Below are positions 1 to 64,000 of a stretch of DNA of 64,000 nt, one piece after another (position 1 is the first letter of the stretch; the number at the start of each line of letters is the position of its first letter). The notes under the pieces are model-generated. The model ran no database searches. It was given only the letters and a program-made list of their open reading frames with translations, and was not told where the DNA came from. The position numbers and the translations under genes were made by a program. The stretch is from Bradyrhizobium sp. (GTDB taxonomy: Bacteria > Pseudomonadota > Alphaproteobacteria > Rhizobiales > Xanthobacteraceae). Where the stretch lies: NCBI GenBank assembly GCA_028290305.1, contig JAQGKC010000242.1, forward strand, positions 1 to 64,000, read 5' to 3'.

Positions 1-268
1 TCTGTGCAGAACCCATCACCGCGACAACCATCGCTTCGGAGACGAGCAAGCTTGGTGGGCTAGTTCGTCGATCAACCCCGTGGAGGTCTCGCGGAAGCTC
101 TGGGTTTCAACGCGGCGTATCGAATGAGGACGACATGAATTTATTCCCCTTCCTTATGGGCCCCGTCCGTCAAATGCTGAAAGCGTACAATGGGAAGGTG
201 TGTGTGCTAGCGTGTAATGACGATTTAACGATTTGGGAGAAAATCAGATTCAAGACTAATTTTGGCGA

Positions 269-685
269 TCAGTCATGACTGTGACCGTTTCGCGCGGCGC
301 GAAATTCTCTGATCATCTTTGCACTCGGGCTTTCTTCGGGCCGTTTTCTTTGGAATTTTTCTTTATGAGCGAGCGTGACCTTTTTCGCTTCATTGGTCGC
401 CGCACGGCTGCGGTTGATCGCTTCATACCATTCTGCGAGTTCGTCAGGGAAGGCGGCGACGAGCTGTGTGGAGTGTCGGATCACTTCCTCCATGACCATC
501 ATCAAAATAATCATCGCCTCCTTGGTCTCAGCCTTTAATTCGGCGATCATTCCTTCGGTGATCTTCTCTATTTCTTCAGGTGCACCAAATTTCAGCGTTT
601 GGTCGTAGAAGCGACTCTTACCAATGATCGATGTTGAATAGGCGTCGAGAGTCTTTGTCGCCTCACGAAGATCTATCATTTGCAT
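269..685 (-). CDS. Hypothetical protein, 138 aa
   Basis: I do not recognise this family. The product is a soluble-looking, largely helical, charged protein with no cysteine, no signal peptide and no membrane segment. Its middle holds a Met/Ile-rich helix (about residues 57-70) and the C-terminal third is basic. The ATG at 685 is preceded by an AAGGG-type ribosome site at good spacing, which supports the start. It stands alone, with no close upstream or downstream partner on its strand. The frames on the opposite strand here are shorter and lack ribosome sites. Confidence 0.6.
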   Translation of the reverse strand: MQMIDLREATKTLDAYSTSIIGKSRFYDQTLKFGAPEEIEKITEGMIAELKAETKEAMIILMMVMEEVIRHSTQLVAAFPDELAEWYEAINRSRAATNEAKKVTLAHKEKFQRKRPEESPSAKMIREFRAARNGHSHD

Positions 686-848
686 GGGGCACCCTTCCGA
701 ACTTCTAAGAGACTAATAGCCTAAGATTAGCGTTGCAGTTTTGGCAGCCACAAAATTCCTGTGGAAACAAAAGAACCGTCTTGATTCATAGTCCGGTTTG
801 CTGAAACTTCATCAGAGATGGGCGTCTGCGAACTGAGGATGATTCGCA

Positions 849-1457
849 ATGGTGCGCTCGCTTGTCAAAAATTCGTCCGTCAACATCCCGGACAACTTGT
901 CGGAGTTTTTCGATGATCTTCCGCTGGTCGGGGATGAGACAGTTGAGAGTTACAAAAAGTTTTTTTGCGCGATTGTTGCTGATTTGGATCCAGCGGACGC
1001 GACCGATTGGTTATACGCTAAAGACGTGGTCGACTTGTCCTGGCAAATCCGCCGCGAACGCATGGTCTTAGTCGGCGTCATCAAATTAATGCAGATGGAG
1101 GTCGTGCGCGATCTTCTCAAAGCGACGTTTGACTCTGCTGATGCATTAGAAGCGGCTGTTTATCGCATTTTTAGCGCTTCAAATGATGCGCAACGATGGG
1201 CGAGCGATCCCGCAACGCGTAAGGAGGTCGATGCGCGATTAACCGCGAGAGGTCATCCTCCTTCCGCCGTACTGGCTGAAGCTTACATGCGCGGCGCCAG
1301 CTATATTGAAGCGATTGACAAGCGCATTGCATCATACAAAGCGCGACGGGTAGGAATCGTGAGAGAAATCGAGCGTCGTAATAAGCGGTTTGCTCGTGAT
1401 CTCAACGCGGCATCATCGTCCATTATCGACGGTGAGTTCAGCGAAGCTGCGGAATGA
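849..1457 (+). CDS. Hypothetical protein, 202 aa
   Basis: Function unknown. The protein is acidic to neutral and helical, has no signal peptide or transmembrane segment, and ends in an Arg/Lys-rich helix (about residues 160-185) followed by an acidic tail. A GAGGA-type ribosome site sits about 9 nt before the ATG at 849. The stop overlaps the next start by 4 nt (ATGA), so the two genes are translationally coupled and probably act together. Codon use and base composition are a little more AT-rich than in the catabolic regions further on, which fits accessory DNA. Confidence 0.7.
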   Translation: MVRSLVKNSSVNIPDNLSEFFDDLPLVGDETVESYKKFFCAIVADLDPADATDWLYAKDVVDLSWQIRRERMVLVGVIKLMQMEVVRDLLKATFDSADALEAAVYRIFSASNDAQRWASDPATRKEVDARLTARGHPPSAVLAEAYMRGASYIEAIDKRIASYKARRVGIVREIERRNKRFARDLNAASSSIIDGEFSEAAE

Positions 1458-1867
1458 CCGCTATGGCTTCGGATCGACAACTCGCCGCTAATCGGAGGAA
1501 TGCGAAGAAGAGCACAGGGCCGGCTTCTGAATCAGGTAAGCGTAGGTCGCGGGTAAACGCTTTTCGTCATGGACTGGCCATCAACATCGGTTGCGACCCG
1601 CTCCTTCAAGCGGACGTCGAAAAGTTGGCGGAGATTCTTTCGCAAGCCCGCAATGAGTCAGTTATCACCTTGAACGCTCAGGACGCGGCTCAGGCCGAGA
1701 TTGATCTGCTCCGCATTAGTAAGATTCGAGTCTCGATTTATGCAGTGTTTCATGCTAGCGCGAAGTCATTGCAAGATCTGACCCAATTAAATGAGGAGCT
1801 CAGAAAATTGGAACGATACGAATGTCGTGCCTTTTCACGTCGTCGACGAGCGCTCAGATCGATCTGA
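1454..1867 (+). CDS. Small conserved protein with RQxxANRxNAxxSTGP...RHGL motif
   Basis: The N-terminus (residues 7-38) carries the pattern RQLAANRRNAKKSTGP, then a GK and NAFRHGL. This highly basic motif recurs in many short bacterial proteins of unknown function; I know the pattern but no established activity. The rest is helical, with an Arg-rich tail (RRRRAL). The start overlaps the upstream gene by four bases (ATGA), so the two form an operon. The basic N-terminus would be compatible with nucleic-acid binding, but that is a guess from composition only. Confidence 0.65.
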   Translation: MTAMASDRQLAANRRNAKKSTGPASESGKRRSRVNAFRHGLAINIGCDPLLQADVEKLAEILSQARNESVITLNAQDAAQAEIDLLRISKIRVSIYAVFHASAKSLQDLTQLNEELRKLERYECRAFSRRRRALRSI

Positions 1868-2185
1868 TTTGGCAGAACGAACCCAATTGTCTAAAGACCT
1901 AAATTGAGCGATTTCGGTCGGTTGTGATTTAGTAGTGGTTGCGAGCTGTGAACGCAGGTCACGAAATGGTGTGGACTGAAGTCATAGAGTGACAATCGGC
2001 GATGTCCCGTTTAGCTCAAGAGCCATCCCGCTTCAGCCCGCTGTAGCTGGATGGCGATGCCACGGGATCGAACGCTCGTCCGTAATATGTCGCTGGCGGT
2101 TTAGCTGACGGGTTGAGGCACACATCGAGGGCAAATTCCCTGGACATCTGTTCTACGCCGGGCCGCGAAAGGCGCCTGCGAGATC
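1868..2185. other. Intergenic stretch, nothing recognised
   Basis: About 320 bases between two gene ends facing each other. I see no convincing coding frame, hairpin with T-tract, tRNA or repeat. The short frame at 2101-2304 on the minus strand is a shadow of the phosphoesterase gene end. Confidence 0.4.
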
Positions 2186-3163
2186 CTAGATAACCAAGGC
2201 TTGCGCAGCAGGCTCAATCCTCGTCTGCGTCGTCTGAGCAATGTGGATGCCGGAGATGCCGTGCATCCAGTCGCGCACGTCGACGAGGGGCACGATTGAG
2301 TCACCTTCGATCACGATGCAGGTCAGGCGGCCGGTCGCGAAGGCCCCGGTGTCAATATTAATCCGATTTGTTCGGATATCGACCGCCGGAACCGGGGTAT
2401 GTCCGTGCACGACAAATTTCTCGAACCTCTCTTCACAGGAGAGAAACTCCTCACGAATCCAAAGTAAATCTTCTTCGCTCTGCTTCCGAATGGGAACGCC
2501 GGGGCGAATACCGGCATGGACAAACAGAAAATCCCCGCAACTGAACGACAGATCAAGGGATTCGAGAAATTCCAGGTGCCGTTTGGGTATGGCCCTGGCC
2601 AGTTCTTCGGCCAGTTGCGTTTGTTCGCGGGCACCGGGATTGATCGATGGCTTGAGCCCGTAGGACACGAGAGTTTCGAGACCGCCGCATAGACGCCATT
2701 CATCCAGGATTGCCGGCTCGCTCAGAAAGCGATGAACAAAGGTCTCATGATTGCCTTTGAGAAAGATCGTCTCTTTTGTCCGCTCGCATCCCAGCAGAAG
2801 ATCCAGCACTTCTTTTGAGGCCGGTCCCCGGTCGATATAATCGCCAAGAAAAACCACGATCGGTCGAATGGAGGGATAGAGTAAGCAGTCCGCGTCGATT
2901 TGCTGAAGCAGGGCCTTCAGAAGATCGGCGCGGCCATGAATATCTCCGATCGCATACACCCGGAGCCCATCGGGTAATCTCGCCGCCGCTGGCTTGTTTT
3001 GCGATGACCGTGAATTCCACACTATGTCCGGCCTTGGTTTGGAAAAATGTATTGGGCGACGGAGGTTCTTATTTAAAATACCGCACTTTATTTGATATTG
3101 ATAGCTGCAGGATGATCTTGATTCGGAAGCCGGCTGCTTTGGCGTCGCCAATAAATAGTGCAT
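2186..3163 (-). CDS. PP1/ApaH-type metallophosphoesterase
   Basis: A calcineurin-like phosphoesterase related to bacterial serine/threonine phosphatases and diadenosine tetraphosphatase. The metal-binding blocks appear in order: GDIHGRADLL, then GDYIDRGP, then KGNHE, with later histidines (FVHAG, VVHGHTP) completing the dinuclear site. The catalytic core begins only at about residue 65. The 60-residue N-terminal stretch from the ATG at 3163 has no clear ribosome site and may be untranslated, so the true start could be an internal GTG/TTG near 3030. No signal peptide is visible, so a cytoplasmic enzyme is expected. The physiological substrate cannot be told from sequence. Confidence 0.88.
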   Translation of the reverse strand: MHYLLATPKQPASESRSSCSYQYQIKCGILNKNLRRPIHFSKPRPDIVWNSRSSQNKPAAARLPDGLRVYAIGDIHGRADLLKALLQQIDADCLLYPSIRPIVVFLGDYIDRGPASKEVLDLLLGCERTKETIFLKGNHETFVHRFLSEPAILDEWRLCGGLETLVSYGLKPSINPGAREQTQLAEELARAIPKRHLEFLESLDLSFSCGDFLFVHAGIRPGVPIRKQSEEDLLWIREEFLSCEERFEKFVVHGHTPVPAVDIRTNRINIDTGAFATGRLTCIVIEGDSIVPLVDVRDWMHGISGIHIAQTTQTRIEPAAQALVI

Positions 3164-3251
3164 TAAATATCGATTAAGTATTCGTCGTCAGTATTAATAC
3201 CGACGTTGGAGAAAGCAGTCTCCTGTTGGCGCTGGCAATATCCGGTGGGCG

Positions 3252-3965
3252 ATGCCGAATTCATCTGGTGCGCACGATCATAACTTCGGTGCAATCGAGG
3301 CTGCGGTCAAAGAAACCGCGCGGGGGCGGGCATTCCTGGCCGATTACGCCAGGAAGGTGCGTCAATCCGATACACTGACGTTGCTTGCGATGATCGGGCG
3401 CCTCGAGCGTTGGTCTCGGGAACAGGCTGTTCGTCTTGCAGAACTCGAGGGACGCGATCCGGCGTTTGGAGATCGGGCGCCCGAAGGTCATGCCAGTCTC
3501 GCTCTGGGCCACCGCCGCGAGCCAACCGAGCAGACGATCGGGCCTGGGGAAGCGTCGCTGCATGCAAATCATTTGGATGTACTGGCCGTAACGGTGTGCG
3601 ATCAGGATGCGGCTTCTGTCGACCGGACAAGTGACGACGGGATGGATGAGACAGCTAGCGTTCGTCAGAACCGCGAGGCAATGGATCGCATCCAACATCT
3701 TGCGAATGGGCTTCGCGATATTGACCGAAGGACCGCCGACTTGACCGGTCGCCGCCGCACGACCGGCCAAGGCACGGACGTCGGACCATCTGCACTTGTC
3801 GCCTCGGTCGACAATGGGATGGGGGCTATGATCTCGTATTCGGCTGCCCCTGAGGCGAGGGGGCGGTCATGGAACACCGCGGACAGAACGCATCCTTTGG
3901 AAGAGGATGTTTTGGACGGCATCGCCAAGGCGTTGGGAACGCGCCAAACAGTCGATGGCTGGTGA
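3252..3965 (+). CDS. Hypothetical protein with conserved N-terminal helical domain, 237 aa
   Basis: The first 60 residues (IEAAVKETARGRAFLADYARKVRQ and following, ending RLERWSREQ) match a helical segment I have seen at the N-terminus of many uncharacterised rhizobial proteins. The remaining 170 residues are low-complexity, charged and probably disordered, with no enzyme motif. There is no signal peptide or membrane helix. The ATG at 3252 follows a GGTGGG stretch that can act as a weak ribosome site. The gene stands alone on the plus strand. Function unknown; a regulatory or scaffolding role would be pure guesswork. Confidence 0.6.
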   Translation: MPNSSGAHDHNFGAIEAAVKETARGRAFLADYARKVRQSDTLTLLAMIGRLERWSREQAVRLAELEGRDPAFGDRAPEGHASLALGHRREPTEQTIGPGEASLHANHLDVLAVTVCDQDAASVDRTSDDGMDETASVRQNREAMDRIQHLANGLRDIDRRTADLTGRRRTTGQGTDVGPSALVASVDNGMGAMISYSAAPEARGRSWNTADRTHPLEEDVLDGIAKALGTRQTVDGW

Positions 3966-4119
3966 AAGCAACAGGGAGGTGAGACTGCCGGTATACCTTC
4001 CAGCGGCCTCGTCGTGCCGGGCATTCAATTGCGGTTCGCCAAGGCGACCGGCCCGCCCGGTTTCCAAGCGTTCAAGCCCTGTTTAATCAGAGAATGCTTC
4101 TCAGTTTGTCAGCGCGCGG

Positions 4120-4527
4120 TCAGGGGGCCTGCGCGGTCCTGTCGGTCAATCCGGGGCCTGTGGTAAGTCGGCCAACGGCTTTCCTTGAATAAAACCCCTT
4201 CACTGCAAGCAGCGTGGGTTGAAGCCTGGCGCGCAGCCGGCTCAGATCGGTCGCCCGGTTTGAAGAATATCCGGTTGGTTTTCTTCGCGCTTCGGGCACG
4301 AACGGACTCGAATTCCAACCTCGCAGGAAGGGGTGCGTTGTGCGCCTCTCTTCCGCCATCGCCTGGCTAACCCCGTCCATCGCCTTATCTGGGATGGTCA
4401 GTTGGCAGTCCCGGTTCGAAATATAAGGCCCGGTCAGGACGTCGGTCCGCCATCTATAGATGTTCATGCCCGCAATCGAGAGCACCAGGGTTATTAACGC
4501 GCCCAATACGACAAGAAGCTCCTCCAT
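4120..4527 (-). CDS. Possible small membrane-anchored protein, 135 aa
   Basis: The frame begins with a clear hydrophobic helix (residues 3-21, LLVVLGALITLVLSIAGM), then a polar segment with no recognised domain. The N-terminal part looks like a real protein. The C-terminal half is rich in Arg, Pro and Thr and could be out-of-frame read-through after an old frameshift, so this may be a decayed gene. Both neighbours lie on the other strand. Confidence is limited because no family is recognised and no strong ribosome site is seen before the ATG at 4527. Confidence 0.4.
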   Translation of the reverse strand: MEELLVVLGALITLVLSIAGMNIYRWRTDVLTGPYISNRDCQLTIPDKAMDGVSQAMAEERRTTHPFLRGWNSSPFVPEARRKPTGYSSNRATDLSRLRARLQPTLLAVKGFYSRKAVGRLTTGPGLTDRTAQAP

Positions 4528-4776
4528 GGCATTTAATGTTATTTAAATTTTCGAGATACTGCAACTGTGGACGATCCCAGGCCGGCTTTGGTCGCCACTT
4601 CTGATCAATAATATCATATAGGAAATTCAATTAGTTAACCGGTAACTTCGCGCGGGGCCTCCCTCGATGCGCTCGGACGTCGTAAAAAATTTAAATCAAT
4701 TTATAGGTGGAATTTAAATATTTAATTAAGTAATGTGGCGGGGCGTGTTCAACTGATTGCTCGATAGGGGCAGGTG
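4528..4776. promoter_or_regulatory. AT-rich spacer with repeated ATTTAAAT palindromes
   Basis: This spacer is far richer in A+T than its surroundings and contains the palindrome ATTTAAAT three times (near 4541, 4688 and 4713), the last running into TTTAATTAAG. It lies between the starts of two divergent genes, so it probably holds both promoters. No regulator can be assigned. Confidence 0.35.
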
Positions 4777-5040
4777 ATGGCAGCGGAATTTTCAAACCAG
4801 ATCGATTGGGATGGCCAGGCCCTCTATATCGAGGCCGCGACTGACGCCGGGCGGGTGACCTGCAGGGTGCCGCGTGACACCGTCCATGTCATTCGACTCT
4901 ATAGCGATGCCATCGGACGCGAGATTTACCTGGAAAGGCATCGGATCGTTCAGAAGCTCGCTCCCTTTCTGCGGGCGAAATTGTCGTTTGCCCAGGCCGG
5001 ACACGTGATCGAATTGCTTCCGTGTGATGTCGATGACTGA
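4777..5040 (+). CDS. DUF1488-like small protein
   Basis: An 87-residue protein resembling the DUF1488 family of short alphaproteobacterial proteins. It has the usual order: an N-terminal W-D-x-x-x strand, a VTCRVPRDT segment, a central helix with ERHRIVQKLAPFLRAKL, and a terminal strand ending in acidic residues. The length is normal for the family, whose function is unknown. GTG at 4774 is also in frame, but ATG at 4777 has a GGGGCAGG ribosome site at usable spacing. The next gene (DsrE-like) starts 141 nt downstream on the same strand and may be co-transcribed. Confidence 0.6.
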   Translation: MAAEFSNQIDWDGQALYIEAATDAGRVTCRVPRDTVHVIRLYSDAIGREIYLERHRIVQKLAPFLRAKLSFAQAGHVIELLPCDVDD

Positions 5041-5181
5041 CGACTGCGCGAATTTTTGGAGAAGCCTTAGCACCAGGTACTCGTGCTGCTGACAGGTATC
5101 GGCGGCGGTCTGATTCTCTTGATCACAAATGTTCCCAAAGCATCCGAGCGGATTATGGGCGCAGCCTCCTGAAGGAGCATT

Positions 5182-5658
5182 ATGATGCGCAAGTTTTTTC
5201 GTTGTTTGATGGCTATGGCTTTTATATCGATGTCGCTTGTGTCGTCGAGTTTTGCTGGCCATCTGAAAGAGCATCGTGCCGCGAAAGCGCACCATGTGGC
5301 CGTCCAGGTCGATCAAAATGATCCCGCGGTCATGAATCTCGCGCTAAATAACGCCACCAACGTCGTCGAATATTATCGCGCAAAAGGCGAGGATGTGGAG
5401 GTCGATATCGTTACCTATGGCCCCGGCCTGCATATGCTGCGCGCCGATACTTCGCCGGTCCAGGATCGGATCAAGCATCTCAAAGACCTCGCGTTTCCCA
5501 GCAAGATCCAGTTTTCGGCGTGCAACAACACCAAGGAAGGCATGGAAAAAAAGGAGGGCCACGAGATCGCGATCCTGCCTGAGGCAACCATCGTTCCGTC
5601 AGGCGTCGTCCGGTTGATGCAGTTGCAGGAGCAGGGCTGGAGTTACGTTCGGCCATAA
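5182..5658 (+). CDS. Exported DsrE/DsrF-like protein
   Basis: A 158-residue protein with an N-terminal signal peptide (hydrophobic run about residues 8-24, SSFAG cleavage region) followed by a DsrE-like alpha/beta domain: an AVQVDQNDP strand, an ALNNATNVVEYY helix, a DIVTYGPGL strand and a single Cys in QFSACNNT. In this family the corresponding Cys can be a sulfur carrier; here it is the only mature-chain Cys, so a sulfur-relay role in the periplasm is possible but unproven. The AAGGAG ribosome site before 5182 sits in a short inverted repeat (CTCC/GGAG), which may damp translation. Confidence 0.78.
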   Translation: MMRKFFRCLMAMAFISMSLVSSSFAGHLKEHRAAKAHHVAVQVDQNDPAVMNLALNNATNVVEYYRAKGEDVEVDIVTYGPGLHMLRADTSPVQDRIKHLKDLAFPSKIQFSACNNTKEGMEKKEGHEIAILPEATIVPSGVVRLMQLQEQGWSYVRP

Positions 5659-5774
5659 TCGAGGGCGCGGGTTCGCTCCATTTTTCGGATGGACGATTTA
5701 GAGTGCGCGAAACTTGCAACCAAACTTGCAAAGCGATCGCGGGGATGACCTAAGGCGCTTCCCATTATCCAAAT

Positions 5775-6428
5775 TTAGCGTCCCGCCGGCGATATTCTGT
5801 CTGTTGCCGACGCCCATTTGCATGCTGCTCCGATTTTCTGCCGAATGGCATCCAATCCGGCGAGCTGAAATGTCGCCTCGTGCGACGGACCCTGCCAGTC
5901 GGACACGCTGACTGTTATCCGTCCTTTATCCGGCAGGGATCGCAAAAATCGGACTGCATCGTCCTTGAAAACGGCCGTCCGTCCGTTCGTGGATGCAGTC
6001 CACCGCGTCCTGACTGCGGGCTGGTCGTTGATCCTGTAATCGACCTGTAGCTCGTTAGCGGACGACGCTCGCCACGATCCTTCCGTACTGACCAACAGAT
6101 CGGTGCGTTGTCCGCGACAGCGAATAGCGAAGGTCGTCGGTGCATCTTTGGCGTTCGGCTGAGACAGGGTCGCCGCGGTGACCATAGGGCTGTAATCCAC
6201 AGGTGACGTTGTTTCGCTTATGATCCAGGTTCCCTCCGCGGGTTGCACGGAGCTTTGAACGTCTTTGCCGGGTAATTCCCGCGACAGTTTCTCCAGACAT
6301 TCAGTTTGCGCGGTGCGGTCCAACTGGAAACAGGATTTCAATCGTGTGATCGCATCGTTCGCCGGCTCAGCACAGGCCGCGTGGCCCAGGATCGAGAGCG
6401 CCATGGCAACGGCCGGGGCCCGCATCAT
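5775..6428 (-). CDS. TagO/VasI-like exported protein
   Basis: A 217-residue secreted protein: signal peptide at residues 1-20 (HAACA end), then the layout of the type VI secretion accessory family TagO/VasI. That layout is an N-terminal Cys-containing region, a W-x-I-S-E-T-T-S-P-V-D strand, then a beta-rich domain (FAIRCRGQRTDLLVS). No type VI structural gene is visible in this window, so the role may not be in type VI secretion. Its ATG lies inside the stop of the upstream TAXI-receptor gene (ATGA overlap), so the two are co-translated, an unusual pairing. Family assignment rests on motif resemblance only. Confidence 0.65.
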   Translation of the reverse strand: MMRAPAVAMALSILGHAACAEPANDAITRLKSCFQLDRTAQTECLEKLSRELPGKDVQSSVQPAEGTWIISETTSPVDYSPMVTAATLSQPNAKDAPTTFAIRCRGQRTDLLVSTEGSWRASSANELQVDYRINDQPAVRTRWTASTNGRTAVFKDDAVRFLRSLPDKGRITVSVSDWQGPSHEATFQLAGLDAIRQKIGAACKWASATDRISPAGR

Positions 6429-7444
6429 TGAGGCTCACTTCGTTTCGCGGTATTCGACCGATCAAGCCAATCCTGAGCCGCTTGAAAACGCTCCAAGCCT
6501 GGAACCTTTGCGCTCAGATTGACGTCCTTCCACTTTGCATCGAACCCGGGCGCCTGTAGTTTATCCACTCGGCTAAAGAGATCATCGACAAAGCGCGCAA
6601 TGCGCCGATACCGATCCGAACCAGGGCGCCAATTGTACGCTGCGAGGATGGTAGGAACGGCAATCGTGGCAATCCGCTCGCCTTTAGCGATGAGGTTTGG
6701 ATAATCAGTCGAGTCAAGATACGAGGGGAGATAATAGTCCTCGAATTTCGAACCGTAATCGACGGGCAGAAACTTGAACCCCGTTTCCCATCGGCCCTTC
6801 AGGAAGGCATCGATTGGCTTCGATGTCACGAACACGACGGCGGCAATCTCTCCGCGCCTCATCTGCTCCAGAGCGACGGGATGCGGGATGAACGTTTTTT
6901 CCACATCGAGGCCAAGGCGGCTGAAGATCAGCGGCCCGGAATAGGCGGCCGCGGTACCTTGCGTGTTGAAGTTGACCTTCTTACCCACCAGGTCCCGCAG
7001 TGATTGAATCTCCGGACGAACGAAGATGTGCAGTTCGGATGGAAACAAGCTGAGTACATAGGTGATACGCTGGTGAATTTGCGGCACCTGGGATTTGTAC
7101 TCCTCAAGCGAGTCGGTGTTGATGATCGCCGCATCCACTCCCTTGAGATACAGCAGATCGTTTACGTTCTCGGTGGGACCACGAGTTACGATCGGGAGAA
7201 CATGCATAACACCGCCATCATTCACGACCCGGGCGATGTCCGTCGCGAGGCGGATGGGGGCGCCCTCAAGAAGACCACCGGCCAAACCTATCGCCCAGGC
7301 ATTGAGCCGATCTTTTATCTGCGCCTCGCCCGGAATGCCCGAAGGCCGCGAGGCATTCTGCGCTCGGCGGGACTGGGCGCTACTTGAACTACAAAGCGCA
7401 AAAGTTAGGATCACAAGTGCCGCGAGTCTTGCTATGAATATCAT
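6425..7444 (-). CDS. TAXI-family periplasmic solute receptor
   Basis: A substrate-binding protein of the TAXI class, which normally serves TRAP transporters. A signal peptide (residues 1-24) is followed by a two-lobe receptor with the family's LATDIARVVNDGG-like start, TRGPTENVNDLL, DAAIINTDSL, LHIFVRPEIQSLRDLVGKK and NTQGTAAAYSG segments. ATG at 7444 is preferred over GTG at 7456 because GGAG lies upstream of it at usable distance. No TRAP membrane subunits are visible nearby, so the receptor is an orphan here. It overlaps the TagO-like gene by four bases, so the pair may form a periplasmic sensing or binding unit rather than an importer. Confidence 0.85.
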   Translation of the reverse strand: MIFIARLAALVILTFALCSSSSAQSRRAQNASRPSGIPGEAQIKDRLNAWAIGLAGGLLEGAPIRLATDIARVVNDGGVMHVLPIVTRGPTENVNDLLYLKGVDAAIINTDSLEEYKSQVPQIHQRITYVLSLFPSELHIFVRPEIQSLRDLVGKKVNFNTQGTAAAYSGPLIFSRLGLDVEKTFIPHPVALEQMRRGEIAAVVFVTSKPIDAFLKGRWETGFKFLPVDYGSKFEDYYLPSYLDSTDYPNLIAKGERIATIAVPTILAAYNWRPGSDRYRRIARFVDDLFSRVDKLQAPGFDAKWKDVNLSAKVPGLERFQAAQDWLDRSNTAKRSEPQ

Positions 7445-7629
7445 TGTAATATCCACTCCATTCTAATCATCAGATGAGGTCGACGCCGGGCGTCTGCTCC
7501 ATAATGCTCTCGATCGAAACTTCAGCGGACGGTTCGGAATTTCCAGCGATCTTGTATGCGTTCCAGCTCGGAAGTTGTCGCCGCGAGCTCTACCGTGTGT
7601 CGCGCCTTTTTCCGTGAAACGGCACCACG

Positions 7630-8988
7630 TCAGCGGTTCGAACCTGTTTTCAACGCTTCCAACCGTTCCCGCGCTTTCTCGATGCCGGCCACTGCCGCCA
7701 GCTCATAAAGTTCCCGTGCCTTTTCGGTATCCCCACGGACGCCATATGCCTGCAATGAGCGAAGCGTTCGCCAGTCGTAGGTTTCGGCCATCATAAAAGC
7801 CGCGCGCGCGCTGCCTCTCTCCAAGGCGCGTTCGAGCAAAAGCCGCGCGCCGGCAAAATCAGATTGCTTGATCAGAGATTCCGCTCGATCGACAAGTCTT
7901 GTCTCATCCGTGGAAGAAATCGCGCTTGTCGGCTGGGATTGACTTGGCCCCGCGGGCGATTGCCGGGGATCAACAACCGCGTCGGCGGGCGCCACCGATA
8001 TCGAAGCGCTGTAGGTGTTGGGAACGGTCAGCGTTCCTGCCGTCATGTCATCCGGGCTTTGTGCGTTCGGGGCCACGCCCGTTATTCCAGGCGCAGCGTG
8101 GGCCTCCTGGGCGGGACGGTTGAGCGTCTCGGTTTGCACAGCGCCATCTGGAGCAACCAAGTCTTTGTTGGAAGGCTTGCCCGCCGGCGCATTGTTCTCG
8201 CGTGCGCGCGTTTCAGCCCTTGCCTTGCTTTCATCGCGCGCCAGCTTCAATTCCCGCTGCTTGGCATCCGCGATTCGCTTGGCTTCCATTGCCTGGGCAT
8301 GCGCAGCGTTTTCACGTCCGATGTGAAGTGTGATCTCCTCTTGGGCAGCCGCCAGTTTCTGGCGAACGGACGTAAGCTCGCGCGCGAGCGTTTCTGCTCT
8401 TGCCTCCCTGTCGTCGAGTGCCTGCTTTAATTCCTTTTGCCTGGCATCTGCAATTCGCTTGGCTTCCACGGCGTCGGCTTGCACGGCATCTTCACGTCCA
8501 ATGTGAAGTGCGATCTCCTCGCGAGCCGCAGCGAGATCGTGGGCAATAACACCCGCTTCATCTCGCTCTCCGTAACCCTCCCGTTTCAGCCCGGCCACCG
8601 CCGAACCCACGATTCTATCGGAGTTCGCATCTTTGATGGATCCGGCCCTGATGAAGCCAAAATCAAAAACCGCGTACCCGCCAATGAAGATCACTGCAGC
8701 CGTGAAAGCCAGCATGGAACGAGTGCGAATCCGTTTTGGGGCCGTCTCCTTCGGTTGAATGGAAGGAACAAGAAACGACACACCTTCACTGTTCTCCGAG
8801 CCAGCGGGATCACCGGAGACGGGCACCCAATGTGTTGGAAAGATTCGTAGAGGTTTGCCGTCGATTTGGACCCAGCTGCTGGTTTCCTCTGCCCAGCGGC
8901 CCACCTCCCAAGAACCCGACCATCCGTCCTGCAGGATAACGAAGTCCCCGTTTTTGGGAGCTAGTTCAATTTGTTTCGCAAGCTCCAT
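7630..8988 (-). CDS. Membrane-anchored coiled-coil protein with Sel1/TPR-like C-terminus
   Basis: A 452-residue protein with four parts. The first is a small N-terminal beta domain (about residues 10-55, with several Trp: GWSGSW, GRWAEE, THWVP). Next comes a single membrane helix (near residue 100, LAFTAAVIFIGGYAVF). A long coiled coil follows (about 130-250) built from two near-identical 60-residue units. The C-terminus (about 370-450) has two Sel1/TPR-like helical pairs (GARLLLERALERGSARAAFM and KARELYELAAVAGIEKARE). The topology suggests a cytoplasmic N-domain and a periplasmic coiled coil. The ATG at 8988 is preferred over 9027. Function unknown; Sel1/TPR modules usually bind partner proteins. 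Confidence 0.75.
   Translation of the reverse strand: MELAKQIELAPKNGDFVILQDGWSGSWEVGRWAEETSSWVQIDGKPLRIFPTHWVPVSGDPAGSENSEGVSFLVPSIQPKETAPKRIRTRSMLAFTAAVIFIGGYAVFDFGFIRAGSIKDANSDRIVGSAVAGLKREGYGERDEAGVIAHDLAAAREEIALHIGREDAVQADAVEAKRIADARQKELKQALDDREARAETLARELTSVRQKLAAAQEEITLHIGRENAAHAQAMEAKRIADAKQRELKLARDESKARAETRARENNAPAGKPSNKDLVAPDGAVQTETLNRPAQEAHAAPGITGVAPNAQSPDDMTAGTLTVPNTYSASISVAPADAVVDPRQSPAGPSQSQPTSAISSTDETRLVDRAESLIKQSDFAGARLLLERALERGSARAAFMMAETYDWRTLRSLQAYGVRGDTEKARELYELAAVAGIEKARERLEALKTGSNR
8210..8550 (-). repeat. 180-bp tandem duplication in coiled-coil region
   Basis: Two copies of a 180-bp unit sit in register inside the preceding gene. For example, TTCACGTCC at 8311 recurs at 8491, each followed by a nearly identical stretch and preceded by GGCTTCCA at 8281 and 8461. 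Each encodes the 60-residue heptad unit with the EAKRIADA core. High DNA similarity indicates a fairly recent duplication that lengthened the coiled coil. Confidence 0.8.
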
Positions 8989-9131
8989 GAGAAGTCTCGC
9001 GTGCTTCAAGGCGATGCCACACAGCATTACCAGTATTAAATTATTTACCAGAATTAAATGATAAAAATTAAACTATAAACTGAAACTAATGTTCCAAAGA
9101 GGTATCATAGTAAGCGTCGCTTTCACGATGC

Positions 9132-10205
9132 CTAAATCTTGCCTACGCGTTGCCTGCGAGACAGCGTCAGCAGGAAGCGTAACGTATCGCTTTTCGGGAG
9201 CGCGCGTTCGCTGGCGATTACCCCTCCGTTGTTTGATTGGCCCAATTCATCGCGATAATTTCGATAATCAAATATAGCGATGGGCAACAGCGCCTGACGT
9301 AACAGCGGAAGTCTTGCCTGCGCCAAACGCCGCTGATGCTGTAGGCGAGGGACAAATCGGCTGCGCATATGGGTGGGAACATCAACTCCGAGCAGGTAGA
9401 ACAATGCAACAAGTTGAGTTTCGAGGGCATTCCTCGCGAGCTTGCTTGGGGCGAAAGCAGCTAACATCTCCCAGTCGATTCCTTCAGATGAAATGGCCAA
9501 ATCCCGTAACTCGATCAGATGGCGCACATCGATATTGCCGATCCAGTAATCATGATCCTGGAACTGGTCGTGGATAGTCAGGATCAGCGCCTGATAAGTC
9601 GCGGACGGGATATAGGCCGTTCCCCGCCCAACTCGTGTCATCTTGCAGTTCTGGATTACGCCGCCTGACGGGCGGTAGAAAAAAGCGGGACCGGGAAGCT
9701 CCCGATGCAGGTCGACCATTCCGACGTCACCCGGCCTCTTTAAGTCCACATACCACTTTCCGGTGTCCGGCGACGGTTGGGTGTGCACGGAGTAACCCAC
9801 CGCGAACAGCGCATTCATGGTCGCCTCGGTCTGATCGGGCAGCACCATGATGTCGAGGTCCGACATCAGCTTTGAGCCCCAATGCGGGCGAGCGGCCGTC
9901 GCAAGCATTGCGGCGCCCTTGAGCAGTACGGGTGTCACGCCCTGATCGTTTATTGCCGCCACCGTCTCCGCGAGTTGGGCAGCAAGGCGATCGTTACGCA
10001 TCACATTGCGCTCGAATATTTCCCGAATGTAGAGGCAGACATCCTCGGGAATCTGGTCTTTGAAGCGACTCGCGAGTTCCATCAAAGCGGGAGTTGTCAG
10101 CGTCTGGTTGGCCAGACCGAGCAAAGACATCCAGTCCGCATGCTTCGGAACGCAGCCCCGAAAACACTCACATAATTGGGTGAGGGAGCGGCTGTAATTA
10201 ACCAT
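9132..10205 (-). CDS. Nucleotidyltransferase-fold protein (NTP_transf_5-like)
   Basis: A 357-residue protein of the uncharacterised nucleotidyltransferase family (PF14907-like). The core signature is LLKGAAMLATA, then GSKLMSDLDIMV (about residues 93-118). This is the hGS...DhD pattern that binds metal and nucleotide, followed by a YSVHTQPSPDTGKWYVDL strand pair and a helical C-terminal half. Family members often sit in peptide-modification clusters next to HPr-kinase-like proteins, as here. The ATG at 10205 overlaps the end of the kinase gene by 8 nt, implying translational coupling; the longer frame from 10244 is less likely. Substrate unknown: it could transfer a nucleotide or phosphate group to a peptide or sugar. 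Confidence 0.8.
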   Translation of the reverse strand: MVNYSRSLTQLCECFRGCVPKHADWMSLLGLANQTLTTPALMELASRFKDQIPEDVCLYIREIFERNVMRNDRLAAQLAETVAAINDQGVTPVLLKGAAMLATAARPHWGSKLMSDLDIMVLPDQTEATMNALFAVGYSVHTQPSPDTGKWYVDLKRPGDVGMVDLHRELPGPAFFYRPSGGVIQNCKMTRVGRGTAYIPSATYQALILTIHDQFQDHDYWIGNIDVRHLIELRDLAISSEGIDWEMLAAFAPSKLARNALETQLVALFYLLGVDVPTHMRSRFVPRLQHQRRLAQARLPLLRQALLPIAIFDYRNYRDELGQSNNGGVIASERALPKSDTLRFLLTLSRRQRVGKI

Positions 10206-11346
10206 CGCAAAGATCGACAATGGCGTGGCGTGCCTGTGCCGCATCCGAATACTGCAACTCGAACGATTTGGCGTCGGCCAAAGTCCGCTTGATCGCGTGA
10301 AACCCCTGATGGGTCAGTTTTCCGTCCGGCGAATACGAGCCGTCTATCAGCCTTCTTATTGTCTCCAATTGCGCGAGTGGCACAAGTTTCGTCGGGATGT
10401 TCGGCGCTCGTTTGAGAAAGACAATCCAGCCTACTGGTACGCTGCCGTTGGGTGCGGTGCGCGGGACGTTCAGATATCGCACGCGTTTGCCGTCCGGTCT
10501 GCTGTGCACGGCGGATTTGCCAAGATCAGGACGAAGCTTCTTGATCATCGCCCATGCGCCCTGTTTAAGCGTTGGCGCAAACAGAACGCCCGTTGCGCGT
10601 CCGTCGGGCGCGATCAAGACAATATCATCGGCGGCATACCCGAAGCCCGCCTCCATCAAATGAATCGCAAGCGTGGTCTTGCCCGCGCCAGGGTGGCCAC
10701 TTACGAGCAGGCCCTTCCCGCCGGACAGCAGGCAAGCCGCATGCAGGGCTATATCAGGGGAACTTTTGAGTACAACTTGCTCGGTAATTTGGGCTTTGAG
10801 GGTCGGAAGCAACTCGTTGATAGCGCATCGTGCGACACAGGCTTTATTGTGAAAAATGTGGACCTGACGATCGATTTCAACGACCTCGAATGTATCATCG
10901 ATCTTGTCGGTGTCGCTGCTGTTTTGGCTAAACAGCGGGATCAGAAGTTGGGTTAACCGCTCGCTCGAAGTCTGAATATTGACCGCGAGCTTTCCGACGC
11001 TCGCAACAAAGGAGTGGGCCTCGTTCAGATCCCAATCGACCTCGAGCAGCCCCAGCCTGAACCAGTTTCGCAAGGCCTGACGCACGTAACTTCGCGCCGC
11101 GGCGCCATCCAGCCCGGATTTTGTCAGCTCTTCGCTGATCGCTTCTGCCGGCTTGTGGTCCAACAGACAGCACCAGATATAGGCGGCCATCTGGTTGAGC
11201 TCATAAATCTTTTGCGCGGACTCGCTGAACAGGACCGGCCGGTCGTCCAGCAGCGAGAATGACGCCCCGGCGACCGGACGTAAAATGCGGGAAAGGTCGA
11301 GGGGGCGGGCGTCTTCGTGGCGCGTGCGCGGCATACTGCGCGTCAT
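10198..11346 (-). CDS. PqqD-like domain fused to HPr-kinase-like domain
   Basis: A 382-residue fusion. The N-terminus (about residues 15-90) looks like a PqqD/RRE-type peptide-binding winged helix (VLFSESAQKIYELNQMAAYIWCCL and a following helix). The C-terminal half resembles HPr kinase: Walker A GHPGAGKTT (about 217-225) and the FGYAADDIVLI strand, whose paired Asp matches the HPr kinase catalytic region. PqqD domains recognise leader peptides, and HprK-like enzymes phosphorylate the tail of some lasso peptides, so a leader-guided peptide kinase is a natural inference. The start is uncertain: GTG 11394 and ATG 11334 are alternatives. It is divergent from the small leader-peptide gene and overlaps the nucleotidyltransferase. 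Confidence 0.85.
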   Translation of the reverse strand: MTRSMPRTRHEDARPLDLSRILRPVAGASFSLLDDRPVLFSESAQKIYELNQMAAYIWCCLLDHKPAEAISEELTKSGLDGAAARSYVRQALRNWFRLGLLEVDWDLNEAHSFVASVGKLAVNIQTSSERLTQLLIPLFSQNSSDTDKIDDTFEVVEIDRQVHIFHNKACVARCAINELLPTLKAQITEQVVLKSSPDIALHAACLLSGGKGLLVSGHPGAGKTTLAIHLMEAGFGYAADDIVLIAPDGRATGVLFAPTLKQGAWAMIKKLRPDLGKSAVHSRPDGKRVRYLNVPRTAPNGSVPVGWIVFLKRAPNIPTKLVPLAQLETIRRLIDGSYSPDGKLTHQGFHAIKRTLADAKSFELQYSDAAQARHAIVDLCDG

Positions 11347-11448
11347 ACCTTGTCCGGTGTTCAGTGAGTGGGGGAACCGCGACGTCGCAGTCACATTAAA
11401 TTGTCATTTGTGTCTTGCGACGTCCACACTCTCTCCGATCCAAAGTTC

Positions 11449-11477
11449 TTGACAGTTTGTCTTAACGGGAATTAAAT
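11449..11477 (+). promoter_or_regulatory. Putative housekeeping promoter for the small peptide gene
   Basis: TTGACA at 11449-11454 and TTAAAT at 11472-11477 are separated by 17 nt, close to the vegetative sigma-factor consensus. Predicted transcription would begin near 11485, about 43 nt before the ATG at 11528. The following leader repeats ATTAAAT-type elements. Confidence 0.5.
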
Positions 11478-11527
11478 AGAAGTGATTAATTTGCGATGAA
11501 AATTAAATCTCATTAAGGTTCAAGAAA

Positions 11528-11824
11528 ATGGCTTCGCACCAAAATGGAACACCCGTCGATACCGGAACCCCACTTGATGACGATCGCCGGAAGTTCCTTG
11601 CTGCTTGCGGCAAATTTGCCGTGGTGACGCCCCCGGCACTGACCGTGCTCCTGTCGACCTCATTAAATTCCAAGGCGATCGCGCAGTCTGGCGGACGCGG
11701 GGATCAGGATCACGGGAATAACGGGGGTAATGGAAATAACGGAAATAACGGAAATAACGGGGGCCATCCCGGGGGCGAAGACCTGTTTGAGTGGCTCGAA
11801 AAGTTGCTTGGAAAGCTGTTCTGA
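11528..11824 (+). CDS. 98-aa peptide with twin-arginine-like leader, Gly/Asn core and amphipathic tail
   Basis: Three parts are visible. Residues 1-56 form a leader with DDRRKFLAAC, a twin-arginine-like pattern, then a hydrophobic run (VVTPPALTVLLSTSL) and a possible AIAQS cleavage site. Residues 57-83 are a Gly/Asn-rich segment encoded by 9-bp DNA repeats. Residues 84-98 (EDLFEWLEKLLGKLF) form a clearly amphipathic helix like those of membrane-active peptides. The gene is divergent from the PqqD/HPr-kinase fusion, so it is the likely substrate of that cassette. Whether the N-terminus is a Tat signal, a PqqD-recognised leader or both cannot be decided by eye. No lasso cyclase or leader protease is nearby. 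Confidence 0.75.
   Translation: MASHQNGTPVDTGTPLDDDRRKFLAACGKFAVVTPPALTVLLSTSLNSKAIAQSGGRGDQDHGNNGGNGNNGNNGNNGGHPGGEDLFEWLEKLLGKLF
11714..11760 (+). repeat. 9-bp coding repeat (GGAAATAAC)
   Basis: The unit GGAAATAAC occurs three times without a gap between 11732 and 11758, preceded by degenerate copies. It encodes repeated Gly-Asn-Asn in the small peptide and may vary in copy number between strains. Confidence 0.8.
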
Positions 11825-11960
11825 TCGGACTCCCTTTTTACCCGCCGTTTTGATCAACCGCTTCTTGGCGGTTCGATGGAAGTTTTCTGGCTCGGTGTGG
11901 CGTCTAAACGCCAGCTACCCGGCAGCAGTACTTTCGTAGCGGATCGTCCACCGGCAGCAA

Positions 11961-12315
11961 CATACCGTGCTCGCCGGACTTGGTAACGATAACGCCACCC
12001 TCGACCTGTCGTCAGCCCCTCAGTCCACGGCGCATCTGCAACTCAGCGTTGTCGGTGGCGGTGATGTCGCGCTTTCTGACCGGGGATTCGGTTCAATCGG
12101 TCGGCTGGCATCTTGATGGCGACGGCGCCGACCAACTGGACGGCCGACCGAGCGGGATCGAGCTTCGTCGGGGCAATTTGATGGCTTCGCCAAGTTGATC
12201 GATCCGGCCAACCAAAATGACGTCTTCACCTTCACGCCGACCGGCAACCTTTAGGGATCATTGATGGCGGCGGAGGGCACGTTGTCGTTCGACAACAGCC
12301 AAATTCCGTTTTGAA
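11961..12315 (+). pseudogene. Remnant of a large repeat-rich surface/secreted protein gene
   Basis: Reading the frame beginning CAT at 11961 gives LAGLGNDNATLDLSS, then, after a stop near 12114 and shifts, FDGFAKLIDPANQNDVFTF and, beyond a TAG, EGTLSFDNSQ. These phrases resemble the repeat units of big calcium-binding or adhesin-like surface proteins (G-L-G-N-D-N, D-V-F-T-F). Stops and frameshifts break the frame, so this is probably a decayed gene. It lies just upstream of the type I secretion locus, so it may be an older substrate. The rest of the spacer up to 12825 shows no gene. Confidence 0.4.
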
Positions 12316-12825
12316 CGTCTTACCCCGATCTGAAGCGCGTCCCGGAAACGACGTTGGATCCGTAGGGCAGAGCTCGTAACAACTGATGTCATCGAGGCTC
12401 TGGGTTTTCATCTGCGTGCCGAGTTGTTGCACGGCGAAATCTTTCACACATCGAAGCTAACAAAAAAACTGTGATCGAAAGCCAGCGGCGCACGACGCAT
12501 GGTCTGGCCACACTTTTCGCTGACATGCCGAAAATTCGAAATACAAATGCTCGCCAGGCGATACCGTGACGACAAAAGAAAATTCTGATTCATCTAGTTC
12601 ATTGGTTTGTGCGGGATCGATCCAGCCGCGCTTCAGCGATCAAACTTGTCAAAGCAACGCTGTTGTACATCGAACGTCAGAGTGCAGTTAGACGCTCCAA
12701 TAATTCGAACTCCCATAAGTTCCCCCGTTCTTATTTTTGGCCAATTTTGACGCGGATACGCGTCACACGGTCGTCGTCTCTTCGATGTCACTTGCCGGCC
12801 TCTGTTCAATCCAAGGAGGATCGAA
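12316..12825. other. Intergenic region before the propeller gene
   Basis: About 500 bases without a supported gene. The frame starting at 12609 runs into the next gene in the wrong frame and is a shadow. The promoter of the secretion locus must lie here, but I cannot pick a convincing -35/-10 pair. Its 3' end carries a strong AAGGAGGATC ribosome site just before 12826. Confidence 0.4.
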
Positions 12826-15800
12826 ATGGCTTTGGTAGGTACTGTGAAAACTTTCGCGGCGGCACCGAGCGGCAAGAGCGCCCCCGACTCCATCACCACC
12901 GAGAATGGCTCGTTTTTTGTCGAATACGGCAACGGCGCGGATTCGACCGGTGCAGGTGGTTCGAGCACGATCGTTCAGTACGACAAGGCAGGCCATGTCG
13001 AACACACCTACACGATCCCGGGTTCCGTCGATGGCCTGAAATTCAATCCGTACACCGGCCAGATCTGGGCGCTGCAGAATCAGGACGGCAACTCGACGCT
13101 GTCGCTGATCGATCCCGTGACCCACAAAGTGACGGGCCCGCTGAGTTTCGCCAATCCATCAGCCACAAGTGGCTACGACGATGTTGTCTTCAAAGGCGAC
13201 AAGGTGTTCTTGAGCTACACCAATCCGAACGGCGCCGGCGATCCGACGCTGGTGGAACTCGTCAACGGCGATCGGCCGAATGGTCTGCTACTAACGTCGA
13301 CGATCCTGGCCGATGGCGCGACCGGCTACGACACCGTGACCGGCAAGGTCGAAGTTGTGCCGCAAAGTGATCCCGACTCGTTGAAGCAGGCACCGAACGG
13401 CGACCTGCTCCTGACCAGCGGTGCCAATGGTACGATCATCGACGTGCAGCACCCGGGAATGGCCAATCAGGCCGTTTCCTTCACCACGATCAAGGGCGTG
13501 ACTGCAGGCAATGCCGGCCTCGACGATGTGATTAAGCCCGGCGCCACAGCTGGAACGTTCTACCTGACCGATACCGCGTCCAACAAGGTTTATTCGTTTC
13601 ATGCGACCGGCCTGAACACCAACGATTATTACGCGTCGGTTGGAAGCCTGAAGGCGTTCGGCCAAGTCGATCCGACCACGGGCGTCTTTACTCCGCTCGT
13701 CACCGCGGAGAACGCGGGCAATATCAATTTCGTCGCGCCGCATGGCGTGGTCTTCGTGCCCGATCACAACGCGCCGCCGATGGCGGAGGTCGACTCCATC
13801 AAGACATTCGCGAACGCTCCGAACGGCGTGAGCGGTTTGGATTCGGTCACGGTCGCCGGCGATTACGTGTTCGTTGAATACGGCAACAACGTCGACTCGA
13901 CAGGGGCCGTATCCGGCAAGAGCACGATCATTCAATACGACAAATCCGGAAACTTTGTGCACGCCTATGCGATCGAAGGCTCTGTTGACGGCCTGAAGTA
14001 CAATCCCGAGACCGGATTGGTCTGGGCGCTGCAGAACCAGGATGGCCGCTCGTCGCTGTCGCTGATCGATCCGGTCACCCAAAAGATCACGGCGCATTTT
14101 ACCTATGCCGACACATCGACCACGCGGGGTTACGACGATGTCGTGTTCGACGGCAAGAATGTGTTCCTGAGCTACACCAACCCGACCGGTAACGGCGACC
14201 CGACCATCGTGAAGCTGCTGAACGGACCGAATCCGAAGCCGGGCGAGACGCTGCAAACGACTCCCGTGCTGCTCGACGGCGCGATGGGCTATGACACCGT
14301 GACCGGCAAGATGGAACTGGTCCCGCAGACCGACCCGGACTCGCTCAAGATCGCCGCCAATGGCGACCTGATCTTCTCCAGCGGCGCTGATGGCACGATT
14401 ATCGACATCCAGAACCCCGGCACCTCCAAGCAGGCGATCGCCTTCACCCCGATCCAGGGTATTCCGGCGGGCTCCGTGGGCAATGCCGGGCTCGACGACG
14501 TGATCAAGCCAAACGCTACCTCCGGCACGTTCCTGATCTCGGATGCGAAGGACGGCCATGTGCTGTCAGTCCATGTCACAGGTCTCGACCCGAACGCCTA
14601 CTATGCCTCTGTCGGCGCTTTGAATGCCTTCGGCCAGGTCGACGAGAGTACTGGCGTGTTTACCGCGCTGGTTTCGGCGAACAACGCTCCGGGCTTCACG
14701 TTTGGCTCGCCACATGGCGTCACCTTCATTCCGGACAAGAACTCGGCCCCTTCGCCGCAGATCGGCGCGATCAAAACGTTCCAGGCTCCCATCGACGGAT
14801 CTAACTCGCCTGACTCCGTCACGACCGCCAACGGCTCGACCTTCGTCGAATATGGCAACGGCGCGGATTCGACCGGAGCAGGTGGTTCGAGCACGATCGT
14901 TCAGTACGACAAGGCCGGCAGGATCGAATATTCCTATTCGCTGTCGGGATCGGTCGACGGATTGAAGTTCAACCCCGTCACCGGAGAAATCTGGGCGCTG
15001 CAAAATCAGGATGGCAATCCTACCCTGACGCTGATCGATCCGAAGACGCACACGATCTCGGCGCCGCTCAGCTTCGCCAATTCGTCGGCTACCCGCGGCT
15101 ATGATGACGTCGTGTTCGAGGGCAACAAGGTGTTCCTGAGCTACACCAACCCGGTCAATGCCGGGGACCCGACGCTGGTGCAACTGGTTCAGGGCGATCA
15201 CCCGACCGGGCTGCTCACTACCAAGACCGTGCTGAGCTTCGGCGCCACCGGCCGCGACACCGTGACTGGCCAAATCGAACTGGTGCCGCAAACCGATCCC
15301 GATTCCTTGAAGCAGGCGCCGAACGGCGACCTGCTTCTGACCAGTGGTAACGACGGAACGATCATCGACATCAGCAAGGCCAGCACCGCGCAACAGTCGG
15401 TTTCGTTCACGAACGTGGCGGGGGTCACCAGCGGCAACGCTAGCCTCGACGATGTGATCAAGCCGAATAATGCCACGTCGGGCACGTTTACGCTGACGGA
15501 TACCGCAACCAACAAGGTTTACTCGTTTCACGCGACGGGCCTCAACACCAACGACTACTATGCCTCGGTCGGAAGCCTGAAAGCGTTTGGCCAGGTCGAT
15601 CCGACAACCGGCGCATTCACGCCGCTGTTGTCGGCCGACAATGCGCCGGGCTTCAACTTCAGCTCACCGCACGGCATCAGCTTCGCGGCCGATCCGGCGC
15701 CGGCGACCGCAGGAAAGGACGACCATAAGGCGACGCATGATCTGCTGGCGTCATACGCAAACCAGGCGTCGGTGCTCGGCAACTTCATTGCTTCGTCCTT

Positions 15801-15891
15801 CACGACGGGACAAGGCCAGATGGGCGGCAATGTCATAGCCGATGCTCATACCCAGCTCCCGGTTCTGGCCATTCCGCACAACCACGGTTGA
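12826..15891 (+). CDS. Large secreted protein with three tandem propeller-like modules
   Basis: A 1021-residue protein with three repeats of about 320 residues (about 4-318, 319-644, 645-950) and a 70-residue tail. Each module runs through the same blade-like phrases: FVEYGN, STIVQYDK, SVDGLKFNP, IWALQNQDG, VFLSYTNP, DPDSLK, GNAGLDDVIKP and NDYYASVG in modules 1 and 3. This looks like beta-propellers; no catalytic motif is seen. There is no N-terminal signal peptide and no RTX nonapeptide. With HlyB- and HlyD-type genes directly downstream, it is almost certainly the type I substrate, with its export signal in the last 60 residues. Its role could be in adhesion, the biofilm matrix or ligand binding. 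The start is fixed by AAGGAGG. Confidence 0.88.
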   Translation: MALVGTVKTFAAAPSGKSAPDSITTENGSFFVEYGNGADSTGAGGSSTIVQYDKAGHVEHTYTIPGSVDGLKFNPYTGQIWALQNQDGNSTLSLIDPVTHKVTGPLSFANPSATSGYDDVVFKGDKVFLSYTNPNGAGDPTLVELVNGDRPNGLLLTSTILADGATGYDTVTGKVEVVPQSDPDSLKQAPNGDLLLTSGANGTIIDVQHPGMANQAVSFTTIKGVTAGNAGLDDVIKPGATAGTFYLTDTASNKVYSFHATGLNTNDYYASVGSLKAFGQVDPTTGVFTPLVTAENAGNINFVAPHGVVFVPDHNAPPMAEVDSIKTFANAPNGVSGLDSVTVAGDYVFVEYGNNVDSTGAVSGKSTIIQYDKSGNFVHAYAIEGSVDGLKYNPETGLVWALQNQDGRSSLSLIDPVTQKITAHFTYADTSTTRGYDDVVFDGKNVFLSYTNPTGNGDPTIVKLLNGPNPKPGETLQTTPVLLDGAMGYDTVTGKMELVPQTDPDSLKIAANGDLIFSSGADGTIIDIQNPGTSKQAIAFTPIQGIPAGSVGNAGLDDVIKPNATSGTFLISDAKDGHVLSVHVTGLDPNAYYASVGALNAFGQVDESTGVFTALVSANNAPGFTFGSPHGVTFIPDKNSAPSPQIGAIKTFQAPIDGSNSPDSVTTANGSTFVEYGNGADSTGAGGSSTIVQYDKAGRIEYSYSLSGSVDGLKFNPVTGEIWALQNQDGNPTLTLIDPKTHTISAPLSFANSSATRGYDDVVFEGNKVFLSYTNPVNAGDPTLVQLVQGDHPTGLLTTKTVLSFGATGRDTVTGQIELVPQTDPDSLKQAPNGDLLLTSGNDGTIIDISKASTAQQSVSFTNVAGVTSGNASLDDVIKPNNATSGTFTLTDTATNKVYSFHATGLNTNDYYASVGSLKAFGQVDPTTGAFTPLLSADNAPGFNFSSPHGISFAADPAPATAGKDDHKATHDLLASYANQASVLGNFIASSFTTGQGQMGGNVIADAHTQLPVLAIPHNHG

Positions 15892-15907
15892 TCGTTTCCA
15901 TCCGAAC

Positions 15908-15929
15908 GTGCCGGCCTTCGGGCCGGCAC
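15908..15929 (+). terminator. GTGCCGGCC-TTCG-GGCCGGCAC hairpin (attenuator/processing)
   Basis: A perfect 9-bp GC-rich stem closed by a TTCG tetraloop, 17 nt after the stop of the propeller gene and 65 nt before the exporter start. There is no T-tract, so it is more likely a partial terminator or mRNA-stabilising end than a full stop. It would keep substrate mRNA in excess over exporter mRNA. Confidence 0.65.
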
Positions 15930-15993
15930 TAATCTTCGAACTTCGGCAGGATTGGGAACGGGGTCCTGCGGGCGGCCGACAGCCGAGGAAACA

Positions 15994-18111
15994 ATGCATG
16001 ATATAAAGACAAAGCCGGCCGATACCGGCCTTGCCTCGCTGGTGATGCTGATGCGCTTTCAGGGTGTCGCGGCGGAACCGGATCAAATCCAGCACCGCTT
16101 CGGCGGTGTCTCGATCGGCCTCGCCGAAATGCTTCGCTGCGCGAAGGATTTCGGATTGAAGGCGCGTGTCGTCAAAACCGGATGGGCACGCTTGGCGAGC
16201 AGTCCGCTGCCCGCGATCGGCTGCCTTGGCAGCGGCGGCTTTCTCCTCATCGGCAAGGCGTCCGACGATCAGGTCCTGGTGTCCGACCCCTCCGTAGGAC
16301 GACCGGAAATGCTGACCCGCGCCGCGTTCGAAGAGCGCTGGGATGGCCGCATCGTCTTCATGGCACGGCGCGCGAATTTAAGTGATCTCACCAACCGCTT
16401 CGGCATCTCATGGTTCGTGACCGCGATCCATAAATATCGTCGTCTGATCGGCGAAGTGTTTTTGTTCTCGTTCTTCCTGCAGCTGTTTGCGCTGATCTCG
16501 CCGCTGTTCTTCCAGGTCGTCATCGACAAATCGCTGGTGCATCACAGCGGGAGCACACTCGACGTTCTGATCATCGGCCTCGTCGCGATATCCGTTTTCG
16601 AGACAATTCTCGGAACACTGCGGACATATCTGTTCGCCCATACGACCAACCGCATCGATGTCGAATTGGGGGCGCGCCTGTTCCGGCACCTGTTGGCGCT
16701 GCCGTCTGCCTATTTCCAGGCGCGGCGCGTCGGCGACTCCGTCGCTCGCGTTCGCGAGCTGGAGAATATCCGCAATTTCCTGACGGGGTCGGCGCTGACG
16801 CTCGTGATCGACGCGTTCTTCACTGTCGTGTTTCTGGCGGTGATGTTCTTGTATTCGCCGTTTCTAACCTGGATCGTGATGGCAAGCCTGCCGTTTTACA
16901 TCGCGATATCCGCCGGCTTGACTCCGCTGTTCCGCACCCGCCTCGATGAGAAGTTCAAACGCGGGGCGGAGAACCAGGCATTCCTGGTCGAGAGTGTGGC
17001 CGGCATCGAGACGCTGAAGGTGATGGCCGTCGAACCGCAAGTTCAGCGCCGCTGGGAAGAGCAACTCGCCGGTTACGTCGGTGCGAGCTTTCGCGTTCTC
17101 AACCTCGGCAACATCGGCAGTCAGGCTGTCCAGTTCATCAACAAGATGGTGATGGCGGCCATTCTGTTCTTCGGCGCCAAACTCGTTATCCAAGGCTCTC
17201 TGAGCGTCGGCGAGTTCGTCGCCTTCAATATGCTGGCGGGTCGCGTCAGTGCGCCGGTGCTGCGGCTGGCTGGACTTTGGCAGGACTTTCATCAGGCTCG
17301 CCTGTCGATCGCGCGATTGGGCGACATTCTCAATACACCAGTCGAACCGTCCTTTAATGCGACCAAAACGGCACTTCCCGTGCTGATCGGTGACATCAGA
17401 TTTGAGCATGTCACGTTCCGTTACCGCATTGACGGGCCGGAAGTTCTCAAGGACGTTAATCTGGATATCGCTGCGGGTCAGGTTGTTGGGATCGTCGGCT
17501 CCTCCGGCTCAGGCAAGAGCACATTTGCCAAGCTCATCGAGCGGCTTTATGTGCCGGAGAGCGGCCGCGTCTTCGTCGACGGGGTCGACCTTGCCCAGGT
17601 TGATAGCTCCTGGCTGCGCCGGCAGATCGGTGTCGTGATGCAGGACAATGTCCTTTTCAACGCGACGGTGCGCGACAATATTGCCCTCGCCAATCCGGGA
17701 ATGCCAAGCGAGGACGTCGTCGCCGCCGCGCGTCTCGCCGGCGCTCACGAGTTTATCCTGGAATTGCCTGATGGTTACGATACGATGATCGGTGAACGCG
17801 GAAGCACACTTTCGGGCGGTCAGCGTCAGCGCATCGCGATCGCACGGGCGCTGGTCACGAACCCGCGCATCCTGATATTTGACGAAGCGACCAGCGCGCT
17901 TGACTACGAAAGCGAGAGAATCATCCACGCCAACATGCGGGAGATTGTGAAAGGCCGTACCGTCTTCATCATCGCGCATCGACTGATGGCTGTGCGGGTC
18001 GCCGACCGGATTCTGACAATTGAACGCGGACGTGTCGCGGAAGACGGTACGCATGAGGACCTTCTGCTTCGGGGCGGTCGCTACGCCGCTCTTCATGCCA
18101 TGCAGTCCTGA
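15994..18111 (+). CDS. Type I secretion ABC transporter (HlyB/LapB class)
   Basis: A 705-residue inner-membrane exporter. Residues 1-135 form a C39-peptidase-like domain; the usual catalytic Cys region reads ADTGLASLVML, so the protease is inactive and acts as a docking domain, as in HlyB. Membrane helices span about 150-430. The ATPase domain has Walker A GSSGSGKST (about 502-510), signature LSGGQRQR and Walker B ILIFDEATSALD. The ATG at 15994 follows AGGAAAC and is preferred to 15952, which starts without a ribosome site. It lies between the putative substrate and the adaptor gene. The outer-membrane TolC partner is not in the window. Confidence 0.95.
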   Translation: MHDIKTKPADTGLASLVMLMRFQGVAAEPDQIQHRFGGVSIGLAEMLRCAKDFGLKARVVKTGWARLASSPLPAIGCLGSGGFLLIGKASDDQVLVSDPSVGRPEMLTRAAFEERWDGRIVFMARRANLSDLTNRFGISWFVTAIHKYRRLIGEVFLFSFFLQLFALISPLFFQVVIDKSLVHHSGSTLDVLIIGLVAISVFETILGTLRTYLFAHTTNRIDVELGARLFRHLLALPSAYFQARRVGDSVARVRELENIRNFLTGSALTLVIDAFFTVVFLAVMFLYSPFLTWIVMASLPFYIAISAGLTPLFRTRLDEKFKRGAENQAFLVESVAGIETLKVMAVEPQVQRRWEEQLAGYVGASFRVLNLGNIGSQAVQFINKMVMAAILFFGAKLVIQGSLSVGEFVAFNMLAGRVSAPVLRLAGLWQDFHQARLSIARLGDILNTPVEPSFNATKTALPVLIGDIRFEHVTFRYRIDGPEVLKDVNLDIAAGQVVGIVGSSGSGKSTFAKLIERLYVPESGRVFVDGVDLAQVDSSWLRRQIGVVMQDNVLFNATVRDNIALANPGMPSEDVVAAARLAGAHEFILELPDGYDTMIGERGSTLSGGQRQRIAIARALVTNPRILIFDEATSALDYESERIIHANMREIVKGRTVFIIAHRLMAVRVADRILTIERGRVAEDGTHEDLLLRGGRYAALHAMQS

Positions 18112-18131
18112 TCGAGGCAGTTCCAACTAAT

Positions 18132-19544
18132 GTGCGCCAGATGACCACAGCCGTCGTCCCCATCCGAACCCAATCCATTCGCAGCGCCGAGCGCGAATTT
18201 CTGCCGGCCGCCCTCGAAATCGTCGAAACACCGCCGTCGCCGATCGGCCGTCTCGGGGCCTACTGCCTCGTTGCTGTCTTTACGCTCTCGATGGTATGGG
18301 CCTGGTTCGGTCATGTCGACATCGTCGCTGTTTCCAAAGGCAAGATCATCCCGACCGGCCATACAAAAATCGTGCAGCCGTTCGAGATCGGTGTCGTTCG
18401 CGCGATCCTGGTCCGGGATGGACAAAAGGTGAAGGTCGGCGACGCTCTGATCGAGCTGGATCCGACGATGAACCAGGCGGATCTCGACCACCAGCGGAGC
18501 GATCTGATGGCGGCGAAGATCGATATTGCGAGACTGACGGCGGCCCTTGAGAGCGAGAGCGATCCCGATGCGCATTTTGTGCCGCCGGCGGGCGCCAGCC
18601 CCGAGCAGGCAAGGATGGGTGAGCAATTCCTGATCGGCCAGATGTCGCAGTATCGCAGCAAGCTCGCAAGCCTCGCCGGCGATGAAGCGCAGAAGCGGGC
18701 GGAGCTGGAAAGTCAGAAGGTTTCGATTGGCAAGATCCAAACGTTGCTGCCGCTGATGGAAGAACGCACCCAGATGCGCAAGACGCTTTTCGATCATCAG
18801 ACCGGTACAAAGCTCGCTTATCTCGAAAATCTGCAGGAATTGCTGTCGAACCAGAAGGACCTCGAGGTGCAGACAAGCCGTCTCAAGGAAGCCGATGCCG
18901 CCGTTGTCGCGTCGAAGGCCAAGCTGGAAGAAACACGGGCCGAATTCCACCGGGGAATCCTGAGCGACCTGGCCGAAGCGACGCGCAAGGCCAACGGTCT
19001 GGCGCAGGATGTTGCCAAGTCAGAACAGCGGACAAAGTATCAGGCCTTGACTGCGCCCATCGACGGCACGGTTCAGCAATTAGCGATCCATTCGGTCGGC
19101 GGCGTCGTCACCCCGGCTCAAACCCTTTTGACGATCGTCCCCGCCGACAGCCAAATGGAGATTGAAGCCACGGTCGACAACCAGGACATCGGTTTCGTGC
19201 ATCCCGGTCAGGACGCCGAAATCAAAGTGGATACCTTCAGTTTCACCCGCTACGGTTTGCTGCACGGCAAGGTCGTTACTCTGTCGCAGGATGCGATTCC
19301 GCCTGACAGTGCCGGCAAATCAAACCCGTCAAAACAGAGTACCAGTGACATCGGCGCGTCGGAACCGGCCTACGCAGCTCGCGTGTCGCTCGATCAAACG
19401 CAGATGAAGGTCGATGACAAGCTGCTCAATCTTTCGCCCGGCATGGCTGTCACCGTCGAGATCAAGACCGGCACGCGGCAGATCATCGATTATCTGCTTT
19501 CGCCCATATTGCGCCATCGCCAAGAGAGTCTGCGCGAGCGTTGA
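18132..19544 (+). CDS. HlyD-family periplasmic adaptor of type I secretion
   Basis: A 470-residue membrane-fusion protein. A cytoplasmic N-terminus is followed by one membrane helix (about residues 40-60), the first lipoyl half (VSKGKIIPTGHTKIVQPFE), a long coiled coil (about 110-310), the second lipoyl half (ALTAPIDGTVQQLAIHSVGG) and a C-terminal beta-barrel region ending MAVTVEIKTGTRQIIDYLLSP, the typical HlyD ending. It bridges the ABC exporter to an outer-membrane channel. It lies 20 nt after the exporter stop, in one operon. GTG 18132 and ATG 18141 are both possible starts, neither with a strong ribosome site. Confidence 0.93.
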   Translation: MRQMTTAVVPIRTQSIRSAEREFLPAALEIVETPPSPIGRLGAYCLVAVFTLSMVWAWFGHVDIVAVSKGKIIPTGHTKIVQPFEIGVVRAILVRDGQKVKVGDALIELDPTMNQADLDHQRSDLMAAKIDIARLTAALESESDPDAHFVPPAGASPEQARMGEQFLIGQMSQYRSKLASLAGDEAQKRAELESQKVSIGKIQTLLPLMEERTQMRKTLFDHQTGTKLAYLENLQELLSNQKDLEVQTSRLKEADAAVVASKAKLEETRAEFHRGILSDLAEATRKANGLAQDVAKSEQRTKYQALTAPIDGTVQQLAIHSVGGVVTPAQTLLTIVPADSQMEIEATVDNQDIGFVHPGQDAEIKVDTFSFTRYGLLHGKVVTLSQDAIPPDSAGKSNPSKQSTSDIGASEPAYAARVSLDQTQMKVDDKLLNLSPGMAVTVEIKTGTRQIIDYLLSPILRHRQESLRER

Positions 19545-20030
19545 TACGCTCCAAGGTGCCGGCGTCCCTGCTGCCGGATTCCTTGGTCCTAATCGAACGT
19601 ATGCGCATTCAGCAAAGCCATGATGGAAGTTATTTTCCATCTGCTGTTCGCGACCTTCAAGGTAAATATAAGTCTGTCATTGATCGGAACGATCGCCGGA
19701 AGTCTCTCGCCGCTAGCGGATACTTCGTTGGCAGCGTGATTGAGGCGCGCTGATCGCCAATTTATCGGCAGTCGCGGTCGTTTTGAGCAGTCGGCGGTTT
19801 AACCCAACACGTCGAATATCATTCACACTCAGATTTAGAACAATTAAAATGTGCAGGATTTTCGGCTGTCCAATCCCCGAGCAATGAACCCAAATTGCCG
19901 CACGGAGGCCCAATCGGAAGCAAAATTGCTGGGTGAGAAGTTCGACGTCCGATCGCATAATTTTTGCCCAGTTGGCGAGCGGCTGCGCTCCGGCATTCTG
20001 GCGGCAGTGATCGTGAAACTGGATAATTAT
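19545..20030. other. Intergenic region, no supported gene
   Basis: About 490 bases after the secretion operon. Short frames at 19541-19753 and 19713-19958 lack ribosome sites and recognisable products. Base composition falls towards the operator at 20031. I see no T-tailed hairpin, although the secretion operon must end here. Confidence 0.4.
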
Positions 20031-20048
20031 GTTGACTATGTAGTCAAC
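20031..20048. promoter_or_regulatory. Operator 1: GTTGACTATGTAGTCAAC
   Basis: A perfect inverted repeat with 7-nt arms GTTGACT/AGTCAAC, ending 58 nt before the cupin gene. Four related palindromes stand before the other transcription units of this cluster (see 21611, 25249, 31421, 31829). The TetR protein at 29236-29910 is the most likely binder. Confidence 0.75.
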
Positions 20049-20106
20049 TAAAAATAATCCTGTAGTGCATTGGGTGTTTCAAGACGCGTCTTCACAGGAG
20101 ATCTAT

Positions 20107-20634
20107 ATGGCTACGGCAAGACACGCGCGCTCTAAGGAACTTGAGGGCGCGTCACTTGAACAGATCATGGACAAATATGTTGCGCGTTTCGCGGATCGAA
20201 AGGCTGATTGGGCGGCATTCGAGGACGCGAAAATCGAAGGATTCAAGCGGGCGCAACATCGCTTCATCGGCGCGGGCGGTTCGGGCAAGCATGGCGATGT
20301 TTCGGCGATCCCGCCTGGAAACTTTACGCTCTCGATCATGTTCGTTCCGCCAGGGCAGGGCAACGCCGCGCACACGCATGAAGTGGAAGAGGTTTTCTTC
20401 GTTCTTCAAGGTCATCTCGATGTCTTCGTTCAGGACGAGGACGGCCGCAAAATCACCAAGCGGCTTGGACCCTGGGAATGCATCGCCTGTCCCGCCGGCG
20501 TTATCCACGGTTACGACAATGCCAGCCTTGAGCCGGTCTATTTCCAGGTCATGCTCGGCCGCGGCAAGCCTGAGACGATGGGGTATGCGGACGATGAGCT
20601 CTACAAGCGCCGTGATCAGCACTTGAAGGCTTAA
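20107..20634 (+). CDS. Cupin-domain protein
   Basis: A 175-residue single-domain cupin. Motif 1 is GQGNAAHTHEVEEVFFVLQG (H-x-H, then E) and motif 2 is CPAGVIHGYDN. Together they supply the three His and one Glu of a metal site, so a dioxygenase, isomerase or decarboxylase activity is chemically possible. The N-terminal 60 residues are helical. The ATG at 20107 has an ACAGGAG ribosome site; the upstream in-frame ATG at 20065 has none. It is controlled by operator 1 and ends at a convergent hairpin, so it belongs to the same regulon as the following catabolic genes. The substrate is unknown. Confidence 0.82.
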   Translation: MATARHARSKELEGASLEQIMDKYVARFADRKADWAAFEDAKIEGFKRAQHRFIGAGGSGKHGDVSAIPPGNFTLSIMFVPPGQGNAAHTHEVEEVFFVLQGHLDVFVQDEDGRKITKRLGPWECIACPAGVIHGYDNASLEPVYFQVMLGRGKPETMGYADDELYKRRDQHLKA

Positions 20635-20652
20635 GCTGATCAACCAGTCGTG

Positions 20653-20672
20653 AAATGGGCATGCCCCATTTT
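20653..20672. terminator. Hairpin between convergent genes
   Basis: AAATGGG and CCCATTT pair around a CATGC loop, followed by a short T-run. It lies between the ends of the cupin and the aspartate-dehydrogenase-like genes and could terminate both directions. Confidence 0.5.
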
Positions 20673-20763
20673 ACCTGCACTACTGAACGTAGCTCAGGCA
20701 GCAGATAATCAATCCGTGCCGGAATCGCAGATGCGGTTTCGGCACTTTGATTGTTTGGTGTGA

Positions 20764-21537
20764 TCAGGCGAGTATAAGTCCCGCTCGCTTCTTGATCGTC
20801 TGGAGCAGGCTGAAAGGTGCGAGTACGGAGGTCTTCGGGTTCGACGGCAAGGTCATCGATCTAATGCTCGTCGATATTTCGCCGAATGCGCCGCGGGCGG
20901 TAAATGAATGATGGTTGCCGGTCGCCGCAGGGTCCACCACCAGCCGCACTTTCGTCAGCTCAAACCCGATGCCCGCCAGTGCGATCGCTGCAACGACATT
21001 CGCATTTTGCGGAAAACGAAGGGCGGCCGTGCGCGCGTCGCATTCGAGAAAGGTCGACGCGGACGTAACGTTCGCGAGGTCTATCAGGTCTTCCGCGGCC
21101 GTCCCCTGCCATGCCGCGGGCGCTTTTCGTCCCGAATATTCAACGGACTCAAGTCCCGCTTCCCTCGCAGCGCTCAACGCATCAAGACCGCCAAGCGCGC
21201 CGCCCGGGATGAGCAGTCGGCCCCCGGTCGCCGCGGCTCGCCGTAGACTTGCTTCCAGGATGGGATCCGCTAAAGCGCCGACCGACGCGACCAGCAGGTC
21301 GACACCCGAACCGATGACCAACTCTCCCGCGCCCTTGAGGGCATGGTGTCCAGCGCACTCGACGACAATGTCAGGGCCGGTCGCAAGCAATTCCTCGATA
21401 GACCGGACGACGGGAATAGTCGCGCTGGACGGCGTGGGAATGGCGAAAACGGCCGTTACCTCGATTGCCGGCTCGGCTTGCAGCCCGTTGATGAGAAAGC
21501 TTCCGATTGCCCCGCATCCGATCACGGCAACTTTCAA
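20764..21537 (-). CDS. Aspartate-dehydrogenase-family NAD(P) oxidoreductase
   Basis: A 257-residue protein of the NadX/aspartate dehydrogenase family. It has a Rossmann start VAVIGCGAIGSFLINGL, the VVECAGHHALK segment, SVGALAD and the family core PGGALGGLDAL, then a C-terminal domain with FPQNANVVAAIALAGIGFELT and NHHSFTARGAFGE. These enzymes interconvert aspartate and iminoaspartate, but clustered copies may act on other amino or imino acids. The TTG at 21537 is the preferred start because GGAGG lies five bases upstream; an upstream TTG at 21549 has none. It is divergent from the aldehyde dehydrogenase across a shared operator, so both are expressed together. Confidence 0.88.
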   Translation of the reverse strand: MKVAVIGCGAIGSFLINGLQAEPAIEVTAVFAIPTPSSATIPVVRSIEELLATGPDIVVECAGHHALKGAGELVIGSGVDLLVASVGALADPILEASLRRAAATGGRLLIPGGALGGLDALSAAREAGLESVEYSGRKAPAAWQGTAAEDLIDLANVTSASTFLECDARTAALRFPQNANVVAAIALAGIGFELTKVRLVVDPAATGNHHSFTARGAFGEISTSIRSMTLPSNPKTSVLAPFSLLQTIKKRAGLILA

Positions 21538-21610
21538 CGCAGCCTCCAACTTGCAGAGCCTTGCTATTTCGGGTTCTCAACGCTCAACCGCGTGTCGATC
21601 CAGATCTACT

Positions 21611-21644
21611 GACATCATGTTGACTATATGGTCAACATGATGTC
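21611..21644. promoter_or_regulatory. Operator 2: extended 34-bp palindrome
   Basis: The 18-bp core GTTGACTATATGGTCAAC (21619-21636) is embedded in a larger perfect inverted repeat. Its arms are GACATCATGTTGAC (21611-21624) and the reverse complement (21631-21644), with spacer TATATG. It lies in the divergent promoter region between the aspartate-dehydrogenase-like and aldehyde dehydrogenase genes. Confidence 0.8.
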
Positions 21645-21729
21645 AAGTTGCGGCGCGAAGAGCGGATTGAGCTTTGAAGCCGGGTCAGGCGTCGGCCTGC
21701 CGGTCTTTGTCATGCAAGGGCAGAGCGCG

Positions 21730-23163
21730 ATGGAATTGACGGCACCGTACGACGGCGGCACATCCTCACCTGCAACGGCGTCTGGGGACGACATGTTTTC
21801 AGTGGTCAGTCCCTGGACCGGCCATGTAGCATTTACCGTGAAGCCGTCAGGTCAAATTCTGTTGGACCGCGCGGTTCAGACGGCAAAGAGTGCGTTTCGT
21901 CGCCTCATCAAAACCCCTGCGCACCAACGTGCCGCGTGGTTGAAGGGGGCGGCTTCGGCAATGGAAAAGGATGCCGCGAAAATCGTCGAGGCGACCATTG
22001 CCCACATTGGAAAGCCACGACGCGCGGCAGAGATGGAAGTCCGGCGCAGTATCGCATTCATCAGAGCCTGTGCCGAACACCTTCACCAGCACACGGGCGA
22101 AGTGATTCCGCTTGATATGGTTCCTGCGGGCGTCGGGCTTTTTGGCTTTACCCGCCGCGTCCCCTATGGCGTCGTTGCTGCGGTTACGCCATTCAATGCG
22201 CCGTCCAATCTCCTAGTCCAGAAACTTGCTCCGGCGTTGATTACGGGGAATGCGGTCATCATCAAGCCGTGCCTCGAGGGGACCCAAATTGCACAAATAA
22301 TCGCCGAGGCATTTGCTGCTGGCGGAACACCGGAAGGTCTCGTGCAGGTCGTAACCGGTGACCGGGCGGAAGCGCTTGGTTTGGCCGGCCATCCCGATGT
22401 TGACGTGGTCACGTTGACGGGCGGTACGGCAGCCGGTGACGCGCTGGTCCGCGCCGCAGGTGCCAAGCGGTTCATCGGCGAACTCGGCGGCAATTCCCCA
22501 AATATCGTGCTTGCGGATGCCGATATCGACGATGCGGTGAAGCGCATTGTTCCCTCGTCTTTCGAAGCGAGCGGCCAGCAATGCATCTCGACACAGCGCA
22601 TCATCGTCGAGGCCCCTGTTTTCGAAGCGTTTCTCGAGCGTTTCGCAAAAGCGACGCAGAATCTGAAGGTAGGCGATCCCGCGCTGGCCGATACAGATCT
22701 CGGGCCGGTGGTTTCCGCTCGCGCGGCGCTGCGGATCAGTGAAATGATCGACGATGCTAGAGCGCGCGGCTGCCGGATCATTGCGGCGGGTCCATCCGAA
22801 GGACTCATGATTCATCCAACGATCGTCGTTGATCCGCCAAGCGGTACCCGCCTGATCCGCGAGGAAGTTTTCGGTCCGGTCGTCGTAGTCATGCAGGCGA
22901 CGGATATCGACCACGCCATTCGCATCGCGAACGATTGCGAGTTTGGATTGCAGGGGTCTTGTTTCACGTCGAGCTTGTCGACCGCCTTCCGAATGTCGGA
23001 GGAAGTCCGGGTAGGCTCGCTCTGGATCAACGAGGCAAGTCGTTTTCGGCTCGACAATTATCCCTTCGGGGGTGTCGGCCGCTCAGGTGTGGGCCGCGAA
23101 GGGCTGCCATATGCGCTCGAAGAATATACCCAGCCGAAATTCACGGGCATCCGGTTTCCCTGA
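21730..23163 (+). CDS. NAD(P)-dependent aldehyde dehydrogenase
   Basis: A 477-residue aldehyde dehydrogenase of normal length. Cofactor and active-site blocks are in order: the VTPFNAP-like segment of the Rossmann region, VTLTGGTAAGD, the general-base Glu in ELGGNSPNIV (about 251), catalytic Cys in SGQQCIS (about 284), and EEVFGPVVVV. It oxidises an aldehyde to a carboxylate; the substrate is not evident. The frame is open from an ATG at 21628, but that ATG lies inside the operator. The ATG at 21730 has AAGGG upstream and matches the usual N-terminus. It shares a bidirectional promoter with the aspartate-dehydrogenase-like gene. Confidence 0.93.
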   Translation: MELTAPYDGGTSSPATASGDDMFSVVSPWTGHVAFTVKPSGQILLDRAVQTAKSAFRRLIKTPAHQRAAWLKGAASAMEKDAAKIVEATIAHIGKPRRAAEMEVRRSIAFIRACAEHLHQHTGEVIPLDMVPAGVGLFGFTRRVPYGVVAAVTPFNAPSNLLVQKLAPALITGNAVIIKPCLEGTQIAQIIAEAFAAGGTPEGLVQVVTGDRAEALGLAGHPDVDVVTLTGGTAAGDALVRAAGAKRFIGELGGNSPNIVLADADIDDAVKRIVPSSFEASGQQCISTQRIIVEAPVFEAFLERFAKATQNLKVGDPALADTDLGPVVSARAALRISEMIDDARARGCRIIAAGPSEGLMIHPTIVVDPPSGTRLIREEVFGPVVVVMQATDIDHAIRIANDCEFGLQGSCFTSSLSTAFRMSEEVRVGSLWINEASRFRLDNYPFGGVGRSGVGREGLPYALEEYTQPKFTGIRFP

Positions 23164-23198
23164 ACCCGGCATGGTTAAATCCCAAGCTGCGAAATCGA

Positions 23199-24116
23199 CT
23201 AACGCCGTGTCGCGCGGGTCTCGAAGATAAATTCACGGCAGACTTGGCCCAGAATATCTTCTGCTGTGTTGAAGTGGCCTATGATCGAGGTGTGATTGTG
23301 GCCCTTGAGCCATGCGAAGGGGGGAGCGTGCCCCTTTGCAGCCGCAAGCCGGTATGCGAGTTCGAAGCAATAGACGTCGATCAGCGGGTTCTCAAATTCC
23401 GCTGTTGCAATGAAGGTGGCCACGCTGTGCCTGTCGATATGTGAAACCGGCGAGACGTCATCGTAAATAGCAGCATCGCTGCCGTAATATTCCGCAACAC
23501 GGCGTGCATTTGGGTTGTCGGCGCGATCGTCGGCCCGCATCCGGCCGCTGATGATAAGCAGACCAGCGATGCCCGGTCCGTCAGCGGGGTGAAGACGCTT
23601 GTCGTAAGCGTAGCTTCCGACATGTGCGCCACCAGCCGAGTGGCCCATCAGGAATATCCGCTGGGGATCGATGTTCAGCCGTTCGGCATTCTCGTGCGTC
23701 CATCGCACGATGGTTGCAATGTCCCGCGTGGCTTCGGGGTAGCGCGCCTCCGGCGCCAGCCGGTAACCCGAATTGATACCGACGATCCCATGCCTGGCAA
23801 AGTAATAGAGAACGTTTGCGTAGATTTCCTTGCTTCTGTGGCGGCTGCCTTCGGTAAAAGCGCCGCCATGAACGAAGATCAGGCCCGGCCGTGGCGCTGC
23901 ATTTGAGGACGGATGAAACACCTCGAATGATTGCCGCTCATGCGAGCCGTAGGAGATTGTCTCGGCCTTGATCCCTTCTTTTGGCGAACATTCGAGAATC
24001 TCGCTGAATTTTTCGATCATCAGACGGACGTGGCCGCGGGTGTCGGTCGCCCATTTCGGCCCGATCTCTGCCATCAATGCTCGTAGCTCTGCCGGAATTT
24101 CGGGAAGAGGAGTCAT
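23199..24116 (-). CDS. HSL-type alpha/beta-hydrolase (esterase)
   Basis: A 305-residue carboxylesterase-like protein. It carries the oxyanion motif VHGGAF, the nucleophile elbow GHSAGG and a C-terminal His in KGHNHTSIIGHF; the acid is probably in the region IATAEFENPLIDVY. Such enzymes cleave carboxyl esters or, in some catabolic pathways, amides and lactones. It lies 36 nt downstream of the decarboxylase-like amidohydrolase on the same strand and must share its operator-controlled promoter. Its end faces the aldehyde dehydrogenase gene with only 35 nt between them. No signal peptide, so cytoplasmic. Confidence 0.88.
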   Translation of the reverse strand: MTPLPEIPAELRALMAEIGPKWATDTRGHVRLMIEKFSEILECSPKEGIKAETISYGSHERQSFEVFHPSSNAAPRPGLIFVHGGAFTEGSRHRSKEIYANVLYYFARHGIVGINSGYRLAPEARYPEATRDIATIVRWTHENAERLNIDPQRIFLMGHSAGGAHVGSYAYDKRLHPADGPGIAGLLIISGRMRADDRADNPNARRVAEYYGSDAAIYDDVSPVSHIDRHSVATFIATAEFENPLIDVYCFELAYRLAAAKGHAPPFAWLKGHNHTSIIGHFNTAEDILGQVCREFIFETRATRR

Positions 24117-24152
24117 GGTCGCAGCTTCTCACATTCTCTCAGGTGAATGAGA

Positions 24153-25106
24153 CTACAGCTTCAGAAGTCTCCTGGCATTGCCTCCAACGAGTTTCGCCTT
24201 GTCATCGGGCGAAATCTGCAACTCTTCAATCCAGTTCATACCATCGCGATTGAGCACGAATGGGTAGTCAACCGAAAACATGATGCGATCGATACCGAGT
24301 TCCATCATCGTACAGATCAGGGCCGGCGTCGAGAAGTTGCCGCTCGTGGTCACATGGAAATGCCGGCAGAATTGCTGGCGGAAATTCAAGCTGTCCTGGC
24401 CCGGTCGCGACAGGGCCTGATTGATGCGCCACAACAGAAACGGCAGCGTCTCGCCGAAATGACCGAGAATGATCTGGAGCTTCGGATATTTTTCCAGGGC
24501 ACGGCTCAGGATCAGCCGAATGGCCATGGTCGCGGTTTCCACGGTAAAACCCCAGGCGGGACGAATGACCGTCGGAAATTCCTTCGCGTAGTCGTCGTAA
24601 TAGTACTTCATGACCTCTGGATGCGGGACGGAGGGGTGCAGGTAAATCGGGACATCCAGCTTCTCGGCCATTTCGAAAATCGACCAAAATCGCTTGTCGT
24701 CGATGAACACCCCGTTGGTCAGCCCGTGGATCATCGCGCCTTTGAAGCCAAGCTGGGTCACGCAGCGTTCAAGCTCCAGGGCTGCCTGTTCCGGGACAGG
24801 TGTCGGAAGCGCGGCAAATCCCGCAAACCGCGTCGGATATTTCGCGCAGGCTTCGGCGAGCCGGTCGTTCACGCGTTTGGTGAGATCGACGGCGATTTCG
24901 GGAGAAAGTTTCTGTGCCGCCGGCGCTCCATGGGAGAGGACCTGGACATCGATACCGGCTTCATCCATGGCACGAAGCCGAACCTCTCCGATTTCGGTCA
25001 GCAAATCCGAAACGTGGGATTTGCTTTCTCCGGCCGGGAAGTGTGCTGCCATTTCAGCGTCCCAGTAATGTTCTTCAAGCGCGATAACCGGCGTGTTGTC
25101 TAGCAT
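24153..25106 (-). CDS. Amidohydrolase-2 family decarboxylase-like enzyme
   Basis: A 317-residue metal enzyme of the amidohydrolase_2 group, which includes gamma-resorcylate, 5-carboxyvanillate, ACMS and 3,6-dihydroxypicolinate decarboxylases. Likely metal ligands are visible: ALEEHYW near the N-terminus (Glu and His), His in IYLHPSVP, His in ILGHFGE and Asp in SVDYPF. The EEH start and DYPF end are closer to hydroxyaryl-acid decarboxylases than to true hydrolases. The start at 25106 has AAGG at usable spacing. With a molybdenum hydroxylase divergent across operator 3, a hydroxylation-then-decarboxylation pathway is plausible; the exact substrate is not determined. Confidence 0.85.
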   Translation of the reverse strand: MLDNTPVIALEEHYWDAEMAAHFPAGESKSHVSDLLTEIGEVRLRAMDEAGIDVQVLSHGAPAAQKLSPEIAVDLTKRVNDRLAEACAKYPTRFAGFAALPTPVPEQAALELERCVTQLGFKGAMIHGLTNGVFIDDKRFWSIFEMAEKLDVPIYLHPSVPHPEVMKYYYDDYAKEFPTVIRPAWGFTVETATMAIRLILSRALEKYPKLQIILGHFGETLPFLLWRINQALSRPGQDSLNFRQQFCRHFHVTTSGNFSTPALICTMMELGIDRIMFSVDYPFVLNRDGMNWIEELQISPDDKAKLVGGNARRLLKL

Positions 25107-25248
25107 TGCGAGATCACCTTAATTTTAATGCAGATCATACGAAGATTTCGAGCCCATCGATCCCGCCGAACAGGGTCGACAGCATTTCTGCCAACTATAT
25201 CACATTGTTGAGGGCGGCCGGAAAGATCGTCATCGAAATTACCCATTT

Positions 25249-25266
25249 GTTGACTGAATAGTCAAC
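25249..25266. promoter_or_regulatory. Operator 3: GTTGACTGAATAGTCAAC
   Basis: An 18-bp inverted repeat with 7-nt arms GTTGACT and AGTCAAC, in the 312-nt divergent spacer (25107-25418) between the amidohydrolase and the molybdenum hydroxylase operon. Nothing else is recognised in this spacer. Confidence 0.78.
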
Positions 25267-25418
25267 ATGGTTCATATTTGGGTGAACTGGCGTTTGTTCT
25301 GATAAATGTTATCGTACGTCGAGGTGTCTTCGGTCGAATTGAGATCGACAGGTGCTCTCTACATAGCCACGGTCTGCAGCGCCGCTGCGAGCCGTTTCGT
25401 GGTCCATCTGGAGGCACT

Positions 25419-26276
25419 ATGAAGCCGCCCGTTTTTGAGTATGCATCACCGACCACCATGGCTGAGGCCGTCGGCCTGCTTGCCGCACGCAACGGAAACG
25501 CCAAGGTGATTTCGGGTGGCCAAAGTCTGCTTCCGATGCTGGCATTTCGGCTGACATCGCCGGAACTTCTCGTTGATCTCAAGCACCTGAAGAATCTCGG
25601 TACGATCAGCGTCGGCGACGACGGGGTTCGGTTGGGGGCGAGGGTTCGTTGGTGCGATATCGAGAGCGACCAGCGGTTGGTTCAGAGCCACCCTTTGCTT
25701 GCAGAAGCGATAAAGCATGTGGCGCACTATCAAGTCCGGAATCGAGGGACTGTCGGCGGATCGCTTGCGCATGCCGATCCATCCGCCGAGATGCCCGGCG
25801 TCGCGTTGACCTGCGATGCGCAGATGACCATCGTGGGTAGCAGCGGAACGAGAGTCGAAAAGGCTGCCGACTTTTTCACCGGCCCCTTGCAGACGAGTCT
25901 GGAGCCGGACGAAATTCTCACCGAGGTGCATCTTCCAGCCTGGCCGGCCGCAAGACGTTGGGCGTTTCGCGAGTTTGCCCGGAGAAAGGGCGACTTTGCC
26001 ATGGCGGGAGTGGCGCTGTTCTACGATCTGGACGAGAAAAATCGTGCAGTCGATGCGCATATCGGTGCGATCGGCGTCGCCGATTGCCCGATCAGACTGG
26101 CAGCCGCCGAAGCCGCGCTCAACGGGAACGTGGTCAACGAGAAAACCATTGCCGCGGTTGCGGCAGTGGCGAAAGAGTCGATTGATCCGCCGTCTGACAT
26201 CCATGCACCCAGCGCTTATCGCCGTTCACTCGTGGGCACGCTGTTGGCGCGCGGCCTCGCGCAATCAGCCTCCTGA
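25419..26276 (+). CDS. Molybdenum hydroxylase, FAD-binding medium subunit
   Basis: A 285-residue subunit of the xanthine dehydrogenase/CO dehydrogenase family. FAD-binding motifs are present: KVISGGQSLLPML (about residue 30) and the TVGGSLAHADPSAEMP block (about 110), with the C-terminal CO_deh_flav domain after 175. It passes electrons from the 2Fe-2S subunit to its acceptor. The ATG at 25419 is preceded by GGAGGCAC, the best ribosome site; the longer frame from 25278 begins inside the promoter region. It is the first gene of a three-gene operon under operator 3, with 16 nt to the next. Confidence 0.93.
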   Translation: MKPPVFEYASPTTMAEAVGLLAARNGNAKVISGGQSLLPMLAFRLTSPELLVDLKHLKNLGTISVGDDGVRLGARVRWCDIESDQRLVQSHPLLAEAIKHVAHYQVRNRGTVGGSLAHADPSAEMPGVALTCDAQMTIVGSSGTRVEKAADFFTGPLQTSLEPDEILTEVHLPAWPAARRWAFREFARRKGDFAMAGVALFYDLDEKNRAVDAHIGAIGVADCPIRLAAAEAALNGNVVNEKTIAAVAAVAKESIDPPSDIHAPSAYRRSLVGTLLARGLAQSAS

Positions 26277-26292
26277 AAATCTGGGGTATCGG

Positions 26293-26766
26293 ATGCAAGT
26301 TGAATTTGAACTCAATGGGAAGCCCGTCAGCGCCGATGTGGAGGCTCGCACGACGCTGGCTGACTGCATCCGGGACGGTTTGCGGCAAACCGGTACGCAT
26401 CTGGGATGCGAGCATGGCGTGTGCGGGGCTTGCACCGTTCTCGTGAACGGTGAGGCGGTACGTTCCTGCCTCATGCTGGCCGTTCAGGCCCAAGGCGAGA
26501 AAGTCACCACGGTCGAGGGGCTGTCCGGCGATAAACTGTCGCCTCTGCAGGCAGCCTTTCGCAAACACCACGCGCTCCAGTGCGGCTTTTGCACACCCGG
26601 TTTCATCACCACGGCTCATGCGCTTCTGACGAATGAGCCCGACGCCGATGCGGACCGGGTCCGGGATGTCCTGTCGGGCAATCTCTGCAGATGCACGGGT
26701 TATGTTCCCATCGTGGAGGCGGTTCTAGATGCTCGCAGCCACTACGCACGCAGTGGAGAGAAGTGA
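26293..26766 (+). CDS. Molybdenum hydroxylase, 2Fe-2S small subunit
   Basis: A 157-residue iron-sulfur subunit with both clusters visible: the plant-ferredoxin type CEHGVCGACTV (about residues 40-50) with the later Cys in AVRSCLM, and the C-terminal alpha-helical cluster CGFCTPG and CRCTGY. It carries electrons from the molybdenum centre to FAD. The ATG at 26293 lies just after the FAD subunit stop. Its own stop overlaps the large-subunit start (TGATG), indicating fixed stoichiometry. Length is normal for the family. Confidence 0.95.
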   Translation: MQVEFELNGKPVSADVEARTTLADCIRDGLRQTGTHLGCEHGVCGACTVLVNGEAVRSCLMLAVQAQGEKVTTVEGLSGDKLSPLQAAFRKHHALQCGFCTPGFITTAHALLTNEPDADADRVRDVLSGNLCRCTGYVPIVEAVLDARSHYARSGEK

Positions 26767-29066
26767 TGAAGGTGTCAAACTCCTATATCGGACGTCCGAT
26801 GGAGCGGGTCGAAGACCTTCGCATGGTCAGGGGCAGGGGCACCTATGTCGCGGACGTCAATCGAGCGGGTCAACTTCATGCGGTTATTCTGCGCAGCTCC
26901 GTGGCTCACGGCAAAATTCGATTGCTTGACGCGACAAGAGCGCTCCAATTGCCGGGTGTGCGCCACGTTCTGACGGCCGCTGATCTAGGTGCGGTCGTTC
27001 CCCGCATTGCCGTGCGCTTGCAACCGTTGCCGGAACTTGAGCCATTTCATCAGCCCGTGCTTGCTGACAAAAAGGTACGGTATGTCGGCGAACCAATAGC
27101 GGTCGTCGTTGCGGACAGTGCGGCCATCGCTGAAGATGCCCTGGAGTGCATCGATCTGGAAATCGAAACCCTTCCTGCAATCACGAATCGCGAACAGGCA
27201 GAGGCAGAGCGGTCTGTTCTTTTTGAAGATCATGGGTCCAATACCGCGATTACATGGAAGGCGTTTCGCGGCGGTGCCGATGAGGCGGACAAGGCTTTCA
27301 GGACGGCCGACTACGTTCGGCGTGAACGGTTCAAAATCCAGCGTCATGCTGCGATGTTCATGGAGCCGCGGGGATTTGTCGCCGAATGGAATCAAGCTGC
27401 GGGAAAGCTGACCGTTTGGGGTGCCGCGAAGACTGCCTGGTATAATCGGCGTGTGCTTGCCGCCGCCATGGGACTGGATGTGGAAGCGATCGATCTAATC
27501 GAGGTCGATGTGGGCGGCGGGTTCGGATCCCGCGGCGAGTTCTATCCCGAAGACTATCTTATTCCCGCCGCGGCCAGGCTTGTGAAGCGTCCGGTGAAGT
27601 GGACGGAAGACCGCCGCGAGCACATGATGAGCGCTAACCATGCGCGCGATATCGAGTGCGACATTGAGATCGCGGTGAACCGCGACGGGCGTTTCGTCGG
27701 TCTGCGTGGTCAGGTATGGGCCGACATCGGTGCATATCTCAGGACCAATGGTTCGGTGGGACCGCGGAATGTCGCGCAATTTATGTCCGGCCCCTATTGT
27801 TTCGAGAACATCGATATCAAGAGTTCGATGCTCATGACGAACAAAACCCCAAGCGGCACCTATCGGGGCCCGGGCAGATTCGAGACCGATTTCATTCGTG
27901 AGCGCCTGATCGATCTGGTGGCAAAAGATCTGAACATCGATCGTGTCGAATTGCGTCGGCGCAATCTGGTCGCTGACAGCCAGATGCCGTACCCGCTTGC
28001 GTCCATCACGCCATACGATAGCTCGACCGAACTCGACAGCGGTGACTATCACGCGGTGTTTGACCGGTGCCTGGAAGAATTTGGATGGACTGAAAAGAGC
28101 AAGTTGCGTGGCAAGCTGATCGATGGCTACTACCACGGTCTTGCTGTCGGAAGTTTCATCGAGGGCGGGGCCGCCGGCCCGAAAGAGGATGCGCGGCTGG
28201 TTCTTGAAACAGATGGTTCACTTTCGGTCTATCTTGGGTCTTCCTCGGTCGGACAAGGGCTTGAAACGATCATGGCCCAGATCGCGGCCGACGCTACCGA
28301 ACTCCCCTACGAAAAGATTACGATCAATCATGGATCCACGAGCCATGTGAAAGATGGCTACGGTGCCTATCATTCGCGCTCGACCGTCATGGGTGGATCG
28401 GCGATCCTGCTCGCGGCGGAAAAGCTGAAGGAGCGGATTCGCGAGGCGGCTGCGGCTCGTTTCGACTGCGCTCCCGACGATGTGACGATCGATGGCGAAC
28501 AGGTGAGCCATTCCGGTAAACATCTGCAGCTAGCAAATCTTTCCGACGGGCCGCTGGAGGTCGAGGCTTCCTTCTTCAACAAGAAGTACACATGGGCTTA
28601 CGGCACGCAGGCAGCGCACATTGCCGTGGATCCGGGAACGGGACACGTCAAGGTGATCGATTATCTTTCGGTCGAAGATGTTGGCCGGATGATCAACCCG
28701 CTGACGCTGCACGGACAGGCCATCGGTTCAATCGTCCAGGGTTTGGGCGGCGCATTTCTGGAACACCTCATCTATGACGATGAAGGACAGCTTTTGACCG
28801 GATCGTTTGCCGACTATCTGATGCCGACGGCGTCCGATTTTCCGAACATTCGTTCGATTACGCTTGAGCTAAAACCTTGCCCCAACAATCCCCTGGGCGC
28901 GAAAGGCGCGGGCGAGGGAGGACTGATCCCGGTCGGCGGTATCATGGCCAACGCGGTTGCAGATGCCTTGTCTCATTTGAATGTTCAGCCGACAGAACTG
29001 CCGCTTTCTCCTCCGCGCATATGGCAATTGATCGAAGAGGCTGAGGCAGCCCGCGCAACGGCCTAG
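26766..29066 (+). CDS. Molybdenum hydroxylase, molybdopterin large subunit
   Basis: A 766-residue catalytic subunit. N-terminal domain 1 (ERVEDLRMVRGRGTYVADV) is typical of the aerobic CO/aromatic hydroxylase branch. Cofactor-binding blocks include VGGGFGSRGEFYPED, PSGTYRGPGR and SVGQGLETIMAQI. The catalytic Glu lies in KGAGEGGLIPVGG (about 717). Such enzymes hydroxylate aromatic or N-heteroaromatic carbons using water. The motif details do not identify the substrate and there is no CO-dehydrogenase AYXCSFR loop. It overlaps the small subunit gene and is followed 169 nt later by the TetR regulator gene. Confidence 0.94.
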   Translation: MKVSNSYIGRPMERVEDLRMVRGRGTYVADVNRAGQLHAVILRSSVAHGKIRLLDATRALQLPGVRHVLTAADLGAVVPRIAVRLQPLPELEPFHQPVLADKKVRYVGEPIAVVVADSAAIAEDALECIDLEIETLPAITNREQAEAERSVLFEDHGSNTAITWKAFRGGADEADKAFRTADYVRRERFKIQRHAAMFMEPRGFVAEWNQAAGKLTVWGAAKTAWYNRRVLAAAMGLDVEAIDLIEVDVGGGFGSRGEFYPEDYLIPAAARLVKRPVKWTEDRREHMMSANHARDIECDIEIAVNRDGRFVGLRGQVWADIGAYLRTNGSVGPRNVAQFMSGPYCFENIDIKSSMLMTNKTPSGTYRGPGRFETDFIRERLIDLVAKDLNIDRVELRRRNLVADSQMPYPLASITPYDSSTELDSGDYHAVFDRCLEEFGWTEKSKLRGKLIDGYYHGLAVGSFIEGGAAGPKEDARLVLETDGSLSVYLGSSSVGQGLETIMAQIAADATELPYEKITINHGSTSHVKDGYGAYHSRSTVMGGSAILLAAEKLKERIREAAAARFDCAPDDVTIDGEQVSHSGKHLQLANLSDGPLEVEASFFNKKYTWAYGTQAAHIAVDPGTGHVKVIDYLSVEDVGRMINPLTLHGQAIGSIVQGLGGAFLEHLIYDDEGQLLTGSFADYLMPTASDFPNIRSITLELKPCPNNPLGAKGAGEGGLIPVGGIMANAVADALSHLNVQPTELPLSPPRIWQLIEEAEAARATA

Positions 29067-29235
29067 CCGCATTGACGGCGTAGAATCTGACGGCGATTTG
29101 AGTGCTCGCCCTTTTGGCGGAAAAATCGGGCTTTTTTGATGGAACAGTCTTATATCGGCGGTTCATTCTCTGGTCCGGGATCGCGAATCAATCGACAGCG
29201 ATCCAATTCTTGGCTTTCGAAGTGAGGAAAATTGC

Positions 29236-29910
29236 GTGGCACGCCGTAGCAGCGATCCGGCTCGCGTTCGTGAAAAGATATTGAAGCAGGCAACCGACGA
29301 ATTCGCCCGTATCGGATTTGAAGGCGCCCGCGTGGACCGCATTGCGGAACGCTGCCGTGTCAGCAAGAATATGCTCTACTACTATTTCAAATCCAAGGAA
29401 GGGCTCTTCGTCGCTGTGCTAGAGCACATGTACGAAGGCCTGCGCCATCAGCAGAAGGACTTGTCGGTTCGGGCCAGCGATCCCGTTCTTGCGATGGAGC
29501 AACTCGTCCAGCACACATTCCACGCGCTCCAGAGTAATCCAACCGCGATCCGGTTGATGAACGAAGAAAACAAGCATCGCGCAAAATATATTCGCAAGTC
29601 CGAACGGATGCGGGATTTGTACAATCCGCTGGTCGAAACCATAAGCTTTATTCTCGAACGGGGCCGCAAGGATAACATCTTCCGGTCAGCGCTCGATCCG
29701 ACGATCGTGTATTTGACGCTGTCATCTCTGTGCTACCACTATCTTTCCAACCAATACACGCTGGAGATTGCACTCGATCGAGATCTGGGATCGGAGAAGG
29801 CCCGGAAAAGCTGGCTCGATCATGTGGTCAATCTCGTTCTCCTGTACTGCGTGGCCGATCCAACTGCGATGCTCTCAAGGAAGCCGGAGCTTCATTCCAT
29901 CGCGGTTTGA
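29236..29910 (+). CDS. TetR-family transcriptional regulator of the cluster
   Basis: A 224-residue regulator. The N-terminal helix-turn-helix is classic TetR: ILKQATDEFARIGFEGARVDRIAERC, VSKNMLYYYFKSKEGLFVAVL (about residues 15-65). The C-terminal ligand domain is helical (NPTAIRLMNEENKHRAKYI). The start is GTG 29236, with GAGGA eight bases before it. It sits among five near-identical palindromes spaced like TetR operators (18 bp, two-fold symmetric), though none lies directly before this gene. It therefore probably represses the catabolic genes until a pathway compound binds. That pairing is inference from position and symmetry. Confidence 0.92.
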   Translation: MARRSSDPARVREKILKQATDEFARIGFEGARVDRIAERCRVSKNMLYYYFKSKEGLFVAVLEHMYEGLRHQQKDLSVRASDPVLAMEQLVQHTFHALQSNPTAIRLMNEENKHRAKYIRKSERMRDLYNPLVETISFILERGRKDNIFRSALDPTIVYLTLSSLCYHYLSNQYTLEIALDRDLGSEKARKSWLDHVVNLVLLYCVADPTAMLSRKPELHSIAV

Positions 29911-29977
29911 ACTGTCGCCTGGCTCGTCGATAGTAGCTGGGGCGCGTTGAAAATACGCCCTTGGCCGTGAGGGGCGA

Positions 29978-31378
29978 TCACACGGCGTTTTCCACTCCGC
30001 CAATCACAGCCGCTTCTCGAGGCTCGCTTTCGATCTGGCTGCCTATCGGCTCCCATTTCACGATCCATAACGACAATAGTCCGACCAATGGAACAAGCGC
30101 GAGCACCAGCATCAGCTTCGATAGTCCGATCTGAGCCAGCAGGGGCGGGAAAAAGAACAAGCCAATGATGGTTCCGATTCTCACCATACTTTGTGCCCAA
30201 CCGGTGCCGGTTCCACGCAGCATGGTCGGATAGGATAGCGCGGCCATGGATGCAGAAACGGAGCCCGGGCCGAGCGTCTGGCCGAGGATGAAGAAGTAGA
30301 TCAGCATGATTGAAACGTAGGGAGACACGGCGCCGGCAGTCCACCAGAACAAGACCAGACTTACCGCCACGATCGAGTAGCCCGCGATGAGAAGCCGGCG
30401 TATTCCGACCCTATCGACGAATTGAGCCGCCGCCAGACCGCCGACAACACCGGCGATCGTCGAGACCAGCGTGCCAATGGCCGCGTAGACGAAATCCTGG
30501 CCGAAGATGACCGCAGAGATCGACGGCAAATAGAAACCGACCGCGAAGTATTCCAGGCTTTGTGTAATCGAGATGATCGACACGAGGGCTGTGCGAGCCA
30601 GATAGGGCGGGGAGAAAATGGCCCCATAGCTCATCGGGACACGCCTGGACACCGCCACAGCATTGCCTTCCACGCGCACTGTTACATGGTAGGTTTTTTC
30701 GAGAAGCTTCGCAGCTTCCCTCAATCCGATGTAGTTCGCCGCCCATAATGGGCTTTCCCACATGTATTTGCCGCGAAGCAGAAGAATGATGAGGGCGGGG
30801 ATCGCGCCGAAGCCAACGGCGAAACGCCACAGATGCTCGGTAAAGCCCAGGAAATGCATGGCGAGGGCGACGAGCACCGATACCGCGACGGCGACCTGCC
30901 ACAGGAAAACCCAGAGCGCGATGCTGCCGGCGCGTCGTTTGGCGTTGACGAATTCCGCGAGGAAGCTGAACGCCACGGGATAGTCCAGCCCGACGCCGAT
31001 ACCCATCAGGAAACGGAAGAACAACAAGGCATAGATATCGGGTGACAGTGCCGCGCCAAGCGTGGCGACAACCAGACATATGAGGTCAAGGACGAACATC
31101 CGAAGCCGTCCGATCTTGTCGGTAAGATAACCGCCGGCCGCACCGCCGATAACGGCACCGACCCCCATGATCGCGGTGATGGTTCCGAGTTGGGACGGTT
31201 GAAGATTGAACTCGGCGCGAAGGCCGGGGACGCCGATGCCGAGGCTCGCAAAATCATAGGCATCGACAAATACGCCGCCCAGCGCGATCAGCACGACGCC
31301 CAGGCCCGATTTGGTCATCGGTTGACGGCTGACAAAATCGGCAACGTCTTCTTTCGTCCGGATTATTACCTCGGTCAC
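29978..31378 (-). CDS. MFS transporter, aromatic-acid/sugar-porter type
   Basis: A 466-residue permease with 12 predicted membrane helices. Family signatures are seen after helix 2 (GGYLTDKIGRLRMF), at helix 4-5 (FLMGIGVGLDYPVAFSFLAEFV, a porter-type segment) and after helix 8 (AAQFVDRVGIRRLL). This arrangement suits proton-coupled uptake of an aromatic or other organic acid. The start is GTG 31378 near a G-rich ribosome site, 42 nt below operator 4. It is convergent with the TetR gene. It likely brings the pathway substrate into the cell alongside or instead of the ABC importer. Confidence 0.9.
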   Translation of the reverse strand: MTEVIIRTKEDVADFVSRQPMTKSGLGVVLIALGGVFVDAYDFASLGIGVPGLRAEFNLQPSQLGTITAIMGVGAVIGGAAGGYLTDKIGRLRMFVLDLICLVVATLGAALSPDIYALLFFRFLMGIGVGLDYPVAFSFLAEFVNAKRRAGSIALWVFLWQVAVAVSVLVALAMHFLGFTEHLWRFAVGFGAIPALIILLLRGKYMWESPLWAANYIGLREAAKLLEKTYHVTVRVEGNAVAVSRRVPMSYGAIFSPPYLARTALVSIISITQSLEYFAVGFYLPSISAVIFGQDFVYAAIGTLVSTIAGVVGGLAAAQFVDRVGIRRLLIAGYSIVAVSLVLFWWTAGAVSPYVSIMLIYFFILGQTLGPGSVSASMAALSYPTMLRGTGTGWAQSMVRIGTIIGLFFFPPLLAQIGLSKLMLVLALVPLVGLLSLWIVKWEPIGSQIESEPREAAVIGGVENAV

Positions 31379-31420
31379 AAGACGCCCCCCAAAGTTAAAT
31401 TGGTACCAAGGTAGGTCTCA

Positions 31421-31438
31421 GTTGACCAGATAGTCAAG
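31421..31438. promoter_or_regulatory. Operator 4: GTTGACCAGATAGTCAAG
   Basis: The least symmetric copy: arms GTTGACC and AGTCAAG with two mismatches. It ends 42 nt before the GTG start of the MFS gene, so it could overlap the promoter. Confidence 0.6.
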
Positions 31439-31828
31439 ACGACATCTGTTGGTCACAGAGGGACAAATCGCCTCAATTTAATCATCGGGTTCGTTTGGTG
31501 GCACTCATAAGCGGAGAGGCCGGTGTTGTTATAACTGCCTCAAAAAGCGCGCGTATGCCGAACGGTTGGGCATATTTGGAAGCCGTAACTCGCGAAGTCG
31601 ACAAGTGGCCATGAGCCACAAGATTCCGGCGGTTTTCGTGTCTTTGGTGCGGCTCGCGGCGGGCCGGAACTGTATACGCGATCGATTGATTCATGGTGCG
31701 ATGCGGGCTGACGGTTTAAGTCGGCGACTTCGGAATCCATGCGTCTCATTTCTGGCAAGGCTGGAGCCGGAGTGAAAGCAGGCATTCGATTTCAGGCATT
31801 TCCGGCTGGACAAATTCCAGCGACTTCA

Positions 31829-31846
31829 GTTAACTGTATAGTCAAC
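31829..31846. promoter_or_regulatory. Operator 5: GTTAACTGTATAGTCAAC
   Basis: An 18-bp copy with one mismatch in the left arm (GTTAACT), 78 nt before the ATP-binding protein gene of the ABC importer. Confidence 0.68.
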
Positions 31847-31924
31847 AGAACGTCACATGTCGGGTATCTGGCGCGCTTCTTGCTGATGTGGATATGAAAG
31901 CAAGTTGACGTAGATGGAGTGGAA

Positions 31925-32773
31925 ATGGCCGTACTGATGGCTCGGACTGACGGAAGTGCATATGGCTCTTCGGGATCCGCGTTAACCTCAAAGCCCGCGC
32001 TCATTCGTATTGCGGGCGTCGCAAAACGTTTTGCGACACGCTCGGGCGAAACCGTCACGGCGTTGTCGAATGTCAATTTGGATATTCGAGAGAATGAGTT
32101 CATTTCCGTCGTCGGTCCAAGCGGATGCGGAAAGACCACTCTGCTGCGAATTCTTGCCGGTCTCGAGCAGGCTTCCTCGGGCACGGTGCATTCCGGCGGA
32201 GAGCTTGTCACCGAGCCTCGACCGGATGCCGGCGTCGTGTTCCAACAGCCACTGCTTTTGCCTTGGAATACCGTGCTGACCAACGTCATGCTGTCCGCTC
32301 ATTTGAAGAACGACAAATCGGCGGCCACCGTGAAACGGGCCGAGCATCTTCTGGCGTTTATGGGGCTCAAGGATTTTTCCCAGAAATATCCTTTCGAACT
32401 TTCCGGCGGAATGCAGCAACGCGTGTCGATCTGCCGCGCGTTGATGCGCGAGCCGAATGTTCTGCTGATGGACGAACCGTTCGGAGCGTTGGACGCCATG
32501 ACGCGCGAAGCGATGAACATGGAACTGATGCGGGTGTGGTCCGAAGAGCGGAAGACCGTGATTTTTATTACTCACAGCATTCCTGAAGCGGTCCTTCTCG
32601 GCGATCGTGTAGTGGTTATGTCGCCCAGGCCGGGCCGAATTTCTGAAATCGTCGATGTCAACATCGATCGGCCGCGTAACCTTCAAACGATGGGCAGTGC
32701 TCGCTTTGGCGAACTTTGTGATCACATCCGGTCCATATTCGGAGCGGCGTCTCTGACGATGGCATCGCTATGA
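31925..32773 (+). CDS. ABC importer ATP-binding protein (NitT/TauT type)
   Basis: A 282-residue ATPase: Walker A GPSGCGKTT (about residues 62-70), Q-loop VFQQPLLLPW, signature LSGGMQQRVSIC, Walker B VLLMDEPFGALD and the His switch FITHSIPEA. The LPW after the Q-loop and the SPRPGRI segment are typical of nitrate/sulfonate/taurine-type importers. The ATG at 31925 has GGAG six bases before it; GTG at 31919 has none. It overlaps the permease gene by four bases. First gene of a three-gene operon under operator 5. Confidence 0.94.
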   Translation: MAVLMARTDGSAYGSSGSALTSKPALIRIAGVAKRFATRSGETVTALSNVNLDIRENEFISVVGPSGCGKTTLLRILAGLEQASSGTVHSGGELVTEPRPDAGVVFQQPLLLPWNTVLTNVMLSAHLKNDKSAATVKRAEHLLAFMGLKDFSQKYPFELSGGMQQRVSICRALMREPNVLLMDEPFGALDAMTREAMNMELMRVWSEERKTVIFITHSIPEAVLLGDRVVVMSPRPGRISEIVDVNIDRPRNLQTMGSARFGELCDHIRSIFGAASLTMASL

Positions 32774-33561
32774 CAGTGCTCGTCAGGACGTTGAATTCGC
32801 ACCGGCTGCAATCCATCATACTTGCGATCTCGGTGGTTGCCGTCTGGGAGGGGGCATGCCGGTTTTTTGCGATATCGCCTCTGGTTTTGCCGGCCCCCAG
32901 TGCTGTGGCGACCAAGCTGGTTTCCCTCGTGGTTTCGGGAATCATTTGGCCCCATCTGTGGGCAACGCTTGTTGAGGTCATTGCGGGGTTCGTGTTTGGG
33001 GTGATCGCCGGATTGGTGATTGGCGCGATGGTCTCGTTGATCCCGGTGCTTGAACGATTGGTATACCCTTATCTCGTTGCCCTGCAGACGCTGCCAAAGG
33101 TCGCCATCGCGCCGCTCTTCATCATTTGGTTTGGATACGGACTGTCATCGAAGATCGTCATCACGGCGCTGGTATGTTTTTTTCCGGTTCTGGTGAGCGT
33201 CATCGCCGGCTTTCATTCAACCGATAAAGATCAACTCGACATGATGAAGGCCTTTGGCGCCACGAAATGGCAAACGCTTATGCGTCTGCGTGTGCCCTCC
33301 GCGCTGGTGCTGATTTTCGCAGGCCTCGAGATCGCAGCGGTGTTGGCCGTCATCGGCGCAATCGTTGGCGAGTTCGTGGGTGCGCAGGTCGGTCTTGGCT
33401 ATCTTGTCGTAACGCTCAATTTCGGTCTCGACGTTCCCGGTGTCTTTGCCGTGCTCATTGTGTTGTCCGCCATCGGACTGGCGATGCACGGCATCATGCG
33501 GGTAGCTGCGCGCCGCTATATCTTCTGGATCCGGCGCAATGACGCGCCTCTGCTGCCGTAA
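32770..33561 (+). CDS. ABC importer permease (NitT/TauT type)
   Basis: A 263-residue inner-membrane permease with about six helices. The cytoplasmic EAA-like loop (DQLDMMKAFGATKWQTLMRLRVPSALVL) contacts the ATPase. The ATG overlaps the ATPase stop (ATGA). One permease gene and one ATPase gene imply homodimers of each. Substrate cannot be read from this subunit; its operon and operator link it to the catabolic regulon. Confidence 0.93.
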   Translation: MTVLVRTLNSHRLQSIILAISVVAVWEGACRFFAISPLVLPAPSAVATKLVSLVVSGIIWPHLWATLVEVIAGFVFGVIAGLVIGAMVSLIPVLERLVYPYLVALQTLPKVAIAPLFIIWFGYGLSSKIVITALVCFFPVLVSVIAGFHSTDKDQLDMMKAFGATKWQTLMRLRVPSALVLIFAGLEIAAVLAVIGAIVGEFVGAQVGLGYLVVTLNFGLDVPGVFAVLIVLSAIGLAMHGIMRVAARRYIFWIRRNDAPLLP

Positions 33562-33584
33562 TTCCTCAAAGAGCGAGACTGCAC

Positions 33585-34676
33585 ATGTTGGGCTTTGGTC
33601 TTGGACGTAAACTGATGCTGGCAACCCAGCTTGTCGTTCTCCTTGGATGCGCGTCAAACGCATGGTGCCTGGAGAAAGTGCGCGTCCTTATCCCGGTGCG
33701 TGGAATTGATGAAGCGTTCTCGCCCTTCGTCGTGGCAAAGGAGAAGGGATATTTCGCAGCAGAGGGATACGACGTAACTCTGATTGCAGTTGGTGGATCG
33801 AACGAATCCGCCATTCAGGTCTCGGCCGGCAATGCTGAAGTTGGAGCGGCGTCCCCCGGAGAGGCTCTCGTCGGCATCCAGTCGGGACAGCTCAACATCC
33901 GCTATTTTTATGACCTGTACTACGCGAATATCTGGTCGGTCGCAGTGATGCCGGATAGTCCGATCAAGACACTCGCCGACCTCAAAGACAAAAAACTTGG
34001 CGTGCAGTCGATGGGAAGCGCAGGGACGACGTTTGGACGAGCATTCGTTAACGAAGCCGGGCTGAATCCACAAAAGGATATCTCCTTTTTGCCGATCGGT
34101 GTCGGTGCTCAAGCGATAACTTCGGTTCGCCAGAACATGGTCGATGCGGTCGTCTATTGGGATGCGGCCTTGGCGAAGTTCGCGTTTTCCGGCCTGAAGC
34201 TTCGTGAAATTCCCGCGCCGGAGCGCTTGAGGGCCTTGCCGGATGTGGGGCTGCTGGCCCGCAATGATACGATCGACAAGAATCCGAAAATGCTCACCGG
34301 AATCGCGCGGGCGATTGCCAAGGGTTACGATTTCAGCATGGCCAATCCTGAAGCGGCAGTGCTCCTGACGTGGAAGAGTTACCCTGAAGCCAGGTCGAAG
34401 AATCCGGATGCGACCGTAGCTCTCCGTGAGGGAGTTGCCGTCAACCAGGGACGCCTAGGCATCTGGAATTCGGCGAAAACCGGCGACAAGCATGGCCTTC
34501 TTATCGAGTCGGATTGGCAGCAATTGGTAAAATTCCTGGCGGACCAGAAGGTTCTCCCCGAAGCGATGCCCGTGGACCGCGTTCTAACCAATAAATTCAT
34601 CGACGACGCCAACCATTACGACCGGGCCGGCATTATCGCTGAAGCAAAGAACGAAGATATTTCCAAGCTTCAATAG
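33585..34676 (+). CDS. ABC importer periplasmic binding protein (NMT1/TauA-like)
   Basis: A 363-residue exported receptor. A signal peptide ends in NAWCLEK (about residue 25); the Cys in LLGCASNAWC might make it a lipoprotein but does not fit a standard lipobox. The mature part is a two-lobe NMT1/SsuA-type fold: EAFSPFVVAKEKGYFAAEGY, then the GVQSMGSAGTTFGRAFVNEAG segment. It is 23 nt after the permease. It probably binds the same aromatic or amino-organic acid that the regulon degrades, but ligand residues cannot be named. Confidence 0.9.
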   Translation: MLGFGLGRKLMLATQLVVLLGCASNAWCLEKVRVLIPVRGIDEAFSPFVVAKEKGYFAAEGYDVTLIAVGGSNESAIQVSAGNAEVGAASPGEALVGIQSGQLNIRYFYDLYYANIWSVAVMPDSPIKTLADLKDKKLGVQSMGSAGTTFGRAFVNEAGLNPQKDISFLPIGVGAQAITSVRQNMVDAVVYWDAALAKFAFSGLKLREIPAPERLRALPDVGLLARNDTIDKNPKMLTGIARAIAKGYDFSMANPEAAVLLTWKSYPEARSKNPDATVALREGVAVNQGRLGIWNSAKTGDKHGLLIESDWQQLVKFLADQKVLPEAMPVDRVLTNKFIDDANHYDRAGIIAEAKNEDISKLQ

Positions 34677-35070
34677 CTACCGTCTTTTATCCGGCGCCGA
34701 GGGGTAATAGCCCAAACAACAGCTATGCCTCCGATCACGCCTGTGATCCCGCATGGCTGATTTTCTGACCAGGCTGACCCCCACCGCCGGGCCAATCCTC
34801 GCCACTTGATCGGCTGGCCCGCCTTGGCGTTGGGCCGCTGCCGAACAAAAGGTGATTCCTTGAAACAATCCGCTCAAAGCGGCCATTACCCCGCCATTGA
34901 TGCGATCGATACAATTTGACGGAGGATTGTAACGTTTTCCGGCCTGCGTAGGGCTTCGGACCACCGCCGTTGGTCTCGATTATGCCTCACTTTGGCCCCC
35001 AAATGCCTCCTACTTTCTACCGAATCTTTGTGGGGTCGGAGAATTCTCCAAGGCGTTGAAGCGGGGGGCG
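34677..35070. other. Intergenic region, nothing recognised
   Basis: About 390 bases between the ABC operon and the DUF2778 gene. No T-tailed hairpin, RNA gene or plausible coding frame was found. Minus-strand frames at 34677-34964 and 34886-35254 are not protein-like. Confidence 0.4.
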
Positions 35071-36108
35071 ATGGTATACGCCACAGTGACAACTGATGAC
35101 TCTCGGTCACGTCGCAGGATTTCGTCTGCTGACAGAGTGTTTTTAGTTCTCGCGGCATTCGCGCTGGCCGCAGGTGCGGCAGCCTGGATTGCCGATGGTG
35201 ATTCCGTTCCTTTGCGCTCTGGTCTCGCATCTCTGGGCGACACTCATGCGTCATCTACGTCATCGTTCGACGACCGATTTTCGGTAGGGGCGGGGCCTGA
35301 CTTGATTCCCGCGCAAATCCCGCCGCAGTCCCTTGCCCAATCCGTATTTCGAGAAATCGATATCAAATTTGAAGAAGCCAAAGGCCGGCTCGCCCAGAAA
35401 CTGCAATCCCAGGACTGGCGGGCAGCCCTGATCGATGAACCCGCGCCATCGCAAACGATCGCCATTCCGCTTCCCAGGTCTCGTCCGGTGGTGGCGAACC
35501 TCGAACCACAGACCGCCGGCCCTCCCGCAGCTCCGCTTCCCGCGGCTCAACCTCCCGCCGCTCAATCCGACAATCGCACGATGCTGCAGAAGCTTTCCGA
35601 TCTGATTCCAGGACGTATCACGCTCGCCTCGTTGGATCCTAGTAGTGGGTTCTCTGGCAACGGACCGGATCTCGCGTCTCTTGGTTACGACAATCTCACC
35701 GCCGTCTATGACATCTCCGCGCGCGCCGTTTACATGCCGAACGGCTCGAGACTTGAGGCACATTCGGGACTTGGCAGCCTGATGGACGATCCGGGTCACG
35801 TCAACGAGCGGAATGTCGGCGCGACGCCCCCCAATGTCTATGACCTGAAGCTGCGGGAACGGCTGTTTCACGGTGTCGAGGCGCTCCGCATGGTCCCGGT
35901 CGGCGCCAACGATACGCTCGGGCGGTCCGGTTTGCTCGCGCACAGCTACATGCTCGGTCCGAACGGGGATTCCAACGGCTGCGTGTCGATCAAGAACTAT
36001 GAACGTTTTTTGAGCGCCTTTAAGAATGGTGAGATCAAGCGGCTTGTGGTGGTGCCAAGCCTGAACGACGGCGCATCAGCGTCGCAGCGGTCAACCTCGC
36101 AGTCGTGA
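35071..36108 (+). CDS. DUF2778 protein, L,D-transpeptidase-like
   Basis: A 345-residue protein with an N-terminal membrane anchor (about residues 25-45, FLVLAAFALAAGAAAWI), a Pro/Ala-rich linker (about 135-165) and a C-terminal DUF2778 domain. The domain contains AHSYMLGPNGDSNGCVSIKNY, in which the His and the SNGC match the L,D-transpeptidase catalytic motif. Members of this family act on peptidoglycan stem peptides; the type VI effector Tlde1 of Salmonella belongs here. In rhizobia many housekeeping copies exist, so toxin function should not be assumed. No immunity or secretion partner is adjacent. ATG 35071 follows a G-rich ribosome site. Confidence 0.82.
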   Translation: MVYATVTTDDSRSRRRISSADRVFLVLAAFALAAGAAAWIADGDSVPLRSGLASLGDTHASSTSSFDDRFSVGAGPDLIPAQIPPQSLAQSVFREIDIKFEEAKGRLAQKLQSQDWRAALIDEPAPSQTIAIPLPRSRPVVANLEPQTAGPPAAPLPAAQPPAAQSDNRTMLQKLSDLIPGRITLASLDPSSGFSGNGPDLASLGYDNLTAVYDISARAVYMPNGSRLEAHSGLGSLMDDPGHVNERNVGATPPNVYDLKLRERLFHGVEALRMVPVGANDTLGRSGLLAHSYMLGPNGDSNGCVSIKNYERFLSAFKNGEIKRLVVVPSLNDGASASQRSTSQS

Positions 36109-36110
36109 AG

Positions 36111-36128
36111 GGCATCTAACTTGATGCC
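36111..36128 (+). terminator. Weak hairpin after DUF2778 gene
   Basis: GGCATC-TAACTT-GATGCC forms a 6-bp stem three bases after the stop, followed by TATTTCT. Possible weak terminator. Confidence 0.35.
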
Positions 36129-36155
36129 TATTTCTGACGTGATGGCGCGGCTCGA

Positions 36156-36479
36156 TTAATCCGCCATACGGATAAGAATGGCTTCGAAGGCCAAGTCCGG
36201 CACTTGTTTGGCGGTTCCGGAGCATGATGCCGTCGTCAGTGTGGACGTCCCGGTAACCGTCAAGTCGAAGTTGTCGATTCCGAAAATGGATGGTTGCCCC
36301 GGCGTATGCCGCCGTGCCGTAATGGAAGCCGAGAATTTATCGCCGTTTTGAAAGTAAGTTCCGGAGTAGGCGATCACCGTATCGCCACCGGTCAGTTTGC
36401 CGTCGCTAAGCTCGACAATGCCGGTTCCCTCTCGCAGCGAGGTTCTGAACCAGGCAGAATAACTTCCGTTTCGCAGCAT
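36156..36479 (-). CDS. GrlR-like small protein
   Basis: A 107-residue beta-rich protein resembling the GrlR-type family found in many copies in rhizobia. It starts MLRNGSYSAWFRTSLREGTG and has the repeating strand pattern of a small barrel: GIVELSDGKLTGGDTVIAYSG, then KFSASITARRHTPGQPSIFG. GrlR itself represses a type III secretion activator in enteropathogens, but the rhizobial members have no proven target. The ATG at 36479 begins the family's usual N-terminus. It is a single gene, convergent with the DUF2778 gene. Confidence 0.68.
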   Translation of the reverse strand: MLRNGSYSAWFRTSLREGTGIVELSDGKLTGGDTVIAYSGTYFQNGDKFSASITARRHTPGQPSIFGIDNFDLTVTGTSTLTTASCSGTAKQVPDLAFEAILIRMAD

Positions 36480-36901
36480 ATGCCACCTAAAGCCCGCTAT
36501 GCGAGTTTTTCGATCGACGTGGTAGCATCTATAGGTTGCCGGATGGTTTACTGGCTCGCGTGCTCTGACCTCTAGGTGCCACCACTAATGTGATGGGCCC
36601 CCGAAGCGGCGCTCCGGACCTTGGCCAACCTCAATTTCCGGATTGCGGACGTCCGCCGGAATTTGGGCTAGATCGTGCATCTCAAGGCGCCGCATGCTTT
36701 ACCGTCCGGCAGGCGAGGGATCAACGAAGGTCCTGGATGCACCGCGGTGGGGCGGATATCCGAGGATTGCAAGTGTACGATGAACGGCTTCGCCGGTCCT
36801 CCTCCAGCCGTGCATACGGATGAATAAAATAGCTGCGTGAAAAGCCAATTTGAGCTGTGGCGTCGCGTTTTGGGGGACTGTGCCAGCACGCTCCGTTCAT
36901 G
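36480..36901. other. Intergenic region, nothing recognised
   Basis: About 420 bases upstream of the GrlR-like gene and downstream of the FmdA-type amidase. Frames at 36590-36823 and 36668-36889 are short and unlike any family. No repeat or RNA structure was evident. Confidence 0.4.
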
Positions 36902-37846
36902 TCAGCCCAGAATGGACTTCGGCAGCATGCAGTGCGCTCCCTTGGCCATGTTGACCATCTGAGTCACGTGGAAATCGGCCGCGAGGCTGCAGAGGGAGTA
37001 GGCATCCGTTTTCGATAATCCGCGCAGTTCGCCGATCCATCGGATCATGTCGCGCAGCGCGTGCCTGACGGCATCGTCGAGATCCTCGTCGAATCCCATG
37101 GTGATGTAATGCGTCGGGGTTTCCGCGCGTGGCGCGGTAAGCTCCATATCCTTGCGCACCGAGAGCCTGAAGCGGCCCGTCAGCGCAGTTTCAACGGCTG
37201 TAATGCAGACCTCGCCGTCACCCTGCACGCCGTGTCCGTCGCCGACGGAAAACTGCGCGCCTTCATTGAAGACCGGAAAGTAGACCTTCGTCCCTGCAAT
37301 CAGCTCCTTGTTGTCCATATTGCCGCCCATCGCGCGCGGAATCACGGAAGTGATGCGTCCCCAATTTGGTGGCGGTGCTACGCCCATCACACCGAAGAAC
37401 GGACTGAGATTGAGTTTCCCGCCCCAAGGCAGCGTTACCGTCTTGGCTTGTTTGTCGATCGGCAGGATCTTCATGACGAAGTCGGGAAAATCCTCAGGGA
37501 TGGTGCCGAGCAGCGGAATGATCAGGTTGAAACCCCAATTCTGCCGCAAGGTCACGTCCAGAATATCCACTTCGAGTACGTCGCCGGGTTTGGCGCTTTC
37601 GATATGTATCGGACCGGTCAGTAAATGAGGTCCCGGTCCGCGTTCGGCCGCTTCCAGGATTGGCCGATGTTCGGGGAGAATTTCAAAAGCGTCGTCAGTC
37701 GGCAGGTGCGGCGGCTCGCCCGAAACGGTGTCAATGATAACCTCGGCACCGGAAGCAACACGGGCGATCGCGGGGGTTGAAGCATCGAGAAAGCCCCACT
37801 TGACGCTCTGCGGTGTCGCCGCGACCTTGATCGCCGTATTGTCCAT
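36902..37846 (-). CDS. Acetamidase/formamidase family protein
   Basis: A 314-residue member of the FmdA/AmdA family, which hydrolyses formamide, acetamide and related short amides to ammonia and acid. Family blocks include GPIHIESAKPGDVLEVDI, AMGGNMDNKEL and SVGDGHGVQGDGEV; the His and Asp/Glu residues in the last two are probable zinc ligands. The ATG at 37846 has GGGAGAG upstream; the frame open from 37963 lacks a ribosome site. It is 73 nt downstream of the amidase-signature gene, so both likely form one operon divergent from the AraC regulator. Confidence 0.9.
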   Translation of the reverse strand: MDNTAIKVAATPQSVKWGFLDASTPAIARVASGAEVIIDTVSGEPPHLPTDDAFEILPEHRPILEAAERGPGPHLLTGPIHIESAKPGDVLEVDILDVTLRQNWGFNLIIPLLGTIPEDFPDFVMKILPIDKQAKTVTLPWGGKLNLSPFFGVMGVAPPPNWGRITSVIPRAMGGNMDNKELIAGTKVYFPVFNEGAQFSVGDGHGVQGDGEVCITAVETALTGRFRLSVRKDMELTAPRAETPTHYITMGFDEDLDDAVRHALRDMIRWIGELRGLSKTDAYSLCSLAADFHVTQMVNMAKGAHCMLPKSILG

Positions 37847-37919
37847 CTCGTCTCTCCCTGGTTCGTTGAAAGCGCCGGACTGCTGCACAAACGCGATCCG
37901 ACCGCCCGCGCAGCCGACG

Positions 37920-39452
37920 TCAGCGTTTGCCGCTCGACCCCATCGACTGCCAATTGCAGGCACGCTCGAAAGCGTCGGCGGCCCGATACAGCGTCGATTC
38001 CTGCCAATGCTTCGCGACCAGCATCAACCCGATGGGGCGGTTGCCTTCTCCGAAACCGCAGGGGATGGAGATCGCGGGATGATGCGTGATGTTGAACGGA
38101 CAGGTATTGGTGATCTGCTCCCAGCTATGCTGCATCAAAGCTTCCATCGGGGCATCGGCCGGTGGAATTTTGGAAGCCATCATTCGTGTCGTTGGCATCA
38201 ACAACAGGTCGTATTCGCTGAGCGCCTTATCATACGCCGCGCGCAATCGCCGGCGCAGGTTCTGGGCTTTGAAGTAGTAATAGCCCTGATAATATTTGTC
38301 GGTGTAAGCGCCAAGCAGCATGCCGACCTTCACGGTGTCGGGTAATTCGTTGGCTCGATCGCGAAGCGAACCGAGCCGGCCGGCGAGCGAGATTGGATAA
38401 ACGCCCTCGATGTTGCGGGGAAGGGCGCTTTTTATCATTCCGTGGTACGTGCCCTCGAGGGCAATCGCTGACCAGATCGGTACGCCGATCAAATGCCATG
38501 GAATGGCTATTTCTTCGACCTGAGCCCCGAGGTCCTGCAGCGCTTTGGCTGCCGCCCGTACGCCTGCGTCGACGTCGGGATGCGAGTCATATTGCCCAAA
38601 TCCCTCCTGCACCAAGCCGATCTTCATGCCCGCAATCCCCTGACCGATCGCCTTGGTATAGTTGTCGAGCTTGAGACCCCTTTGCCGCGAGTCGTAGCCA
38701 TCCTCACCAGCCATCACCTCAAGAAAGAGGGCATTCTCGGCGGCTGTTCCGGTGAGCGGTCCGGCATGATCGATGGTCGGATCCATGCCCATGATGCCGG
38801 TATAGGGAACGAGACCCCACGTTGGCTTGATGCCTACGATGCCTGAAAGGGATGCCGGAATCCGGATCGAACCGGCTTGGTCGCCGCCGGTCGCCATATC
38901 GACTTCGCCAAGGGCGACCAACGCACCGGAGCCTGTCGAAGATCCGCCTGGGGTGTGGCCCCAGGCGCGAGGGTTTTGAACGGGACCCGATGTGCTCGTG
39001 GCCGCGCCGCCGGAGAAGGAAAAATACTCGCAAACCGATTTGCCGACGATCTCGGCACCCGCGTCGAGAAGCCGCGTGATGACGGGTGCGTCGAACTCCG
39101 GCACATAGCCTTCCAATACCGATGCGCCGTTGGTGAGCGGAACGCCCGCGAGGGCGTAGGTGTCCTTGACGGCGATTTTCTTTCCGGCAAGCTTTCCATG
39201 GCTCGCGCCCTTGATATGCGCCTTCGCAATCCACGCGCCGTGTTTGTTCTCCTCGCCTTCCGGCCGATAGTACCCTCCGCGAGGATATTTGATCTCGGGG
39301 ACGTCGTCCGGCAGCGAGGCGATCAACCGATAACCTTCGGCAAACGGCTTGATGAAGTCTATGAAGGAATCAGCGTAGCTGTCGGTGACACCGATACCCA
39401 AGCTGTCGCCGAGTTCACGTACCTGTTCTGTCGATGGTATTTTAAAAGACAT
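37920..39452 (-). CDS. Amidase-signature family amidase
   Basis: A 510-residue amidase with the full Ser-cisSer-Lys triad region: Lys in GKKIAVKDT (about residue 95), the Gly/Ser-rich TPGGSSTGSG (about 170), and nucleophile Ser in GGDQAGSIRIPAS (about 195). The N-terminal 80 residues (YPRGGYYRPEGEENKHGAW) match the broad-range amidases found beside nitrile hydratases, but no nitrile hydratase is seen here. It releases ammonia from carboxamides, probably of larger size than those handled by the neighbouring FmdA-type enzyme. Divergent from the AraC gene. Confidence 0.92.
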   Translation of the reverse strand: MSFKIPSTEQVRELGDSLGIGVTDSYADSFIDFIKPFAEGYRLIASLPDDVPEIKYPRGGYYRPEGEENKHGAWIAKAHIKGASHGKLAGKKIAVKDTYALAGVPLTNGASVLEGYVPEFDAPVITRLLDAGAEIVGKSVCEYFSFSGGAATSTSGPVQNPRAWGHTPGGSSTGSGALVALGEVDMATGGDQAGSIRIPASLSGIVGIKPTWGLVPYTGIMGMDPTIDHAGPLTGTAAENALFLEVMAGEDGYDSRQRGLKLDNYTKAIGQGIAGMKIGLVQEGFGQYDSHPDVDAGVRAAAKALQDLGAQVEEIAIPWHLIGVPIWSAIALEGTYHGMIKSALPRNIEGVYPISLAGRLGSLRDRANELPDTVKVGMLLGAYTDKYYQGYYYFKAQNLRRRLRAAYDKALSEYDLLLMPTTRMMASKIPPADAPMEALMQHSWEQITNTCPFNITHHPAISIPCGFGEGNRPIGLMLVAKHWQESTLYRAADAFERACNWQSMGSSGKR

Positions 39453-39615
39453 CGGGCTTTCTCATTCTATCGTGGAAGCGCACCTTCATTGCCATTGCTG
39501 CGGATAACATGCCGACGGGTTATGCCGCTCGGCTGGCCGTGCCTGATGCTTGCCTCTGTGCGCCAATTTTCATCGCGGTTTTCGACGCCTGCCTGTCTAC
39601 TCTGTTGTCATCGAA

Positions 39616-39631
39616 TGGCACGTCTCTTGCT
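39616..39631 (+). promoter_or_regulatory. Sigma-54 promoter before the AraC gene
   Basis: TGGCACGTCTCTTGCT matches the RpoN consensus TGGCACG-N4-TTGCW at every fixed position, with the GG and GC doublets ten bases apart. Transcription would start near 39642, about 37 nt before the ATG at 39679. It suggests control by nitrogen status or another RpoN-dependent activator. Confidence 0.72.
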
Positions 39632-39678
39632 TGGATATTGAGATATCCGAGACCGATGATCCCGATCGGAGAGTTTCG

Positions 39679-40620
39679 ATGTTGAGTGCCCAGAATATCG
39701 TCGGGGCCAGCCAGAGCTTTGAGCAGTGGCACCACACCACATGCCATAACTATTCGATCACGGATTATCGGCGGACCAGGCAGGGGCCCTTCTGGGGGCA
39801 TATCTCGGCACGGTCGTTTGGGGCGCTTACAATCAGCGAACTCTCATCCTTCGCTTCTGAAAGCCGGGTTGAGGTGCTTCGTGGTTCCACGGAAATTCGT
39901 GGCGATCCGCGCGATTACTTCATGCTGCTTCTGGTCTACTGCGGTGATGTCGGGTTTGCGCAAAATGGACGGACGGCTCGCCTTCTGAATGGCGACATGA
40001 TCATTTATGATCAGGCGCGGCCGTTCACGATGGAATTTGGTGCGGATACACGTCAGGTCATCTTGACGATTCCACGGCCGCTGATGGCTTCCCGGCTGCC
40101 TGAGGTGGAGCACTTTACTGCGCGACGAATTGCGTCCGCTTCGAAACTTGGCGGGCTGACGGCGGCCGTCATACGTCAACTGGTCGAGTTCGAAACCTCG
40201 CTCGATGAAGATGTTGCCAACCGGGTTGGAGCCTCCGCTCTCGATATCTTGGCAACGACCCTTGAGGCGGAACTTTCAGAAGATGCGGAGGGAGAGGGCA
40301 GACATCACGCCCGGCTCACACGGGTGAAGCGCTATGTGGCCGCCAACCTGCACGATGCAGAAATGACAATCGAGAGCATCGCCGCGGCTCAGAACCTGGC
40401 GCCACGCACGCTGCACCGGCTCTTTTCTGCCGAAGGCACGACTCCTATCCGCTGGCTGTGGCAGCAACGTCTTTCCGCGAGCTACAAGGCGCTCGCCGAA
40501 GGACACATCAGGCATGTCACCGATGCCGCGCTAAGCTTCGGCTTCACGGATCTCTCTCATTTCAGCCGCGCATTCAAGAAGACGTTTGGCCATGCTCCGC
40601 ACACGCTGGTGCGCCGCTGA
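39679..40620 (+). CDS. AraC-family transcriptional regulator
   Basis: A 313-residue activator. The N-terminal 180 residues look like the AraC-binding-like sensor domain (GHISARSFGALTISELSS, LVYCGDVGFAQNG, MIIYDQARPFTM). The C-terminal 100 residues hold two helix-turn-helix motifs (MTIESIAAAQNLAPRTLHRLF and TDAALSFGFTDLSHFSRAFKK). ATG 39679 has a GGAGAG-type ribosome site; the longer frame from 39550 contains the sigma-54 promoter and is not coding. It lies between the divergent amidase operon and the amide importer operon and probably activates both in response to an amide. Confidence 0.92.
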   Translation: MLSAQNIVGASQSFEQWHHTTCHNYSITDYRRTRQGPFWGHISARSFGALTISELSSFASESRVEVLRGSTEIRGDPRDYFMLLLVYCGDVGFAQNGRTARLLNGDMIIYDQARPFTMEFGADTRQVILTIPRPLMASRLPEVEHFTARRIASASKLGGLTAAVIRQLVEFETSLDEDVANRVGASALDILATTLEAELSEDAEGEGRHHARLTRVKRYVAANLHDAEMTIESIAAAQNLAPRTLHRLFSAEGTTPIRWLWQQRLSASYKALAEGHIRHVTDAALSFGFTDLSHFSRAFKKTFGHAPHTLVRR

Positions 40621-40973
40621 TCTGGTTCTTGATCGTCACGCATCTTGGACTGTGACGACGAACGTGTTTGTGGATGACGCTCGGGCGTTCTGTTCGGCGC
40701 GAACTTGAGGCCGGCGATCCGAGATCATCCCAGATCTCGGTCGACAGGGCGGTCGACGTGATGGCCGACCCGGCAAAGAAAGCTCGATTGGCAACCACAA
40801 CCTATACTTTGGCAGTTCGAGGCAAGCGTGAAAGCCAACCGCCGCGCTATCATCGGAACCAATGGACTGGATCATGACATGTTTCACCGGTTCGGGATCA
40901 GCGCTGCGGCGGGGCGAGAAGTGGCGCAGCGGCGGATGATCGGAAGACGACGACAAAGAGAAGGGGCATGATC
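40621..40973. other. Intergenic region before the importer operon
   Basis: About 350 bases that should hold the importer promoter and the AraC target. I cannot pick a reliable direct-repeat AraC site or promoter. The minus-strand frame 40636-40956 is not protein-like. Confidence 0.4.
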
Positions 40974-42206
40974 ATGGGCATAAGCCGCAGGGCACTGTTG
41001 AAGAGCGGAGTGGCCGCGACCGTTTTCGCGCCTGTGCTGGTACGCCGCGCGGCGGCTGCCGGCGATCCGATCGTCATTGCAAGCATGTATGATCTCTCCG
41101 GAGGCCTCGAAGCGTCCGGCAAGCCGATGTTTGATGTCCTCAATTTCGCAGTCGGTGAAATAAACGAGGCTGGCGGCCTTCTTGGCCGAGAGGTCAAGGT
41201 CGTCAGCTTTGACACGCAGACCAATATGCAGCTCTACGCCCAGTATGCGCAGGAGGCCGCGCTAAAGAACAAGGTCGCGGTGGTCCATGGTGGAATCACG
41301 TCCGCTTCGCGGGAAGTGATCAGGCCGGTCCTCGACAAGTACAAGACGCTGTATTTTTACGATATGCCGTATGAAGGCGGCGTCTGCGACCGTAACATCT
41401 TCATCGATGGAGTGACGCCCGCGCACAATACCGAGATCCTCGTCGAATACGGGATGAAGACGTGGGGTAAAAAGGTCTATACGCTCGCCGCGGATTACAA
41501 TTACGGCCAGATCACGTCGGATTGGGTAAAGAAGTACGTCAGGGATGGCGGAGGCGAGGTGCTTGGCACCGAGTTCTTCCCGCTCGATGCGACAAATTTT
41601 GGCAGTACGATCTCCAAGATCCAGGCGGCCAAACCTGATTGGATCATGACGATCCTGGTTGGTGGTGGACCGATCTCGTTCTATCGGCAGTTCAACGCGG
41701 CGGGCCTGTCCGGAAAAATCCCGATCGCGTCGACGACTTTCTCAGGCGCTAACGAGCAACTTGTCCTTACGCCGGAAGAGAGCAATGGCGTTGTGGTCGC
41801 CTATAATTATCTGCAAACCCTCGACAACCCCGCTAACAAGGACTTTCTCAAGCGCTTTCATGCAAAATACGGCGCGGATTACCCACCTGTCTCCGATCTG
41901 ACGATGGCGAGCTATCAGGGTATGTTGCTCTGGGCCGCCGGAGTGAAAAAGGCAGGCGGTCTTGACCGGGAAAAGGTGATTGAAGCGCTCGAGAGCGGAA
42001 TCAGCATTGACGCGCCGAGCGGAACCGTGACGCTTGATCCCCAAACGCATCATTGCATCTTCGACGTTCATCTCGCCAAGATGCAAGACAAGCGGCCGGT
42101 TCTCATCGAGACGTTCCCGCAGCGCAAGCCCGCCGACACAGCCGCGGTGTGCGATCTGAAGAGGAACCCCCGTGAAGCGAAGCAGTACATCATCAAGGTG
42201 AACTAG
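40974..42206 (+). CDS. Urea/amide-type ABC substrate-binding protein
   Basis: A 410-residue receptor of the branched-chain amino-acid class, subgroup with UrtA, FmdD and AmiC. The twin-arginine signal SRRALLKSGVAATVFAPVLV precedes a AAAAGDP cleavage zone, so Tat export is likely. The mature part has the family start IVIASMYDLSGGLEASG and AVGEINEAGGLLGREV, then TQTNMQLYAQYAQEAAL. The subgroup binds urea and short amides, which fits the flanking amidases. ATG 40974 has AAGGGG eight bases upstream; ATG 40968 is too close to it. A hairpin follows before the permease. Confidence 0.92.
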   Translation: MGISRRALLKSGVAATVFAPVLVRRAAAAGDPIVIASMYDLSGGLEASGKPMFDVLNFAVGEINEAGGLLGREVKVVSFDTQTNMQLYAQYAQEAALKNKVAVVHGGITSASREVIRPVLDKYKTLYFYDMPYEGGVCDRNIFIDGVTPAHNTEILVEYGMKTWGKKVYTLAADYNYGQITSDWVKKYVRDGGGEVLGTEFFPLDATNFGSTISKIQAAKPDWIMTILVGGGPISFYRQFNAAGLSGKIPIASTTFSGANEQLVLTPEESNGVVVAYNYLQTLDNPANKDFLKRFHAKYGADYPPVSDLTMASYQGMLLWAAGVKKAGGLDREKVIEALESGISIDAPSGTVTLDPQTHHCIFDVHLAKMQDKRPVLIETFPQRKPADTAAVCDLKRNPREAKQYIIKVN

Positions 42207-42271
42207 CGGGTAAAGGGTTGGCGTTCGCCGACTCGGCAACGCCCTGACAAGAGAACCATTCGAGATCTGGC

Positions 42272-42288
42272 GCCGGCGCGACGCCGGC
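42272..42288 (+). terminator. Intercistronic hairpin after the binding-protein gene
   Basis: GCCGGCG-CGA-CGCCGGC forms a perfect 7-bp GC stem in the 105-nt gap between the binding protein and first permease. No T-tract follows. It may protect the upstream mRNA and keep the binding protein in excess. Confidence 0.55.
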
Positions 42289-42311
42289 ATGTATTCCGGA
42301 GAGAATTTACG

Positions 42312-43178
42312 TTGGATCTAGCAGTCGTTGTCGGGATCGACTTCATCTATGCCGTTGCGACGCTGGCGCTGATCAGCGTCGGCCTTGCCATCGTCTTCGG
42401 CATGATGCGCATCATCAATCTTGCCCATGGAGAATTCATGGTGATGGGCAGCTACAGCGCCGCTGTAGCGGTGCACCATCACATCAACATCTGGATTGCC
42501 ATTCTTGTGATCCCGCCGCTCGCGGTCGCCGCCATCGGTGCCGTCATCGAACGCCTGATCATACGCCGTCTCTATGGGCGCATGGTCGAAACCATGCTGG
42601 CGACCTGGGGCCTCAGTCTCTTCATTGTTGGCATCCTGACCATGGTTTTCGGCGATACCACCGAAGGCGTTCCAACGCCGCTTCCGGGAAGCGCCATCGG
42701 CGCCTACCAGGCGAGCGGCTACGGCCTGTTCGTGATAGCGATGTCGATCGTAACGATCATCGGCGTCTATCTTGTGTTGCGGACCAGTCGTCTCGGACTG
42801 CTGGCAAGGGGAACGATGCAGAATGCCGAAATGGCCGCGGCGCTCGGCGTTGACACCTCGCGCATCTACGCCGTGACATTTGCTTTCGGCGCAGCGCTCG
42901 CGGGATTGGCCGGCGGAATACTCGCGCCGGTCTCGGGCGTCTTCCCCAATATTGGCGGCTCGTACATCGGTCGTGCCTTCATCACCGTCATCGGCGGAGG
43001 GCCGTCAGCGCTTGTGGGAACTATCTCCGCGTCAACGCTATTTGGCATCATCAATCAGCTTGCAACGTTTGCCAGCAATCCGGTCTATGGCGAAGTGGCG
43101 CTTCTGGTGGCCGCGATTATTTTGATCCGCCTGCTGCCGCAAGGGATCACCGGCCGTTATTTCCGGGGCAACCTATGA
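42312..43178 (+). CDS. Branched-chain/urea-type ABC permease 1 (LivH/UrtB class)
   Basis: A 288-residue inner-membrane permease with about eight helices. The IVFGMMRIINLAHGEFMVMGSY block near the N-terminus is diagnostic for the LivH/UrtB class, as is the ARGTMQNAEMAAALGVDTSRIY loop that contacts the ATPases. The start is TTG 42312, supported by GGAGAGAA just upstream; no ATG fits. It overlaps the second permease gene by four bases. Confidence 0.93.
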   Translation: MDLAVVVGIDFIYAVATLALISVGLAIVFGMMRIINLAHGEFMVMGSYSAAVAVHHHINIWIAILVIPPLAVAAIGAVIERLIIRRLYGRMVETMLATWGLSLFIVGILTMVFGDTTEGVPTPLPGSAIGAYQASGYGLFVIAMSIVTIIGVYLVLRTSRLGLLARGTMQNAEMAAALGVDTSRIYAVTFAFGAALAGLAGGILAPVSGVFPNIGGSYIGRAFITVIGGGPSALVGTISASTLFGIINQLATFASNPVYGEVALLVAAIILIRLLPQGITGRYFRGNL

Positions 43179-44218
43179 CGAATTTTCTGCGTGCAAATGC
43201 CGCTCTGGTTGCTGTCGGTGTCGTCGGAATTGCGCTGCTGATCGGTCTGCCTATCGCGCTTGATCTGTACACCCTCCTGCAGATCACCCTGTATATAATT
43301 TTCGCCATCCTGGCGCTGAGCCTGGCGTTCATCTGGGGTTATGGAGGCATTCTTTGCTTCGGCCATTCCGCTTTCTTCGGTTTGGGCGCCTATGCCTACG
43401 CGGTCAGCGTCATCAACATGGGCGAAAGCACGCTACCGTTTCTCATTGCAATGGTGCTGCCGGCCCTGTTCGCGGCCGGGCTCGGATATTTCATGTTCTA
43501 TGCGCGCATCAGCGACGTCTATGTCGGCGTCATCACGCTGACGGTCACGCTTATCATCTACAACGTGGTCAACTCGACGGCTGGACCGCAATATCACATT
43601 GGCGAAGCCTTCCTCGGCGGCTTCAATGGCATGCCGAACGTTCCATCGCTCAACGTTCCGTTTCAGCCGGACAATACGCTCGAGCCGGCGGGCATGTTCA
43701 CGCTCTGCATGGCGCTTCTGCTGATCGTCTATTTTGGATTACACGCGGTGCTGAGGACGCGCTTCGGACGCGTGCTCGTCGCGGTGCGCGAGAACGAGCA
43801 ACGCGTCGAATTCCTGGGCTATGACTCGCGTTTGCACAAGCTCATCGCGTTTTCGATAGGCGGTGCTCTCGCGGGCCTGGCCGGATGTCTGTTCACGGCC
43901 TGGGGAAATTTCGTCAGTCCGACCGCGTTCAGCGTGGTGCAGTCGGCCCAGATCATCATATGGCTGATGGTCGGCGGAGCCGGGACGCTGCTCGGTCCCG
44001 TGATTGGCGCCATGGCTATGTCCTGGCTCACCCTCAAAATCGGTACCCAGCAGACCGTCAACGCGAACGTCGTGCTTGGCGGCATTCTTCTCGTTTTCGT
44101 TATCCTGATCCCGAAAGGGGTCGCGCCCATGATTACGGAACGATTGGTACCCTGGCTTGTGTCGTTGCGCCGGCCGGCGGCTTCGCCACGGAGTGTCGCG
44201 CGAGAGGGTAAGGTATGA
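43175..44218 (+). CDS. Branched-chain/urea-type ABC permease 2 (LivM/UrtC class)
   Basis: A 347-residue permease, partner of the preceding one. It has the LivM-class pattern LSLAFIWGYGGILCFGHSAFFGLGAYAYA and the cytoplasmic loop RVLVAVRENEQRVEFLGYDSRLHK, followed by VGGAGTLLGPVIGA. Its start overlaps the first permease stop and its stop overlaps the ATPase start, each by four bases, so the subunits are made in fixed ratio. Confidence 0.94.
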   Translation: MTNFLRANAALVAVGVVGIALLIGLPIALDLYTLLQITLYIIFAILALSLAFIWGYGGILCFGHSAFFGLGAYAYAVSVINMGESTLPFLIAMVLPALFAAGLGYFMFYARISDVYVGVITLTVTLIIYNVVNSTAGPQYHIGEAFLGGFNGMPNVPSLNVPFQPDNTLEPAGMFTLCMALLLIVYFGLHAVLRTRFGRVLVAVRENEQRVEFLGYDSRLHKLIAFSIGGALAGLAGCLFTAWGNFVSPTAFSVVQSAQIIIWLMVGGAGTLLGPVIGAMAMSWLTLKIGTQQTVNANVVLGGILLVFVILIPKGVAPMITERLVPWLVSLRRPAASPRSVAREGKV

Positions 44219-44937
44219 GCCCACCCCTGATCGAGACCCGCGGACTGGCCAAGCATTTCGGCGGGGTGCAGGCGATCCGCGGCGTCGATTTCGCGCTTGC
44301 AGAAGGAGAACTGCGCTGCCTGATCGGGCCCAACGGAGCCGGCAAGAGTACATTCTTTAAGCTCCTGACCGGCCAGATCAAACCGACCAGCGGATCGGTA
44401 TTGTTTCGCGGAACCGACATCACCGCGTTGCAAGCGCATGAAATCGCGCGGCTGGGCATCGGCATCAAGACCCAGGTGCCCAGCGTCTTCAATGGCCTCT
44501 CAGTGCGTGACAATCTCTGGATTGCGGCGGCGCGCCACAAAAAGGGAAGAGCCATCGCGCAGGCGGTGGAAGCGCAGATCGAGCGGCTCATGCTTGGCCG
44601 TTTTGCCAATAGCCTGACTGGGCAACTCGCCCATGGCCAACGTCAGCGCGTCGAGTTGGGCCTCGTGTTGTGCGGCGAGCCGAACCTGATTCTGCTGGAT
44701 GAGCCGGCGGCCGGGATGACCGAGGAAGAGCGGGGCCGGACCGCGGAGCTGATTTGCGAGATCAATCGCGATCATCCGCTGATCGTCGTCGAGCACGACA
44801 TGTCCTTTATTCGTACCATCGCCCGACGGATCACTGTGTTCAACCAGGGGACGATCCTGATGGAAGGAGATGTCGACCAGGTATTCGGCAGCCAGGCGGT
44901 TCGCGACGTCTATCTTGGCAAGAAGGTTGCGGCCTGA
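44215..44937 (+). CDS. ABC ATPase 1 (LivG/UrtD class)
   Basis: A 240-residue ATPase: Walker A GPNGAGKST (about 42-50), signature LAHGQRQRVELG, Walker B LILLDEPAAGM and His switch VEHDMSFI. The LAHGQ signature and MTEEE after Walker B are typical of the LivG/UrtD subgroup. The start (ATGAG) overlaps the LivM stop, and its own stop overlaps the next start (TGATG). Confidence 0.94.
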   Translation: MSPPLIETRGLAKHFGGVQAIRGVDFALAEGELRCLIGPNGAGKSTFFKLLTGQIKPTSGSVLFRGTDITALQAHEIARLGIGIKTQVPSVFNGLSVRDNLWIAAARHKKGRAIAQAVEAQIERLMLGRFANSLTGQLAHGQRQRVELGLVLCGEPNLILLDEPAAGMTEEERGRTAELICEINRDHPLIVVEHDMSFIRTIARRITVFNQGTILMEGDVDQVFGSQAVRDVYLGKKVAA

Positions 44938-45641
44938 TGCTCGAAGTCGATAACGTCCACGCCGGCTATGGTCGCATCCCCGTGCTTTCCGGGATTAATT
45001 TTACGGTGGCTGCGCACGAGGTCGTCGGGGTGCTCGGACACAACGGGATGGGCAAGACCACGCTTCTCAGGACGTTGATCGGACAGATCCCGCTCACCCG
45101 CGGCAAGATTCGCTTCGGTGACGCCGATATCGGCAGCAAGTCGTCATTTCTTCGGGTGCGTGCCGGCATGGGCTATGTTCCGCAAGGGCGCGCCATCTTT
45201 CCGAATTTGACGGCCTACGAGAATCTGCGGATGGGATTCATCGAGGATGGTATCCATTCCGAAGAAAACGCTGTCAAGGATGTGCTCGCGAGATTTCCGC
45301 GGCTCGATCCGCTCGTCGACCGTCTCGGCGGGGCGTTGTCCGGCGGTGAGCAACAGATACTTGCGTTGGCGCGATGCCTGTGCGGGCGTCCCAAGCTGTT
45401 ACTGCTCGATGAACCGACGGAGGGAATCCAGCCTTCGATCGTGGAAGAAATCCTCGAGATTCTGATCGGGCTTCATCGCCATCAAGGGTTGGCCATCATC
45501 GTGGTCGAGCAAAACCTCGACTTCATCCGACGCCTTTCCGATCGCGTTCTGCTGATTGAAAAGGGCACGATCACGGGGGAAGTGTCTCCTGAAGCATTGG
45601 GAGAGACACCGGAGCTTGGCGGCTACATTGCCGCCGAGTGA
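44937..45641 (+). CDS. ABC ATPase 2 (LivF/UrtE class)
   Basis: A 234-residue ATPase: start MLEVDNVHAGYGRIPVL, Walker A GHNGMGKTT, YVPQGRAIFPNLTAYENLRMG, signature LSGGEQQILALAR and Walker B LLLLDEPTEGIQPSIV. All are LivF/UrtE-subgroup features. The EGIQPSI phrase is shared with UrtE proteins and supports a urea- or amide-type importer. A hairpin lies between it and the next gene. Confidence 0.94.
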   Translation: MLEVDNVHAGYGRIPVLSGINFTVAAHEVVGVLGHNGMGKTTLLRTLIGQIPLTRGKIRFGDADIGSKSSFLRVRAGMGYVPQGRAIFPNLTAYENLRMGFIEDGIHSEENAVKDVLARFPRLDPLVDRLGGALSGGEQQILALARCLCGRPKLLLLDEPTEGIQPSIVEEILEILIGLHRHQGLAIIVVEQNLDFIRRLSDRVLLIEKGTITGEVSPEALGETPELGGYIAAE

Positions 45642-45685
45642 CGAAACGCTCGAAGCGGGTGAGAGGCTCGTTTCGAGGTCTGTAA

Positions 45686-45703
45686 CGCCAGCCGGTGCTG
45701 GCG
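45686..45703 (+). terminator. Intercistronic hairpin before the isochorismatase gene
   Basis: CGCCAGC-CGGT-GCTGGCG forms a perfect 7-bp stem with a four-base loop, 45 nt after the ATPase stop. No T-tract. It may partly end the importer transcript. Confidence 0.5.
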
Positions 45704-45747
45704 CAACAATCGGTGCCCCGCCTGGGCGCTCAACAAAGGAGGTTGCC

Positions 45748-46455
45748 ATGCACAAGATCGAGATGTCCCCTGATGTATTGGATCGCATAAAGGGCTTCCG
45801 CGATGGGGTTCATATGTTCGGTAACATCGATCCCTCGCGCACCGCGCACATCATCGTCGACCTGCAGAACGGCTTTATGGAACCGGGCGCGACGGTCGAG
45901 CTTCCGGTTGCGCGGGAGATCGTCCCAAACGTCAACAAGATTTGCGAGGCGGTACGCGCCGCCGGCGGCATCAACGTGTTTATCCGGTACCTGATCGACG
46001 AAGAGACTCAGGTGAGCTGGTCGAGCTGGTTTACCGATTTCGCCTCGCCGCAACGCCGCAAGGCCATGATTGAGACGTTTGGGAAGGATTGCCACGGTTT
46101 CGCGCTGTGGCCGGAGCTTGACGTGCAGGCAACGGACCTAATTGTCGATAAGACCCGCTTTGGTGCCTTCGTTCCCGGCTCCTCCAAATTGCATGAAATT
46201 CTGCAAGCGCGCGGGATTGACACGCTCATCATCACGGGCACCGCGACCAATGTGTGTTGCGAATCGACCGCGCGCGACGCCATGCAGATGAACTACAAGG
46301 TCATCTTCATAGCCGACGGCAATGCCGCTTTGACCGATGCCGAGCACAACGCGACACTCAATAACATGGTGACGTTGTTTGCCGATGTCATGACTACCAA
46401 TGAAGTGGTCGGATTCCTTAGCTCTGCTGCGGGCAAGAGGCAAGTGGCCGCGTAA
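45748..46455 (+). CDS. Isochorismatase-fold amidohydrolase
   Basis: A 235-residue cysteine hydrolase. The catalytic residues are visible: Asp in HIIVDLQNGF, Lys in VDKTRFGAF, and Cys in TGTATNVCCESTARDA, with the preceding cis-peptide region. The TNVCCEST version is shared with N-carbamoylsarcosine amidase, ureidoacrylate amidohydrolase and maleamate amidase, all ammonia-releasing enzymes. The start is fixed by AAAGGAGGTT just upstream. Sitting behind the amide importer, it probably hydrolyses an imported amide or carbamoyl compound. Hairpins flank it on both sides, suggesting its own mRNA level. Confidence 0.9.
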   Translation: MHKIEMSPDVLDRIKGFRDGVHMFGNIDPSRTAHIIVDLQNGFMEPGATVELPVAREIVPNVNKICEAVRAAGGINVFIRYLIDEETQVSWSSWFTDFASPQRRKAMIETFGKDCHGFALWPELDVQATDLIVDKTRFGAFVPGSSKLHEILQARGIDTLIITGTATNVCCESTARDAMQMNYKVIFIADGNAALTDAEHNATLNNMVTLFADVMTTNEVVGFLSSAAGKRQVAA

Positions 46456-46469
46456 TCAACCACCCACGA

Positions 46470-46504
46470 CTGAACCACCCGCCAGGCAGCGGCGCGTGGT
46501 TCAG
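46470..46504 (+). terminator. Intercistronic hairpin after the isochorismatase gene
   Basis: CTGAACCAC (46470-46478) pairs with GTGGTTCAG (46496-46504) around a GC-rich loop that can itself fold. There is no T-tract; partial termination or mRNA protection is likely. Confidence 0.45.
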
Positions 46505-46533
46505 CTACGGCCGACAGCTAAAAGGAATCCAAT

Positions 46534-48231
46534 ATGGCAGACAGACCCAGGATCGCCCACTTGGCGGGGCCGACGGCGACCGTCCAGAACTCACCCCCGC
46601 TCGTCACGTCGAACAAGGCGCGTCAAAAGTATGGCCTGCCGGTGCGCAAAAATCAGGACGGCAGCGATTCGCGTTTCGATGCCTTGCGCGCCCAACGTCT
46701 GGCAGCACCGGCAAAGGTCTATGTGGAATGCTTTTCAGCGCATCCGCTCGAGGCGGATGCCGGCGAACTTTATGGGCCGCCCGACGGCTACCTGGATGCA
46801 AGGGGGGTGTTCCACAGCGAACGCACAAGTCCGCAGGACAAGGCCGTCTTCGAAATCGAGATCCTCCCCGAGGACGGCCTTTATCCTCTGCCCTACATGG
46901 CCCGGAAGGCGGATGGCGAGGCATGGGACGGAGAATGCACCGAACCGGGTGCACCGGCCTCCCAGGCGCGGCAATCCTTTTATCCTGACGGATCGCGCAG
47001 TTTCGAAGAGATCGATCGGCTGGGCATCGGCTCCGCAGGGGTCGGAAATCTGATTTCATCACTCGCCGATGTCGATTTCTATCGGGTTCTTCCTCCTGCA
47101 GGCTACACCAAGGGTTTGTCGGCATCTCGTCGCACCGACGTAGGCGAGGGAGATATTCCGCCGGAAACACGCAGCAAGGATTTCTTCGCGTACAGGCCTT
47201 ATCACCTCGGCGAAGCTCCGCCGCGACCGGCTCTGGCGCGCCTCACCAATGCCGCGCGCCGGATATTCGACAGCAACAAATATGATGGCGCCATCTATAC
47301 CCAGGGCAGCCCGCAGATCGAAGAGGTTGCCTACTGGTTCAATCTCCTGATCGACACCACCATTCCGATCTGCGGCAACGCCGCGCAGCGGCCGCAGGGC
47401 GAGATCAGCAATGACGGTCCCAAGAACATCACCGATTCCGTCGAATACATCGCGTCCAGGGTTTGGGCGGACGAGCAGGGCCGCAATCGCGCTGGCGTCA
47501 TCGTCCTGCAAGAGCAGCGCTTCTTTGCCGCGCGCGAGGTGATGAAGGTCGACGCCCGACCGGGCGGATACGTCGCGACCGGCGGACATGGCGGAATCCT
47601 GGGAGGCATGGGTTATCACGGCGCAGCGGTGCTGCATTATGTTCCGGCGCTGAAACACACCTATTTGTCGCAAGTGAACCTCTCCAGGATTCCGTCGTCC
47701 GTGCCGGTCGTTTCCAGTTCGGGCGGAGTTCTCAAGCGAAGCGAAACAAAGATCCGGCAGGATGATGGCGATCTCCTGGAAGGTGCCATCCCTTCGGTGG
47801 CGATCGTCAAGGATGGTGGCTTTTACGCCGAGGAATATCTCGACGATCCCGCCGTCACGGCCGATCTGATCGCGTTGCTGGCGCGAAAACTCGAGACAAA
47901 CCGTCTCGCAGGATTCGTCATCGAAGGCACGACACCCTATGGAAAGATGACCTCGTCGGTCCGGCAAGCGGTATTGCGAAAGGCAATTTATAGCGGCCTT
48001 CCCGTCGTGCGGGTGGGTCGCGGTAACCCGGAGGGTTTCGCCGATCCGGATGCGTATTTCATTGCGGGCTCGAATCTGACAGCGACAAAGGCCCGTATGC
48101 TGCTCATGGCCTGCCTGTTGAAATTCGGCAGCCTGCCGCCGGCCAGGAATCCGGATGATCCGACCTCAGCCGAACTCTCCGCTATCAGGACGGCTGTCGC
48201 GGCCTATCAGAAGATCTTCGACACCCACTGA
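46534..48231 (+). CDS. Long asparaginase-like protein with altered active site
   Basis: A 565-residue protein against about 330 for normal asparaginases. The N-terminus (RIAHLAGPTATVQ) lines up with the first catalytic loop TGGTI. About 160 extra residues (roughly 60-220) of unknown fold follow. The second motif, normally HGTDTxEE, reads QGSPQIEE at residues 257-264, so the catalytic Thr-Asp pair is missing. Later blocks are normal (SNDGPKN; the C-terminal domain with GFVIEGTTPYGKM). The enzyme may therefore use another mechanism or substrate. A good AAAAGGAATC ribosome site precedes ATG 46534. Last gene of the amide operon. Confidence 0.72.
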   Translation: MADRPRIAHLAGPTATVQNSPPLVTSNKARQKYGLPVRKNQDGSDSRFDALRAQRLAAPAKVYVECFSAHPLEADAGELYGPPDGYLDARGVFHSERTSPQDKAVFEIEILPEDGLYPLPYMARKADGEAWDGECTEPGAPASQARQSFYPDGSRSFEEIDRLGIGSAGVGNLISSLADVDFYRVLPPAGYTKGLSASRRTDVGEGDIPPETRSKDFFAYRPYHLGEAPPRPALARLTNAARRIFDSNKYDGAIYTQGSPQIEEVAYWFNLLIDTTIPICGNAAQRPQGEISNDGPKNITDSVEYIASRVWADEQGRNRAGVIVLQEQRFFAAREVMKVDARPGGYVATGGHGGILGGMGYHGAAVLHYVPALKHTYLSQVNLSRIPSSVPVVSSSGGVLKRSETKIRQDDGDLLEGAIPSVAIVKDGGFYAEEYLDDPAVTADLIALLARKLETNRLAGFVIEGTTPYGKMTSSVRQAVLRKAIYSGLPVVRVGRGNPEGFADPDAYFIAGSNLTATKARMLLMACLLKFGSLPPARNPDDPTSAELSAIRTAVAAYQKIFDTH

Positions 48232-48244
48232 TGCTCAGCTACGG

Positions 48245-49510
48245 TCATGACCATCGGCGCAGTACGATGCTCGCATTGACGCCTCCGAAACCGAAACCGT
48301 TTGATATCGCATGCGCGATCGGCATGTTCCGGGCTTCGCCGCGGACGAGATCGATGCCCTCCGCAAGGGCGTCCGGGTTTTCAAGATTAAGGGTAGGCGG
48401 AGCAACCTGGTCGCGAAGGGCGAGCACAGTGAAAATCGCCTCCAGTCCGCCGGCGGCTCCGAGCAGGTGACCTGTGGCTGATTTCGTCGCGCTGACCGCA
48501 ATTCGCCTGTCGGTGCCGAAGACGGCCTTGATCGCTTCCAGTTCGCTGCTGTCGCCGACGGGAGTGGACGTGGAATGCGCGTTCAGGTGCTGCACGTCGC
48601 CCGGCGCGAGCCCGGCTTGCCGCAGCGCCAGTTGCATGGCGCGGCGTGCACCTTCTCCGTCTTCGGGGCCTGACGTCAGGTGATAGGCGTCGGCGCTGGT
48701 GCCATAACCGGTGACCTCAGCGATCGGGCGAGCGCCGCGGGCGAGAGCGTGCTGCAATTCCTCGATGACGAGAATTCCCGCGCCTTCTCCCATCACGAAG
48801 CCATCGCGGTCGCGATCGAAGGGACGAGACGCGCGCCATGGCGTGTCGTTGAATTTCGTCGAAAGTGCGCGTGCAACTGCAAAGCCTCCCAAACCGACAA
48901 GATCGATGCACGCTTCCGCGCCGCCGCAAATCGCAATGTCTGCTTCGCCGGCCCGGATCAGGCGGGCGGCATCTCCGATGGCCTGGACGCTCGCGGCACA
49001 GGCGGTCACTGGTGCGCCGATCGGTCCCTTGTAGCCATAGCGAATGGAGATATGTCCGGCCGCCAGATTGACCAGAAAGGACGGCACGGTGAATGGCGAA
49101 AGACGTCGGATCCCGCGCTGGTCTGTTATGCGCACGGCTTCGACGATCGCCGGGAATCCGCCGATCCCGGAAGCGATCACCGTTGCGGTTCGTTCGAGCG
49201 ACTGCACGTTCGCTGGAGCCCACCCGGCCTGCGCGATCGCCTCTGCCGCCGCGACCATCGCGAACAGAATGAACCGATCCATCTTGCGCCGTTCCTTCCG
49301 CGCCACGATGGCATCGGGATCGAACCCGCCCTCGGAGTCATCGACCTTGTCAGGCACCATTCCAGCCACCCTCGCGGTGAGGTCCGCACTGATGGTGGCG
49401 GGAACGGAGCGTAGACCTGATCGGCCGGAGAGCAGGCGCGACCATATCAATTCCACACCGCAGCCCAATGGAGACACCGCTCCCAAACCCGTTACAACGA
49501 TCCGGCGCAT
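48245..49510 (-). CDS. Beta-ketoacyl-ACP synthase (KAS II type)
   Basis: A 421-residue condensing enzyme of the FabF type. The active site is complete: Cys in VTACAASVQAIG, His in LNAHSTSTPVGD, Lys/His in SATKSATGHLLGAAG and the GFGFGGVNAS end. The starting MRRIVVTGLGAVSPLG is typical. No acyl-carrier protein, ketoreductase or other fatty-acid gene is adjacent, so this is a solitary copy rather than the housekeeping fab operon. It ends 14 nt from the end of the asparaginase-like gene and starts 8 nt downstream of the HxlR gene stop, so it may be in the HxlR operon. Confidence 0.92.
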   Translation of the reverse strand: MRRIVVTGLGAVSPLGCGVELIWSRLLSGRSGLRSVPATISADLTARVAGMVPDKVDDSEGGFDPDAIVARKERRKMDRFILFAMVAAAEAIAQAGWAPANVQSLERTATVIASGIGGFPAIVEAVRITDQRGIRRLSPFTVPSFLVNLAAGHISIRYGYKGPIGAPVTACAASVQAIGDAARLIRAGEADIAICGGAEACIDLVGLGGFAVARALSTKFNDTPWRASRPFDRDRDGFVMGEGAGILVIEELQHALARGARPIAEVTGYGTSADAYHLTSGPEDGEGARRAMQLALRQAGLAPGDVQHLNAHSTSTPVGDSSELEAIKAVFGTDRRIAVSATKSATGHLLGAAGGLEAIFTVLALRDQVAPPTLNLENPDALAEGIDLVRGEARNMPIAHAISNGFGFGGVNASIVLRRWS

Positions 49511-49518
49511 TTGCTGAC

Positions 49519-50025
49519 CTATGCGGTTATATCTGGCCGCAGCGCGCGCATCGCGCCCAACCGTCGGTGCATGTCCCGGCTGGCTTCGGGGCCCGGAATA
49601 AGAACGACGTTGTCCAGCGTGATCGGCGTTAGGGTGCTGGCCGCCACCATTATCGGTTCAACCCTGAGCGACGACGCCCGGTCCGCCATCAGCAGAGCCT
49701 CGCCGTGAGCAGAAAGATGTTTGTTGCCCCAGGCAAACATCGCCACAACGACAGGAAAAAAGTCGCGGCCTTTTTGAGTAAGCACGTACTCGTACCATTT
49801 GGGCTTCTTGTGATAGAGGCGACGCTCAAAAAGACCCTGCTCGGTCAGATGCTTTAAGCGGCGGGCCAGGATATTCGGGGCAATTCCCAGACTTCGTTGG
49901 AATTCGTCAAAGCGGGTACAGCCCTGGAACGCGTCACGCAGAATCAAAATGCTCCACCATTCGCCAACCGACTCGAGCGTTCGAGCGGTGGGGCACTCCG
50001 AGCGGGGTTTCTTCCGCGGTTGCAT
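49519..50025 (-). CDS. HxlR-family transcriptional regulator
   Basis: A 168-residue winged-helix regulator. HxlR features include a Cys near the N-terminus (SECPTARTLESVGEWWSILILRDAF), the recognition helix (FDEFQRSLGIAPNILARRLKHL) and the wing (YHKKPKWYEYVLTQKG). The N-terminal Cys at the usual redox-sensing site suggests response to electrophiles or oxidants, as in relatives. It is followed closely by the ketoacyl synthase and is preceded by a perfect palindrome likely to be its own operator. Confidence 0.92.
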   Translation of the reverse strand: MQPRKKPRSECPTARTLESVGEWWSILILRDAFQGCTRFDEFQRSLGIAPNILARRLKHLTEQGLFERRLYHKKPKWYEYVLTQKGRDFFPVVVAMFAWGNKHLSAHGEALLMADRASSLRVEPIMVAASTLTPITLDNVVLIPGPEASRDMHRRLGAMRALRPDITA

Positions 50026-50044
50026 GACGCGAAACTAGATGAGT

Positions 50045-50063
50045 TACTTGCATTTTGCAAGTA
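50045..50063. promoter_or_regulatory. Probable HxlR operator TACTTGCA-TTT-TGCAAGTA
   Basis: A perfect 8-bp inverted repeat with a 3-nt spacer, 19 nt upstream of the HxlR start. The symmetry and position fit autoregulation by HxlR-type dimers. The rest of the spacer up to 50254 shows nothing else. Confidence 0.68.
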
Positions 50064-50254
50064 CCAAAAGCGGCACCAGGACGCCGTCTGGAACGAAGTA
50101 AACTTTGAGAAAGTGTCTGAGCGATTAGGCCGATATATCGTTAGGTCGACATTTCCGCTCGGAAACCACGGCGGATGGTCTGCGGTGGCCGCCCGAAAGC
50201 GCGAAGGAAAGCGCGGCGCATTCGCTCGCGTGGCCGTGAAAGGGTTCAGCAAGT

Positions 50255-51781
50255 TCAGGACGGACGCATTTCTGTACGATCTGTCCCGGGAAGGTCTTGC
50301 AGAAAACGCGGATTGATTTCCAGGGACACGGTTTCGACTTTTGCGAGCATCGCCCTGTAAGCTTGTGTGACATCTTTGTCGGGATTTAGCTTCTGATCGA
50401 GTTCCTTTGCCATGGCTGCCCGCAACCGCTCGGCATCTTCGCACAGTCTGTTTTCGTCGATGGAAGCCATCCGCCCGTTGGTAACCAGAAGCTTGCCCTG
50501 AACCATGACGTGGCGCAGTGCTCTTCCTGTCTCGCCATAGACGAGCTGTCTAACCGCGCTGTTGAGCGGCCGCCATGATGGATCCGAAAGATCGATGAAG
50601 GCGAGATTGGCGCGAAACCCCGGCGCAACCCGGCCGACCGTGCCGGCAAGCCCGATGGCTGCCGCACCACCAAGCGTCGCAGCAGAAAAGGCTTCGGTTG
50701 CGGCCGACCGATCGTCGGCTCCGGCTTGCATCCCCCAGACCAACGCAAAGAGCTTCATGGCCTGGAAAATGCTCTGCGCGTCGCTTGCGCTGCTATTGTC
50801 GCATCCCAACCCGATGTTGACACCACGAGATCGATACCGATTTACCGGAGCTATGCCATTCATCAATTTCAGGTTGGTCACTGGGTTTGTGGCGAGCGAC
50901 ACGCCGGTGTCCGCCAAAACATCAATTTCAGACGGCGTGATCCAAACCCCATGGGCTACCGTAAGGCGTTCCGTCAACAGGCCGACCCGGCGCAGCCGCT
51001 GAACCATCGAACCGCCGTCGTGGGTCAGTGATCTCGCGAGGACGGCTTCGCTCCTTGTCTCATAGAGGTGGGTGAAGATTTTCATTTGCCGCTCTTGAGC
51101 CATGGCTGCGACGTGCTTCAACAAGGCGTCCGAGCAAATCTGAGGTTGGACGGGTCCCAGTTCCCATCGGAGCCGTTCCGCGGAGACCTCATCGAACAGG
51201 GATTCCAGCCTGCTCGTGACGGATTCCGGATCCACGTCGGATCCGAGCTTGAGCCGGGTTCCTCCTGAAAAGAGATCTGCCGCGAAAGGGATACCCGCGG
51301 CGCCCCCAAGATCGCTGAATTGCGGAGCGACCAAAGCCTCAATGCCGCTGTCGGCGTAGGCCGACGCCAGTGCTTCCGCGTGTTCGCGGTCGAAATCAAC
51401 GAGTGTTACCATGTCTTGTATGGTCGTCATGCCTCCGCGTAGACATTCGACGGCGTGAAGCTGGGTCCTCACCGAAATCTCTTCGGCGCGGCGACGCGAC
51501 CAATGGAACGGAAATGCGGTCAATCCCCACAGTTCAAGCGGCGTTTGTTCGAAGAGCCCGCGCAATAGAGTGTCGTGGGAATGGCAGTGCGCATTGATAA
51601 AGCCGGGGGTGATGAGCAGACCGGAAGCATCCATCGTTTCGTATGTCTGTCCGCGCAAAGTGGCTGTAGCGCCCATCGCGGAAATTTTGCCATCCTCTAT
51701 CAGAATATCCATGACGGGCGGGCGATGAAGCTCTCCCAAGGGATCAAGCACCCTCCCACCAGTGATGAGAAGCGATCGCAT
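50255..51781 (-). CDS. Zn-dependent amidohydrolase/deaminase (TrzA/MtaD-like)
   Basis: A 508-residue metal-dependent hydrolase of the cytosine-deaminase/atrazine-chlorohydrolase group. Visible ligands include HxH in FINAHCHSHDTL, His in KIFTHLYET, His in VAHGVWI and Asp in GLGCDNSSASDAQ. The N-terminal VLDPLGELHRPPVMDILIEDGKI and C-terminal beta-sandwich (ANLAFIDLSD) are normal. The group deaminates or dechlorinates N-heterocycles. It is the last gene of a tightly packed five-gene operon with a Rieske dioxygenase, so it may act on the oxygenase product or an aminated aromatic. Substrate unproven. Confidence 0.88.
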   Translation of the reverse strand: MRSLLITGGRVLDPLGELHRPPVMDILIEDGKISAMGATATLRGQTYETMDASGLLITPGFINAHCHSHDTLLRGLFEQTPLELWGLTAFPFHWSRRRAEEISVRTQLHAVECLRGGMTTIQDMVTLVDFDREHAEALASAYADSGIEALVAPQFSDLGGAAGIPFAADLFSGGTRLKLGSDVDPESVTSRLESLFDEVSAERLRWELGPVQPQICSDALLKHVAAMAQERQMKIFTHLYETRSEAVLARSLTHDGGSMVQRLRRVGLLTERLTVAHGVWITPSEIDVLADTGVSLATNPVTNLKLMNGIAPVNRYRSRGVNIGLGCDNSSASDAQSIFQAMKLFALVWGMQAGADDRSAATEAFSAATLGGAAAIGLAGTVGRVAPGFRANLAFIDLSDPSWRPLNSAVRQLVYGETGRALRHVMVQGKLLVTNGRMASIDENRLCEDAERLRAAMAKELDQKLNPDKDVTQAYRAMLAKVETVSLEINPRFLQDLPGTDRTEMRPS

Positions 51782-51784
51782 CCG

Positions 51785-52015
51785 CTAGGCCTGCGATTTT
51801 GGATTGGGATCCATATGCCGCGTGAGTTCTTCCTCGGTCGCCGTCGTGAGCCCCAGCAACATGAATGCATCGAGAGCCACGGAATTATCCGATGAAAGAT
51901 CTTCGATCCGCAGTCGTGGATCGTTACCACTGGTATCGATTGTGAGCCGCACTTGGGCGAACTCGTTTGAGAGTATCCACTCTCGCTCCGCCACAGATTT
52001 GACCGTACTCGCCAT
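51785..52015 (-). CDS. Small orphan protein, 76 aa, in the dioxygenase operon
   Basis: A 76-residue acidic protein with no cysteine, so it is not a ferredoxin. It has an N-terminal beta-rich half (WILSNEFAQVRLTIDT, RLRIEDLS) and a helical C-terminal half (SVALDAFMLLGLTTATEEEL). I do not recognise the family. It is packed between the dioxygenase beta subunit (8 nt) and the amidohydrolase (3 nt), a position that argues for a real, functionally linked gene such as an accessory or regulatory subunit. That role is inferred from context only. Confidence 0.65.
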   Translation of the reverse strand: MASTVKSVAEREWILSNEFAQVRLTIDTSGNDPRLRIEDLSSDNSVALDAFMLLGLTTATEEELTRHMDPNPKSQA

Positions 52016-52023
52016 GACGACCT

Positions 52024-52503
52024 CTAGATCAGGAAGGGCGTGCTCTCGAGAACCTCGCCGTTCCTCAAGAGATTGACCTTTTTACGCCGGATCCGCCAGT
52101 TGGCTTCACTGCGGTCGAGCGTGAACTCGCAACGCGCCGAATGGATCGTTTGGCGTTTCCGCGCCAATTCCACCAGCAGCATCATGCAACTTACCTCGAG
52201 GGTGTGATGTTCATCGTCCGATGGACCTAGTTCAACATTCGATATCAAGCGATGCACGCGGGACGCTGGATCCTGTGCATATGCGAATCCCGATCTTAGC
52301 CGCTTGATCCGCGTCGCCATCGCCGCCTTGTCATCATGGATGATCGAGACATGGCGGCTCGGGTCGATGTCGTCTCGGCCGGCGGGAACCCAGTAGAGCG
52401 CGTCTTCGGTGAAGAGGTCCATCCATTCCTCGAATTGTGCGGTATCGAGCAGCCGGGCCTCCCGGTAAAGAAAGCTCTCTACTTCGGATCTTTGAACGGT
52501 CAT
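52024..52503 (-). CDS. Aromatic-ring-hydroxylating dioxygenase beta subunit
   Basis: A 159-residue small subunit of the ring-hydroxylating dioxygenase family (NTF2-like cone fold). It begins VESFLYREARLLDTAQFEEWMDLFTEDALYWVP, a highly typical beta-subunit start, followed by DPSRHVSIIHDDKAAM and a C-terminal beta-sheet with the RRKKVNLLRNGEV phrase. It is structural and lacks cofactors. It lies three bases after the alpha gene, in the same operon. No ferredoxin or reductase gene is adjacent, so electrons must come from elsewhere. Confidence 0.93.
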   Translation of the reverse strand: MTVQRSEVESFLYREARLLDTAQFEEWMDLFTEDALYWVPAGRDDIDPSRHVSIIHDDKAAMATRIKRLRSGFAYAQDPASRVHRLISNVELGPSDDEHHTLEVSCMMLLVELARKRQTIHSARCEFTLDRSEANWRIRRKKVNLLRNGEVLESTPFLI

Positions 52504-52506
52504 GCC

Positions 52507-53679
52507 TCACTCCGCAGCCATAGCTGGCGATGTTGGACCCATCATCAGCCGTTTCCAATTTTGATACATGCCGCGGTGTTGAGTTTCGTCGGACATCGCG
52601 CCGGTCATGTAACCGTTCCGCATCTCCTCGCGATCGAGCCCGCGGGCAAAAACCACCCAATCTACCGCGCCACTTTGCAGCCCTTCCTGAGTTCTCTCGA
52701 AGATCTCGAGATCATCGGTGAAGAACGTACCGGCGGCTCCGAACTCAAATTCCTGATCGCGCATCCTGCGGAGGTTGACGTCTTCAGCAACATTCTGCAG
52801 GCGCACGGCATTCGTATAAACTTCCGTCCGATCGACTGCGATCGGCCTGACCGTGCGAATCTGGCTTCGCAACACGATCAGGTTCGGAAAAATAACCAGG
52901 TTGAACCCTCCGGACAGGCTCGCATCGACCGGCATCGGTCCCCAGTCGGTGTGATCCGTGACGCCGTGACCATCCATGGCGACGACGCTGCCGCGGCCTT
53001 GTCGATATATCTGCATCGCTTCAGGCGTGACGGCGCTGAGATGAAGCGCCCCGACGTGATACGGGTCAACGCCGTTCTCCAACTGATACTTCCAGTTGCC
53101 GTTGTATCCGCACTTTTGAGTGCCTTCGAACAGGTCAATCTTGCCGGTCGGAGAAACCGCGACATATGCGTCCAGGAATTTTGTGATTCCGCCCAGATGC
53201 TCTTCAAGAGAGGGTCCGTGTTCGCTCATGCATCCAAAGATAAAACCTTGATACTCGGCGACGCGAGGTACCTTGGTGAGCCCTAGCTCGGATTGATTGA
53301 ACGATTTTCCGTAGCCCTGCGGCATGGGCACGCCGATCAGATTCCCTGAATTATCATACGTCCATGAATGGTAAGGGCACCTGAAGTGCTTGCTGTTGCC
53401 GTACTCGTGCTGGCACACGATGGGGCCGCGGTGGCGGCAGCGATTGATCAGGGCAGTGACACTACCGTCCGCAAGCCTGGCGACGATAACGGGATGCTTG
53501 CCGATATAGGTGGTCTTGTAGTCGCCTTCCTCAGAAATCTCGCACGCATGTGCAAGAAACACCCAGGTCTTGTTGAAGATCAGATCCATTTCCATGTCGA
53601 ATATTTGGCGGTCGGTATAGATCGAGCGGTGCACTGAATCCTTTCGAATCAAAGCCTCGATGTCGCTATAGTCCAGCAT
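52507..53679 (-). CDS. Aromatic-ring-hydroxylating dioxygenase alpha subunit
   Basis: A 390-residue Rieske oxygenase. The Rieske site is complete (CRHRG and, 18 residues on, CPYH), as is the mononuclear iron site (ENGVDPYHVGALH). It dihydroxylates or demethylates an aromatic or related substrate with O2 and electrons from a missing reductase. It overlaps the PrpD-family gene upstream by one base (TAATG) and is tightly coupled to its beta subunit. Length is slightly short for the naphthalene-type alpha (about 450), closer to benzoate/anthranilate-type enzymes. Confidence 0.94.
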   Translation of the reverse strand: MLDYSDIEALIRKDSVHRSIYTDRQIFDMEMDLIFNKTWVFLAHACEISEEGDYKTTYIGKHPVIVARLADGSVTALINRCRHRGPIVCQHEYGNSKHFRCPYHSWTYDNSGNLIGVPMPQGYGKSFNQSELGLTKVPRVAEYQGFIFGCMSEHGPSLEEHLGGITKFLDAYVAVSPTGKIDLFEGTQKCGYNGNWKYQLENGVDPYHVGALHLSAVTPEAMQIYRQGRGSVVAMDGHGVTDHTDWGPMPVDASLSGGFNLVIFPNLIVLRSQIRTVRPIAVDRTEVYTNAVRLQNVAEDVNLRRMRDQEFEFGAAGTFFTDDLEIFERTQEGLQSGAVDWVVFARGLDREEMRNGYMTGAMSDETQHRGMYQNWKRLMMGPTSPAMAAE

Positions 53680-55142
53680 TATGCCGCTCCTTCTTCGTGT
53701 TTTTGTCCTTCGATCGCGGCGAACAACAACCGGATGTCGTCGAGAGCGTCGAGGTTCATGATCCTGTCGACGATGGACTCGATCTCTTCGTCAGGCCGCG
53801 GTCGCTCGGTGTATTGCGCGTTGGCTCGAAATTTGTGAATCACGTCGTTCGCCGAAAGCGGGCGCCTCGGGTGACCTTTCGGAACATCAATCCGCTGGTG
53901 AATCGTTCTGCCATCGACGAGGATGAAGTCCAAAATCCCGGGCTCTAATCCATCCGGCGCGGCGAGTGCGGGATCGACGAGATGATCTATACGATCCGCC
54001 ATCGCCAAAGCGGACGGTTGCGACCGCCCCGCGTATTGAAAATCACCAAGGGCAACCTCACCGTTTACGATGGCCTTGGCCACAATAAAAGGAATGCTGT
54101 TCATGGCCGCAGACGCACTGGAGGGCTGGCGGCGCATGTTTGCGGGTTCGCACATCACCTTTCCCCACGGACCAACGTGCAGACGAACACGTTGGATTTG
54201 ATCGACTTGAATTTTGTGTTCCTCGATCAATTTTAGGGAAGCTTCTGCGAACGCGTGGCTTACCAACGTGCCGGGCATCGCTTTGATGCAGCGATCAGCG
54301 GATACGAAATGCGATCCGAGATCTGAAACCAGCATCTCGTGATCGTATTCGCCGTTGTAATAGGCTTCGAAAAGACCAGCCGCGCCTGTCAGGGGCTCAC
54401 CCCTCGCCAGGACGCCATGGCTTGCCATCAAGGCGCTTTGGACACCGCCCTGATTGCTCAAACCCGCGTAAAGGCATTTGCCGAAACTGTCAGAGGCATG
54501 CACAACCATTTCTTCGGTGCCAGCCGCATGCATCAACGCCAACCCGAAGGCGCTTTGCATTTCCTCAAACGTGAGATCGAGCAAGTTTCCGCACGCTGCC
54601 GCCGCACTGAAGTATCCGAAGACTTGACTGGAGAGCATTGTGGGGAGACCTTCGCCAAAGAATGGCGCGATCGCAGCAGCCAAACGCGATTGAACTTCGC
54701 ACCCTAACGCGACTGCGGCGATGACGTTTTTCCCGTTCAATTTTGATGAAATTAATTGTGCTACGGCAAGAGAGGCCGGCACCACACACGCTGCCACGTG
54801 TATTTGGGGAAAGACGATGATATCGTCGTAGTCCAGGGCTCGCGCATGCGCCGCATTGGCTAGCGCGGCTTGAGGCGCGGGAATTCGTTTTCCCGAAGAC
54901 CAAATCGACGATCCACCGGATGCTCCGCCAGACATGGCATAGTCTAATATCTGCTTGCAGCCTTCTCCAATACCCGCGCCTGCCAGGGCAACGCCGATCG
55001 TGTCCAGGATCGACAGTTTTGTCTGGGTTATGAGCTCAGCCGGGAGGTGCTCAAAACGCAGCCTCGACGCAAAGCCGGCCAATTGCTCGGTGGCGGTCGG
55101 CTGAGCTTCAGGAGTTCGGAGACTCTGCAGCAACAATCTCAT
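53679..55142 (-). CDS. MmgE/PrpD-family protein
   Basis: A 487-residue protein of the 2-methylcitrate dehydratase/cis-aconitate decarboxylase family. Family blocks include LSILDTIGVALAGA, ALANAAHARALDYDD, ALGCEVQSRL and SHGVLARGEPLTGAAGLFEAYY. Members dehydrate or decarboxylate small tricarboxylic acids, and some act in aromatic-acid clusters. As first gene of the operon with the dioxygenase, it may process a ring-fission or side-chain acid. The ATG at 55142 has no strong ribosome site. The divergent VOC gene lies 252 nt away. Confidence 0.9.
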   Translation of the reverse strand: MRLLLQSLRTPEAQPTATEQLAGFASRLRFEHLPAELITQTKLSILDTIGVALAGAGIGEGCKQILDYAMSGGASGGSSIWSSGKRIPAPQAALANAAHARALDYDDIIVFPQIHVAACVVPASLAVAQLISSKLNGKNVIAAVALGCEVQSRLAAAIAPFFGEGLPTMLSSQVFGYFSAAAACGNLLDLTFEEMQSAFGLALMHAAGTEEMVVHASDSFGKCLYAGLSNQGGVQSALMASHGVLARGEPLTGAAGLFEAYYNGEYDHEMLVSDLGSHFVSADRCIKAMPGTLVSHAFAEASLKLIEEHKIQVDQIQRVRLHVGPWGKVMCEPANMRRQPSSASAAMNSIPFIVAKAIVNGEVALGDFQYAGRSQPSALAMADRIDHLVDPALAAPDGLEPGILDFILVDGRTIHQRIDVPKGHPRRPLSANDVIHKFRANAQYTERPRPDEEIESIVDRIMNLDALDDIRLLFAAIEGQKHEEGAA

Positions 55143-55394
55143 CTGCCCAGTTCGCGCGTTCGACGCTGCGGGCGGATGCCGATCAGCGCGCCATGATTAA
55201 GAACCGAAGCAATTTGTCCGGCAATTCGAATCGGTCGCCTGTTGCGTCAGATTTCCTGATCTGCACGAAATCGCGACAGGAGCGGTCTGCATCAGAAATC
55301 CTGAACTGCATCCGCGACGGTTTATATTTCAAAGACGATGTTTCGGGCCTATCGTCATGTCTCTTATAAATGGGGAAACGCAAGTGAGGACGAC

Positions 55395-55829
55395 ATGAGC
55401 CCGATTCCCGCCCGCTTCAATGGCATAGACCACGTGGTTGTTCGGGTAACCGATATCGGGAGAACGGTCGACTTCTATAAAAATGTACTTGGGCTTCACG
55501 TCGAACGTATATTCGACAGGATAGGTTTATATCAGGTGAGATGCGGCGTGAACCTGATCGACTTGGTCCAGATCAATCCAGGCGAGACACTGCCGGAACC
55601 CAAATCCAGGGGGATAGAACATTTGTGCCTAAGCATTCAGGCAGACCTCGACGAGTTGGTCGCAAGTCTCGAAAAGCTGAAGGCGCCGGTATTCATGGGG
55701 CCGATGGAAGTCTATGGCGCAAGGGGATTCGGTACGTCGGTCTATATCCGCGATCCCGATGGTTACGAGATCGAGCTCAAGGTCGGTTACGCGCGCAATG
55801 CGGTCCACTTTTCCCCCGGCAAGAGTTAA
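55395..55829 (+). CDS. VOC (glyoxalase/extradiol dioxygenase) superfamily protein
   Basis: A 144-residue single-domain protein with two beta-alpha-beta-beta-beta repeats. Likely metal ligands are His in GIDHVVVRVTD, His in IEHLCLSI and Glu in DPDGYEIELK. VOC members include glyoxalases, fosfomycin-type enzymes and extradiol dioxygenases; the length fits a small isomerase or dioxygenase-like enzyme. ATG 55395 has GAGGA upstream; the longer frame from 55338 lies in the promoter. It is followed by an alpha/beta-hydrolase gene after seven bases, forming a small operon. Confidence 0.9.
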   Translation: MSPIPARFNGIDHVVVRVTDIGRTVDFYKNVLGLHVERIFDRIGLYQVRCGVNLIDLVQINPGETLPEPKSRGIEHLCLSIQADLDELVASLEKLKAPVFMGPMEVYGARGFGTSVYIRDPDGYEIELKVGYARNAVHFSPGKS

Positions 55830-55836
55830 TCTCTCC

Positions 55837-56670
55837 GTGAGCGCCAAAGTCGACATGGTGAAGAATGGATCCCTGACATTGAACTGTGTGTTCTGGGGTC
55901 CGGAAGACGCACCGCCTGTTCTCCTGTTGCACGGGCTTCGCGCTTACGCACACTGGTTCGATGATTTCGCGGACGTCGCGAAGGACAGGTTCAGGCTGAT
56001 TGCGCTCGACCAGCGTGGTAGAGGTGCTTCGGGATGGGCTTCGGACGGTCGTTACGACACCGATAGCTATGTCGCAGACATCGATTGCGTAGCGAACGCG
56101 TTTCATCTTGACCGGTTCGCCATCGTGGGCCACTCGATGGGTGGGACGAATGCGACAAACTACGCCGCCGCTCATCCGGACCGGATTTCAGCACTTGTCA
56201 TCGTCGACAGCGCGCCAGAGCTGGACCCGGCGGGACTGGGTCGCATTCGCAGCGAACTGGCCGTCACTCCGAAAGGCTTTCCGGACCGCGCCACCGCCCG
56301 AAGCTTTCTCAGGACGATGCACATTCGCGCCTCCGATGCGAGCATCGAGACCCGCCTCGACTGGATGCTTATCGCGGACGGGCAGGGAGCCCTGACGTGG
56401 CGTATCGATCCCGCAATATTCGACCCGAAAATGACGCCGGACAGTCCGGAACGGTCCTGGAAGGCGCTGAGATCCGTAAAATGCCCCACGTTGGTTGTTC
56501 GCGGTTCATTATCTGACCTGGTCACGTCAGCCTGCGCAGACCGAATGGTCGACAAGCTTGCGTCAGGCTTCCGCGCCGAGGTGCCCAACGCGGCGCATAT
56601 GGTTTTGGAGGACAATCCCGAAGGTTTTAATGCGGTGGCATTGCCGTTCCTCGACCGCGTTCTCCTGTAG
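55837..56670 (+). CDS. Alpha/beta-hydrolase
   Basis: A 277-residue hydrolase. Motifs include the oxyanion LLLHGLRAYAHWF, DQRGRGASGWA, nucleophile elbow VGHSMGGTNAT, and the C-terminal His in NAAHMVLEDNP. Some relatives hydrolyse ring-fission products (meta-cleavage hydrolases) or esters and lactones; the identity is open. The start is GTG 55837, seven bases after the VOC stop; ATG 55855 is possible. Convergent with the GST gene. With the neighbouring oxygenases it may act on an opened ring. Confidence 0.9.
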   Translation: MSAKVDMVKNGSLTLNCVFWGPEDAPPVLLLHGLRAYAHWFDDFADVAKDRFRLIALDQRGRGASGWASDGRYDTDSYVADIDCVANAFHLDRFAIVGHSMGGTNATNYAAAHPDRISALVIVDSAPELDPAGLGRIRSELAVTPKGFPDRATARSFLRTMHIRASDASIETRLDWMLIADGQGALTWRIDPAIFDPKMTPDSPERSWKALRSVKCPTLVVRGSLSDLVTSACADRMVDKLASGFRAEVPNAAHMVLEDNPEGFNAVALPFLDRVLL

Positions 56671-56713
56671 GCGTAGAACTTCCAAATCAGCCCGGCACCA
56701 GCCCGGCTCCGTT

Positions 56714-57352
56714 TCAGACAACGCCCGCCAGGTTCGGCATGATGCCCGGCATCACTATAAATCCATTGAGACGCTTCACCCGGTCCAGCCATCGCCATAT
56801 GGCGGGATAGGCATCAAGGGAAATTTCTCCATCCGGTGCCAGAATGACGGGCGGGAAAACCGCGACATCTGCAATCGTCGGATGGTTGCCGACGAGCCAG
56901 AGGCGACCGAGCAATTCCCCTTCAGCCAGGTGATCTTCAACGATTGAAAGCGATTTGTGGGCATCTGCAATCTCCTCGGGAGAAATAATCCCGGCGCTGG
57001 TGATCGCATCCATTCGAATCTGCGAAATCCGATCAAGCTCCGCGCAGGAAAAGCCCAGCCACATCATCACCTGGGCGTGCATTGCCGCGTCGGCTGGAAG
57101 CCATTTTCGTTCGGGATCAAAACGCAGCGCGAGATAGGTCAGGATCGCGATCGGGTCTGATAAAATCAACCCGTCATCCTCAAGCACGGGAATGCGGCCA
57201 CGTGGATTGAGGCTCAGAAATCGCGCGGTCTGGTTCTCGCGTCCTGGATGGACGTTGATCTTCGCGGGTTCGAATTCACGCCCGAACAACGCAAGCATGA
57301 GGCGGACTTTGTAGCAATCTGCCGAGAGAATATAATCGTGCAGCTTGATCAT
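56714..57352 (-). CDS. Glutathione S-transferase family protein
   Basis: A 212-residue GST. The N-terminal thioredoxin-like domain (residues 1-78) has MIKLHDYILSADCYKVRLMLAL and the glutathione-binding NPRGRIPVLEDDGLILSDPIAILTYLA region with cis-Pro. The helical C-terminal domain follows. A Ser at about residue 10 is the likely catalytic residue, as in beta or theta-type classes. Such enzymes in degradative operons can isomerise maleyl compounds or open ether and halogen bonds. It is 34 nt downstream of the Rieske-less oxygenase gene, in the same operon. Confidence 0.9.
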   Translation of the reverse strand: MIKLHDYILSADCYKVRLMLALFGREFEPAKINVHPGRENQTARFLSLNPRGRIPVLEDDGLILSDPIAILTYLALRFDPERKWLPADAAMHAQVMMWLGFSCAELDRISQIRMDAITSAGIISPEEIADAHKSLSIVEDHLAEGELLGRLWLVGNHPTIADVAVFPPVILAPDGEISLDAYPAIWRWLDRVKRLNGFIVMPGIMPNLAGVV

Positions 57353-57386
57353 CTGGCTGATTTTCCGGAACGTTTGATCGCCGGGT

Positions 57387-58259
57387 TCAAGCTGTCGTCC
57401 GATCTACGCCGAATTCAAGGCCCGAGCGATCGAGCCACCTGCGATAGGCGATGGAGCTTGCGTCGGAGATCGTCGGGATTTCGCGGCGAGGATTAATGGG
57501 CAGTTTCTTTGGAACCTGATGGATCAGGATAGACCGGTCCTGCGCAAATATCTCATGGTAGAAGTGGAGGATGTGAGTTTGGCTATTGCGCTCATCGTAC
57601 ACCAGAGCGAACGAGTGAACCGTGCAGCGTTCCTCATCGTGAGGCTGGACGAATAGACCGATCAGATCCTTCTGCCCCTGACGAACAAGGCTGTCTTTGT
57701 AAATAATCGAGATGAATGGCGAGGGAATTCGGTAATCGTAGTAGACGGTACTGCTCAGTCCCGCCGCTGCAGACGCTTTTGGCTGAAGAAAACTGCAGCC
57801 GGTCGCCCAAAGCTCGGTGTTTTCCTCGCGAAATTCGACCGAATATCGCGGCACTTCAGCGGAGTCGTACCCTCCAAGCGTTCCGGTATGCACGAATGAA
57901 AAGTGCGCCAAATCAAAAAAGTTTTCTATGACGCGTTGTCCGGATGTCGGAACGCCGATCCGGCCGCGATGTATGAACTTCCGTTCGTCGCCTTCAAACT
58001 CCGGTATATTCACGATCCCCCGGACGGGCTCTCCGAGCGTTACCCAGAGAAAACCGTATTTTACCGACGTTTCGAGCGTCCGCTGCTGTTCGCCGTTTTC
58101 CGGCTGCGTGACGCACTGAAACGATCCCGACCAATCACGATGAACGGCAATATCCTGGCCCAACAGGCGTGTAACTTCCGTTTGCCCTTTTGCAATTTCG
58201 CCGACAAATGCCACCACGTACCAATCGGCCAAAGCTACGGCATCTTTCGTTAAGCTCAT
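57387..58259 (-). CDS. Oxygenase half with mononuclear-iron site but no Rieske cluster
   Basis: A 290-residue protein matching the catalytic part of VanA/phthalate-type Rieske oxygenases. The iron motif ENFFDLAHFSFVH (about residue 110-122) is intact. The Rieske domain framework is present (DWYVVAFVGEI, LLGQDIAVHRD, then YGFLWVTLGEP), but the metal-binding loops C-x-H and C-x-x-H are absent, apparently by an internal deletion. It therefore cannot bind a 2Fe-2S cluster itself. Its start overlaps the Rieske-only partner by four bases (ATGA). The pair probably function together, as NdmC and the extra-Rieske reductase NdmD do in caffeine degradation. Confidence 0.85.
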   Translation of the reverse strand: MSLTKDAVALADWYVVAFVGEIAKGQTEVTRLLGQDIAVHRDWSGSFQCVTQPENGEQQRTLETSVKYGFLWVTLGEPVRGIVNIPEFEGDERKFIHRGRIGVPTSGQRVIENFFDLAHFSFVHTGTLGGYDSAEVPRYSVEFREENTELWATGCSFLQPKASAAAGLSSTVYYDYRIPSPFISIIYKDSLVRQGQKDLIGLFVQPHDEERCTVHSFALVYDERNSQTHILHFYHEIFAQDRSILIHQVPKKLPINPRREIPTISDASSIAYRRWLDRSGLEFGVDRTTA

Positions 58260-59155
58260 GAGATGGCTCCCTTGACTTCATCGCCGAATGTCTGGTCGGG
58301 CGTAGCTTGCAGAAACTGTTCGTAAATGGATCGGAGATGCGGTTCGCGGGCAAGTTGCTCCGCCCCCATTCGGAAACGAACCAGAGCGCGATTCATCTCG
58401 ACCGGAGGCCCATCCGAAGAAAGGTGGATGACACATCTCCCCTCGGACGCCGGCTGGAAAAGCAACTGATATGCCAGGGCTGGCGAGCCGCCCCGGCTCA
58501 ATCGGCAAAACAACCTCCCCGGATAGGTCCACGAGGCCTCGAAATTCAGTCTGGAAGGCGTATCGATCCTCGCTTCGACAGACGCGGTCGCAGTCTGTCT
58601 GGTCCATTTCAGAACATCAGGGGGAAATAGAAAATTCTCGGTCGCTTCGGGATCCAGAGGGCACGCCAGCAGCGCGGCTATCGCCATATCGGTATCGATC
58701 GGCAGATGCAGGCTACGAACAGGCCGTAACGATTCGATCTTTTCTGGCCGGTCTGACGCAGGCTCGCCGAGGCAAACCCAAATATAGCCTTCCATTTCTA
58801 CCGAAGGATAGATGCGAGCGCGTGCCGCGCGCGAAGGCACGTTTCCGGGATGAGCCGGAATTTTCTGGCAATGGCCGTCCGAACCGAACGTCCAGCCGTG
58901 ATAGGCACAGATCAGGTTATCATTCTGCACAGCCCCATACGATAACCGCATACCTCGGTGCGGACAGCGGTCGCTCCAAGCGCCCACCACGCCGCTTTCG
59001 GAACGCCAGACCACGAGATGCTCGCCGTGCAGAATCAACGGCATATTCCGGCCACGCTTAAGATCCGACATTGCTGCAACCGGATACCAGGACCAGGGAT
59101 TTCGGGCGCCGAGCCCCGGGGTTGCTCGCTCTGATTGGGTCAATTGAAGCGTCAT
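58256..59155 (-). CDS. Rieske 2Fe-2S protein lacking the oxygenase iron site
   Basis: A 299-residue protein with a complete Rieske domain: WSWYPVAAMSDL start, CPHRG, then CAYHGW. The C-terminal part (about residues 130-299) has some oxygenase-like architecture, but I see no E/N-x-x-D-x-x-H-x4-H motif. It can therefore hold the 2Fe-2S cluster but probably no mononuclear iron. It is first in the operon with the complementary Rieske-less protein and a GST. The likely job is electron donor to the partner's iron site. No reductase gene is adjacent. Confidence 0.87.
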   Translation of the reverse strand: MTLQLTQSERATPGLGARNPWSWYPVAAMSDLKRGRNMPLILHGEHLVVWRSESGVVGAWSDRCPHRGMRLSYGAVQNDNLICAYHGWTFGSDGHCQKIPAHPGNVPSRAARARIYPSVEMEGYIWVCLGEPASDRPEKIESLRPVRSLHLPIDTDMAIAALLACPLDPEATENFLFPPDVLKWTRQTATASVEARIDTPSRLNFEASWTYPGRLFCRLSRGGSPALAYQLLFQPASEGRCVIHLSSDGPPVEMNRALVRFRMGAEQLAREPHLRSIYEQFLQATPDQTFGDEVKGAIS

Positions 59156-59295
59156 TTCTCGTCAAAAATGCTGGTCACTGTGAAAAGCGCGGTCCGCTAC
59201 AGTCGCCTTCGGCAACATAGGAGGATCGGCTCAAGCGAGGCAAATCGGGAATTGGCAGTCGTTGGATTAGTTTTTCTGAACGACGGCTGCAGGGA

Positions 59296-59311
59296 TGGCA
59301 TAACCTTTGCT
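59296..59311 (+). promoter_or_regulatory. Sigma-54-like promoter before the LysR gene
   Basis: TGGCATAACCTTTGCT has the GG and GC doublets ten bases apart and matches the RpoN consensus except at the C and G after TGGCA. Transcription would begin near 59322, about 30 nt before the ATG at 59352. Confidence 0.5.
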
Positions 59312-59351
59312 TGATCTGCTGCGAACTTTGTTTTTGAGAAGGGAGTTCGTC

Positions 59352-60341
59352 ATGGCAAATATGGTGGCTTCATTTGGAGAAACCTTTTCATCGGATTCAG
59401 CAGGTTCCTCCAGTTCAGCCGCGGCACTGGCGCTGCCCCGGATCACAATCCGTCACTTGGTGTATTTTGCAGCAGCGGCGAATAATGAAAGCGCCCTGAG
59501 GGCTGCAGAAGAGCTGAATGTATCTCCGCCCGCGATATCTGGAGCCATATCTGGGCTCGAGCGGATATTGGGAGAGCGCCTGTTTGTCCGCCGGCACGCC
59601 CGCGGACTTACCTTGACCGACGCGGGTCATCATCTTCTTCTCGAGGCGCGCGACATCATCGGCCGCGTCAGGGAAATAGAATCCATTCGGTCTGGCCGTG
59701 CCCGAGGCCTGCGCAACCGGATTTCATTTGGCTGTCTGGGGGACATCGCCTCAAATGTAGTGCCGCCGCTGGTCCGAAGTTTCAAGGAGCGATTTCCCGA
59801 GGTCGAAGTGCGCTGGCAGACCGATTATCACGCTCCCCTCATGCAAAAACTTGAGGAGGGTACGCTTGACGTCATATTCGTGCTCGATTTCGAGATCTCA
59901 CCCAACCTTCATTCGACATTACTTCAATCAACGCCGGCTCAGTGCGTTCTCCCTGAAGATCACGTCCTTGCAAGCGGTGGGCCGATCTCGCTGAAAGCGC
60001 TCGCCGAAGAACCGTTCATCATGTTGGATGTGCCTCGAACCAGAGACTACTTTCTTTCTGTTTTCGGCGATCTGGGACTGCAGCCGAACATCGCGCTCCG
60101 AGCGCAAACGGCCGAGATGGTCCGCAGCCTGGTGGCCAATGGCTTCGGATACTCGTTGCTTAATTTCTGCATGCCCGATCGCAGAAATATCGTATATCGC
60201 CCGCTTGAAGGTCATACGCGGCCATCGCATCTTGTTGCCGTACGGCAATACAGGCGCCGCCCGTCCAAGATCAGCGACGATTTCGTGGAGCAGGCCGTCA
60301 AGATCGTTCGGCAATCCAACCTAAGCGGATTGACGCAATAG
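59352..60341 (+). CDS. LysR-family transcriptional regulator
   Basis: A 329-residue regulator. A 30-residue Ser/Ala-rich extension precedes the winged helix (ITIRHLVYFAAAANNESALRAAEELNVSPPAISGAISGLERILGERLFVR), followed by the LysR effector domain with its two lobes (ISFGCLGDIASNVVPPL; EPFIMLDVPRTRDYFLSVF). ATG 59352 has AAGGGAG upstream; the frame from 59307 begins inside the sigma-54-like promoter. It is divergent from the split Rieske operon, the arrangement in which LysR proteins usually activate the opposite gene, and convergent with the importer. Confidence 0.93.
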   Translation: MANMVASFGETFSSDSAGSSSSAAALALPRITIRHLVYFAAAANNESALRAAEELNVSPPAISGAISGLERILGERLFVRRHARGLTLTDAGHHLLLEARDIIGRVREIESIRSGRARGLRNRISFGCLGDIASNVVPPLVRSFKERFPEVEVRWQTDYHAPLMQKLEEGTLDVIFVLDFEISPNLHSTLLQSTPAQCVLPEDHVLASGGPISLKALAEEPFIMLDVPRTRDYFLSVFGDLGLQPNIALRAQTAEMVRSLVANGFGYSLLNFCMPDRRNIVYRPLEGHTRPSHLVAVRQYRRRPSKISDDFVEQAVKIVRQSNLSGLTQ

Positions 60342-60354
60342 AATCCTGAGAATC

Positions 60355-61113
60355 TTACCGCTTGCTCGGCAAGCTCCATCCAAAGAACACGCGCTCGATC
60401 ACGGCCACAACCTGATAGAGCGAAAGCGATATGGCGAGTAGAATCAGAAGCGCCACAAAAGCCTGCGATAGCTTGAACAGCGACGTATACGAGAGGATCA
60501 TATATCCGAGGCCTTTGTCCGCAGCGACAAACTCGGCGACGACTGCGCCAATGACCGCCAGCGTCACAGACACTTTTGCCGCTCCAATGATGAATGGCAC
60601 CGCGTAAGGTAGCCGGATTTGCATGTACTCCCGAAGACGGGTTGCTTTCAGCGACCTTGAGAGTTCTATGAATTCTTCCGGAACCGCGCGCAGTCCAGTT
60701 GTCGTCGCCACGACAAGAGGAAAAAAAGTAATCAGGCAAGTAATGATGATTCGCGGCATCAGTCCGGCCCCTAGCGTCACGACCAGAATAGGCGCGATGG
60801 CGACGATCGGTGTTGACTGGATGATGACAAGCAAAGGCACGACGGTCCGTGACATCAACGGCGAGTTCACCAACATCATCGCCAGCGGAATGCTCAGTGC
60901 GAACGAGATCAGAAATCCGATTACGACGATCTGAAGTGTCGCAAAAATGTTGGCGAACCAGGTAATCGGCGATACCTGCCCAACCGCGGCCACGATCTGC
61001 GACGGCCTTGGAAGCACAAATGGCGGCACATCGAAAACGCGGCATGCAAATTCCCAAAATACCACGAGGACTGCGAGCGTGATCGCCGGCGCGTGACGTT
61101 CTATGACATTCAT
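60355..61113 (-). CDS. ABC importer permease (NitT/TauT type)
   Basis: A 252-residue permease with about six membrane helices. The EAA-type loop EFIELSRSLKATRLREYMQIRLPYAVPFI lies between helices 4 and 5, typical of the nitrate/taurine-type permeases. It lies 13 nt after the ATPase gene in the same operon. It is distinct in sequence from the permease at 32770, so the two importers are paralogues with probably different ligands. Confidence 0.93.
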   Translation of the reverse strand: MNVIERHAPAITLAVLVVFWEFACRVFDVPPFVLPRPSQIVAAVGQVSPITWFANIFATLQIVVIGFLISFALSIPLAMMLVNSPLMSRTVVPLLVIIQSTPIVAIAPILVVTLGAGLMPRIIITCLITFFPLVVATTTGLRAVPEEFIELSRSLKATRLREYMQIRLPYAVPFIIGAAKVSVTLAVIGAVVAEFVAADKGLGYMILSYTSLFKLSQAFVALLILLAISLSLYQVVAVIERVFFGWSLPSKR

Positions 61114-61126
61114 GGATTGAGCCGCA

Positions 61127-62047
61127 TCATTCTCTGGAGAATACTTTGCGCCGGATATCGTTCGCGATTTCGTTGAAGGAAGGGATGAGCATCGTATCCG
61201 GGCTTCGCGGTCTCGGTAAGGGAACGTCCATGATTTCCCGAATCTGGCCAGGCCTCGGCGACATAACCGCTATCCGATCCGATAGCAGAAGCGCTTCTGG
61301 AATCGAGTGGGTCACAAACACCACGGTCTTCGGGCGATCACCCAGAATGTTCAGCAGCTCGAGGGAAAGCTCGTCGCGAGTCAAGGCGTCCAAAGCGGAA
61401 AACGGTTCGTCCATGAGAAGAATATCGGGGTCCTGCAGCAGCGCGCGCGCGATAGCTACGCGCTGCTGCATCCCTCCCGATAACTCACTCGGAAGCTTAT
61501 TTTCGAAATCGGACAAGCGCATCATCTTGAGCAACTGCCGAGCCCGCTCGACCGTTTCAGGGCCCACCCTGCCGGTCGTATGCCGGATGGGGAAGGCAAC
61601 GTTGTCCAGAATGCGCAGCCAAGGCAATAGCGTGGGCCGTTGAAACACAAATCCGATATCGTCCCGAGGCTCCGTCATTCGATGACCGAACACATTTATC
61701 TCGCCGGACGTAGGCTTTAGGAGCCCGGCAATGAGACGGAGGATGGTCGATTTGCCGCATCCTGACGGGCCGATGATCGAAACGAATTCACGTCTTTCAA
61801 TCGACAGGTCGACGTCGACCAGCGCACTGACCAGGCTGTTGTCCCTCGATTTAAAGATATGAGACACCCCTTTCAACGCGACCGCGGAGGGAGACAACTT
61901 GGTGAACGAATGCTCGGCTTGAACGATACGTGGAGCGGACTTCAAATGCTTTTTCCCATGCGCAATCCGCCCCGGTTCGTCCACACGCCCGGATATTGGA
62001 TCAAGCGACATCGGCGGGCAATGAATATTGTCGCGCGCCAAAGTCAC
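61127..62047 (-). CDS. ABC importer ATPase (NitT/TauT type)
   Basis: A 306-residue ATPase with Walker A GPSGCGKST, VFQRPTLLPW, signature LSGGMQQRVAIA, Walker B ILLMDEPFSALD and FVTHSIPEA. It carries an unusual 55-residue N-terminal extension before the core. The start is GTG 62047, with AAGGA nine bases upstream; ATG 62011 would shorten the extension. It is divergent from the binding-protein gene at 62218, so the importer is encoded on both strands from one promoter region. Confidence 0.93.
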   Translation of the reverse strand: MTLARDNIHCPPMSLDPISGRVDEPGRIAHGKKHLKSAPRIVQAEHSFTKLSPSAVALKGVSHIFKSRDNSLVSALVDVDLSIERREFVSIIGPSGCGKSTILRLIAGLLKPTSGEINVFGHRMTEPRDDIGFVFQRPTLLPWLRILDNVAFPIRHTTGRVGPETVERARQLLKMMRLSDFENKLPSELSGGMQQRVAIARALLQDPDILLMDEPFSALDALTRDELSLELLNILGDRPKTVVFVTHSIPEALLLSDRIAVMSPRPGQIREIMDVPLPRPRSPDTMLIPSFNEIANDIRRKVFSRE

Positions 62048-62217
62048 AAATCCTGATCCTTTTTCTTTGCCCGCTGGATCAGAAAACCAGAACCTAAAAC
62101 TTCTTAATCGTTCTTAGCGCTCCGGCTTGCTGCGGCTAGGCTACCGGCAACCCTAACGCAACGTCCTTCCGCGTCCGGTTTCTTTGAGCCGGTCGAACCT
62201 GTCAAAAGGAGTCCAAG

Positions 62218-63210
62218 ATGCAAAAACGGCTTATCGGCGCGGTTGCAGCTTCAGTTCTACTATCGACTTGCGTGTCCGCCTCGGCAAACGAGAAGGTCAA
62301 GTTCGTTCTCGACTGGTTTCCGGCGGGCTATATCGGGTTTGCGCATGTCGGCGTGAAGGAGGGGTTTTTTGCGGAAGAAGGCCTGGACGTCACCATCGAC
62401 ATCGGCCGGGGCGGCGCCGACGCGGTAACGCGCGTGGCGACCGGAACGGACGATTTTGGCGCGGCGTCGCTTAGTTCACTGATGAATGCGGCGGCAAATT
62501 CGCCTCTTCCTGCAAAGGCCGTGCTCGCCGTTTACAGCAAGTCGCCGGACGCTATCGTGACCAAGACCGGATCCGGAATCGACACGTTCAAGGATTTGCA
62601 GGGAAAGATACTCGCCACCGCGACGTTTTCGGGGTCCAATCAGGTTTGGCCGTTGATGGCAAAGAATAACGGGCTGGATGCGGACAAGGTCAAATTCCTG
62701 AAGGTTGATAACAATGCGCTTGGTCCGATGTTGGCGGCCGGCAGCGCGGACGCCGTCATTTCGTGGGTCACGAGCGTGCCCCTTTATTCGAGATTGGTCG
62801 AACCGACGGGCGGAAAGCTCAAGATGATCACGTGGTCTGATTTTGGGCTGTCCGGCTACAATTGGTCGCTGATTGCATCGGACAAAATCATCAAGGAGCA
62901 TCCGGAGACGGTCGCTCACTTCGTTCATGCTTTCAAGAAAAGCGTTCAATTCGTTCTCGATCATCCGGAGCAGGCGGGAAAAGATCTGCACGATCTGGCG
63001 CCTGACACGGAGACGGCAACAAACGTCGTCGAAATAAACGCCATGAAACCGCTTATCGTAAACGAAATCTCGGAGCGCTCCGGAATGGGGGCTTTCGAGC
63101 CCGGATTGGTGCAGGAAACCTGGAAATGGGTTGCCGAATCACAGGGATACGCGATCGACAAAATCGACCCGCAGAGCGTCGTTGACCGTTCATTTACTTC
63201 CAAACCCTGA
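62218..63210 (+). CDS. ABC importer binding protein (NMT1/Thi5-like)
   Basis: A 330-residue exported receptor. A signal peptide (residues 1-24, VSASA cleavage) precedes the NMT1/Thi5-like pattern KFVLDWFPAGYIGFAHVGVK and GFFAEEGLDVTIDIGRGGAD. That pattern is seen in receptors for pyrimidine precursors and other N-heterocycles, as well as in aliphatic-sulfonate receptors. AAAAGGAGTCC precedes the ATG. Together with the minus-strand ATPase and permease it forms one importer; a heterocyclic ligand that feeds the oxygenases is an inference. Confidence 0.92.
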   Translation: MQKRLIGAVAASVLLSTCVSASANEKVKFVLDWFPAGYIGFAHVGVKEGFFAEEGLDVTIDIGRGGADAVTRVATGTDDFGAASLSSLMNAAANSPLPAKAVLAVYSKSPDAIVTKTGSGIDTFKDLQGKILATATFSGSNQVWPLMAKNNGLDADKVKFLKVDNNALGPMLAAGSADAVISWVTSVPLYSRLVEPTGGKLKMITWSDFGLSGYNWSLIASDKIIKEHPETVAHFVHAFKKSVQFVLDHPEQAGKDLHDLAPDTETATNVVEINAMKPLIVNEISERSGMGAFEPGLVQETWKWVAESQGYAIDKIDPQSVVDRSFTSKP

Positions 63211-63432
63211 GTCCTCTCATTCAGTGCAGGAACCTCGGCGAGATAGGATCTCCAACGGCGCACAAAACAACCATATCAAGGAAGTAATCTGTGCTGTCAG
63301 GATAGGTATCGACGAACTTTCATTAGGCGCCAACCTTGTCGCCCGCGGTCGGAGCGCTTGTACCGGTCGACCGACTCACGGTAAGAAAATGCACGCGCGA
63401 GCCGCGCGGTATCCCATCCGAATTAGACGCAA

Positions 63433-63624
63433 ATGTCACAAGCCATTTCCGAATTGCCGACCTCCGGTTTCGCGATCGAAGTCGACGGCCGATTGAAGAC
63501 CCAGTTTGCCACCCGGGAGGGCGCGCGAAATGGTGCTGATGAACTGAAGCGCCGCTTCCCGATGCTTCAGATACGGATTTATGATGCCGCGGCGAAGACC
63601 CGACATGATGTCGTCCTCGCCTGA
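63433..63624 (+). CDS. Small conserved protein, 63 aa
   Basis: A 63-residue protein with a strand-strand-helix-strand pattern: GFAIEVDGRLKTQFATREGARNGADELKRRF, then LQIRIYDAA. There is no Cys, signal peptide or membrane segment. It looks like the short proteins of unknown function common in Bradyrhizobium. The ATG at 63433 has no strong ribosome site. Its stop lies just before the end of the minus-strand Nudix gene. Confidence 0.6.
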   Translation: MSQAISELPTSGFAIEVDGRLKTQFATREGARNGADELKRRFPMLQIRIYDAAAKTRHDVVLA

Positions 63625-63626
63625 TC

Positions 63627-64000
63627 TCAACTCGTCGCCGCAAGTTGTTCCAGCCGATCTAGGAAGGGACGTTGTCCCTCGAGGATTTTCGTGCGGGCGA
63701 CAGGCAGCGCGAACCATTCGGCGCGGTCGACCTCTGGAAATGTCTGCAGTCGTCCGCTTCTCGGCGGCCATTCCATTTCGAATGTGTTGCTCACAATGGT
63801 CTGCACGTCCAGGTCGCCTTTGACGGCAAATGCATGGACATGTTTGCCGCCACGCTGCCGTATCTCGCCCAGCGGCCGAAGAAGTTCAACGGGAGCGCTG
63901 CCGAGCTCCTCCATGAATTCCCGCTGCGCGACGTCTTCCGGGTTTTCGCCGGCGTTGATTTCGCCCTTCGGTATCGACCATGCGCCGTCGTCCTTGTTGC
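63627..64000 (-). CDS. Nudix hydrolase, partial at window end
   Basis: The 3' part of a Nudix hydrolase gene; the N-terminus lies beyond the window. The Nudix box is complete in the terminal bases, read on the minus strand: GEINAGENPEDVAQREFMEE followed by LG, matching G-x5-E-x7-REUxEExG. The C-terminal part (KHVHAFAVKGDLD, PEVDRAEWFALPVARTKIL) is typical of small diphosphohydrolases of the MutT/Ap4A type. The frame remains open to position 64000, so the internal ATG at 63914 should not be taken as the start. Confidence 0.92.
   Translation of the reverse strand, partial: NKDDGAWSIPKGEINAGENPEDVAQREFMEELGSAPVELLRPLGEIRQRGGKHVHAFAVKGDLDVQTIVSNTFEMEWPPRSGRLQTFPEVDRAEWFALPVARTKILEGQRPFLDRLEQLAATS

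Follow-up and report, generated by a model that had tools for sequence, protein, structure and literature searches.

Can two overlapping genes, each encoding just one of the two metal sites of a Rieske oxygenase, together specify a single enzyme? This question is raised by a gene pair in a 64,000-nucleotide stretch of Bradyrhizobium sp. DNA (the window), in which the protein of the upstream gene (B) resembles the electron-donating half of such an enzyme and that of the downstream gene (A) the catalytic half. The coordinates, strand and ATGA overlap given for both genes in the first-pass annotation agree with the sequence. Its description of a two-gene unit was accurate for the pair and incomplete for the unit, as a third gene, encoding a GST-like protein, had been overlooked (Table 1). 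The resulting B/A/GST order is the layout of NdmD/NdmC/NdmE. We propose that A, B and the GST-like protein together form a single enzyme, a split Rieske oxygenase belonging to the NdmC/D/E class, a reading to which we assign a probability of roughly 0.8; on this view the window pair is a real split oxygenase and most likely a functional one.

Table 1. Positions of the split-oxygenase genes, their key residues and neighbouring genes in the window.
Feature	Position	Strand	Length	Basis or remark
B (P0002), Rieske-bearing half	58256-59155	-	299 aa	
A (P0001), catalytic half without Rieske ligand loops	57387-58259	-	290 aa	
ATGA overlap of B stop and A start	58256-58259	-		Sequence
Rieske ligand stretch of B, C64/H66 to C83/H86	58898-58966	-		Alignment
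Deletion point in A, codon 53, just before residue 54	58101-58103	-		Profile comparison and SxtT alignment
E112-H124 of A, ENFFDLAHFSFVH	57888-57926	-		Holds iron histidines 119 and 124, and D116
D241 of A	57537-57539	-		Alignment conservation
GST-like protein, NdmE counterpart	56714-57352	-	212 aa	Pfam GST_N, GST_C_2
LysR-type regulator, divergent from B/A/GST	59307-60341	+		LysR-family matches
Full-length oxygenase alpha nearby	52507-53679	-		Own Rieske and catalytic domains
Full-length oxygenase beta nearby	52024-52503	-		

The catalytic half, A, matches Pfam VanA_C (E 1.1e-18), and its match to Pfam Rieske (E 0.012) lies under that family's cut-off. A pattern search finds ENFFDLAHFSFVH in A and no C.H..C..H. 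The Rieske loops are missing as a single clean gap, the flanking strands of which align with the B family (hhalign, probability 97.0, E 1e-10). When the two families are compared by hhalign, the ligand-loop stretch of B falls between A residues 53 and 54; residues 54-285 of A align with SxtT 99-333, and a weak piece (6.6 bits) pairs A 4-42 with SxtT 3-41. The solved chains nearest to the predicted fold of A are SxtT and GxtA (PDB 6wn3, 6wnc). Pfam, pattern search and hhalign thus bear out the earlier claim that A keeps the iron triad and lacks both Rieske ligand loops, with the surrounding strands spared. Relatives numbered 228 for A (120 of them listed) and 86 for B in the protein search. In an alignment of 112 rows, drawn from A and the 120 listed of its 228 matches after nine short or odd rows were dropped, E112, N113, D116, H119 and H124 are each kept in every row (112/112), and D241 is kept in 111. 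D116 occupies the place of the bridging carboxylate of other Rieske oxygenases; D241 we take, from knowledge of the family, to be the probable third (carboxylate) iron ligand. No Rieske motif was found by pattern in any of 121 sequences (A and the 120 listed of 228 matches).

The Rieske-bearing half, B, presents the complementary picture. Pfam Rieske (E 5.1e-23) is the sole kind of family matched, both CPHRG and CAYHGW are present and D..H....H was not found by pattern search, which agrees with the initial description of B as keeping the Rieske ligands without an iron triad. The last 15 of the 86 matches to B are full-length or other oxygenases; after removal of 15 such rows and three without an N-terminus from an 87-row alignment, all four Rieske ligands are present in each of the 69 remaining rows. 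Many relatives of B are short (rows of 193-245 aa in the protein search). The predicted model of the window protein (pLDDT 88.7, pTM 0.85) aligns with whole Rieske oxygenase chains, and on this model B appears to have the fold of a whole oxygenase subunit, with a catalytic-type domain at about residues 144-284 that is empty of iron. By hhalign, the C-terminal half of B matched A over just 19 columns (probability 31.8) and full-length enzymes with a probability of 0.5, so the assignment of the catalytic domain rests on predicted folds. The closest solved chains by sequence are SxtT and GxtA for both A and B. In those saxitoxin-pathway Rieske oxygenases both metal sites lie in one chain, whereas A and B have one each; neither unites a Rieske cluster and a mononuclear iron in one chain, as a canonical alpha subunit does.

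The same complementarity recurs in relatives. At least 549 relatives of A emerged when genome contigs were scanned; the best 80 loci were kept, and profile matches above 150 bits (A) or 120 bits (B) were counted. On the A profile, chains with a Rieske motif reach at most 75 bits and the counted A begin at 167; on the B profile, full-length enzymes reach up to 113 bits, and six triad-less chains at 93-116 bits were excluded. The fetched loci contain 96 places for A (92 distinct), with no Rieske motif (0/92) and with D..H....H throughout (92/92), and 84 places for B (81 distinct), with no iron triad (0/81) and with the full set of Rieske ligands by pattern in 79; the remaining two, which lack the motif, are the degenerate B′ of loci L007 and L013. 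The search for the same pair elsewhere, which had been recommended for this locus, found B within the fetched stretch in 58 of 81 A-bearing loci (80 fetched plus the window). The other 23 loci belong to 22 genomes, and in every one of these a B matches strongly outside the fetched stretch, with best E-values for the individual genomes of 1.0e-82 to 6.6e-67. Many Rhizobium-type loci have A divergent from B or kilobases away, not adjacent to it.

Solitary halves, which the first-pass annotation had named as the observation that would speak against the pairing, were sought in 337 genomes from the class of the genome bearing a Bradyrhizobium locus (G016; presumably Alphaproteobacteria), with at most 7 and 8 candidates scored per genome. 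Raw matches numbered 9 for A and 11 for B; once a 427-aa full-length enzyme matching both and two frames of 394 and 407 aa matching B had been set aside, 8 genomes contained both halves, none A only, none B only and 329 neither. Distances among A proteins track those among their partner B proteins (r 0.83, 36 dereplicated loci; higher than in all 5000 permutations), a correlation that would also be expected from the shared inheritance of linked genes. With complementary sites conserved and the halves co-occurring, complementary halves of one Rieske oxygenase, as originally suggested, is the best reading of the pair.

The GST-like gene (GST_N 1.5e-12, GST_C_2 2e-09) belongs to the A/B unit, as NdmE does in the caffeine system. 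Of 81 distinct cases, 69 have a GST no more than 2.5 kb from B, and in the other 12 the fetched stretch ends within 1.5 kb downstream of B; the GST adjoins B even when A is divergent or kilobases away. A VanB-type reductase accompanies some A-B-GST groups, standing alone in 13 loci and fused behind a B-like part in three (L059-L061), and none was found among the window's frames (phmmer, 1e-8). In L012 and L003, for instance, such a reductase is encoded next to B. The LysR-type gene, which has a counterpart at the equivalent place in L001 and L002, is the probable regulator of the unit.

The split itself is of an already known kind: a split Rieske oxygenase with a GST-like partner, NdmC/NdmD/NdmE, is described as the caffeine N7-demethylase of Pseudomonas putida CBB5 (PMC4408171) and represents a small, little-studied class. 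Like A/B/GST, NdmCDE combines a Rieske-less mononuclear-iron oxygenase, a Rieske domain on another polypeptide and a GST-like partner, and the proteins are homologous; NdmA and NdmB, unlike A and B, are complete enzymes with both sites each. NdmCDE is further characterised by a tight complex of its three proteins and by N7-demethylation of 7-methylxanthine. Split clusters reportedly occur more broadly, according to the abstract of the original NdmCDE paper. The A tree has NdmC-like proteins (L059, L072) within it, and the B tree (130 columns; key branches 92 and 83, under the 95 level) likewise includes the N-terminal part of an NdmD-like protein. The names NdmC-like and NdmD-like derive from layout and from kin on P. 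putida and Paraburkholderia caffeinilytica plasmids. NdmC/NdmD had been cited as a partial precedent for the window pair: the precedent stands and the qualifier does not, since the trees place these proteins in the A and B families, and judged by sequence NdmC/NdmD is the same family as A/B.

In the Stutzerimonas locus (L059), A and a GST are accompanied by a 585-aa protein that combines Rieske, NAD-binding and Fer2 domains. The A of L059 is 83.8% identical to a P. putida plasmid protein that adjoins a Rieske protein and a GST, and 57.5% identical to a protein in a GST/formaldehyde-gene cluster of Paraburkholderia caffeinilytica; the window's A is 41.5% identical to its nearest P. putida plasmid relative. 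The Rieske part of NdmD is fused to a reductase, whereas the window's B stands alone with a predicted full-size, iron-less catalytic-type domain. Because B, at 299 aa, matches only the Rieske family and no reductase was found among the window's frames, the system is a relative of NdmCDE and not NdmCDE in the strict sense. From their sequences, NdmD-like proteins seem to have arisen later, when a stand-alone B was joined to a reductase. The Sinorhizobium meliloti megaplasmid (L113) carries two A-like genes, an NdmD-size gene named Rieske protein and a GST; at L113 7989-9800, a pair of adjoining genes, each with the annotation oxygenase alpha subunit, precedes the NdmD-sized gene and the GST. 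Given this layout, the relatives published from Sinorhizobium may have the fused architecture.

The carnitine oxygenase CntA is the model for inter-subunit electron transfer via a bridging carboxylate, for which D116 is the matching residue of A. CntA is a homotrimer with both sites per chain, whereas A and B carry one site each; its E205 sits at the spacing D/E..H....H. The distance from cluster to iron in CntA is 44 Å within a chain and 12.2 Å across the subunit interface, and E205 bridges the two sites, E205 mutants being inactive (PMC7948474). In the proposed mechanism, electrons from NADH would pass through a separate VanB-type reductase, encoded outside the window, to the Rieske cluster of B. 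B would dock on A so that its cluster takes the place which, in an ordinary Rieske oxygenase, belongs to the cluster of the neighbouring subunit. From there the electron would cross via D116 to the mononuclear iron of A, which would activate O2 and hydroxylate or demethylate the substrate. The GST-like protein, as NdmE suggests, would hold A and B together without a catalytic role. The invariance of D116 in a chain devoid of its own cluster is expected if another protein brings its cluster to this site, a role for which B is the sole conserved candidate. Should A and B be arranged alternately, head to tail, an ordinary three-subunit ring is impossible and another assembly would be needed, perhaps one set by the GST.

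Several other explanations of the pair have to be weighed. B could be no more than a soluble Rieske ferredoxin that diffuses to A and away again, rather than a permanent part of a hetero-oligomer. Ferredoxins of this type serve three-component Rieske systems, and both the short length of many B relatives and the kilobases that sometimes separate A from B would suit a carrier of this kind. However, the window's B is predicted to keep the whole subunit fold, a GST adjoins B, and the three proteins of the caffeine system are described as one large complex (PMC4408171). Moreover, in a three-component system the ferredoxin feeds a Rieske cluster carried by the oxygenase itself, and A is devoid of Rieske ligands; B must therefore pass the electron directly to the iron, which such a ferredoxin does not do. 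We consider the carrier explanation unlikely.

It is still less probable, to the point of being a marginal concern, that the main partner of A or B is the ordinary alpha/beta oxygenase encoded nearby. The genes share one neighbourhood, and an alpha/beta pair occupies the equivalent place in L002, but the alpha chain has Rieske and catalytic domains of its own, and in many B-A-GST loci the fetched stretch contains no full-length enzyme. As for decay, whereby the pair would be two broken oxygenase genes or an assembly fault, the absence of a cofactor site from each half is what it would predict; yet the ligands are conserved across hundreds of relatives, proteins 97% and 87% identical found by the protein search share the layout, and the halves co-occur, leaving this reading with almost no probability. 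Chance pairing or decay was ruled out on the strength of ligand conservation and the co-occurrence of the pair.

The surroundings of the split oxygenase suggest a catabolic cluster. Window positions 50255-63210 encode an amidohydrolase, Rieske dioxygenase beta and alpha subunits, MmgE/PrpD, the GST, A, B, LysR and an ABC transporter with an NMT1-type binding protein; these gene kinds are matched by those of L002 (Bradyrhizobium sp. dw_78). Hints about substrate come from purine-gene matches in relatives' loci, not in the window; the neighbour clusters built from these loci include some wrong-frame ORFs. A guanine deaminase lies near A (L028 8227-9603; 409.8 against an NCBIfam cut-off of 375.4; linked cluster in 17 loci), an adenine-deaminase-like piece scores below its cut-off (154.9 against 472.5), as does a BMP-family transport protein (44 loci; 77.7 against 400), and a xanthine dehydrogenase lies a few genes from the A-like pair of L113. 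The guanine deaminase and BMP genes in Rhizobiales loci, together with this xanthine dehydrogenase, suggest a purine link of the wider family; N-demethylation or hydroxylation of an N-heterocycle is our guess at the reaction.

Two further observations concern other groups of genes. At L007 1994-3345, a second module beside the main one comprises a full-length Rieske oxygenase, an A-like protein, a short B-like protein, a GST and a reductase, and similar modules occur in L008-L011, L013 and L018. The second Rieske Cys is replaced by Gly in the short B-like chain of L007 and L013, which, from this substitution, seems also to have lost its cluster. Elsewhere in the window, 12826-15891 (+) encodes a 1021-aa protein with sequence visibly repeated by eye, and 15952-18111 and 18132-19544 (+) look to us like an ABC exporter of the peptidase type and a membrane-fusion protein; 12826-19544 (+) may perhaps encode a secreted repeat protein with its own exporter.

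How such a pair could arise is best explained if A and B are paralogues that descend from a single full-length oxygenase subunit, each having lost what the other retains. A kept the Rieske shell without its ligands, as its sequence and its predicted fold both show; B, mainly by predicted fold, kept the catalytic shell without its iron. A fuller scenario, for and against which we see the odds as even, runs from subunit duplication through complementary loss to obligate pairing, with the long B near-ancestral, most known B trimmed later and the Rieske part of NdmD a whole trimmed B joined to a reductase. Searches of an open-licence library found no paper describing a Rieske half that stands alone and includes a catalytic domain devoid of iron; a stand-alone Rieske half predicted to keep an emptied catalytic domain, and NdmD-like proteins as its later fusion, look to be the apparently new elements.

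Inter-subunit electron transfer is a defining step of Rieske oxygenases, and its dissection has been hard because both metal sites are present in every subunit. With one site per protein, each site can be loaded, mutated and titrated separately, and donor and acceptor can be mixed. The split would also account for the origin of NdmCDE, an unusual enzyme of caffeine breakdown, and it assigns a role to proteins annotated in databases simply as 'aromatic ring-hydroxylating dioxygenase subunit alpha' or 'Rieske protein'.
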